DNA of 32,847 bases from Natronospirales bacterium (GCA_020201335.1 JAIVGZ010000010.1:1-32847), one strand, 5' to 3'. Positions 1-32,847 are shown, counted from the stretch's first letter. Translations and numbers: made by a program. The notes: generated from the letters alone by a model not told the origin.

Positions 1-1060
1 GCGCGTGTGCACGGACATCGGGCGCGTTCTGCAGGGTAGCAACCGCCAATACACGGTCGTGGTCCGCAGCACGGTGCTGCCGGGTACTACCGAGCAGTTG
101 CTCGCGCCTGCGTTGCGCGCCGCAGGTGGAAACGGGATTTCGGTAGCCGTGAATCCGGAGTTCATGCGTGAAGGGACGGCCCTGAAGGATTTCGCCGAGC
201 CGCCGCTGACGCTCGTGGGGTGCAGCGACCCGGTTACGACCCGCGTGTTGCGTCGCCTGTACGCAAAAGTCGATGCCGCGTTCGTACAGACCGACATTCG
301 CACCGCTGAGATGGCGAAGTATGTTTCCAATGCCTACCACGCGGTGAAGGTCTGCTTTGCGAACGAGGTTGGCAATGTCTGTCACGCCCTCGGTGCCGAC
401 GCGCAGGAAGTGATGCGGGTCTTCCGGATGGACCACAAGTTGAATGTCTCCGAGGCATACCTGAAGCCTGGCTTCGCGTTTGGTGGCTCGTGCTTGCCGA
501 AGGACGTACGCGCACTGTTGTATGCGGCGCGTACCTCCGACGTGTCGGTTCCGGTACTGGGCAGCGTGCTGGCCTCCAACGAGCGCCAGGTGCAGCAGGG
601 TATAGACCGCGTCCTGGCAGCCGGGCGCCGCAAAGTCGGCGTCGTGGGCCTTGCGTTCAAGCCCGATACGGACGACCTGCGCGAGAGCCCGATGGTCACG
701 CTCGTCGAGGCGCTGATCGGCAAGGGGTGCGACATCCGCATCCTCGACCCGAATGTATCGGTCGCGCGCCTGACCGGTGCGAACCGGCGGCACATTGAAG
801 AGGAAATCCCGCACATCGCCTCGTTGATGTGCGACGACGAGCAGGCTCTGCTCAATCACGCCGAGGTGCTCGTCGTTACGAATAGCAGTGATGATGCGGT
901 CCGCGTGGTTGCGGCCGCTGACCCAGAGTGCACGGTCGTGGACCTGACCCAGGGTGCGCTTTCCGCACGCCTCACCGACATCAAGGAGGATCAACCGGCA
1001 TGGCGTTTCGTTCCATCCGCCGCCGCAGCAATCGCGGCGCTTGCGCAGCCTGCGCGCTGA
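1..1060 (+). CDS. algD: GDP-mannose 6-dehydrogenase, AlgD-type (5' end outside window)
   Basis: NAD-dependent oxidation of GDP-mannose to GDP-mannuronate, a cytosolic precursor step for uronate-containing exopolysaccharide. The reading frame is open to the left edge, so the N-terminal Rossmann NAD-binding part (about 105 residues by comparison with AlgD) is missing. Visible family marks are VRSTVLPGTT, NPEFMREGTALKDF, the central-domain helix KYVSNAYHAVKVCFANE, and the catalytic-cysteine motif FGGSCLPKDVRAL (codon near 491). The C-terminal UDP/GDP-binding half contains GLAFKPDTDDLRESP. The DHKLN before the PGFAFGGSC loop fits the GDP-mannose rather than the UDP-glucose dehydrogenase branch. 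The last 61 bases overlap the next gene in another frame. ManC and ManB, which make its substrate, are encoded 18 kb downstream. The family call is strong; the exact polymer is not known. Confidence 0.93.
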   Translation, partial: RVCTDIGRVLQGSNRQYTVVVRSTVLPGTTEQLLAPALRAAGGNGISVAVNPEFMREGTALKDFAEPPLTLVGCSDPVTTRVLRRLYAKVDAAFVQTDIRTAEMAKYVSNAYHAVKVCFANEVGNVCHALGADAQEVMRVFRMDHKLNVSEAYLKPGFAFGGSCLPKDVRALLYAARTSDVSVPVLGSVLASNERQVQQGIDRVLAAGRRKVGVVGLAFKPDTDDLRESPMVTLVEALIGKGCDIRILDPNVSVARLTGANRRHIEEEIPHIASLMCDDEQALLNHAEVLVVTNSSDDAVRVVAAADPECTVVDLTQGALSARLTDIKEDQPAWRFVPSAAAAIAALAQPAR

Positions 1061-2586
1061 TGCTTGCGGTCGCCTCCATTCCGGCGGCCGTCGCAGACCC
1101 AGTGCCGGCGGGCATGCCGGAGGCGCCGCGTGCGCGCGTCGCGACCGAACCAGTCGCGATAACCGGGCGCAAGATTGAAGTGCCGGCAGATGGCGACCTG
1201 CGCGCGGCGTTGGAGCGCGCGCGTCCCGGAGATGTAATCGAGCTGCAGCCGGGCGTCGTGTACCGCGGCCCGTTCACGCTGCCGCGCAAGAACGGCGATG
1301 GCTGGATTGTGATTACGACCGCGGGTTCCGAGCGACACCTGCCGCCACCGGCGACGCGTGTGTTGCCGCTGCACGCCGATGTGATGGCAATTCTGGAAGC
1401 CGGACACGGCGCGGTGATATCCGCCGCCGAAGGTGCCGGCTACTACCGCTTCGTCGGCGTGCTGATCCGGCCTACACCAGGCGAGTTCCTGTACAACCTC
1501 GTATCACTCGGCACTGAGGCCGAAACGCTGGAGCAGCTACCGCACCACATAATCTTCGATCGGTGCATCCTGCGTGGTGACCCTGAGGTCGGAACGCGGC
1601 GCGGCATCGCGCTGAACGCGCGCTACAGCGCCGTTATCGACTCGCACCTGGCCGGGTTCAAGGAGCTGGGTGCAGACTCGCAGGCGATCGCCGGGTGGAA
1701 CGGACCGGGCCCGTTCAAGATCGTCAACAACTACCTCGAGGGCGCCGGTGAGAATGTGCTGTTCGGCGGCGCGCGGGCACGCATCCCCGGCTTGGTCCCG
1801 TCCGACATTGAAATCCGCGGCAACCACTTTTCAAAGCCGCTTCGTTGGAGAGAGGGGCACACCCTGTACGCGGGTACGCCGTGGGCGGTCAAAAACCTGT
1901 TTGAGCTGAAGAACGCGCGCCGTGTGCTTGTCGATGGCAACTTGCTGGAGTACAGCTGGGTTCACGGTCAGACCGGCTTCGCAGTGCTGTTCACGGTCCG
2001 CAATGAGGACGGCGCGATGCCGTGGGCCGTCGTCGAGGATGTTGTGTTCAGTAATAACGTCATTCGCCATGCGGGCGGCGGCATCAGCTTTCTCGGCCGC
2101 GACAATGGTGCGCCGACCGAAGCACGCACGCGCCGCATACTCGTCACGAACAACCTGTTCGACGACATCGGTGGGCAGTGGGGCGGAGGCCGCCTGTTCC
2201 AGATGATAGACGGGACCGCTGACGTCACGATTGCCAACAACACGGCACGCCACACCGGCAGCATCATCGTCAGCGACGGCAGCCCACACTCTGGGTTCGT
2301 ATTTGTCGACAATATCGTGTTGCACAACGAATACGGGATCGTCGGCGCCGGAACGCTACCCGGCAGCAGGACGCTAGAGGTGCACTTCCCCGACTCGGTC
2401 GTGACCGGCAATTCGATAGCAGGCGCGAGCAGAAGCGCGTATCCGCGCGGGAACCGCTACACCGAACCGCACGAACTGTCCGGCACGGGCACCGATCTGG
2501 ATCGGCTGTGCCGGGCGTTCCAATTGGCGCAGTTGCCGCTGGTTTCGCTGGATGTCTGTGGCAGTCAGCAGAGGCGTGCGGCATGA
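1000..2586 (+). CDS. secreted right-handed parallel beta-helix protein, probable polysaccharide-modifying enzyme
   Basis: About 528 residues. The ATG at 1000 is chosen because AAGGAGGA at 983-990 sits 9 bases upstream and the protein then opens with a basic stretch and a hydrophobic signal peptide (residues 12-32, likely cleavage after AVA). An in-frame GTG at 928 would bury that signal. The mature protein has many short N-N-x-hydrophobic turns (IVNNYLEG, IRGNHFS, VDGNLLE, FSNNVIR, VTNNLFDD, IANNTA, VTGNSIAG), the regular rungs of a parallel beta-helix as in polysaccharide lyases and mannuronan epimerases. Next to an AlgD-like gene, a periplasmic lyase or C5-epimerase role is reasonable, but no catalytic signature could be assigned. 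The stop overlaps the next start (ATGA). Confidence 0.8.
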   Translation: MAFRSIRRRSNRGACAACALMLAVASIPAAVADPVPAGMPEAPRARVATEPVAITGRKIEVPADGDLRAALERARPGDVIELQPGVVYRGPFTLPRKNGDGWIVITTAGSERHLPPPATRVLPLHADVMAILEAGHGAVISAAEGAGYYRFVGVLIRPTPGEFLYNLVSLGTEAETLEQLPHHIIFDRCILRGDPEVGTRRGIALNARYSAVIDSHLAGFKELGADSQAIAGWNGPGPFKIVNNYLEGAGENVLFGGARARIPGLVPSDIEIRGNHFSKPLRWREGHTLYAGTPWAVKNLFELKNARRVLVDGNLLEYSWVHGQTGFAVLFTVRNEDGAMPWAVVEDVVFSNNVIRHAGGGISFLGRDNGAPTEARTRRILVTNNLFDDIGGQWGGGRLFQMIDGTADVTIANNTARHTGSIIVSDGSPHSGFVFVDNIVLHNEYGIVGAGTLPGSRTLEVHFPDSVVTGNSIAGASRSAYPRGNRYTEPHELSGTGTDLDRLCRAFQLAQLPLVSLDVCGSQQRRAA

Positions 2587-3737
2587 GCATCCTGGAAACG
2601 GCATTCTGGCTCGCAGCAATCCTCCTCGCTTACACCTACGCGGGCTACCCGCTGCTGGTCGGCGTGTGGAGCAGATGGCGGCCGCGGCCAACGCGGCTAC
2701 GCCCGTTCACACCGAGCGTCAGCATCGTGGTCGTCGCCTGTAACGAGGCCGACTGCATACGCCAAAAGGTCGACAACCTGCTCGCCCTCGACTATCCGGC
2801 TGAACATTGTGAAGTGATTATCGCGTCGGACGGCTCAGATGACCGCACGGTGGCGCGGGTGGAGAGCTGCAGCTCTAAGCGCGTGCATGTAATCGATTTC
2901 AGGCAACGACGTGGCAAGACCGCAGTGCTGAACGACGTGATACCCCGGGCGCACGGCGACATCGTCGTGTTGGCTGATGCGCGCCAGCGATTCGACCCAC
3001 ACGCACTGCGCGCGCTGGTTTCCCATTTCGCGGACCCGACGGTCGGCGCGGTCGGCGGCGAGTTGGTATTGGTAGACACGCACGCACACGGCGCAGAGCT
3101 GGGACAGGGCGTCGGCGCGTACTGGCGTTACGAGAAGTTCATCCGTCGCCACGAGAGTCGGGTTGATTCCACCGTAGGCGTGAGCGGCGCAATCTATGCG
3201 ATCCGCCGGGAGCTATTCTCGCCGCTGCCGCCGGACATCATCCTCGACGATGTCCTGATACCGATGCGCATCGTGCGGCAAGGGTATCGCGTGCTATTCG
3301 AAGCGCAAGCACGCGCGTACGACCGCACGGCACCGACTGCGCAGGCCGAGTTCCGGCGCAAAGTCCGCACGCTCGCCGGAAACTTCCAACTGTTTCTGCA
3401 TGAGCCGTGGCTGCTGTCGCCGCGTGCCAACAGGGTGTGGTTGCAGACCATCTCGCACAAGGCGCTGCGCCTGCTGGCGCCGCCATTGCTCGCCGTCGTC
3501 TTCGTCACCAGCGCCGCGCTTGCGTGGCGCCTGCCGTACGCGGTGCTGTTCGCCGCCCAAGTTGTATTTTACGCGGCAGCCGCGCTCGGCTTCCGGCTGC
3601 GTAACCGCGCCAGTAAGCCAATCTTTTTCAATGTTCCCTACACATTCTGTGTCTTGAACTGGGCGACTGTCGTCGGCCTGGTGCGCTGGGCAACCGGCAA
3701 GCAGAGCGTGATGTGGCAGACCAACAACGTGAGGTGA
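2583..3737 (+). CDS. family 2 glycosyltransferase, membrane-bound
   Basis: About 384 residues; the start at 2583 overlaps the previous stop (ATGA). A single N-terminal membrane helix (residues 5-28) precedes a GT-A catalytic domain with PSVSIVVVACNEAD, the nucleotide-binding SDGSDD (Asp83 region), the metal-binding ADARQ (Asp132) and a LDD acid/base region (222-223). The processive-synthase QxxRW box is replaced by EFRRKVRTLAGN near 257-267. Two or three C-terminal hydrophobic segments (about 285-375) anchor it in the inner membrane. It probably transfers an activated sugar during polymer or lipid-linked oligosaccharide synthesis. It is shorter than Alg8 and lacks that family's full transmembrane array, so it should not be called alginate synthase. 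Donor and acceptor are unknown. Confidence 0.88.
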   Translation: MSILETAFWLAAILLAYTYAGYPLLVGVWSRWRPRPTRLRPFTPSVSIVVVACNEADCIRQKVDNLLALDYPAEHCEVIIASDGSDDRTVARVESCSSKRVHVIDFRQRRGKTAVLNDVIPRAHGDIVVLADARQRFDPHALRALVSHFADPTVGAVGGELVLVDTHAHGAELGQGVGAYWRYEKFIRRHESRVDSTVGVSGAIYAIRRELFSPLPPDIILDDVLIPMRIVRQGYRVLFEAQARAYDRTAPTAQAEFRRKVRTLAGNFQLFLHEPWLLSPRANRVWLQTISHKALRLLAPPLLAVVFVTSAALAWRLPYAVLFAAQVVFYAAAALGFRLRNRASKPIFFNVPYTFCVLNWATVVGLVRWATGKQSVMWQTNNVR

Positions 3738-3741
3738 AATT

Positions 3742-4734
3742 ATGAAATGCCTGGTTACCGGAGGCGCGGGCTTTATTGGATCGCACCTGGTTCATGGACT
3801 TTTAAAACGCGGACACGAGGTCCGGGTGCTCGACAACTTCGTCAGTGGAAAGCGGCAGAATGTGCAGCACCTGCCGATTGACCTGGTTGAGGGCGACATC
3901 AGGGACCACAAGGACTTACAGGGGGCGCTGCGCGGCGCACAGCACGTATACCACCTCGCGGCGCTTGGATCCGTTGCGCGCTCGGTCGAGGACCCACTCA
4001 GCACGCATTCGGTCAACGAGACCGGTACGCTGATGGTGCTCGACGGCGCACAGAAGGCCAAGGCGCAGCGGGTGGTGCTCGCGTCGTCCTCGTCGGTCTA
4101 CGGCAACATCCCGACGCTGCCAAAGCGGGAGAGCGCGAAGCCGGCGCCGGCATCACCATACGCGGTATCAAAACTAACCGGCGAGTATTACTGCAACGTT
4201 TTCTGGAACACGTACGACCTCGAGACCGTCTGCCTGCGTTACTTCAACGTATTCGGGCCACGGCAGGACCCGGAATCAGAATACGCGGCGGTCATTCCGC
4301 GTTTCATCCAGGCGCTCCTCGCGGGCGAAAACCCGGTCATCTACGGCGACGGCACGCAGACGCGCGACTTCACCTATGTGGCCAACGTCGTCGAGGCGAC
4401 GATGCAGGCGATGCACACGCCGAAGGCTGCTGGGCAGATTGCGAACATCGCGTGCGGTGAGCGCTGGAGCCTGCTCGAGCTGGTCAAGTTGTTGGGGCAG
4501 GTGTTCGATATCCACGTTACGCCGGAGTTTCGCGATGAGCGGGTCGGTGACGTTAAGCACTCGCAGGCGGCAATCATTCGTGCGCAGCGCGTGCTCGGGT
4601 ACGCGCCACGCATCAGCTTCCAGCGCGGTCTGAGAGAGACGGTCGAGTGGTTCCGCTACATGCACCAGGAAATGGTCGAACGGCAACCGGCAAGGCGCGT
4701 GGACATTCCTGTCGCGCGGCCGGCGGCGATGTAA
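3742..4734 (+). CDS. NAD-dependent sugar epimerase (SDR, WbpP/GalE-like)
   Basis: About 330 residues. GAGGTG at 3731-3736 overlaps the previous stop and serves as ribosome site 5 bases before the ATG. It is an extended short-chain dehydrogenase. The Rossmann glycine motif TGGAGFIGSH is at residues 6-15, followed by the SSSSVYG loop (115-121) and the catalytic YxxxK at Tyr140/Lys144. Later come RYFNVFGPRQDP and YGDGTQTRDFTYV. The GSVARSVEDP segment and RQDP loop resemble WbpP-type UDP-N-acetylglucosamine 4-epimerases more than classical GalE; this is a comparison from memory. It would supply a nucleotide sugar for the polymer made by this operon. Substrate preference (UDP-GlcNAc, UDP-Glc or UDP-uronate) cannot be settled from sequence alone. 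Confidence 0.88.
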   Translation: MKCLVTGGAGFIGSHLVHGLLKRGHEVRVLDNFVSGKRQNVQHLPIDLVEGDIRDHKDLQGALRGAQHVYHLAALGSVARSVEDPLSTHSVNETGTLMVLDGAQKAKAQRVVLASSSSVYGNIPTLPKRESAKPAPASPYAVSKLTGEYYCNVFWNTYDLETVCLRYFNVFGPRQDPESEYAAVIPRFIQALLAGENPVIYGDGTQTRDFTYVANVVEATMQAMHTPKAAGQIANIACGERWSLLELVKLLGQVFDIHVTPEFRDERVGDVKHSQAAIIRAQRVLGYAPRISFQRGLRETVEWFRYMHQEMVERQPARRVDIPVARPAAM

Positions 4735-4743
4735 GGGGACAGC

Positions 4744-6231
4744 ATGCCGACCGTACGGGAATCCGAGCCGATGGCACCCACATCACGATTGCTGCGAGCA
4801 TGGCGAGAGGGTGGCTTGCGGCTGGTCGTCAGCCGCGGCGCGCATGCCGCGCTTGCACCCTGGGCCGCGTTCGGCTTTGTCGAATTCTTCGTGCGAAATC
4901 TCGGCGATGTCGATGCCGACCGTCCGCGGCCAGATGGCGTGGTCGTCGAAGAAGCATCCGCGGATGCTGCGGGGCTGCTCCTGATGGGACGCGAGCAGCC
5001 CGATGTGGTCGCGCGAGAAATCCGGCGGCGGTTCAAACGCGGAGACCGCTGCATTGTCGCGCGCAATTCGGATGGCAGGTATTTGCACAGCCGCTGGATA
5101 TCCACGCACCCGACGCTGGTGCCCGAGCTCGACCGCTGCATTGTTCCAGGGGCCGGGCAGGTGTACATGTACGACGGCTACACCCGCACCGAGGCGCGCG
5201 GCCGTGGCGTCGACAGCGCTGTTCGTGCGTACATCTTCGGCACGGCGCGTGGAGCGGGCTTCCGCGAGGTCGTATCGTACGTCCGTGCGACGAACACCGT
5301 TGGCTTGAATGCCGCAACCAAATGGCAGGCATCCACTGGCCGTGCCCACTACCTCCGGGTTCGACGCGCCCGACCATGGGTTCTCGCGGACCACCAGTTG
5401 CGCCGACGGATCACGCTGATCGGGACTGCTACGGCAGCTGAACTCGAAGCAGAGCGTCGTGCACGCACGGTTGCGCTGAAGGAATGGTTCAGCAGTTGGC
5501 TCGCCGAACCGATGGACAAGCGCTCGACTGGATTTTCCGCACTCCCCGCCGAGTATTTCGCGTCAGCCGGAGCGCACATCGTTTCAACGCTGGAGGTCAG
5601 TGAGCGCGACAAGGTGCTGGATGTCGGTTGCAGCAGCGGTGGTATCAGCCGCCACGTGGCACCTGCAGCGCGCAAGTTTGTGGGCGTCGATATGACGGCG
5701 GGGCTCATCACCGATATCGAACCTGATTCCATTCGCACCGCGACGGGCGCCGCCGCGGAGTTTGCCGTCGCCGATGGTCGGGCGCTGCCTTTCCCTCACG
5801 GCTCTTTCGACAAAGTGTTCTGCACCGGCGTGATACACATGCTTCCGACGCATGATGACGCGTTGCAGATGATTTGTGAGCTGGTCCGCGTCTGCCAGCC
5901 TGGCGGCACCGTACTCGTCGGCGCCATTCCAGACGCCGCGAAGCGCCGCCAGGAGTATAGATTGCTGTGGCGGCGCGCGAACCCGGCCGGGAAGGCACGG
6001 CTCGCGGCTGCGTTACTGGTACCGCGTTCGGTAAAGCGAATCGTTCGGCGCGTGCTGCAGCAAGCCCGAAACGAGGTCGTGTTTCTCAAGTTCGACCTCG
6101 AGCTGATGCAAGAATATTTTTCGGAGCAAGGTCTGCTCGCCGAGGTGGTGGATTACCCGGACGATTACTGGAGCGAGGATTTCCGTACGACCCGGTCGTG
6201 CCTGCGACTGCGCGTGCCCGCCTCGGCCTGA
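4744..6231 (+). CDS. fusion of GNAT-like acetyltransferase and class I SAM methyltransferase
   Basis: About 495 residues; AAGGGGA at 4733-4739 precedes the ATG. Residues 65-205 look like a GNAT domain: a short beta segment YMYDGYTRTE, the acetyl-CoA pyrophosphate loop RTEARGRGV (148-156), and a VRATNTVGLNAATKW motif typical of the last GNAT strand and helix. Residues 285-400 are a class I methyltransferase: motif I VLDVGCSSGG (291-300), acidic VGVDM (314-318), and the post-motif regions FPHGSFDKVFCTGVIHML and CQPGGTVLVGAIP. The C-terminal 90 residues are basic and of unknown role. The position in the operon suggests that it decorates the sugar (acyl plus methyl transfer) or its polymer. Both active-site loops look intact, so a bifunctional enzyme is plausible, but neither substrate is known. 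Confidence 0.8.
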   Translation: MPTVRESEPMAPTSRLLRAWREGGLRLVVSRGAHAALAPWAAFGFVEFFVRNLGDVDADRPRPDGVVVEEASADAAGLLLMGREQPDVVAREIRRRFKRGDRCIVARNSDGRYLHSRWISTHPTLVPELDRCIVPGAGQVYMYDGYTRTEARGRGVDSAVRAYIFGTARGAGFREVVSYVRATNTVGLNAATKWQASTGRAHYLRVRRARPWVLADHQLRRRITLIGTATAAELEAERRARTVALKEWFSSWLAEPMDKRSTGFSALPAEYFASAGAHIVSTLEVSERDKVLDVGCSSGGISRHVAPAARKFVGVDMTAGLITDIEPDSIRTATGAAAEFAVADGRALPFPHGSFDKVFCTGVIHMLPTHDDALQMICELVRVCQPGGTVLVGAIPDAAKRRQEYRLLWRRANPAGKARLAAALLVPRSVKRIVRRVLQQARNEVVFLKFDLELMQEYFSEQGLLAEVVDYPDDYWSEDFRTTRSCLRLRVPASA

Positions 6232-6239
6232 CGATCGAT

Positions 6240-6800
6240 ATGCACGCGCGCGAGCTGGAACATGACTGGCGTCTTGCGCTCGCTGCGCGGATGGCGCTGG
6301 GCCCGGGCGACCTGGTGGTGCGGGTCGGTGAAGGCTTCGGGGCGTTCAATGATGAGATCGAGTTGTGCGTTGGCCTGGCGGGTACCGTCGCTGTGGTCGA
6401 CCCACGCGATGCATTGGATGACTGCCTCGAGCATGACGTCCGCCCGGTGCTGGTTACCGTTGCGGCGGGTGGTCACGAGAGCGATGCACTGGCAAGGGCG
6501 AGGCGTACGCTGCTTCGCTGGCGTCCGGTCGTATTCACTGTCGCCGACCCCGAGGCCACGCTGAATGCCGGCTCGACTTTATACGAACAACAACGGATTC
6601 TGCGCTCCGCTGGTTATGTCGTGCGCGCGGTCTGGCGGTTCGGGTTGCGCCGGCCTGACACGAGCATCTATGCGGACGCGTGCCACTGGATCGCCGCGCC
6701 GTGTGAGCACAACGAAATGCTGACGCGTATCTCGTCTCGGATTCTTTGGAGCCAGTTGCTGCCGTGGCAAGCGGTCAGCTCGCAGTCGCGCGCAGCGTGA
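6240..6800 (+). CDS. small methyltransferase-like (FkbM-like) protein
   Basis: About 186 residues. The ATG at 6240, 8 bases after the previous stop, is preferred; the same frame is open upstream but lies inside the preceding methyltransferase gene, and a GTG at 6198 is the only nearby rival. No clear Shine-Dalgarno is seen, so translation is probably coupled. LVVRVGEGFGAFNDEIELCVG resembles a degenerate SAM-binding glycine loop, followed by an acidic VVDPRDA. The later arrangement (a core strand VVFTVADPE, then a helix and ILRSAGYVVRAVWRFG) recalls FkbM-type sugar O-methyltransferases. The match is weak. It ends the exopolysaccharide operon and overlaps the 3' end of the convergent membrane-protein gene by 26 bases. 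Confidence 0.6.
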   Translation: MHARELEHDWRLALAARMALGPGDLVVRVGEGFGAFNDEIELCVGLAGTVAVVDPRDALDDCLEHDVRPVLVTVAAGGHESDALARARRTLLRWRPVVFTVADPEATLNAGSTLYEQQRILRSAGYVVRAVWRFGLRRPDTSIYADACHWIAAPCEHNEMLTRISSRILWSQLLPWQAVSSQSRAA

Positions 6801-7458
6801 CCAGGTATTTGAGTAGCGTGTAGCCAAACAGCAGCGCACCCACCAGTTCGAGCGTCTCGCCGGTAAGCCAGATCAACAGATAGGTCGGGTCGGGACCATG
6901 GGCCGAATAATACGATCCCTGCACCATTTCCATGCCTAGCGCACCGGACACGAAGAGCACGCCAGACGCGGCGATGCGGACGCGGTACCAAGGCACAAAC
7001 GCAAGCAAGAAACGCCAGTACACGCGCGCGAACACCAGCACGAATAGACCGTAGAGAAGGACCCACGGGAAGAACAGGACCCCAGTAGTCGAGAACGCAT
7101 CGCGCAGCGGAGCATTCATAAGCTCGTGCAGGCCCGCTGCCTCGTCGACCGCCAGGGCCGCGAAAATCAGGGCGAGCGCTTGCCAATGCCGGTGCCATTG
7201 ATGGAGGCCTTGTCGCTGCCGCGTCCGCGCGACGGCGGCCGCCACGGTCCCGCAGCCGAACAAAAGCAAACCGCTGAAGAAGGTCGGTATATTTCCTTCG
7301 ACCCGGAGGTCGAGTGCAGGAATGAGCCCCAGAACATTATCGTGACCGGTGAGGCCGGTCATGATGTCACCGCCGACCGAGGTCACGACGAACAGGGTCG
7401 CAAACGCGCACGCGGTCCAGACGACGCGGCGCGCCCAACCTGGCAGAGCTTCTTTCAC
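6775..7458 (-). CDS. multipass inner-membrane protein of unknown function
   Basis: About 227 residues with six or seven hydrophobic segments (roughly 12-32, 58-76, 90-106, 126-146, 150-178, 200-220 and a short one between). Two acidic motifs lie in or beside membrane helices: AVDEAAGLHE near 103-112 and GETLELVGA near 201-209. Conserved Asp-Glu...His-Glu and Glu...Glu pairs of this kind suggest a metal site or a proton-coupled transporter, but I do not recognise the family. The gene starts 24 bases after the stop of the first lipoprotein gene on the same strand, so the two are probably cotranscribed. Confidence 0.7.
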   Translation of the reverse strand: MKEALPGWARRVVWTACAFATLFVVTSVGGDIMTGLTGHDNVLGLIPALDLRVEGNIPTFFSGLLLFGCGTVAAAVARTRQRQGLHQWHRHWQALALIFAALAVDEAAGLHELMNAPLRDAFSTTGVLFFPWVLLYGLFVLVFARVYWRFLLAFVPWYRVRIAASGVLFVSGALGMEMVQGSYYSAHGPDPTYLLIWLTGETLELVGALLFGYTLLKYLVTLRATAS

Positions 7459-7482
7459 GCCTCAAGCGTAACGGGTTGCCCG

Positions 7483-9105
7483 TCATTCGTATAGCTTATG
7501 GAACGGTACCTTGACGATGAAGGCGTCGACCCGGTTTCCGCCCATGTTGCTGGTCCAGATGAAGTATTGGCCGGTGATGTCGACGTTACCCTTCGGCATC
7601 CTGCTATAGCTGTCGCCGCCGCCCGTCGCGCCCTGGTCGGTCATTACTGGCGCGACCACCAGCGTATTGTTGTTCGCCCCATCCAGCAGGAAGCAGATCA
7701 CCTCGTTGGCGTGCACCGCAGTCTTGGAACTGGCTGCACTGCCGCACATGTACTGCTCGGTGGCAGGGGCGTCGGCGCGTGCATGCACAAAGCTCGCGTG
7801 AGCGGGGGCCATCGCTTGCCAATGGTTGTTGCGGTACACAATCCTGCCGTCGAGCGTCGGGTCGTTGAAGTCCCATAGCCTCCAGGCATTCGCCGGGCCC
7901 CAGTTGTCCGCGGCGACCATCACGCCATAGCCCATGTCCGAATGCCCGCCAGCGCCATCTTCGTCTGCCAGAACGCGCTCGGCGTTCCCGTTCTGCAGGT
8001 CGATGAAGCGGTTATCCATTCCGTTCACGCCATCGACCTGTTCCTTGATGACCAGCCAGCGACCGCTGCGGTCGATCTGGCACTCGTCGAAGCTTCCCTG
8101 GCGTGCGAAGTAGCGGAACTCCTGGGTGTCCTCGAGGTATACGAAGCAGCCGAGTTCAGAGTAATCGCTCGAACGCCGTACGGTCGCCGAATGCACGCGG
8201 TCATCGTTGCTCGTGTGCATCTGCCAGATGTAGTGGCCGCTACCGAAGTGGCTGACGGCGTCGAATACCGTCTCATGGGTCTTCGTGATGACGTCGAAAC
8301 GCACGAGCTTCGAGCCGTCCCTGATGTAGAGGATGTTGGGTAGCGACGGGCTGAAGTACCACATCTCCCCGGTGCCGGCCGCGAAACTGCTGCCGGCCGG
8401 GAACAGCGGGCCGGCGTTCGACACTTCCTCGGTAATCTTGTTGTAGCGGAACAGCGTCGGGCCGTTCCCGCCACGGCTCGCGTTCATGCCGAGGAAAATC
8501 AGCATCTCGTCGTCGTTGACGTGGTAGTTCGTGTTACGCCAGTACGAGTAGCCAACCGGGTACACGCAGTCCTGGCCGCCGCAGTCATCGGCGTTCGTGA
8601 TGCGCGCGCCGCGGGTGTTGTACGGTGCCGGGAAATTGAACGCGCCACGGCTCGGCAGGAACGCGGAGACTTGGCCCTCGCTCAAAGGAGCTCGCGCAGT
8701 GGCGGTGACGCTGTCCTCGACGAAGCCGCCGGGGGCTGTTGGTGCAGGCGGAGGTGTCGGGTCGGGTTCCGGCTCCGGGTCTGGCGTCGGATCCGGGGTG
8801 GGATCCGGGGTGGGATCCGGGGTGGGATCCGGTTCGGGGTCCGGCGTAGGATCCGGTTCAGGGTCCGGTTCAGGGTCCGGTGTCGGGGTCGGGCTCGGTT
8901 CAGGCTCGGGCTCCGGCGGCGGTGCGTGTCCCGGTGGGGTGATGGATGGCCCGCGCCCACTGCCTGAGGTGTTACCCGGCGGCGCCGGGTCGGCTGTTTC
9001 CGCCGCACTTGCGGTGGAATCGCTGCCTGAGAGGCAGCCCTGGATGCCCAGCAAGAGAGCGGTGGCCAGCGCGATGCGCGCGGCAACTGTGTATGCGTGT
9101 GTCAT
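7483..9105 (-). CDS. lipoprotein paralog 1 with DP/EP-rich linker and conserved beta-rich domain
   Basis: About 540 residues. A lipoprotein signal ends at Cys24 (IQGC). Residues 60-125 are almost pure Pro/Asp/Glu/Thr, a long, negatively charged, extended linker. The rest is a roughly 410-residue domain shared with the two upstream paralogs. Shared marks in order are FPAPY, RITN, DDCGGQDC, SYWRNTN, FLGMN, RGG-GPTLF-YNKITEE, VRFDVITKT, HSATVRRSSDY, DECQIDRSGRWLVIKEQ, GAGGHSDMGYG, HANEVICFLL, VMTDQGA-GGGDSYSRMPKGN and the terminal IWTSNMGG-R-DAF-VKVP. The last resembles the closing strand of a beta-propeller, so a propeller fold is an inference. Residue +2 is Leu, which favours the outer membrane by the Lol rule. 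Function is unknown; a surface or periplasmic role in the polymer system is a guess. Confidence 0.85.
   Translation of the reverse strand: MTHAYTVAARIALATALLLGIQGCLSGSDSTASAAETADPAPPGNTSGSGRGPSITPPGHAPPPEPEPEPSPTPTPDPEPDPEPDPTPDPEPDPTPDPTPDPTPDPTPDPEPEPDPTPPPAPTAPGGFVEDSVTATARAPLSEGQVSAFLPSRGAFNFPAPYNTRGARITNADDCGGQDCVYPVGYSYWRNTNYHVNDDEMLIFLGMNASRGGNGPTLFRYNKITEEVSNAGPLFPAGSSFAAGTGEMWYFSPSLPNILYIRDGSKLVRFDVITKTHETVFDAVSHFGSGHYIWQMHTSNDDRVHSATVRRSSDYSELGCFVYLEDTQEFRYFARQGSFDECQIDRSGRWLVIKEQVDGVNGMDNRFIDLQNGNAERVLADEDGAGGHSDMGYGVMVAADNWGPANAWRLWDFNDPTLDGRIVYRNNHWQAMAPAHASFVHARADAPATEQYMCGSAASSKTAVHANEVICFLLDGANNNTLVVAPVMTDQGATGGGDSYSRMPKGNVDITGQYFIWTSNMGGNRVDAFIVKVPFHKLYE
8757..8923 (-). repeat. 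in-gene low-complexity repeat encoding the DP-rich linker
   Basis: Short tandem repeats inside lipoprotein paralog 1. A perfect 12-base unit, ggatccggggtg, occurs in register at 8789, 8801 and 8813, with a fourth copy starting at 8825 that breaks down in its second half. Flanking units are degenerate. Unit length is a multiple of three, so expansion or contraction keeps the frame and changes only linker length. Confidence 0.9.
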
Positions 9106-9200
9106 TGTCAGACCCCCAAAAATCTATGCGCGCTCAGGTGTTTTCCCTAACGCATGGACGGAACATACCGGAGCAACGCGAACGCGAACCGACGGTTAAT

Positions 9201-9224
9201 GCACGATTGTGTAAACAATCGTGC
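9201..9224 (-). terminator. 10-bp perfect stem-loop between lipoprotein genes 1 and 2
   Basis: GCACGATTGT (9201-9210), a 4-base loop and the exact complement ACAATCGTGC (9215-9224). It lies 61-84 bases past the stop of lipoprotein paralog 2 in the direction of transcription. The base run after it on the minus strand (ATTAACC) is not T-rich, so it is a weak intrinsic terminator at best and could instead be an operator or mRNA-stability hairpin. The GCACGAT core is the same as in the strong terminator at 10955-10985. Confidence 0.4.
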
Positions 9225-9284
9225 GAATGTGACCGCGGTCTCGAATTCCGTGACTGTCGGACGCCGTGTGTCTCCACGAGACGA

Positions 9285-10823
9285 CTAACGACGCAGTTGC
9301 TGCGCCGGTACCCTCACCAGGAACGCGTCCTGGCGGTTTCCCCCCATGTTCGTGGTCCAGATGTAGTACTGGCCGGTCACATCAAGGTTGCCTTTCGGCA
9401 TTTTGCTGTAGCTGTCACCACCACCCGAAGCGCCCATGTCCGTCATCACCGGGGCTACCACGAGGGTGTCGTTGGACCCACCTCCTAACAGGAAGCAGAT
9501 GACCTCGTTCGCGTGTACCGCGGTCTTCGAACTCGCGACGCTGCCGCACGCGTACTGGTCGCTGAGTGGCGTGTCCTCGCGGGCATTTGCGAAACTGACG
9601 TGGTTCGGAGCCGGTGCCTGCCAGTGGTCATTGAAATAGACATAGCTGCCGTCGAGCGTCGGGTGGTTGAAATCCCAGATCCGCCACGCATTCGGCTTCG
9701 ACCAGTTATCGGCCGCCACCATCACGCCGTACCCCATGTCGGAATGGCCGCCGGCACCGTCCTCGTCGAACAGAACGCGTTCGCTGCCGCTGGCGAGGTC
9801 GATGATCCGATTGTCCGAGCTGTTGCGGCCCGAAACGTTTTCCTTGATGACCAGCCAGCGGCCGCTGCGATCAATCTGGCACTCGTCGTATGAGCCTTGC
9901 TTCGGGAAAAAGCGGAAGCTTCGGCTGTCCTCGAAATAGACCATGCACCCCAGGTCAGCGTAGTCGCTCGAGCGCCGCAGCGTCGCTGAGTGCACCCGGT
10001 CGTCGTTGCTCGAGTGCGGCTGCCACATGTAATGGCCGCTGCCGAACTCGGTCGTGACGTCGAACACGGTTTCCGTGGTTTTCGTGATTACGTCGAAGCG
10101 TACGAGCTTGCTGTTGTCGCGCACGTACAATGCGTTCGGGAGCATCGCGCTGAAGTACCACTGTTCGCCACTCATGTTGCGGAAGCTGGTGCCCTCGGGG
10201 AACAGCGGGCCCACCTTGCGTATTTCCTCGGTGATCTTGTTGTATTCGAATAGCGTCGGACCGGTACCACCGCGTTGGTTGTTGAGTCCGAGGAAGATCA
10301 GCATCGTGTCGTCATGGACGTGGTTGTTGGTGTTTCGCCAGTACGAATATCCGACCGATGCCACGCAGTCCTGGCCGCCGCAATCGCCTTCGTTCGTGAT
10401 ACGCACGCCGCGCGTGCCGTACGGGGCAGGGAAGGTGAATGCGCCGCGGGACGGCAGGAACGCCTGGATGTCGCTTTGCGCCAGTCGGCTGCGTGCGGTA
10501 GCGGTCACACTGTTCTCGATGAAGCCACCAATCTCCGCAGGCGGCTGCGGCACGGGTGCCGGGACAGGGACTGGTGCCGGAGCTGGCGCAGGCGCAGGCG
10601 CCGGAGTTGGCGCAGGGGCCGGTGCCGGAGTTGGCGCAGGGGCCGGTGCCGGAGCGGGAGTCGGTGCAGGGGCACCGGGGATCTGTACGCTACCTCCGGT
10701 TCCGGACGGGCTGGTCGGGGCAGGGCTCGGCGCGCTGGAGCTGCCGCCGCCGCAGGCCTGAAGCGCCAGTGCGAGGATGCCGGCCACGGCCAGGCGTTGG
10801 AATCTCGAATCGTTGTTTGTCAT
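9285..10823 (-). CDS. lipoprotein paralog 2 with AP-rich linker
   Basis: About 512 residues from the ATG at 10823; an in-frame GTG at 10829 is an alternative start. GGAG at 10835-10838 lies 11 bases from the ATG and 5 from the GTG, so the choice is open. A signal peptide ends in the lipobox LQAC (Cys24), followed by a Gly/Ser stretch and then an Ala-Pro repeat linker (about residues 50-90). The C-terminal domain is collinear with paralogs 1 and 3 and keeps CGGQDC, RSGRWLVIKE, GAGGHSDMGYG, HANEVICFLL and the terminal IWTTNMGGNRQDAF motif. The linker differs from paralog 1 (uncharged AP units instead of acidic DP units) while the domain is conserved, as expected if only length and extension of the linker matter. 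Function unknown. Confidence 0.85.
   Translation of the reverse strand: MTNNDSRFQRLAVAGILALALQACGGGSSSAPSPAPTSPSGTGGSVQIPGAPAPTPAPAPAPAPTPAPAPAPTPAPAPAPAPAPVPVPAPVPQPPAEIGGFIENSVTATARSRLAQSDIQAFLPSRGAFTFPAPYGTRGVRITNEGDCGGQDCVASVGYSYWRNTNNHVHDDTMLIFLGLNNQRGGTGPTLFEYNKITEEIRKVGPLFPEGTSFRNMSGEQWYFSAMLPNALYVRDNSKLVRFDVITKTTETVFDVTTEFGSGHYMWQPHSSNDDRVHSATLRRSSDYADLGCMVYFEDSRSFRFFPKQGSYDECQIDRSGRWLVIKENVSGRNSSDNRIIDLASGSERVLFDEDGAGGHSDMGYGVMVAADNWSKPNAWRIWDFNHPTLDGSYVYFNDHWQAPAPNHVSFANAREDTPLSDQYACGSVASSKTAVHANEVICFLLGGGSNDTLVVAPVMTDMGASGGGDSYSKMPKGNLDVTGQYYIWTTNMGGNRQDAFLVRVPAQQLRR
10600..10647 (-). repeat. 24-bp tandem duplication in the AP linker
   Basis: Two perfect 24-base copies (10600-10623 and 10624-10647) inside lipoprotein paralog 2, encoding part of the Ala-Pro linker, surrounded by degenerate copies. 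This is in-frame expansion of the linker. Confidence 0.85.
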
Positions 10824-10855
10824 GGTCACCGTATCTCCGTGTCGTTGCGGCCGGT

Positions 10856-10882
10856 AGGTGATTCACCTGAAGGTGTTTCACG
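10856..10882 (-). promoter_or_regulatory. overlapping inverted repeats upstream of lipoprotein paralog 2
   Basis: AGGTGATTCACCT (10856-10868) is a perfect palindrome around one base. It runs into a second inverted repeat, CACCTGAAGGTG (10664 family numbering aside, 10864-10875), and a third half-site GTGTTTCAC. The alternating AGGTG/CACCT half-sites lie 33-59 bases upstream of the start, between it and the promoter-like block at 10895-10927. That is a usual place for a repressor or for a 5'-UTR structure. No protein can be assigned. Confidence 0.4.
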
Positions 10883-10894
10883 GGGCCGACGACA

Positions 10895-10927
10895 GGAAGA
10901 TATTGGCGTCGTGTAACGATTCGTTAA
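10895..10927 (-). promoter_or_regulatory. conserved promoter-like block of lipoprotein paralog 2
   Basis: Read on the minus strand, this is TTAA-N4-TCGTTACACG-N7-TATCTTCC. The same elements with identical spacing occur upstream of paralog 3 at 12539-12571, although the intervening bases differ. It lies 72 bases before the start codon. TATCTT could serve as a -10 element, but no good -35 is found at normal spacing, so an activator-dependent or alternative-sigma promoter is possible. Confidence 0.55.
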
Positions 10928-10943
10928 CGGGTTTTAAACGAGG

Positions 10944-10985
10944 GTCAAAAAAATGCCCCGCACGATGCAAAAAATCGTGCGGGGC
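10944..10985 (-). terminator. strong intrinsic terminator of lipoprotein paralog 3
   Basis: GCCCCGCACGAT (10955-10966), a 7-base A-rich loop and the perfect complement ending at 10985 form a 12-bp GC-rich stem. On the minus strand it is followed at once by A and seven T (10947-10954). It begins 38 bases past the stop of the gene ending at 11023. This is a textbook rho-independent terminator and shows that paralogs 3 and 2 are separate transcription units. Confidence 0.9.
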
Positions 10986-11022
10986 GGAAATCAGCCGGTC
11001 AGTTGTCTCCGGAGGGCGACGC

Positions 11023-12504
11023 CTAGCGACCGGTGAGCTGCGCCGAGGGAACCTTGACGATGAATGCGTCTATTCGGCTGCCACCCATGTTCGAGGTCCA
11101 GATGTAGTACCGGCCGGTGACATCCAGGTTACCTTTCGGCATGCGCGAATAGTTGTCGCCGCCGCCGGAAGCCCCGTGGTCAGTCATCGTCGGTGCAACG
11201 ACCAGCGTTTCGTTCGACCCGTTGAGCATGAAGCACACGATTTCGTTGGTGTGCACTGCGGTTTGGGAACTGGCCGAGCCGCCGCATGCGTACTGCTCGC
11301 TGAGCGGCACGTCGGAACGTGCGTTCGCGAAGCTGACGTGCGCCGGCGCCATGCCGTCGTAGTGCCCGTTGAAGTAAACGGCAGTACCGGCAAGTGCGGA
11401 CGCGGCGTAATCCCACACCTTCCACACGGTGCCACGGTCGTCCCAGTCGTCTGCGGCGACCATGCTGCCGTAACCCATGTCCGAATGCCCACCGGCACCG
11501 TCCTCGTCGAGCAGGATGCGCTCGGCGCCGGTATGGAGGTCGATGATGCGATTGTCCATGCCGTTGTTGCCGTCAACCTGTTCCTTGATCACGAGCCAGC
11601 GGCCGCTCTTGTCGACCTGGCACTCGTCGTACGAGCCCTGGCGCTCGAAATACGTAAAGGCCCCGGTGTTCTCGTTGTACACAACGCAGCCCAGCTCCTT
11701 GTAGCTGCTCGTGCTGCGGAGCGTCGCCGAGTGTACGCGGTCGTCGTTGCTCGAGTGCACCTGCCAGATCTCGTGGCCAGCACCGAACTCGGTGGTCGCA
11801 TCGAAAACCGGCTCCAAAGTTTTGGTGATGACGTCATAGCGCACCAGCTGTGCGCCGTCGCGGATGTATAGCGTATTCGGCATCTGGGCGCTGAAGTACC
11901 AGCCTTCGGCGGTCGCGTTGCGGAACTTGCTGTCCGCGCCGAACAGCGGGCCGACCTTCGACAGCGCGTCGGTGGTCTTGTTGTAGCTGAACAGCGTTGG
12001 ACCTTCGCCGCCGCGCGACGGATCGAGACGCAGGAAGATCAGCATCGTGTCGTCGTGCACGTGGTTGTTGATATTCCGCCAGTACGCATAGCCGACCGGC
12101 GCTACGCAGTCGAATTCACCCCCGCAGTCACTCGCATTCGTGATGCGGACGCCGGTGGTTCCGTATGGCGCCGGAAAGGTGAAAGGGCCGCGTTCCGGTA
12201 GAAAGCCGGCGATGTCCGCTTGCGCAAGCCGCGGTCGCGGATTCGCCAGCACCGGGCTCTCGATGAAACCTCCGGGTGCGTTCGAGCTTGTGGACGGTGT
12301 GGGTGCCGGTGCGGGAGCAGGAGCAGGAGCAGGAGCTGGTGCGGGTGCCGTGGGCGTCGTGCTCGACGGCGGCGCCGGTTCGGGTTGCGCGGGCTTGCTC
12401 GGTGCGCCGCCGGAGCCGCCGCCGCAGGCCTGCAGGCCGACGGTTATTGCGAAGACCAGCAGGAGGCGGGTTGTGACTGCGGTAAAGCGGTTACGCTCGA
12501 TCAT
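11023..12504 (-). CDS. lipoprotein paralog 3 with short AP linker
   Basis: About 493 residues. The ATG at 12504 has GAGGTGAC just upstream (AGGTG spaced 5 bases). The lipobox is LQAC at Cys27, followed by a Gly/Ser/Pro stretch and a short Ala-Pro repeat (about residues 52-68). The conserved domain matches paralogs 1 and 2: FPAPYGTTGVRITNASDCGG, AYWRNINNHVHDDTMLIFL, RGGEGPTLFSYNKTTD, VRYDVITKT, DECQVDKSGRWLVIKEQVDG-NGMDNR, GAGGHSDMGYG, HTNEIVCFML and a terminal IWTSNMGGSRIDAF. It differs where the others have CGGQDC (here CGGEFDC, one residue longer). Its own terminator and the shared upstream block indicate a monocistronic unit. Function unknown. Confidence 0.85.
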   Translation of the reverse strand: MIERNRFTAVTTRLLLVFAITVGLQACGGGSGGAPSKPAQPEPAPPSSTTPTAPAPAPAPAPAPAPAPTPSTSSNAPGGFIESPVLANPRPRLAQADIAGFLPERGPFTFPAPYGTTGVRITNASDCGGEFDCVAPVGYAYWRNINNHVHDDTMLIFLRLDPSRGGEGPTLFSYNKTTDALSKVGPLFGADSKFRNATAEGWYFSAQMPNTLYIRDGAQLVRYDVITKTLEPVFDATTEFGAGHEIWQVHSSNDDRVHSATLRSTSSYKELGCVVYNENTGAFTYFERQGSYDECQVDKSGRWLVIKEQVDGNNGMDNRIIDLHTGAERILLDEDGAGGHSDMGYGSMVAADDWDDRGTVWKVWDYAASALAGTAVYFNGHYDGMAPAHVSFANARSDVPLSEQYACGGSASSQTAVHTNEIVCFMLNGSNETLVVAPTMTDHGASGGGDNYSRMPKGNLDVTGRYYIWTSNMGGSRIDAFIVKVPSAQLTGR

Positions 12505-12538
12505 CTTGTCACCTCAGGAACTCTCCAGTTCGAGGGGT

Positions 12539-12571
12539 GGAAGATAAGGGAGGCGTGTAACGACGGATTAA
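12539..12571 (-). promoter_or_regulatory. conserved promoter-like block of lipoprotein paralog 3
   Basis: Minus-strand elements are TTAA-N4-TCGTTACACG-N7-TATCTTCC, 35 bases before the start codon. Every fixed position matches the block at 10895-10927. Paralog 1 has no copy with this spacing upstream of its start; only looser similarities (GGAACATA, TTAA) are seen at 9160-9199. Confidence 0.55.
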
Positions 12572-12627
12572 ACTAAGACGGAAATGTCAGTAACACTTTC
12601 TAGGTATTTGCCCCTAGTCGGGCAACG

Positions 12628-13272
12628 TTAGGGGGTGATCATGTGCCGGCGGATCGCGTAGCGCGTCAGCCCGGCGGTGCCGCGGATATCGAGCTTTTGC
12701 ATCAGCCGGTTGCGATGGGATTCGACGGTCTTCGGGCTGAGCGTGAGGATGCGCGCGATGACGCGCGTGGTCTTGCCTTCAGCGATCATCCTTAGCACTT
12801 CTCGTTCCCGCGCGGTAAGCGGGTCGGCGGCCATCTTCGCGCCGCTCGCGTACGCCGCGATCGCGGCCTGGGTCATGCCGCCACTGACATGTATCGCGCC
12901 GTGCGCCACTTCCTGGACCGTCGTCACCAGCTCGGAGGCGGGCTGGGACTTCTGTAGGTAGCCGTGCATGCCGGCCCGTAATGCCTCGAGCGCGAGCGAT
13001 TCGTCTTCATGCATGGTCAGCAGTACGGTCTGAGTCTTCGGGGATACTTCGTGGATTTTGCGTGCTGCGTCGATGCCGTTGAGATTCGGCATACCGAAGT
13101 CGAGTACGGTCACGTCTGGGGTGAAGGTCTGCGTCATCTGCACGGCTTCTTCACCGTCGGATGCTTCGCCGACGACATCGATGCCTTCGCGCTGCATCAG
13201 CGCACGCAGCGCTTGGCGGAAAATCTTGTGGTCGTCCGCCAACACGACGCGCACGGTGTCCCCCTGGACCAT
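12628..13272 (-). CDS. NarL/FixJ-family response regulator
   Basis: About 214 residues from the ATG at 13272. A TTG at 13296, or a GTG at 13254 preceded by a G-rich run, are possible alternative starts. The receiver domain is complete: acidic pair Asp13/Asp14 in LADDHKIFRQ, phosphoacceptor Asp58 in TVLDFGMPN, switch region LLTMHEDES and Lys108 in GYLQKSQ. A LuxR-type helix-turn-helix follows (about 148-214; LTAREREVLRMIAEGKTTRVIARILTLS-KTVESHRNRLMQKL). It is related to, but clearly diverged from, the regulator 36 bases upstream. With the kinase at 14488-15420 it probably forms an output of the stressosome block. The lipoprotein genes, which lie next downstream, are candidate targets by proximity only. 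Confidence 0.9.
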   Translation of the reverse strand: MVQGDTVRVVLADDHKIFRQALRALMQREGIDVVGEASDGEEAVQMTQTFTPDVTVLDFGMPNLNGIDAARKIHEVSPKTQTVLLTMHEDESLALEALRAGMHGYLQKSQPASELVTTVQEVAHGAIHVSGGMTQAAIAAYASGAKMAADPLTAREREVLRMIAEGKTTRVIARILTLSPKTVESHRNRLMQKLDIRGTAGLTRYAIRRHMITP

Positions 13273-13307
13273 GTCAGCAGGGACCCGCCGCCACAATGGG
13301 CGGACGG

Positions 13308-13937
13308 CTATGCTTTGATGAAGCCGCGACGGATCGCGTATCGGACAAGACTTGCTGTTTCATGGATCGCCAGTTTCTGCATCATTCGGGTGCGGTGTGA
13401 CTCGGCGGTTTTGACACTCACGCCGAGTAAAGCGGCGATCTCTTTGGTCGTATTCCCTTCGGCCACAAGCTGTAGTACCTGCCGTTCACGGTCTGTAAGC
13501 GGGTCGGGCGGCAGTTCCGACTTCGCCATGTAAGCATTGACCACTGCCTCGGAGATTCCCGGGCTGAGGTAAACGGCGCCGCGTAACACTTCGCGGATCG
13601 CCGCAAGGAGGTCGGATGCGGTTTGCGCCTTGAGCACATAGCCGCGAATTCCGGCGCGCAGCGCTTCCAGCACATACGCGTCATCCTCGTACATCGTCAG
13701 CAGTACGACCTGGGTCTTTGGCGCACGCTTGTGGATGTCGCGTGCTGCGTCGACGCCGTTCAACATCGGCATACCCAGGTCGAGTACCGCCACATTCGGG
13801 TTCAGCTTCCGTGCCAGACGCGCGGCTTCGTGTCCATCCGAGGCTTCCGCCACGACTTCGTATCCGTCACGCTCAAGTAGGCTGCGCAGGCCCTGCCGGA
13901 ACATCGGGTGGTCGTCTGCCAGCATTATGCGTTGCAT
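13308..13937 (-). CDS. NarL/FixJ-family response regulator, full length
   Basis: 209 residues, the normal length for the family. Receiver residues are intact: Asp8/Asp9 (LADDHPMFRQ), phosphoacceptor Asp53 (AVLDLGMP) and the Lys in GYVLKAQ. The LuxR HTH covers about 143-209 (LTDRERQVLQLVAEGNTTKEIAALLGVSVKTAESHRTRMMQKL). Its last 133 residues align without gaps to the shortened gene at 14080-14487, with about seven differences. It sits 142 bases downstream of that gene and so may have its own promoter. It is the likely phosphorylation partner of the adjacent HisKA_3 kinase. Confidence 0.92.
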   Translation of the reverse strand: MQRIMLADDHPMFRQGLRSLLERDGYEVVAEASDGHEAARLARKLNPNVAVLDLGMPMLNGVDAARDIHKRAPKTQVVLLTMYEDDAYVLEALRAGIRGYVLKAQTASDLLAAIREVLRGAVYLSPGISEAVVNAYMAKSELPPDPLTDRERQVLQLVAEGNTTKEIAALLGVSVKTAESHRTRMMQKLAIHETASLVRYAIRRGFIKA

Positions 13938-14038
13938 ATCGGATTCCGTTTCTGTGTGTCCATTGAGGTCTAATATCGCAGGTGAGAAGAGGATGCGATA
14001 TCAATGAAATTCCTGATAATCACGCAGCTAAACCCTTA

Positions 14039-14052
14039 GCCGCGAACGCGGC
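14039..14052 (-). terminator. short GC hairpin after the shortened regulator
   Basis: GCCGCGAACGCGGC is a 5-bp stem with a tetraloop. On the minus strand it is followed by TAAGGGTTTAG, only mildly T-rich. It lies 28 bases past the stop at 14080. It is a possible weak terminator or attenuator in the 142-base gap before the next regulator gene. Confidence 0.3.
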
Positions 14053-14079
14053 AGAGTCCCTAGAGTGCGATAGCGGACG

Positions 14080-14487
14080 CTAAGCCTTGATGAAGCCCCG
14101 GCGAATCGCGTATCGGACCAAGCTGGCGGTCTCATGGATGGCGAGTTTCTGCATCATCCGGGTGCGGTGGGATTCGGCGGTTTTCACGCTGACGCCGAGG
14201 ATTTGGGCGATCTGTTTCGTGGTATTGCCTTCGGCGACCAGCTGCAAAACCTGGCGCTCGCGGTCGGTAAGAGGGTCCGGTGGCAGTTCGGTCTTCGCCA
14301 TGTAGGCGTTGATGACCGCTTCAGAGATGCCGGGGCTCAGGTAAACGGCGCCGCGCAGCACCTCACGGATCGCGGCGATGAGGTCAGACGCGGCCTGGGC
14401 TTTCAGCACATAGCCACGTATTCCTGCGCGCAGCGCCTCGAGCACGTACGCATCGTCCTCGTACATCGTGAGCAGGACCACCTGCAT
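14080..14487 (-). CDS. shortened NarL-type regulator lacking the N-terminal receiver half
   Basis: 135 residues. The ATG (14485-14487) follows the kinase stop without a gap (TAAATG), so it is translationally coupled. It lacks exactly 74 residues relative to the 209-residue paralog at 13308-13937: the acidic pair and the phosphoacceptor Asp53 are absent. The second half of the receiver (VVLLTMYEDDAYVLEALRAG on to the Lys of GYVLKAQ) and the whole LuxR HTH remain. Protein identity in the shared part is about 95% by eye. The DNA has diverged more (11 mismatches in one 79-base stretch aligned by eye, none changing the protein), which points to selection on the protein rather than decay. It may act as a phosphorylation-independent DNA-binding or heterodimerising regulator, or it may be a recently broken gene. 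Confidence 0.8.
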   Translation of the reverse strand: MQVVLLTMYEDDAYVLEALRAGIRGYVLKAQAASDLIAAIREVLRGAVYLSPGISEAVINAYMAKTELPPDPLTDRERQVLQLVAEGNTTKQIAQILGVSVKTAESHRTRMMQKLAIHETASLVRYAIRRGFIKA

Positions 14488-15420
14488 TTACCAGTCCCTC
14501 GCAAGTGGAATTGTGAGGTGGAGCTGAGTGCCCTTGCCGGGGGCGGACTTGATTTCGAGCGAGCCGTGTAGCGCACCCACACGCTCCTGAATGCCGAGCA
14601 GGCCGAGGCCGCGCGGGCGCCCATCGCTGCTGAGTGGGTCGAACCCGACACCGTCATCCTTGATCGTGCAATGAATCACGCCTTTGCGCGTCCAGACGCG
14701 CACTTGCACGCTGGTGGCTTGCGCATGCCGGACGATGTTGTTCAGCGCTTCCTGTACGCCACGGTAAATCGCCGTCTCGAGCGGTTGTGCGTAGCGCTCT
14801 CGGACTGAGCCCGACACTGTCACGTCCAGTTTCGCTCGCTTGCGGAAGCCGTCGCCGAGGAACTGCAATGCGGGCAACAGGCCCAATTGGTCGAGGATCG
14901 GCGGCCGCAACTCGTGTGACAGATGCCGCAGTTGCTCGCGCACGGTATCCAGGTGCGAGGTGATGCGCGTCACGCCTTCGCTCACGTGCTCAGGCGCATC
15001 GCGCGTTAGCTGTGACAGTTCCAGATACACGGTCGCAAGCAGCTGCGCGGCCTCGTCGTGCAAGGTATGGGCGATGCGGCGCGCCTCTTCTTCGAGGATG
15101 TGGTTCAGACGCCGAAGTGCGGCATTCGATTCGCGGTTGCCCATCTGCAGGACTTCGAACGGCGACAGGCTTTCGACCAGGAAGCGACCGGCTGCGGTCA
15201 GGCGCTTTGCGAGCGTCCGCTCGTCGACGGGATGACCCGCTATAGCGGCGACGGTTGCGAGTTGGTGCACGTTCACGAGCTCAAGCAGCCCCTTGCCACC
15301 GGCAAGCGCCGCGCGCCCAAGCTCGTACGCCTCATGCAGCGCTGTCTCGCCGCCGCTATCCAGGTATTCGCATAGCGCCTGCTGATATCGGTCGAGTAGG
15401 TCGGTGGCGGTTGTGTCCAT
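14488..15420 (-). CDS. NarX/DegS-type histidine kinase with RsbU_N-like N-terminal domain
   Basis: About 310 residues from the ATG at 15420, which lies 4 bases after the stop of the phosphatase gene; the upstream open frame belongs to that gene. No membrane segment is seen, so it is cytosolic. Residues 1-92 (DLLDRYQQALCEYL, ETALHEAYELGRAAL, NVHQLA, FLVESLSPFEV) match the pattern of the RsbU N-terminal domain, which in Bacillus subtilis binds the RsbT kinase. A short coiled coil (95-112) leads to a HisKA_3 dimerisation domain with His121 in HTLHDEAAQLL. The HATPase domain has the N-box QEALNNIVRHAQ and glycine boxes KDDGVGFDP and GLGLLGIQERV. The architecture and position suggest that free RsbT docks on the N-terminal domain and switches the kinase on. 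Confidence 0.88.
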   Translation of the reverse strand: MDTTATDLLDRYQQALCEYLDSGGETALHEAYELGRAALAGGKGLLELVNVHQLATVAAIAGHPVDERTLAKRLTAAGRFLVESLSPFEVLQMGNRESNAALRRLNHILEEEARRIAHTLHDEAAQLLATVYLELSQLTRDAPEHVSEGVTRITSHLDTVREQLRHLSHELRPPILDQLGLLPALQFLGDGFRKRAKLDVTVSGSVRERYAQPLETAIYRGVQEALNNIVRHAQATSVQVRVWTRKGVIHCTIKDDGVGFDPLSSDGRPRGLGLLGIQERVGALHGSLEIKSAPGKGTQLHLTIPLARDW

Positions 15421-15424
15421 TCGC

Positions 15425-16036
15425 TCAACCGAGGTACCTGATGACGAAGACCAGTGCATCATCGGACTGGGTGCTGTGGGTGGCAAGCAGCGTCTCGGCA
15501 ATCTGCTCGACTTGCTCGCCGGTATCGATGCTTTTTACGAAGCCCGGGTCGACCCCGTCGGTGGCGAGTACCAGCACGTCGCCTCGATTGATGTTTACTG
15601 ACGCGGTTTGCAGCCGCGGCAGCCGCTGATCGCCAATCAATCCGGGCCGTTGCAGCAGGGTCTCGTGAGGGTGCTGTGGTGAAGGCACCCTGCGTTGGAT
15701 TCGCCCGGCGACATTGCCGATACCGAGCCATGTCACCGAATGGTCCTCGGCATTGAACGCCGCAAGCGCCATCGCGACGCCACGCGTGCCGCGCAGCGCC
15801 TCGTCGCAACGACTCGCCAGCTCTGGCAGCGTTTCGGATTTGTATTGCTCGACCATCGCCAGCGCCTGGGTGGCGACTTCAGCCGCTTCTTCGCCGTGGC
15901 CGATGCCGTCGACCACCGCGACCAGCATCCCCTCTGGTATGTCCGCAACGAAGTATTTGTCGCCGCAAACGGTCTGCCCGGCCACCGTGAGGGACGCCGA
16001 AGCGCACTCCGCTGAGCGTGGTTTCAGGACAGCCAT
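15425..16036 (-). CDS. rsbX: RsbX-like PP2C/SpoIIE-family phosphatase
   Basis: About 203 residues. The single-domain phosphatase fold has the metal-binding aspartates in GDKYFVADIP (Asp26) and VVDGIGHGEEA (Asp43), then LGIGNVAG, GDVLVLATDGVDPGF and a final SDDALVFVIRYL. In known stressosomes RsbX removes phosphate from RsbS and RsbR to reset the complex. The length is near that of Bacillus RsbX and no sensor or RsbU-type N-terminal domain is present, so it fits the feedback phosphatase rather than an activator. The start overlaps the rsbT end by 13 bases. Confidence 0.88.
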   Translation of the reverse strand: MAVLKPRSAECASASLTVAGQTVCGDKYFVADIPEGMLVAVVDGIGHGEEAAEVATQALAMVEQYKSETLPELASRCDEALRGTRGVAMALAAFNAEDHSVTWLGIGNVAGRIQRRVPSPQHPHETLLQRPGLIGDQRLPRLQTASVNINRGDVLVLATDGVDPGFVKSIDTGEQVEQIAETLLATHSTQSDDALVFVIRYLG

Positions 16037-16479
16037 TTCTTTGCCGTGATGGTCGTGCCACGACCAATTTTGGTATCGATGTGCAATTCGTCGACCATGC
16101 GCTGGACGCCGCAGAGGCCGAGCCCGAGGCCGCCGGAGGTCGAATAGCCGCCGACAATGGCGCGTTGCACATCCGGGATTCCGGGGCCTTCGTCGTGGCT
16201 GATGATGACGAGCCCGCGTTTGCCGGACTTGGTGCTGGCCTCCAATCGGATTTCCCCGTGCTGCGCATAGAGCACGACGTTGCGCGAGAGCTCGGAAATG
16301 ATCGTCGCAATAAGCGTCGATTCCGTTTCCGAGAAACCGAGGCGCAGCGCCATCTCCCGTCCCCGCTGGCGCGCAGTGACGATATCCGCTACGGCATCGA
16401 TTGCGATGGTGGCTGTTTCGTTCAAATTCTTAGCCAGGCCACTTGCCATACGGGGAAGGGCCTCGGCTCCCCTAGTCAT
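16024..16479 (-). CDS. rsbT: RsbT-like serine/threonine switch kinase
   Basis: About 151 residues, a GHKL-fold ATPase. The N-box is SELSRNVVLYA (Glu63, Asn67), the G1 box is HDEGPGIPD (Asp96), the GYSTSGGLGLGLCGVQRMVDE lid is next, and the C-terminal GTTITAKKW is typical of RsbT. It phosphorylates the STAS proteins RsbS and RsbR in the stressosome and is then released to activate an output partner. The first 20 residues extend beyond the Bacillus protein; Met11 is a possible alternative start, but the ATG at 16479 overlaps the rsbS stop (ATGA) and is preferred. Confidence 0.93.
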   Translation of the reverse strand: MTRGAEALPRMASGLAKNLNETATIAIDAVADIVTARQRGREMALRLGFSETESTLIATIISELSRNVVLYAQHGEIRLEASTKSGKRGLVIISHDEGPGIPDVQRAIVGGYSTSGGLGLGLCGVQRMVDELHIDTKIGRGTTITAKKWLS

Positions 16480-16850
16480 CGTAGTCGGGTGTGGTTTCTT
16501 TTCGGTCTGTTGTCGAAGTAGGCGAGGCCTTCCTCGAGGTCCAGCGCGGTCGGAACCCCCTCCAAACTGAGTCCGAGCTGCACCATCGAGAACGCCACCT
16601 CGGGCTGGATGCCGACGATGACGGTGTCTGCGCCCCGGAGCCGGATCATGTGCGCCATGTCGCGCAGCGTCCGCACCGAGAACGAATCCATCACGTCGAG
16701 ACCGGTGACATCGAGGATGACGCCGATCGAGCGGTAGTAGCCCACTTGCTCGACAAGGCGATCCCGGAGGACCACCAAGTCGCGGTCAGTGAGTACAGCC
16801 TGAACCGATGCGATCAGGTAATCGCGTTGTTTGAGAACAGGTACGTCCAT
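16476..16850 (-). CDS. rsbS: RsbS-like STAS-domain stressosome scaffold
   Basis: About 124 residues, a single STAS domain. The phosphorylatable serine is present: DVTGLDVMDSFSVRTL, with Ser56 in the place of the known RsbS phosphoserine. The later VIVGIQPEVAFSMVQLG strand-helix is also typical. RsbS forms the icosahedral core with RsbR and holds RsbT until phosphorylated. The gene begins 2 bases after the rsbR stop and overlaps rsbT. Confidence 0.93.
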   Translation of the reverse strand: MDVPVLKQRDYLIASVQAVLTDRDLVVLRDRLVEQVGYYRSIGVILDVTGLDVMDSFSVRTLRDMAHMIRLRGADTVIVGIQPEVAFSMVQLGLSLEGVPTALDLEEGLAYFDNRPKRNHTRLR

Positions 16851-16852
16851 GC

Positions 16853-17770
16853 CTATTCAACCGTTTCGTGGATAGGGACGACCTTGTAGCCGAGCAGCTT
16901 CTCCGCTTCTTCGATACCCCCCTGAAGGTCGCCGACAGTTGCCATCTTGCCGAGGTCGACGCCAATCGTGACGAGGGTCTGCGCAATCTCTGGCGCGAGC
17001 CCCGTGACGATGACGTCCGCGCCGACGAGGCGGGCCGCTTCCACAGTCTGCACCAAGTGGTTCGCGACAGCCGCGTCGACGGCCGGTACACCGGTGAGAT
17101 CCATCACGACCACCTTCGCGCGGTTGATGCGAATGCCACGCAGCAACTGTTCGGTAAGCTGACGGGCGCGTTGCGGGTCGATGATGCCGATAATCGGCAG
17201 AATCAGCAGCCGCTCGCGTACCGGCAGCACTGGCGTCGACAGCTCGCGGATAGCTTCCTGCTGCTGGCGGATGATGCGCTCGCGCTCCTGGACGAAGCCA
17301 ACCGCCACCGTGTTTGCGATGCGGTTCGCCGCCGGCTCATACGCGTCCAGCACCCGGGTCAGCGCCTGCTCGTTCGCGCCGTATTTCGAGAACAGCGATC
17401 GGGCAAGCACGTCGCGAAGCAGCAGCACGATACCGACAACTTCGTGCGTCTCGACGCCCCGAGGGATGATCCGCTCGGACAGGTCGCGCGCGTATGCTTC
17501 GAGGGCCTCAATTGAACCCGTTTCGAGCGCGCCAAGGTAATTGTCGTAGACCGAACTGACCTCGGCGAGGATCTCGTCGTTGGTCATCGCGGTCAGGAAA
17601 CGGGCACCCATGATGCGGCGCGCCCACTCTTCGCGTAGGGGGCCTCGCCCCTGGCGCAGATGCGCAACCAGTTCTCGTAAGAGCTCTACATGCGTCTCGT
17701 TGGTCGCCGTGCCAGCTTTCTCTGCCGGCTTCGCCCGCTCACGGGCCTTGGATTTGTTGCCAGTTGCCAT
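16853..17770 (-). CDS. rsbR: RsbR-like stressosome sensor (RsbRD_N-like plus STAS), lacking one phosphothreonine
   Basis: 305 residues. GGAGGA at 17778-17783 is 7 bases before the ATG, the best ribosome site of the cassette. After a Lys-rich 25-residue tail, residues 28-165 form an all-helical sensor domain (HLRQGRGPLREEWARRI, VETHEVVGIVLLLRDVLARSLF) of the RsbRD N-terminal type. A helical linker (160-178) then leads to a C-terminal STAS domain (184-300). In the STAS loop DLTGVPAVDAAVANHL the residue after the Asp is Ala233, where RsbR proteins usually have threonine (Thr171 of Bacillus RsbRA). The second site is present (EIAQTLV, Thr265). It is the likely signal input; no cofactor-binding residue can be identified. 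Confidence 0.92.
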   Translation of the reverse strand: MATGNKSKARERAKPAEKAGTATNETHVELLRELVAHLRQGRGPLREEWARRIMGARFLTAMTNDEILAEVSSVYDNYLGALETGSIEALEAYARDLSERIIPRGVETHEVVGIVLLLRDVLARSLFSKYGANEQALTRVLDAYEPAANRIANTVAVGFVQERERIIRQQQEAIRELSTPVLPVRERLLILPIIGIIDPQRARQLTEQLLRGIRINRAKVVVMDLTGVPAVDAAVANHLVQTVEAARLVGADVIVTGLAPEIAQTLVTIGVDLGKMATVGDLQGGIEEAEKLLGYKVVPIHETVE

Positions 17771-17933
17771 TCAGTGTTCCTCCATACCCCCACCGCGCAA
17801 CGGCAGGGCCGTTCCGCGGTAATACTAAACCGAAAATCAATGGCTTGCATTTCGCCAAACCACGGCTTTCCAGCGTTGATGCTGCGTAAAACCACTGTAG
17901 TGAGGGAGGCGATGGTGTGGATATCAGGTAAAC

Positions 17934-17957
17934 ACCCTAAATTAAGGACCTTAGGGT
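17934..17957 (-). terminator. inverted repeat after the PhoB-type regulator
   Basis: ACCCTAA (17934-17940), a 10-base loop and TTAGGGT (17951-17957) lie 18-41 bases past the stop of the gene at 17975. The loop can form an alternative AAGG/CCTT pairing. The following minus-strand bases are GTTTACC. It is either a weak terminator or an operator in the 204-base gap ahead of rsbR; the rest of that gap shows only the rsbR ribosome site. Confidence 0.4.
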
Positions 17958-17974
17958 ATTTAGCGGCGTCGAGG

Positions 17975-18727
17975 CTAACTGGACCGGTGGTTGCTTTTCC
18001 CTTCTTCGTTGGTGCCGTGGTGCCCGGTGATCCATTCCGGTAGCACGTCGAAGCGGAAGCCGACGTTGCGCACCGTGATGATGTTTCGCCCGGCGGTGCC
18101 GAGTTTGCGGCGCAAGCGCCCGATGTGTACATCGACGGTGCGGGTGTCGAGTCCGTGGATGCTGCTGTGCGGCCACGCCTGTTCGAGTAGCGCGTCGCGG
18201 CTCTGCACGCGGCCCTTTGCTTCGAGCAGCACCTGCAGCAGCTTGAACTCTTTCTTCGTGAGCCGGGTAGGGCGGTCGTTGACGGTAACGGTCCAGCGAC
18301 CCAGGTCCATGTCGATCGGACCGGCACGCACGTGCGAGCCGGTGGGCTCCGGGTGCGCACGGCGGCTGAGTGCGCGCATGCGCGCGACGAGTTCCTCGAG
18401 TTGCACCGGCCGTGTCACACAGTCATCAGCGCCGGCCTCCAGCGAGCGGAGCTTCTCTTCGACGCCTTCGAGTGACGCGACCATCATGATGGGGATGTCG
18501 GCGGTCGTCGTGTCGCTGCGCATCTTCTGGCAGAGCTGTAGCGCCGCTCCGTCCGGCAATGCCATGTCGAGCACGACCATGTCCGGTCGGCTGAGCCCGT
18601 GGACCGACTGTGAAACGCGTTCGGTCTCATTGACCACTGTCGTTTCGTAGTCGGCTTGCTCCAGTGCCGCCGCGACGACGCGGGACAACCCGTCGTCGGG
18701 CGAAGCTATCAAAACTCTATGTGTCAC
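17975..18727 (-). CDS. orphan OmpR/PhoB-family regulator with atypical receiver
   Basis: About 250 residues from a GTG at 18727, with AAGG 8 or so bases upstream. The receiver (1-120) keeps the phosphoacceptor-like Asp54 in VVLDMALPDG. However, the acidic pair that binds Mg is Ser9-Pro10 in VLIASPDDGL, and the conserved Lys is Arg106 (VTRPVQ). A winged-helix DNA-binding domain follows (about 130-230: RLTKKEFKLLQVLLEAKGRVQSR, VDVHIGRLRRKLG, ITVRNVGFRF). The tail after 232 is short, basic and unusual. No kinase gene is adjacent. The gene is divergent from manC across 213 bases, so regulation of manC-manB is the obvious hypothesis. Confidence 0.88.
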   Translation of the reverse strand: MTHRVLIASPDDGLSRVVAAALEQADYETTVVNETERVSQSVHGLSRPDMVVLDMALPDGAALQLCQKMRSDTTTADIPIMMVASLEGVEEKLRSLEAGADDCVTRPVQLEELVARMRALSRRAHPEPTGSHVRAGPIDMDLGRWTVTVNDRPTRLTKKEFKLLQVLLEAKGRVQSRDALLEQAWPHSSIHGLDTRTVDVHIGRLRRKLGTAGRNIITVRNVGFRFDVLPEWITGHHGTNEEGKSNHRSS

Positions 18728-18940
18728 GCACGGGCCTTGTTTTCATCGAGTAGTTGCAACAATAGAGCACGCGCCCTGCAAGCAAAACCCGGTGAACCCT
18801 TGAAGTTCATGCGGCAAACAACTGACTCTGCGAAGATTTCGGGAACCTTTAGAGCGAATAGCGAGAATTCAACCTATGTCGCGCCGGCCCCCGGTACTGG
18901 AAGATTTGTCTTAACGATGACGAGGTTTGGAGAAGGTGCG
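18728..18940. other. divergent intergenic region between the PhoB-type regulator and manC
   Basis: 213 bases that must carry promoters for both directions. The start site of manC is marked by GGAGAAGG at 18929-18936. I could not place a convincing sigma-70 or AlgU/sigma-E promoter: a GGGAACC at 18839-18845 resembles an extracytoplasmic sigma -35, but no matching -10 occurs at proper spacing. No palindrome stands out. Confidence 0.5.
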
Positions 18941-20356
18941 GTGATAGTTCCTGTTGTGATGTGTGGAGGTGCCGGCACGCGGTTGTGGCCGCTGTCCCGT
19001 CGGCAGCATCCGAAGCAGTTCCTGAAGCTCTATGGCGAGTACACGCCGTTCCAGGAAGCGATCCGTCGGTGCGGCGCAATCAAGTCGGCCGAGGCACCGC
19101 TGGTGATCGGGAACGAGTCACACCGTTTCCTGATCATTGACGACCTGGCCGAGATTGGTGCGGCCGGGATCGAAGTGATGCTCGAGCCGGTGTCGCGTAA
19201 CACCGCACCGGCGCTTGCCATGGCCGCGTTGCACGCGGCGCGCAAGGACCCGCAGACCTTGCTGCTGGCGATGCCGGCTGACCACTTTATCGAAGACCCG
19301 GCGCGCTTCGCGGCGGCGGTCGAACGCGGTACTGCGGCCGCGCGCGACGGTGCAATTGTACTGTTCGGCGTTAAGCCGAATAGCGCGCACACAGGCTACG
19401 GCTACATCCAACGCAAGGCAAAAGCAGATATCGCAGACGTGGTTGCGTTCAAGGAGAAGCCGGACGAAAACACTGCGCGCACTTACCTTGAAAGCGGTGA
19501 TTACCTGTGGAACAGCGGAATCTTTCTGCTGCGTGCCGACGTCTATATCTCGGCGCTTGAGCGGCACGCACCGGACATCGCTGCAGCTGCACGCGCGGCG
19601 GTGAACGCCGCGAAATGGAATGGCGTCTCACTGGAACTCGATGGCGATGCAATGGAAGCTTGCCGCGGAGAGTCGATTGACTACGCGGTGATGGAGCATA
19701 CGAGCCTCGCGAAGGTGGTCGAGCTCGATTCGGCTTGGAGCGACCTCGGTACCTGGTCGAGCCTGCTTGCTGCCGGTACCGGCGGGGTCGCCGGACGCAA
19801 CGTTGCACGCGGCGACGTGTTGCTCACCGACGTCAGCGGTTCGTTCGTGCATTCGAGCGGCCGGCTGGTAACTGCAGTCGGGCTGCGCGATGTGGTTGTG
19901 ATATCAACCGAAGACGCGGTGTTCGTCGCGCCGATGGACAGGGCGCACGAGGTGAAAGACCTCGTCAGCGAGCTCGAGCGGGAGGGCAGGGAAGAGGTGG
20001 AACTTAATCCGCGCGTGCAACGACCGTGGGGCTGGTACGAGCGACTCGCTCAGAACGAAGGGATGCAGGTGAAGCTGATCCAAGTGAACCCCGGTGCAAG
20101 CCTGTCGCTGCAGATGCACCAGCATCGATCCGAACATTGGGTCGTCGTGCACGGCGAAGCTGAGGTCACGCGCGGCGACGACGTGTTCATACTCGGCGAA
20201 CAGGAGTCCACCGACCTGCCGCCAAAAACGCTGCACAGGCTCCGCAATCGCGGGAAGACGCCCTTGCAAATCATCGAAGTTCAGAAAGGTTCGTACCTGG
20301 GAGAAGACGACATTGTCCGGTTCGATGATAACTACGGCCGCGCCGCCAACGGTTGA
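18941..20356 (+). CDS. manC: bifunctional mannose-1-phosphate guanylyltransferase / mannose-6-phosphate isomerase
   Basis: About 471 residues, the usual length for type II ManC/AlgA. The GTG at 18941 is chosen because GGAGAAGG ends 4 bases upstream and the protein then begins at the conserved IVPV strand; an ATG at 18917 is a rival. The N-terminal nucleotidyltransferase has GGAGTRLWPLSR (9-20) with HPKQF, a VVAFKEKP sugar-binding segment and YLWNSGIFL. The C-terminal cupin isomerase domain has RPWGWYERL, LQMHQHRSEHWVVVHGEAEV and FDDNYGR. It isomerises fructose-6-phosphate to mannose-6-phosphate and converts mannose-1-phosphate plus GTP to GDP-mannose. It overlaps manB by 32 bases. Together with the AlgD-like enzyme it completes a GDP-mannuronate pathway. 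Confidence 0.95.
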   Translation: MIVPVVMCGGAGTRLWPLSRRQHPKQFLKLYGEYTPFQEAIRRCGAIKSAEAPLVIGNESHRFLIIDDLAEIGAAGIEVMLEPVSRNTAPALAMAALHAARKDPQTLLLAMPADHFIEDPARFAAAVERGTAAARDGAIVLFGVKPNSAHTGYGYIQRKAKADIADVVAFKEKPDENTARTYLESGDYLWNSGIFLLRADVYISALERHAPDIAAAARAAVNAAKWNGVSLELDGDAMEACRGESIDYAVMEHTSLAKVVELDSAWSDLGTWSSLLAAGTGGVAGRNVARGDVLLTDVSGSFVHSSGRLVTAVGLRDVVVISTEDAVFVAPMDRAHEVKDLVSELEREGREEVELNPRVQRPWGWYERLAQNEGMQVKLIQVNPGASLSLQMHQHRSEHWVVVHGEAEVTRGDDVFILGEQESTDLPPKTLHRLRNRGKTPLQIIEVQKGSYLGEDDIVRFDDNYGRAANG

Positions 20357-21707
20357 TATTGCGGCGGTCTATCAATGCTTCAAAGCGTATGACGTACGTG
20401 GCCGCGTTCCGGAGCAGCTAAACGAGGGCGTCGCGTGGCGCATCGGCCGCGCATACGCGGAGCTGTTCGGCGCACGCAAAGTAGCGATCGGCCGTGATGT
20501 TCGTGTGACCAGTGTGCCGCTTGCCAACGCATTGTCCGAAGGACTGCGGTCGGCGGGCACGACGGTATGCGACATCGGCCTCTGCGGCACCGAGGAAATC
20601 TACTTTGCGACCACGCACATGGGGCTCGACGGCGGCATCATGGTGACCGCGAGCCACAATCCACCCGAATACAACGGAATGAAGTTCGTGCGAGAAGACG
20701 CGCAGCCGGTAGGGCTCGCGTCCGGCCTGCGAGAAATCGCTGCGCGCGCTGCCGGTGACCAGGGGCGGGGCGCAGTGGTAAGAGGGCAGTACGAGCGCAT
20801 GAATGTGCGCGCAGCGTATGTCCGGCACATCCTGTCGTTTGTCGACTTACCGACCCTGAAGCCGTTCAAGGTCGTCGTGAACGCCGGCAACGGGTGCGCC
20901 GGACCGGTGATAGACGCGTTGGCAAAATCGCTGCCGGTAGAACTCGTCAAGCTGAACCACGAACCGGACGGCAGCTTCCCTAACGGCGTACCCAATCCGC
21001 TGTTGCCTGAGATGCGTGCGGAAACGGCGAATGCGGTGGTGCAGGCGGGCGCTGACCTAGGTGTTGCCTGGGACGGCGATTTCGACCGTTGCTTCCTTTT
21101 CGACGAGCGCGGCCGCTTTATTGATGGCTATTACATCGTCGGGCTGCTCGCGAAGACTTTCCTCGCCAAATGGCCAGGCGCGAAGATCGTCCACGACCCG
21201 CGGCTGGTCTGGAGCACCGTCGACCTCGTCACACGCGGCGGTGGCGTGCCGGTGATGAGCCGGTGCGGCCATACAAACCTGAAGGACGCCATGCGCTCAG
21301 CAAACGCTGTATACGGCGGCGAGATGAGCGGGCACCACTATTTCCGTGATTTTGCGTACTGTGACAGCGGCATGATTCCCTGGTTGATCGTCCTCGAGCT
21401 TTTGTCCCGCTCGGGCGCGCGCCTATCCGAGTTGGTTGCCGAACGGATGCGCCGTTTCCCGTCGAGTGGCGAGATTAACCGGGAGGTCAGCGACATCCCG
21501 GCGGTTACCCAACGCGTCATCGAGCATTACCGGGACGACGCGCTGGACACTTCATATTTAGACGGCGTCAGCATGGAGTTCCCGGAATGGCGTTTCAACC
21601 TGCGGCCATCGAACACCGAGCCGCTGCTGCGGCTCAACATCGAGACCCGCGGTGATGAGTTGATGCTGCGTAGGCGTACCCAGGAATTGATGGAGCTGCT
21701 CGGATGA
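20325..21707 (+). CDS. manB: phosphomannomutase (ManB/AlgC type)
   Basis: About 460 residues, close to AlgC. The ATG at 20325 lies inside the 3' end of manC and is the only sensible start before the conserved KAYDVRG. The phosphoserine loop is TASHNPPEYNG (Ser110), the metal loop is DGDFDR (Asp250, 252, 254), the sugar-binding loop is GGEMSGHHYF and the phosphate-binding loop is RPSNTEPLLRLNIE. It interconverts mannose-6-phosphate and mannose-1-phosphate between the two ManC steps. Some relatives also act on glucose phosphates. It overlaps the next gene by 4 bases (ATGA). Confidence 0.94.
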   Translation: MITTAAPPTVDIAAVYQCFKAYDVRGRVPEQLNEGVAWRIGRAYAELFGARKVAIGRDVRVTSVPLANALSEGLRSAGTTVCDIGLCGTEEIYFATTHMGLDGGIMVTASHNPPEYNGMKFVREDAQPVGLASGLREIAARAAGDQGRGAVVRGQYERMNVRAAYVRHILSFVDLPTLKPFKVVVNAGNGCAGPVIDALAKSLPVELVKLNHEPDGSFPNGVPNPLLPEMRAETANAVVQAGADLGVAWDGDFDRCFLFDERGRFIDGYYIVGLLAKTFLAKWPGAKIVHDPRLVWSTVDLVTRGGGVPVMSRCGHTNLKDAMRSANAVYGGEMSGHHYFRDFAYCDSGMIPWLIVLELLSRSGARLSELVAERMRRFPSSGEINREVSDIPAVTQRVIEHYRDDALDTSYLDGVSMEFPEWRFNLRPSNTEPLLRLNIETRGDELMLRRRTQELMELLG

Positions 21708-22126
21708 GCCCGGCGCCCACCACGCGCCCGTTACGCGACCTCGGCTGGGCGGTCTCGATTGTCGCGATGCTGGGCATGTTCTGGACCGTCGTCGAGCCGC
21801 GGCCGGAAACCAGGCAGAACGAGCGGCATTTGGAGGCGCGGGTCCTGCTGCTTTTGGACCGTTATGAGCACCCGGATGGGGTGTCCATCGAGCTACCGAG
21901 GATCGAGGTGGCCGATTGGGATGGTGCCGGGGTCGCGACGGCGAGCTGCAGCGACTGGCGGATCCGGGTGCGCCCGGGCGCGGTTTCAAGCCTGCCCGAC
22001 GGCGCACTGGACGAGCTGCTGGCCCACGAACTTGCGCATCTGCTGGTCTGTGCCGAGGAGGGCCGCCGGGCCGCACACGACACCGAGTGGTGGCGTATGT
22101 ACCGCCGCATCTATACCATCGGATAA
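21704..22126 (+). CDS. small membrane-anchored SprT-like HExxH protein
   Basis: About 140 residues. One N-terminal membrane helix (14-30) is followed by a compact domain carrying the zinc motif HELAH (His108, Glu109, His112). A third histidine is at His125 in HDTEWW, a pattern like the HExxH...HGxxW of SprT/WLM-type metalloproteases. Its start overlaps the manB stop, so it is translated with the GDP-mannose genes. That coupling suggests an envelope or polymer-related role, but no substrate is known. It is too small to have a full peptidase domain of the larger families. Confidence 0.7.
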   Translation: MSPAPTTRPLRDLGWAVSIVAMLGMFWTVVEPRPETRQNERHLEARVLLLLDRYEHPDGVSIELPRIEVADWDGAGVATASCSDWRIRVRPGAVSSLPDGALDELLAHELAHLLVCAEEGRRAAHDTEWWRMYRRIYTIG

Positions 22127-22241
22127 ATACGATTTAACATAATATACATTATGCGTAATACGGCAGAACGCTGTTGTATGGGGCTAAAACAGTTAAAACA
22201 ATAGGAAACCTGAAGTTATGAGGTCTTCTTAAGGTCAAACC
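22127..22241. other. AT-rich convergent intergenic region
   Basis: 115 bases between two converging genes, far more AT-rich than the surroundings. A small AT stem CATAAT-ATAC-ATTATG lies at 22138-22153, and a TGAGGT/ACCTCA pair with a long loop at 22219-22244. No T-tracted GC hairpin and no gene were seen. Confidence 0.5.
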
Positions 22242-23552
22242 TCACACAATATGAGTCACCAGCCCTACCGCGCCGCCCAGCAACACCGCGAACGGAATAC
22301 CCAGTCTTCCGCTGAGCAGTGCTACGAACGCCACCACGGCAACCACAACGGCCGCCCAGTCGATGCCGACCGGCGTCACGAACACCGCGCCGGCAAAGAA
22401 CAGCGCCAGGTGTGTGATTACGCCGACTACGGCCGCGGTAACCGCGCTCATCGGACCCCGTAGAATATTAAGGTCCCTTGCGGCCTCAACCAGCGGGGCG
22501 CCCAGCAGGATGAACAGATAAGACGGCAGGAACGCGAAAAAGGTCACGACCGCGGCGGCCGTCACGGCGCCGGTGGTGCCACCCTCGCCCGCCCCAGCCA
22601 GGTAGCCAACGAACGCGACAACCATGATTAACGGCCCCGGCGTGCTCTCGCCGAGCGCGAGCCCGTCGATCATTTGGGTTGTCGTCACCCAGCTGTACTC
22701 GGTCACGGCTGCCTGGAATACGTATGGGAGCACCGCGTACGCGCCGCCGAAAGTCACCAGCGCGACCTTTGTGAAGAACCAACCGAGCGCGACCTGCACG
22801 CTATCGGTTCCGAACACCGCGACCGTCGCCGCCATTGCCGCGAACCATAGGCCGATGCCGATTGCTGTGAGCCGCGCAATGCGGCCCCAGCTAAAGCGCG
22901 CCCGAGCCGGTTGTGGCGTGTCGTCGTCGATGACCGCGGGTCCGCGTGGGTCGGCACCCGAGTCTGTAACCGCAGTATCGACGCCGGCAATCCACGCTGG
23001 GCTATACCTTGCCAGCACAGCACCCGTCGTGGCAGCCGCACCGATGATTAGCGGGAACGGCAATTCGAATATTGCGATGGCTACGAACGCCGCACCGGCA
23101 ACGACGCCGTATGCCGGTCGGCCGAGTACGCGCCGGCCGATGCGCCACGCTGCGAGCACTATGATGGCGACGATGACCGGCTTCACGCCCCACAGCACAC
23201 CGGCTACGGCCGGCAGTTCGCCGTACGCGAGGTACGCCCAGCCCGCGAGCACCATCAACACGAGCGACGGCAGTACAAAAAGCGTTCCGGCGACGATGCC
23301 GCCCCAGGTGCCGTGCAACAGCCAGCCGATATAAATCGCCAGCTGCTGCGCTTCAGGTCCGGGCAGCGCCATCGTATAGTTAAGGCCATGCAGGAAACGG
23401 CCTTCCGACAACCAGCGCCGTTTTTCGACCAGGTCGGTGTGCATCATCGCGATCTGGCCGGCCGGCCCACCAAAACTTAACCAGCCAAGGCGCCACCAGT
23501 AGCGTAACGCTTCCCGCCGTGGCACCTTGCGCGCGATGACAGGTTCACCCAT
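22242..23552 (-). CDS. chrA: ChrA-family chromate/anion transporter, two-domain form
   Basis: About 436 residues. It shows the internal duplication of long-chain CHR proteins. The N-terminal half has FGGPAGQIAMMH, the second-loop PGPEAQQLA and several membrane helices. The C-terminal half repeats the pattern with FGGAYAVLPYVF, LGESTPGPLIMVVAFVG and further helices. A hydrophilic spacer lies at about 190-220. It exports chromate or moves sulfate-like anions across the inner membrane. The ATG (23550-23552) touches the ATG of the divergent exchanger gene (CATATG), and no Shine-Dalgarno is visible on this side, so translation may be leaderless or start elsewhere. Confidence 0.9.
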   Translation of the reverse strand: MGEPVIARKVPRREALRYWWRLGWLSFGGPAGQIAMMHTDLVEKRRWLSEGRFLHGLNYTMALPGPEAQQLAIYIGWLLHGTWGGIVAGTLFVLPSLVLMVLAGWAYLAYGELPAVAGVLWGVKPVIVAIIVLAAWRIGRRVLGRPAYGVVAGAAFVAIAIFELPFPLIIGAAATTGAVLARYSPAWIAGVDTAVTDSGADPRGPAVIDDDTPQPARARFSWGRIARLTAIGIGLWFAAMAATVAVFGTDSVQVALGWFFTKVALVTFGGAYAVLPYVFQAAVTEYSWVTTTQMIDGLALGESTPGPLIMVVAFVGYLAGAGEGGTTGAVTAAAVVTFFAFLPSYLFILLGAPLVEAARDLNILRGPMSAVTAAVVGVITHLALFFAGAVFVTPVGIDWAAVVVAVVAFVALLSGRLGIPFAVLLGGAVGLVTHIV

Positions 23553-24500
23553 ATGCTGATGATAGCCGCCAAGCTCGTTATCGGGCTCATTTTCCTCTAC
23601 TACGGCGCCGAGTGGCTGGTGCGCGGCGCGTCGGCGCTCGGAACGCGGCTCGGGTTGACGCCGCTGCTGATTGGCCTGACGGTCGTGGCGTTCGGCACCA
23701 GCGCGCCGGAACTCGCAGTGTCGCTGCGAGCGGCTTTCGATGGCAGCGGTGCAATCGCGTTCGGTAACGTCGTTGGCTCCAACATCGCAAACACCGGGCT
23801 GATACTTGGCATCGCCGCGTTGATTCGCCCGCTTTCGGTGCAGGCTCAGGTAATCAAGATCGAAGCCCCGTTGGTTCTGGTTGCGTCGCTGATGCTGTGC
23901 GTCCTGCTGATTAATGGCGTGCTTGGGCGCCTCGAAGGCGCTGCGCTGTTCGGGGCGTTGGTGCTGTACCTGGTGTTCAGCGTGCGTGCCGCGCGCGCCG
24001 AGCGCAACGCGGCGGTCGATGCCGAGTACGCCGACCTCGTTGCCGGACAGGCACGTCCTCAGTGGCAGTACGTGGCGATGGTCCTCGTCGGCATTGGAGT
24101 GTTGGTGCTCGGTGCGAACCTGCTGGTCAGCGCATCCGTTGAACTCGCACGTGCATTCGGCCTACGCGAGGCGCTCATTGGGCTGACCATCATCGCGTTA
24201 GGCACCAGCCTGCCGGAGCTCGCGACTTCAGCGGTGGCGTCGTTCAAGCGCGAGGGCGACATCGCAGTCGGTAATGTACTCGGCTCGAACCTGTTCAATA
24301 TCCTTGCGGTGCTCGGGCTCACGGCGCTGGTGTCGCCTTTCGCCACCGGTGACCTGGCTTGGTCGGACCTCGCGGTGATGGTCGCGTTCGCGCTTGTCGT
24401 GCTGCCGATCGTGCGCGGCTTCGTGATTTCCCGACTGGAGGGTGGTTTCCTGGTTGCGTCGTATGCCGCTTACATCGGGTGGCTGGTGGTGTCGGCGTGA
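23553..24500 (+). CDS. calcium/sodium:cation exchanger, YrbG/CaCA family
   Basis: About 315 residues, all membrane helices with two inverted alpha-repeat motifs: GTSAPELAVS...GNVVGSNIANTGLI (residues about 48-83) and GTSLPELATS...GNVLGSNLFNILAVLG. The acidic residue in each PEL/SAPE loop binds the cation. The family exchanges Ca2+ for Na+ or H+ at the inner membrane. A second in-frame ATG follows two codons later, and AGG at 23541 is the only ribosome-site candidate. Its start codon abuts the chrA start; its stop overlaps the next start (GTGA). Confidence 0.9.
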   Translation: MLMIAAKLVIGLIFLYYGAEWLVRGASALGTRLGLTPLLIGLTVVAFGTSAPELAVSLRAAFDGSGAIAFGNVVGSNIANTGLILGIAALIRPLSVQAQVIKIEAPLVLVASLMLCVLLINGVLGRLEGAALFGALVLYLVFSVRAARAERNAAVDAEYADLVAGQARPQWQYVAMVLVGIGVLVLGANLLVSASVELARAFGLREALIGLTIIALGTSLPELATSAVASFKREGDIAVGNVLGSNLFNILAVLGLTALVSPFATGDLAWSDLAVMVAFALVVLPIVRGFVISRLEGGFLVASYAAYIGWLVVSA

Positions 24501-25645
24501 AAAAAGATTCGCTCCTACAGGGTGAATTTCGCCTTGATGATGACCTCATCCACCTGAATCATGCCGGTGTCGGCCCTTGGCCACGCCGCTGCGCAGAAGC
24601 AGTGCAGCGTTTTGCGGAAACGATGTGTACGCGTAGTTACGCCGGCGCGTTTCCCGAGTGGATCGAGACCGAGCAACGGTTGCGCGAGCGCTTGCGCGCG
24701 TTGGTCAATGCGCCGTCTGTCGATGACATCGCGCTACTCAAGAACACTTCTGACGCACTCTCCCAGGTCGCGCATGGACTCGACTGGAAGCCGGGTGACA
24801 CCGTGGTCGCGCTGGCCGAGGAATTTGTGTCGAACCTGATTACCTGGGAGGCGCTCGAGCAGCGCGGCGTCCGCCTCGTCCGCGTGACGCCGGCCGAGGG
24901 CGAATCGCCTGAAGACGCGCTCGAGGCCGCGTGCGATGAAAATACGCGGCTCGTTACGGTGAGCACCGTCCAATACGGGACTGGCTACCGGCTCGACTGC
25001 GCGCGCATCGGCGCGTACTGCCGTGCACGCAGCATCCTCTTTTGCGTCGACGCGGTGCAAAGTCTCGGCGCGCTCCGCTTCGACGCGCAAGCGTGCCACG
25101 CCGACTTCGTCGTCGCGGGTTCACACAAGTGGCTGATGAGCCCATTCGGGATCGCGCTGTTCTGGTGCCGCGCCGAACTGCGCGACCGCCTCCGTCCCCT
25201 CGCCTTCGGCTGGCATACGGTCGCCGACCCGATGCGCTTCGGCGGCACGCTGGCAGAAATCGAGCCGAGCGCGCGCCGCTACGAGGCCGGCACCGCAAAC
25301 TGGCCGGCGCTGGTTGGCTTCGAGGCCTCGCTGTCGCTGCTCGATGAGTTTGGCCACGCAGAGGCTGAGCGCCGCGTGCTCACGAATGCCGCGTACCTTG
25401 CGGATGCGCTGGCCGAGCGCCCCGGCGTCACGCTGGTATCGCCGCGGGAGGCCGGAAGATTCGGCGGAAATGTCTGCGTCAGGGTTGCCGGTCAGGACCT
25501 TGCGGCCCTGGCCGGGCGACTGGAGGCGGATGGGGTCCTCTGCGCGGCACGTGGGCCGTCGCTGCGCTTCAGCCCTCACTATTACACTGAGCGGGCCCGG
25601 ATAGACGCGGCCCTGACATCCTTCGACCGGGCGTGTATGCTCTAA
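24497..25645 (+). CDS. class V aminotransferase-fold PLP enzyme
   Basis: About 382 residues from a GTG at 24497 overlapping the previous stop. PLP-binding marks are LKNTSDALS, the Asp-x-x-Gln motif VDAVQSLG (Asp185, Gln188) and the Schiff-base lysine in GSHKWL (His210, Lys211). A YEAGTANWPALVG loop near 280 is typical of the class. NHAGVGPWP near the N-terminus also fits the cysteine desulfurase/isopenicillin-N epimerase-like branch. No catalytic cysteine loop of SufS/IscS is evident, so desulfurase activity is unlikely. The first ten codons overlap a REP-like sequence, so the N-terminus may be a recent addition. Substrate unknown. Confidence 0.85.
   Translation: MKKDSLLQGEFRLDDDLIHLNHAGVGPWPRRCAEAVQRFAETMCTRSYAGAFPEWIETEQRLRERLRALVNAPSVDDIALLKNTSDALSQVAHGLDWKPGDTVVALAEEFVSNLITWEALEQRGVRLVRVTPAEGESPEDALEAACDENTRLVTVSTVQYGTGYRLDCARIGAYCRARSILFCVDAVQSLGALRFDAQACHADFVVAGSHKWLMSPFGIALFWCRAELRDRLRPLAFGWHTVADPMRFGGTLAEIEPSARRYEAGTANWPALVGFEASLSLLDEFGHAEAERRVLTNAAYLADALAERPGVTLVSPREAGRFGGNVCVRVAGQDLAALAGRLEADGVLCAARGPSLRFSPHYYTERARIDAALTSFDRACML
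24506..24522 (-). repeat. REP-like sequence inside the start of the PLP-enzyme gene
   Basis: On the minus strand this reads CCCTGTAGGAGCGAATC, matching the TGTAGGAGCGA head of the hairpin repeats at 27639 and 31852. It lies in codons 4-9 of the gene starting at 24497 and lacks the second hairpin arm. Confidence 0.55.
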
Positions 25646-25661
25646 ACAACCGTTTGAAACG
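25644..25661. promoter_or_regulatory. PsrA-like operator upstream of the TetR gene
   Basis: AAAC-AACC-GTTTG (25644-25656) fits the published PsrA consensus, (G/C)AAAC-N2-4-GTTT(G/C), except for the outermost left base. It overlaps the perfect palindrome CGTTT-G-AAACG (25651-25661). It ends 9 bases before the ATG of a PsrA-like gene, in the position of an autorepression site, and also overlaps the stop codon of the previous gene. Confidence 0.6.
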
Positions 25662-25670
25662 GAAGTCTGC

Positions 25671-26327
25671 ATGTCGACGAAACAGCGCATCATCGAGGCT
25701 GCCGAGCACCTGTTCGCTGAAGGCGGCATCGCCGCAACCTCGCTCCGCCACATCACAAGCCGTGCGGGTGTGAACCTGGCAGCGGTCAATTACCACTTCG
25801 GTTCGCGCGACGCGCTGATCGAAGCGGTGTATGCGCGCCGGTTGCAGCCATTGAACATGGAGCGGCTGCGCCGACTCGATGAACTCGAGGCCACCGGCAG
25901 GCCGATTTCGCTTGAGGATCTCATCCGCGCGTTCATTGAACCGGTGCTGCGCATCAGCCGCGACCAAGAACTCGGGGGGCCTCTCTTTATACGCATGCTC
26001 GGCCAGAGCTATACCGAGACATCGAGCCGGTTCGAGCGCTTCTTCACCGGCCAGTATCGCGAAGTGCTCGAGCGCTTTGCGCTCGCGCTCGGCGGCGCAT
26101 TGCCGGCGTTGCCGCGCGAGGAGCTCTATTGGCGCCTGCACTTCATGATTGGCGCGACCGCGTACACGATTGCCGACAGCCAGTTGCTACGCCTCATCGC
26201 CGGCAGTGAGCGTCCCGAAGACGTCGAATTGACGCTCGCTCGACTGGTACCCTTTCTGATTGCCGGCTTCCAGGCGCCGGTCGCTGATTGCATGCCGACG
26301 GCCACGCCGCGTAGCGCGGCATTCTGA
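25671..26327 (+). CDS. TetR-family regulator, PsrA-like
   Basis: About 218 residues; GGAAG is 5 bases upstream. The N-terminal helix-turn-helix (residues 5-50) contains ATSLRHITSRAGVNLAAVNYHFGSRDALIEAV, very close in pattern to PsrA of Pseudomonas, which responds to long-chain fatty acids. The ligand domain (60-205) is helical. It is followed, 11 bases after its stop, by the beta-oxidation genes, and an operator-like palindrome lies upstream. It probably represses this operon until acyl-CoA or fatty acid binds. Confidence 0.88.
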   Translation: MSTKQRIIEAAEHLFAEGGIAATSLRHITSRAGVNLAAVNYHFGSRDALIEAVYARRLQPLNMERLRRLDELEATGRPISLEDLIRAFIEPVLRISRDQELGGPLFIRMLGQSYTETSSRFERFFTGQYREVLERFALALGGALPALPREELYWRLHFMIGATAYTIADSQLLRLIAGSERPEDVELTLARLVPFLIAGFQAPVADCMPTATPRSAAF

Positions 26328-26338
26328 CAGGAGCACAG

Positions 26339-27628
26339 ATGCAAGAATCCACACCGGTATATGTAGTCGACGGCGTTCGCACGCCGTTCCTGAAAGCGCG
26401 CGGCCGCCCCGGCCCGTTCAGCGCGTCAGACCTCGCAGTCGCTGCGGGCCGCCCGCTGCTGTCCCGCAACCCGATTGAGCGCACCGAACTCGACGAAGTG
26501 ATTCTCGGTTGCGCGATGCCGAGCGTCGATGAGGCGAACATCGGCCGCATCGTGGCGTTGCGGCTCGGCTGCGGCAAGTCGGTGCCTGGCTGGACCGTGA
26601 TGCGTAACTGCGCATCCGCGATGCAGGCGCTCGACTCCGCGCGCGTGAACATCATTACCGGGCGTGCATCGCTCGTGCTCGCCGGCGGGACCGAGGCGAT
26701 GAGCCGCGCGCCCGTGCTGTACGGCCCCAAGATGGTCGAGTGGCTCGCCGACATGCAGGCAGCCAAGACGCCGGCGCAGCGCGCCAAAGCTTTCTTCAAG
26801 CTGCGGCCTGGCCATTTCGCGCCGGTCATTGGTCTGCTGCGCGGATTGAGCGACCCGATGGTCGGCCTGTCGATGGGCCAGACCGCAGAAATCGTTGCGC
26901 ACCGGTTTGGCGTGACGCGCGAGCAAATGGATGCCTATGCAGCGCGCAGCCACCATCGGCTCGCAGCTGCAATCGATGCCGGCCACCTTGGCGACGAAGT
27001 GGCGACGGTCTACGGGCCGGACGGTTCGTACCACGAGCACGACGACGGCCTACGCCGCGACTCGTCCCCGGAGAAGCTTGCGACACTGCGTCCGTTCTTC
27101 GACCGCGACGTTGGGCTCGTCACGCCGGGCAACAGCTCGCAGGTTACGGATGGCGCGGCGTTGCTGCTGCTCGCATCCGGTGAAGCCGTCGAGCAGCGTA
27201 AGCTGCCGGTGCTTGGGCGCATCGTCGGTTGCGAATGGGCGGCGCTCGACCCGGCGGAGATGGGCCTGGGCCCGGTCCACGCAATCGCGCAGGTGCTCGA
27301 CCGGCATGGGCTGACGCTCGACGACATCGATTATTTCGAAATCAACGAAGCGTTCGCCGGACAGGTAATCGGCTGCATCGAGGCGCTTGCAAGCGATGCG
27401 TACTGCCGTGAGGAGCTCGGCCGTGACGGTGCTGTGGGTCGCATCGACGAGGACAAGCTGAACATCGACGGCGGCGCGGTCGCGATCGGCCACCCTGTCG
27501 GCGCTAGCGGCGCGCGCGTCGCGCTGCATGCGCTGAACGTGCTGAAGCGCACCGGCGGCCGCTACGCAATCGCGACGCTGTGCATCGGCGGCGGTCAGGG
27601 CGGCGCCATGCTACTGGAACGCGCATGA
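26339..27628 (+). CDS. thiolase (acetyl-CoA C-acyltransferase), FadI-type
   Basis: About 429 residues; GGAG is 5 bases upstream. The nucleophile is Cys91 in RNCASAMQA, the second region is FEINEAFAGQV, the histidine motif is GGAVAIGHPVGASGAR, and the C-terminal cysteine lies in LCIGGGQGGA. A long loop (about 140-175, FFKLRPGHFAPVIG) and overall length match FadI more than FadA. It cleaves 3-ketoacyl-CoA to acyl-CoA and acetyl-CoA in the last beta-oxidation step. It is cotranscribed with the next gene across a 63-base gap that holds a REP-like hairpin. Confidence 0.92.
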   Translation: MQESTPVYVVDGVRTPFLKARGRPGPFSASDLAVAAGRPLLSRNPIERTELDEVILGCAMPSVDEANIGRIVALRLGCGKSVPGWTVMRNCASAMQALDSARVNIITGRASLVLAGGTEAMSRAPVLYGPKMVEWLADMQAAKTPAQRAKAFFKLRPGHFAPVIGLLRGLSDPMVGLSMGQTAEIVAHRFGVTREQMDAYAARSHHRLAAAIDAGHLGDEVATVYGPDGSYHEHDDGLRRDSSPEKLATLRPFFDRDVGLVTPGNSSQVTDGAALLLLASGEAVEQRKLPVLGRIVGCEWAALDPAEMGLGPVHAIAQVLDRHGLTLDDIDYFEINEAFAGQVIGCIEALASDAYCREELGRDGAVGRIDEDKLNIDGGAVAIGHPVGASGARVALHALNVLKRTGGRYAIATLCIGGGQGGAMLLERA

Positions 27629-27638
27629 AGATCTCGAG

Positions 27639-27664
27639 TGTAGGAGCGGTGCTCCGCACCGCGA
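27639..27664 (+). repeat. REP-like hairpin between thiolase and FadB/J genes
   Basis: It begins TGTAGGAGCGG and folds as GCGGTGC-tcc-GCACCGC (27646-27662, 7-bp perfect stem). GGAGC-ggt-GCTCC is an alternative pairing. The head sequence is shared with 31852 and, in reverse, 24522. In an operon gap such a hairpin can stabilise the upstream message or lower downstream expression. Confidence 0.7.
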
Positions 27665-27691
27665 TTGGCATGAACAGCACGGGACTCCACC

Positions 27692-29710
27692 ATGAACTCT
27701 GACAAGAACTGGCATATCCGCACCGATGATGATGGCATCGCCTGGCTGGGCTTCGACAAGGCCGGCGCCGGCACCAATGTATTGTCCGGCGCGGTGATGC
27801 GGGAGTTGAACGACCGCATTGCCGAACTCGAGGAGTCGAAGCCGAAGGCGGTGATTGTCCACTCGATGAAGGACACAGGTTTCATCGCCGGCGCCGACAT
27901 CAAGGAATTCACCGACCTCAAAGGTCCGGACGACGCTCTGCAATTGATCCGTGGCGGCCAGGGCGTACTGGAGCGGCTGGAGAACCTGCGCTGCCCGACG
28001 GTCGCGATGATCAACGGTTTCGCACTCGGCGGTGGCCTCGAACTCGCGCTCGCGTGCCGCTACCGCGTCGCGCTCGACGACCCGAAGACGCAGCTCGGCC
28101 TGCCGGAAGTGAAGCTCGGCATCCATCCGGGTTTCGGCGGCACCGTGCGTTCGATCCGGCTCGTCGGCGTACTGCCGGCGATGGACATGATGCTGACCGG
28201 GCGCGGGCTGCGCGCACGGCAGGCGAAGAAGATTGGGCTCGTCGACATGGTCGCACCGGCCCGGCACCTCGAGCGCGCGGCGCGCAAACTCGCGCTCAAC
28301 CCGCCGCCCGTCCAAAAGGCGCCGTGGCAGCAACGCGTGCTGTCGAGCAAACCGATGCGCGGAATTATCGCAAGCCAGCTGGAGAAGCAGGTCGCGCGCA
28401 AGGCGAAGCGCCGCCACTACCCTGCTCCGTACGCAATCATCGAGCTGTGGAAGGACCACTACGACGACCACGCGGAGATGTACGAGCAGGAAGCGCGGTC
28501 GATTGCAGAATTGATGACCGGCGACACTGCACGCAACCTCGTGCGGGTGTTCATGCTGCAGGACCGTCTTAAGAGCCTTGGCCGCAAATCGAAGCTGCAG
28601 CTCAGCCACGTACACGTGGTCGGTGCCGGCGTGATGGGTGGCGATATCGCTGCTTGGTGCGCGCTGCGCGGCTACAACGTCACGTTGCAGGACCGGGAAC
28701 CGAAGTACATCGCGCCTGCAATCAAGCGCGCCGTAAAACTGTTCGCAGGCAAGCTGAAGGAGCCGCGCCTGGTGCAGGCGGCGATGGACCGGCTGGTACC
28801 CGATGTTAGCGGCCGTGGCGTAGCGCAGGCGGATGTCGTGATCGAGGCAATCTTCGAGAACACTGACGCGAAGCGCGCGCTCTACGCGGAGCTGGAGCCG
28901 AAGATGAAGGATGGCGCGCTCCTGGCAACGAACACTTCGAGCATCCGGCTCGAGGAGCTGTCTGGGGCGTTGTCCGACCCGAACCGACTGGTTGGGCTGC
29001 ACTTCTTCAACCCAGTCGCGAAGATGCCTCTGCTGGAAGTCGTGCACACCGACGATACCGACCCCCGCGCGCTCGAGCAGGCGTTGGCCTTTGCGCGTCA
29101 CGTCGACCGCTTGCCAATGCCGGCGAAGTCGTCGCCGGGCTTCTTGGTCAACCGGATCCTGATGCCCTACATGATGGAGGCGATGCTGGCTGCCGGCGAA
29201 GGCGTGCCGAAGGAAGCGATCGACCGCGCTGCGTTGGACTTCGGCATGCCGATGGGCCCGGTAGAGCTCGCCGATACCGTCGGTCTCGACGTCGCGTTGT
29301 CCGTGTCGAAGGTGTTTGAGGACGCGTTCGACATGTCGGTTCCGCCCACGCTGAAGCAGATGGTCGATGCAGGCAATCTCGGCCGCAAGAGCGGCCGTGG
29401 GTTCTACGAATACAAAAACGGCAAGCCGGTGCGCGACCGAAAGGCCGCCGCCGGACCGACCGACCTGCAGGACCGCCTGATCATGCCGCTGCTCAACGAG
29501 GCGGTCGCGTGCCTGCACGAGGGCGTGGTCGAAGACGCCGAGCTCGCGGATGCCGGTGTGATATTCGGCACCGGCTTCGCACCGTTCACCGGCGGTCCGA
29601 TCAATTACATCCGCGCGCAGGGTAAGGAAAACATCCTCGAGCGCATGCGCACGCTCGAGGCGCGCCATGGTGCCCGCTTCGCTCCGCACGAAGGCTGGGA
29701 GCAGCTTTGA
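27692..29710 (+). CDS. multifunctional enoyl-CoA hydratase / 3-hydroxyacyl-CoA dehydrogenase, FadB/FadJ-type
   Basis: About 672 residues. The N-terminal crotonase domain (1-190) has FIAGADIKEF (oxyanion hole), GGGLELALACRYR with Glu117, and LPEVKLGIHPGFGG with Glu139, the two catalytic glutamates. The linker (200-300) is basic. The dehydrogenase begins with the NAD glycine motif VVGAGVMGGDIA (309-320) and continues with VIEAIFE, NTSSIRLEEL, GLHFFNPVAKMPLLEVV, PGFLVNR and GFYEYKNG. It carries out the two middle steps of fatty-acid beta-oxidation and forms a complex with the adjacent thiolase. The ATG has only a weak ribosome site. The stop overlaps the next start. Confidence 0.94.
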   Translation: MNSDKNWHIRTDDDGIAWLGFDKAGAGTNVLSGAVMRELNDRIAELEESKPKAVIVHSMKDTGFIAGADIKEFTDLKGPDDALQLIRGGQGVLERLENLRCPTVAMINGFALGGGLELALACRYRVALDDPKTQLGLPEVKLGIHPGFGGTVRSIRLVGVLPAMDMMLTGRGLRARQAKKIGLVDMVAPARHLERAARKLALNPPPVQKAPWQQRVLSSKPMRGIIASQLEKQVARKAKRRHYPAPYAIIELWKDHYDDHAEMYEQEARSIAELMTGDTARNLVRVFMLQDRLKSLGRKSKLQLSHVHVVGAGVMGGDIAAWCALRGYNVTLQDREPKYIAPAIKRAVKLFAGKLKEPRLVQAAMDRLVPDVSGRGVAQADVVIEAIFENTDAKRALYAELEPKMKDGALLATNTSSIRLEELSGALSDPNRLVGLHFFNPVAKMPLLEVVHTDDTDPRALEQALAFARHVDRLPMPAKSSPGFLVNRILMPYMMEAMLAAGEGVPKEAIDRAALDFGMPMGPVELADTVGLDVALSVSKVFEDAFDMSVPPTLKQMVDAGNLGRKSGRGFYEYKNGKPVRDRKAAAGPTDLQDRLIMPLLNEAVACLHEGVVEDAELADAGVIFGTGFAPFTGGPINYIRAQGKENILERMRTLEARHGARFAPHEGWEQL

Positions 29711-30081
29711 AGAACAACGAAGCCACTGTAAGGGTCCTCGCCATGCCCCGCGACACCAACGGGCTCGGCGACATCTTTGGTGGTTGGCTGATGTCGCACG
29801 CCGACATTGCCGGTGCGGTGCTCGCGATGCGTCGTGCGGCCGGCCGCGTGGTAACAGTCTCCGTCCACGAGTTCCAGTTCCTGCAGCCCGTGTTGGTCGG
29901 TGACGTGGTCGCCTGCTACTGCGAGGTTGAGCGCGTGGGTCGAACGTCGCTGACCGTCTCAGTTGAGGTGTTCTCCGAGCGCCAATCGGGCGCCGAGTCC
30001 GTGAAGGTCGCTACCGCGCGTATCACCTATGTGGCAATCGATGACCAGCGGCGTCCGCGCCCTGTTCCGCCGGTCGCCTGA
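29707..30081 (+). CDS. yciA: YciA-type acyl-CoA thioesterase (hotdog fold)
   Basis: About 124 residues from a TTG at 29707 that overlaps the previous stop (TTGA). The TTG is accepted because the family's VRVLAMPRDTN segment needs it and no ATG or GTG lies between. Marks are LAMPRDTNGLGDIFGGWLMSHADIAG, with the catalytic Asp in GDIFGGW, RVVTVSVHEFQFLQPVLVGDVV, and ATARITYVAIDDQ. It hydrolyses acyl-CoAs and would relieve CoA shortage during fatty-acid breakdown. Confidence 0.92.
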   Translation: MKNNEATVRVLAMPRDTNGLGDIFGGWLMSHADIAGAVLAMRRAAGRVVTVSVHEFQFLQPVLVGDVVACYCEVERVGRTSLTVSVEVFSERQSGAESVKVATARITYVAIDDQRRPRPVPPVA

Positions 30082-30134
30082 CGCGTCCCGCACGTGGGGT
30101 GGGCCGCGGCGGGTATGGTAGACTGCGCCCAGTC

Positions 30135-30156
30135 GCGCCGGCTCCCACGCCGGCGC
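30135..30156 (+). other. 8-bp perfect hairpin ahead of the cNMP/rhodanese gene
   Basis: GCGCCGGC (30135-30142), a 6-base loop and GCCGGCGC (30149-30156) end 24 bases before the ATG at 30180. No T-run follows, so it is not a good terminator for the thioesterase gene. It could be a 5'-UTR structure: TATGGT at 30115-30120 is a possible -10. Confidence 0.5.
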
Positions 30157-30179
30157 AGTTGTCGAACAAGGTTGGGGAA

Positions 30180-31049
30180 ATGGCAAAACGTCCGATTGAC
30201 AGAGAACTGTTTGGCAGGCTGTCGCCTCTAAACGGCCTCAAGCCCGAAAATCAGGTCGAACTATCGAAGAAATTCGGCATCGAGGATCTGCCGGCGGGAC
30301 GCTTTTTGTTCAAGAAAGGCGACACGGACAAGCGCACGCTCTATGTCATCAGCGGCGAGGTGGAACTGCGCAACGATGACAAGGTCGTCAAGGTGATCAA
30401 GGGCGGCAGCCCGGAGGCCAAGCACCTGCAGAACCCTGCGTTCCACAAGATTCCGCCCGCGAACATCCAGGCGATGTTCATGCGCATGCAGCCGGTGACG
30501 CTGAAGGCCGGCGAATCGGTCATCAAGCAAGGTGAGGACGGGGACTATTTCTACGTACTGACGAAGGGCCGTGCCGTCGTTACGCGCGAGACCCCGTTGA
30601 ACAAACAGGGCATCAAGCTCGCTGAGCTCGCCGTTGGGGATAGCTTCGGCGAAGAAGCGTTGATCTCCAGCGCGAAGCGGAACGCGACGATTACCATGAA
30701 GACCGACGGCACGCTGATGAAGCTCGGCAAGGACGACTTCCAGAAGCTTCTGAACGAGCCCATGCTGAAGTGGGTTGACCGCGCGCAGGCCGATAAGGTG
30801 ATTGCTGAGGGCGGCGTCTGGCTCGACGTGCGCTTGCCCAGCGAGTTTGAAAACGACCACCCGGACGGTGCGGTGAACATCCCACTCTACTTCATCCGTG
30901 TGAAGCTCGATAAGCTCGACGCCGACAAGAAGTATGTGGTGGTCTGCGACACCGGCCGTCGGAGTTCAGCCGCGTCGTTCATCCTCAATGAGAAAGGCAT
31001 TACCGCGTTCGTGCTGCAGGGCGGCCTGACCGCATCTGCTGCCGCTTAA
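30180..31049 (+). CDS. tandem cyclic-nucleotide-binding domains fused to a rhodanese domain
   Basis: About 289 residues from the ATG at 30180, with AAGG 8 bases upstream. Residues 20-75 form the first half of a cNMP fold (LPAGRFLFKKGDTDKRTLYVISGEVEL) that is cut short before its phosphate cassette. Residues 96-195 are a complete second cNMP domain (LKAGESVIKQGEDGDYFYVLTKG) with a phosphate-binding cassette FGEEALISSAKRNAT (Glu158, Arg167). Residues 200-285 are a rhodanese domain with the putative active cysteine Cys256 in VVVCDTGRRSSAAS. No DNA-binding domain is present, so it is not a CRP-type regulator. It probably links a nucleotide signal to sulfur or redox chemistry; the partner is unknown. 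Confidence 0.86.
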   Translation: MAKRPIDRELFGRLSPLNGLKPENQVELSKKFGIEDLPAGRFLFKKGDTDKRTLYVISGEVELRNDDKVVKVIKGGSPEAKHLQNPAFHKIPPANIQAMFMRMQPVTLKAGESVIKQGEDGDYFYVLTKGRAVVTRETPLNKQGIKLAELAVGDSFGEEALISSAKRNATITMKTDGTLMKLGKDDFQKLLNEPMLKWVDRAQADKVIAEGGVWLDVRLPSEFENDHPDGAVNIPLYFIRVKLDKLDADKKYVVVCDTGRRSSAASFILNEKGITAFVLQGGLTASAAA

Positions 31050-31825
31050 TCCTTCCAGCGGCCGAACACCCGGTCGTAATTCGAAGTCGTCGTCTCCGCC
31101 ACCTCCTCGACCGATAGCCCCCTGAGTTCCGCGACAAACTCCGCGACGTGCCGCACCCACGCCGGCTGGTTTGGTTTGCCCCGGAACGGGATGGGCGCGA
31201 GCCACGGCGAGTCGGTCTCGACCAACAGGTGCCGTTCGGGAACGCGCCGTGCGACATCCTGTAGCGCCGCCGCGGTCTTGAAAGTGACGATGCCCGAAAA
31301 CGAAATCATGAAGCCCATGTCGATTGCGGCTTTCGCCATCTCCCAATCTTCGGTGAAGCAATGCATCACGCCGCCAACGTGCTCTGCGCCCTCCTCACGC
31401 ATCACCTGAAGGGTGTCGTCGCGCGCGGCGCGCGTGTGGATGATCAGCGGCAGCCCACAGGCACGCGCCGCACGGATGTGCGTCCGGAAGCGTTCGCGCT
31501 GGAATCCCGTATCGCCGTCAGTGCGGTAGTAGTCGAGCCCGGTTTCGCCAATTGCAACCACCTGCGGGTGCGCGGCACCGGCCTGCAGCCACGCTTCGTC
31601 CGGCTCATCACCGGGCGGGTCGTTGGGGTGGACGCCGACGGACGCCGAAACCTGCCTGCGGCCTTCGACCAGCGCCATCATCCCGGGCCAGCTGTCCTTG
31701 TCGACGCCGACGCACAGCATGTGCTCAACGCTGTTCTGCGCCGCGGCGAGCAAGACCTCGTCGAGCGATCCGCCGTCCTTGATCGAGTCGAGGAGATTGA
31801 GGTGGCAGTGGCTGTCTACTAGCAT
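31046..31825 (-). CDS. tatD: TatD-family metal-dependent DNase
   Basis: About 259 residues. Metal ligands are the HCH of DSHCHLN (His6, His8), the Glu in IGETGLDYYR, the His in IIHTR, the His in MHCFTE and the Asp in LVETDSPWLAP. It is an amidohydrolase-fold 3'-5' exonuclease of DNA quality control and is cytosolic. Its position after pilZ and holB is common in gammaproteobacteria. The 3' end overlaps the convergent gene by 4 bases. Confidence 0.95.
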   Translation of the reverse strand: MLVDSHCHLNLLDSIKDGGSLDEVLLAAAQNSVEHMLCVGVDKDSWPGMMALVEGRRQVSASVGVHPNDPPGDEPDEAWLQAGAAHPQVVAIGETGLDYYRTDGDTGFQRERFRTHIRAARACGLPLIIHTRAARDDTLQVMREEGAEHVGGVMHCFTEDWEMAKAAIDMGFMISFSGIVTFKTAAALQDVARRVPERHLLVETDSPWLAPIPFRGKPNQPAWVRHVAEFVAELRGLSVEEVAETTTSNYDRVFGRWKD

Positions 31826-31851
31826 GAACGGATTCTAAACGAAGGCATCAG

Positions 31852-31874
31852 TGTAGGAGCGATTCGCTCCCACA
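31852..31874 (+). repeat. REP-like hairpin between pilZ and tatD
   Basis: TGT-A-GGAGCGA-T-TCGCTCC-C-ACA: a 7-bp perfect stem extended by three pairs across one mismatch. It lies in the 56-base gap (31826-31881) between two genes of the same strand and shares TGTAGGAGCG with the copies at 24522 and 27639. Confidence 0.75.
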
Positions 31875-31881
31875 GGTTTAC

Positions 31882-32220
31882 CTACATCGTGTGGGTAGGC
31901 CGGTCTGCTCCGAGCGCGCCGGCGAGGTAGGTCTCGATTTTCTTCTGCGTCTGACCGTTGTCCTGGTCGGAGAATTGCACGCCGATGCCGGCGTTGCGCT
32001 TGTTCTGCGCGCCACGCGGCGTCACCCAGACGATCTTGCCGGCGACCGGCAGTTTCTCTGACTGGTCCATGAGCGTGAGCAGGATGAACACCTCGTCGCC
32101 AAGGCCGTAGGCCTTGCTGGTCGGAATAAACAGGCCGCCATTCTTGATGAATGGCATATAGGCGGAGTACAGCGCGCCCTTGTCCTTGATGGTCAGGGTC
32201 AGCATGCCTGGCGCGCTCAT
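31882..32220 (-). CDS. pilZ: type IV pilus assembly protein PilZ
   Basis: About 112 residues, a single PilZ domain (MLTLTIKDKGALYSAYMPFIKNGGLFIPT, LGDEVFILLTLMD, VAGKIVWVTPRGAQN, GIGVQF). The arginine-rich RxxxR and D/NxSxxG motifs of c-di-GMP receptors are absent, as in the original PilZ that works with PilB/FimX in pilus extension without binding c-di-GMP itself. AGGGGGA is 4 bases upstream. It lies 15 bases after holB, the classic holB-pilZ-tatD order. Confidence 0.93.
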   Translation of the reverse strand: MSAPGMLTLTIKDKGALYSAYMPFIKNGGLFIPTSKAYGLGDEVFILLTLMDQSEKLPVAGKIVWVTPRGAQNKRNAGIGVQFSDQDNGQTQKKIETYLAGALGADRPTHTM

Positions 32221-32235
32221 CGTATCCCCCTCGTG

Positions 32236-32847
32236 TCAGGCGAGCAGCGCCGTATCCAGGCGGCTGCTCCAGGCGGTCATCACGCTCTCCCATTGCAGCT
32301 GCGCGACGACCGGTGTCTCGGTCAATGCCCGCAGACGGACCAATTCGTCCAGGTGGCGGTGCATTGCCAGCCAGTCTAATCGGTGCGCCCCGCTTTGCAA
32401 ATCCCGGCGCAGATCGCCGTTGACCAGCGCCGCGTCAGCGCCGAGCTGGCGCAGGCGGATCATGTCGTGGACGACCGTCTGCAGCCAATCCAGCGCGTCG
32501 GCAAACGGTAATGCGGCCCACGCCTGCGCGGCGGCCGGGGCGTCGGTCTGCCCGGCAGCCAGGTCCAGCAGCGTGCGCAGCAGCGCTGTACGCGCATCGA
32601 GCAGTGCGCTATCGGCCAGCGCTGCTGCGGCGAGTGGCGCGCCGCCGGCGAGCGCCAGCAAAAGCTCGGGGTCGCGGACCTTCCGCGCGCGCAGCCACGC
32701 AACGCCGTCTTCAGCTGCCGGAGGCGCAATCGCTACCTGCTGGCAGCGGCTGCGAATCGTGGCCGACAAGCGAGCCGGACGCGCGGTCACCAATACGAGC
32801 ACGCTGCGCCCGGACGGCTCCTCCAATGTCTTCAGCAGCGCGTTGAA
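32236..32847 (-). CDS. holB: DNA polymerase III delta' subunit (5' end outside window)
   Basis: The C-terminal 203 residues or so of the clamp-loader subunit; the frame is open to the right edge. Visible are FNALLKTLEEPSG at the edge, then LVTARPARLSATIRSRCQ (sensor-1/SRC region of clamp-loader ATPases), and a helical domain III with WLQTVVHDMIRLRQLG. The N-terminal ATP-binding part lies outside. It works in the beta-clamp loading complex of the replisome. Confidence 0.93.
   Translation of the reverse strand, partial: FNALLKTLEEPSGRSVLVLVTARPARLSATIRSRCQQVAIAPPAAEDGVAWLRARKVRDPELLLALAGGAPLAAAALADSALLDARTALLRTLLDLAAGQTDAPAAAQAWAALPFADALDWLQTVVHDMIRLRQLGADAALVNGDLRRDLQSGAHRLDWLAMHRHLDELVRLRALTETPVVAQLQWESVMTAWSSRLDTALLA

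Follow-up and report, generated by a model that had tools for sequence, protein, structure and literature searches.

What do three tandem lipoprotein genes of no recognised family do when they lie between exopolysaccharide genes and a stressosome-like module in a Natronospirales bacterium? The genes were found in a 32,847-nucleotide stretch of DNA (the window). The window is the entire contig C67, and the left part of the polysaccharide locus is therefore cut off. A sequence-only reading had described a triplet with a shared domain of about 400 residues, and this description was confirmed: three minus-strand ORFs, here A, B and C, share a C-terminal domain of approximately 417 residues that is 66-73% identical among the copies (66-69% to the first copy, the other two being 73% identical to each other).

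11023-12504, minus strand: propeller lipoprotein A, 493 aa; domain 11026-12276, neutral AP linker at about 12277-12399, lipobox LQAC
9285-10829, minus strand: propeller lipoprotein B, 514 aa; domain 9288-10544, neutral AP linker at about 10539-10697, lipobox LQAC
7483-9105, minus strand: propeller lipoprotein C, 540 aa; domain 7486-8733, acidic DP/EP linker at about 8731-8925, lipobox IQGC

Gene B starts with GTG, with an ATG three codons in. In each protein the signal peptide ends in a lipobox (GIQGC in one, LQACGGG in two, read from the sequence), and the +2 residue after the lipobox Cys is not Asp (IQGCL, LQACG and LQACG, by eye). Judged by signal peptide and lipobox, A, B and C are bacterial lipoproteins, which supports, at the level of sequence, the lipoprotein export and surface-type anchoring proposed earlier. 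The motifs SGRWLVIKE and GAGGHSDMGYG, previously singled out as conserved, occur in all three proteins; the terminal IWTSNMGG is exact in A and C and reads IWTTNMGG in the middle gene, B, while the CGG-DC motif varies, being CGGQDC in two proteins and CGGEFDC in the third.

The linkers indeed differ as reported, acidic DP/EP in one protein and neutral AP in two, but ‘swapped’ proved too strong a word: these low-complexity stretches are merely different, and similar linkers are found at other places in related proteins. The linker-coding DNA is a tandem repeat in two of the three genes, and comparable AP or DP/EP/PQ linkers follow the domain, rather than precede it, in L021, L023 and L024. The charge difference between A/B and C is thus read as drift of repetitive DNA, with no functional swap. 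Family matches to SslE and PARP were discarded as due only to the low complexity of signal and linker, as were apparent relatives (L007-L010, L012, L013) similar in signal or linker and not in the domain.

In a tree of 21 relatives, A, B and C form one group (support 100/98) with B and C as sisters, and are thus duplicates that arose within their own lineage. A fourth domain copy was not found in the genome (assembly 1.83 Mb, about 85% complete). Unlike A, B and C, the bacterial relatives have N-terminal signal peptides without a lipobox, and the lipid anchor and N-terminal linker are a feature of the A/B/C lineage. The relative L015 has a Gly-rich C-terminal tail that is anchor-like.

Two intergenic elements and two regulatory units flank these genes:

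10955-10985, minus strand: hairpin followed by a T-run in the A-B spacer, resembling an intrinsic terminator; fold z-score -6.2
9201-9224, minus strand: inverted repeat of 10 bp with perfectly matching arms in the B-C spacer, without a T-run
12628-13296, minus strand: LuxR-type response regulator, the next gene upstream of A
13308-18727, minus strand: second response regulator and stressosome-like module (HATPase/HisKA_3, SpoIIE, HATPase, STAS, STAS, OmpR-type regulator)

Given the strong hairpin and T-run, A and B are probably not on one transcript, and gene B probably has its own promoter. The B-C repeat shares GCACGAT/ATCGTGC with the A-B hairpin; no Rfam element was found in the window. 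The stressosome noted beside the triplet is present on the right as a STAS/HATPase/SpoIIE module with LuxR-type regulators, an arrangement common to the window, L014 and L024, but its link with the propeller genes is limited to gammaproteobacterial loci. L024 belongs to the cultured species Litorivivens lipolytica. A homologous LuxR-type regulator adjoins the propeller gene in the acidobacterial L093. Control of the propeller genes by the stressosome-like module is plausible from this gene arrangement.

The domain lies outside known families, as the first reading had it, with no match in Pfam, NCBIfam or PHROG and no match of note among PDB sequences. AlphaFold2, run on a 20-sequence alignment, returned a model of nearly all strands (pLDDT 93.2, pTM 0.92), in which the domain is predicted to be an all-beta propeller, probably with seven blades judging from the strand count and its likeness to polysaccharide lyase family PL22. 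The propeller fold expected earlier was thus recovered by structure prediction and fold search alike. Against the PDB, Foldseek placed the oligogalacturonate lyases 3c5m (E 6e-14, TM 0.62/0.68) and 3pe7 (E 2e-13) at the top, with the next-best propeller folds at E 2e-9, about four orders of magnitude behind PL22; TolB-type propellers were among the matches.

PL22 is therefore the best structural match, and the two also share the beta-propeller, a last blade that aligns in sequence and uronic-acid polymers as a substrate class. The profile PF14583 (PL22), however, did not match the domain at E 0.1 or 0.5, and searches with this profile in 114 class and 149 acidobacterial genomes gave no hits. 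Comparison made use of one PL22-like protein from G389. With hhalign, the domain and a PL22 profile of only 3 sequences gave a probability of 14% with one blade aligned, and identity to PL22 is 10-12%. Residue mapping, which has no E-value and relies on three agreeing runs, is reliable for the last blade only, the middle of the PL22 alignment being unreliable. In that blade, Ogl Q350, H353 and H355, which we take to be Mn-site residues (positions matching the 3pe7 sequence), correspond to Y376, M379 (variable) and K381 (K or R) in all three MAFFT modes. At Ogl H242 and H287, presumably the catalytic His and a Mn ligand, the alignment slips by one blade, and H264 and H313 are candidate counterparts by eye only. 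Furthermore, PL22 Ogl is cytoplasmic, whereas this domain is exported and has six invariant Cys. As there is no family sequence match and three Mn-site residues are replaced, the domain resembles a PL22 lyase but is, by the tests made, no PL22 member; no clear known-family match of the kind that would have spoken against the earlier reading appeared. Replacement of the Mn-site residues by Tyr and Lys/Arg would fit a metal-independent lyase.

Conservation was assessed over 14 bacterial and 6 phage sequences, with residues numbered along the gene A domain (76 lower than in the full-length protein). R44, D50, E124, D217, E218, Q220, D241, N242, D257, D266, Y301 and D385 are invariant throughout, and H264, H313, H182, Y376 and K381 show little variation. 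We regard H264, H313, Y376, K381, R44, D50, E124, D217, E218 and Q220 as candidate functional residues. Cys 51, 57, 197, 219, 331 and 348 are present in 14/14 bacterial proteins, while phage proteins retain C219 only; the six invariant Cys of the bacterial forms suggest three disulfides, of presumptive pairing, in an oxidising, exported protein.

Modules identified in the 21 relatives comprise Big_7 (9), purple-phosphatase-type FN3 (7), LamG (5) and dockerin (3), and other relatives carry a domain of about 150 residues with no Pfam match, predicted to be a ConA/SPRY-like sandwich (pLDDT 93.9). The N-terminal propeller domain is thus constant and the C-terminal modules vary (LamG, Ig, FN3, dockerin, SPRY-like), an architecture that is, by analogy, CAZyme-like. 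Such partners, being lectin-like or Ig-like, would also suit a protein that holds its polymer and does not cut it. In this main rival explanation, the propeller is a non-catalytic uronan-binding display protein, a lectin-like anchor that gains reach and avidity from its linkers and from being present three times. The loss of three PL22 Mn-site residues agrees with it, as do anchors that differ among relatives (lipid in A/B/C, the C-terminal tail in L015), yet the strict conservation of charged residues and His, phage copies included, exceeds simple display needs. We consider display without catalysis somewhat doubtful.

The phage copies come from seven IMG/VR contigs, in which the domain has no evident signal peptide. 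In L028, L029, L032 and L033 its close neighbours include genes for large terminase, portal, capsid or head-tail proteins, and because of these virion genes the contigs are taken as real phage genomes. None of 50,697 phage records (INPHARED) contained the domain, nor did any plasmid record. The n-bladed propeller is a recognised phage depolymerase fold, accounting for 12% of folds found (PMC11326577). The domain shares with the DepoScope phage propeller depolymerases of that study its propeller fold, and its homologues occur in phage structural-gene regions; it differs in being without a sequence match among the INPHARED records. By analogy, we infer a depolymerase or receptor-binding role for the domain in phages.

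In bacteria, the likely target is indicated by the neighbouring genes:

2-1060, plus strand: GDP-mannose 6-dehydrogenase (GMD), AlgD-like, truncated by the contig start; 314 bits to the GMD 1mfz vs 167 to the best UDP-glucose dehydrogenase (UGD)
928-2586, plus strand: beta-helix protein of the locus (ORF limits; true start probably further downstream)
2508-3737, plus strand: GT2 glycosyltransferase, synthase-like (ORF limits)
3742-4734, plus strand: NAD-dependent sugar epimerase, common to L014, L022, L024 and L056
4744-6231, plus strand: protein whose C-terminal part is a SAM methyltransferase domain, peculiar to the window locus
6775-7458, minus strand: putative membrane protein, 227 aa, with no family match and no homologue in other loci
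18656-21707, plus strand: GDP-mannose pyrophosphorylase/phosphomannose isomerase and phosphomannomutase, two ORFs, for GDP-mannose supply

All-against-all comparison of loci identified the neighbours shared across phyla. The recurrent set is a GDP-mannose 6-dehydrogenase, the beta-helix protein, a GT2, a GT4 and an Asn-synthase-type amidotransferase, often with a heparinase II/III protein; the sugar epimerase joins it in Gammaproteobacteria and L022. The dehydrogenase of this set scores 423 bits to 1mfz vs 251 to the best UGD, and the AlgD-like exopolysaccharide genes noted earlier, which lie to the left of the triplet, are borne out by these GMD-like scores. A galacturonate polymer, as implied by the NCBIfam naming of the dehydrogenase as UDP-glucose dehydrogenase together with the 4-epimerase, and matching PL22, was considered and dropped, since in the PDB comparison the dehydrogenase is closer to GMD than to UGD.

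The locus resembles the Pseudomonas alginate operon (AlgD, AlgG, AlgL) in its GDP-mannose 6-dehydrogenase, beta-helix protein, synthase-like GT2, lyase-like gene and nearby GDP-mannose supply, but has its own amidotransferase, GT4 and sugar epimerase, and an accessory propeller where Pseudomonas has periplasmic AlgL. The best PDB matches of the beta-helix profile are alginate lyases, and AlgG was not matched. An AlgE-type exporter (PF13372) was detected in 8/12 genomes, several hits being marginal, and outside the locus. The GT4 and amidotransferase match TIGR03087 (247 of the 317 bits cut-off) and TIGR03108 (546 of 817) best, a likeness to XrtA/PEP-CTERM loci, although both enzymes stay below the curated cut-offs. 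In addition, a heparinase II/III-type lyase gene is present in 12/12 carrier genomes examined, and this separate lyase family again favours non-catalytic display by the propeller. No paper on such a locus was found in the literature collection searched.

The domain and the locus travel together. A profile search recovered the beta-helix gene in 11/11 other domain-carrying genomes, and among 369 class genomes the domain and the beta-helix gene were each found in the window's genome only. In 396 acidobacterial genomes, drawn evenly over the phylum, the beta-helix gene occurs in 42 and the domain in 15. The beta-helix gene accompanies 12/12 strong domain carriers (E under 1e-100) vs 30/384 other genomes (Fisher p 4e-13; with the three seed genomes removed, 4e-10); these values overstate the evidence because related genomes are not independent, though the direction is clear. 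The 3 genomes with weak or partial domain matches have no beta-helix gene. The propeller gene and the operon end converge in the window, L014, L017, L018, L021, L023, L024, L054, L090, L091, L092 and L093; gene order differs in L095, no locus genes are nearby in L015, L019, L020, L096 and L098, and G005 has a second domain copy away from the locus. The co-occurrence with AlgD-like operons anticipated by the sequence-only reading was therefore found, and the distribution proved tied to the polysaccharide locus, not unrelated to it.

These data bear on two further explanations. Were the propeller unrelated to the polymer, its neighbourhood would reflect hitch-hiking or common inheritance, as the off-locus copies and the shared ancestry of the sampled genomes, with a Fisher test that overstates independence, might suggest; the association nevertheless spans Gammaproteobacteria, Acidobacteria and Rokubacteria with a recurring convergent order, and no strong carrier lacks the beta-helix gene, which makes this already unlikely. 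Alternatively, the propeller could be a component of polymer export or assembly, a periplasmic TolB-like scaffold and not a surface protein, in keeping with the TolB-type fold matches and the tie to a synthesis locus. The 30 acidobacterial genomes with the beta-helix gene but without the domain indicate, however, that the propeller is accessory and that the locus does not need it; moreover, its transcription is separate and convergent, phage homologues lie beside virion genes, and the linkers are long and the modules lectin-type. We judge such a scaffold improbable, and polymer export by the propeller proteins, as floated earlier, gained no evidence in its favour.

Taken together, we read A, B and C as duplicated exported propellers at a non-canonical mannuronate-type locus, and as CAZymes, most likely metal-independent lyases that trim or release the cell's own polymer (probability about 0.45). 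That the propeller acts on or binds the locus polymer, by whichever means, is considerably more likely. We favour a depolymerase because an enzyme would suit an unchanging N-terminal domain beside exchangeable lectin-like modules, the nearest solved fold, polar residues that do not vary and the use by phages; the lost Mn-site residues, the weak profile similarity to PL22, the other lyase-like gene in carriers, the accessory occurrence of the domain and the off-locus position of some copies argue against this reading. Under the lyase reading, the gene content suggests that GDP-mannuronate would be synthesised, that the GT2 would join it into a polymer and that the locus would further modify the product. 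The propeller would be exported, disulfide-bonded and lipid-anchored on a stiff Pro-rich linker; thus tethered, it would encounter the uronic-acid polymer made by its own cell, presumably on or close to the surface, and may trim or release it as a metal-independent lyase. Put more simply, the propeller probably grips or cuts an alginate-like slime sugar at the cell surface.

To our knowledge, mannuronate-type exopolysaccharides are poorly mapped outside Pseudomonas and Azotobacter. The domain is a marker for an AlgD-type locus that recurs in three phyla, mostly in uncultured soil and water bacteria, and is a concrete candidate protein for binding or cutting the locus polymer. It is possible, and we suggest it tentatively, that undescribed metal-independent polyuronate lyases, or dedicated receptors, accompany an uncharacterised mannuronate system of Acidobacteria, Rokubacteria and some Gammaproteobacteria, with the phage copies presumably attacking like-coated hosts. 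That phages share the domain, and that the disulfide-type Cys are confined to the exported bacterial proteins, suggests a tool for handling polysaccharide that has passed between slime-making bacteria and their viruses.

Two intergenic hairpins lie among the propeller lipoprotein genes of the window and share the stem core GCACGAT/ATCGTGC, and the window also holds an incomplete copy of a response regulator:

9201-9224, hairpin without a terminator T-run
10955-10985, hairpin with a terminator T-run
14080-14487, minus strand, incomplete copy of the 13308-13937 response regulator

The copy is 94.8% identical to its counterpart over 134 aa, and its receiver domain is missing the N-terminal part. 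Relative locus L014 carries two full-length copies.

The propeller domain also occurs in the IMG/VR phage contigs L026-L033, in two distinct clades. One of these, L029-L031, is very deep, and the L026-L028 proteins have in common a C-terminal tail with an RRFxEV ending. The nearest viral structure model in BFVD, A0A8E5NQ64 (1172 aa), matches the query with E 2e-19, a query TM of 0.71 and 16% identity. Distant exported acidobacterial propellers (28-30% identity) were found in two further loci, that of L100 adjoining a GDP-mannose dehydrogenase-like gene (51%):

L099, 4073-5161 and 7549-8601
L100, 7142-8227

A second undescribed domain of ~150 aa, with the motif GCxGCxDA, is C-terminal in relatives L014, L016, L018, L021, L023 and L024, for example:

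L014, 12475-12936
L018, 11849-12310

It is predicted to form a ConA/SPRY-like sandwich (pLDDT 93.9), for which the top solved folds are glucanase, PL7 alginate lyase and SPRY domains.

Three further window proteins are:

928-2586, plus strand, beta-helix protein (alignment A6)
4744-6231, plus strand, methyltransferase-domain protein, N-terminal half without assignment
6775-7458, minus strand, putative membrane protein of 227 aa

The latter two have no homologue in the other loci. No curated family scores above cut-off for the beta-helix family, which was found in 42 of 396 evenly drawn acidobacterial genomes and is multicopy in some (G386, G400). This family is a candidate uronan epimerase or lyase.
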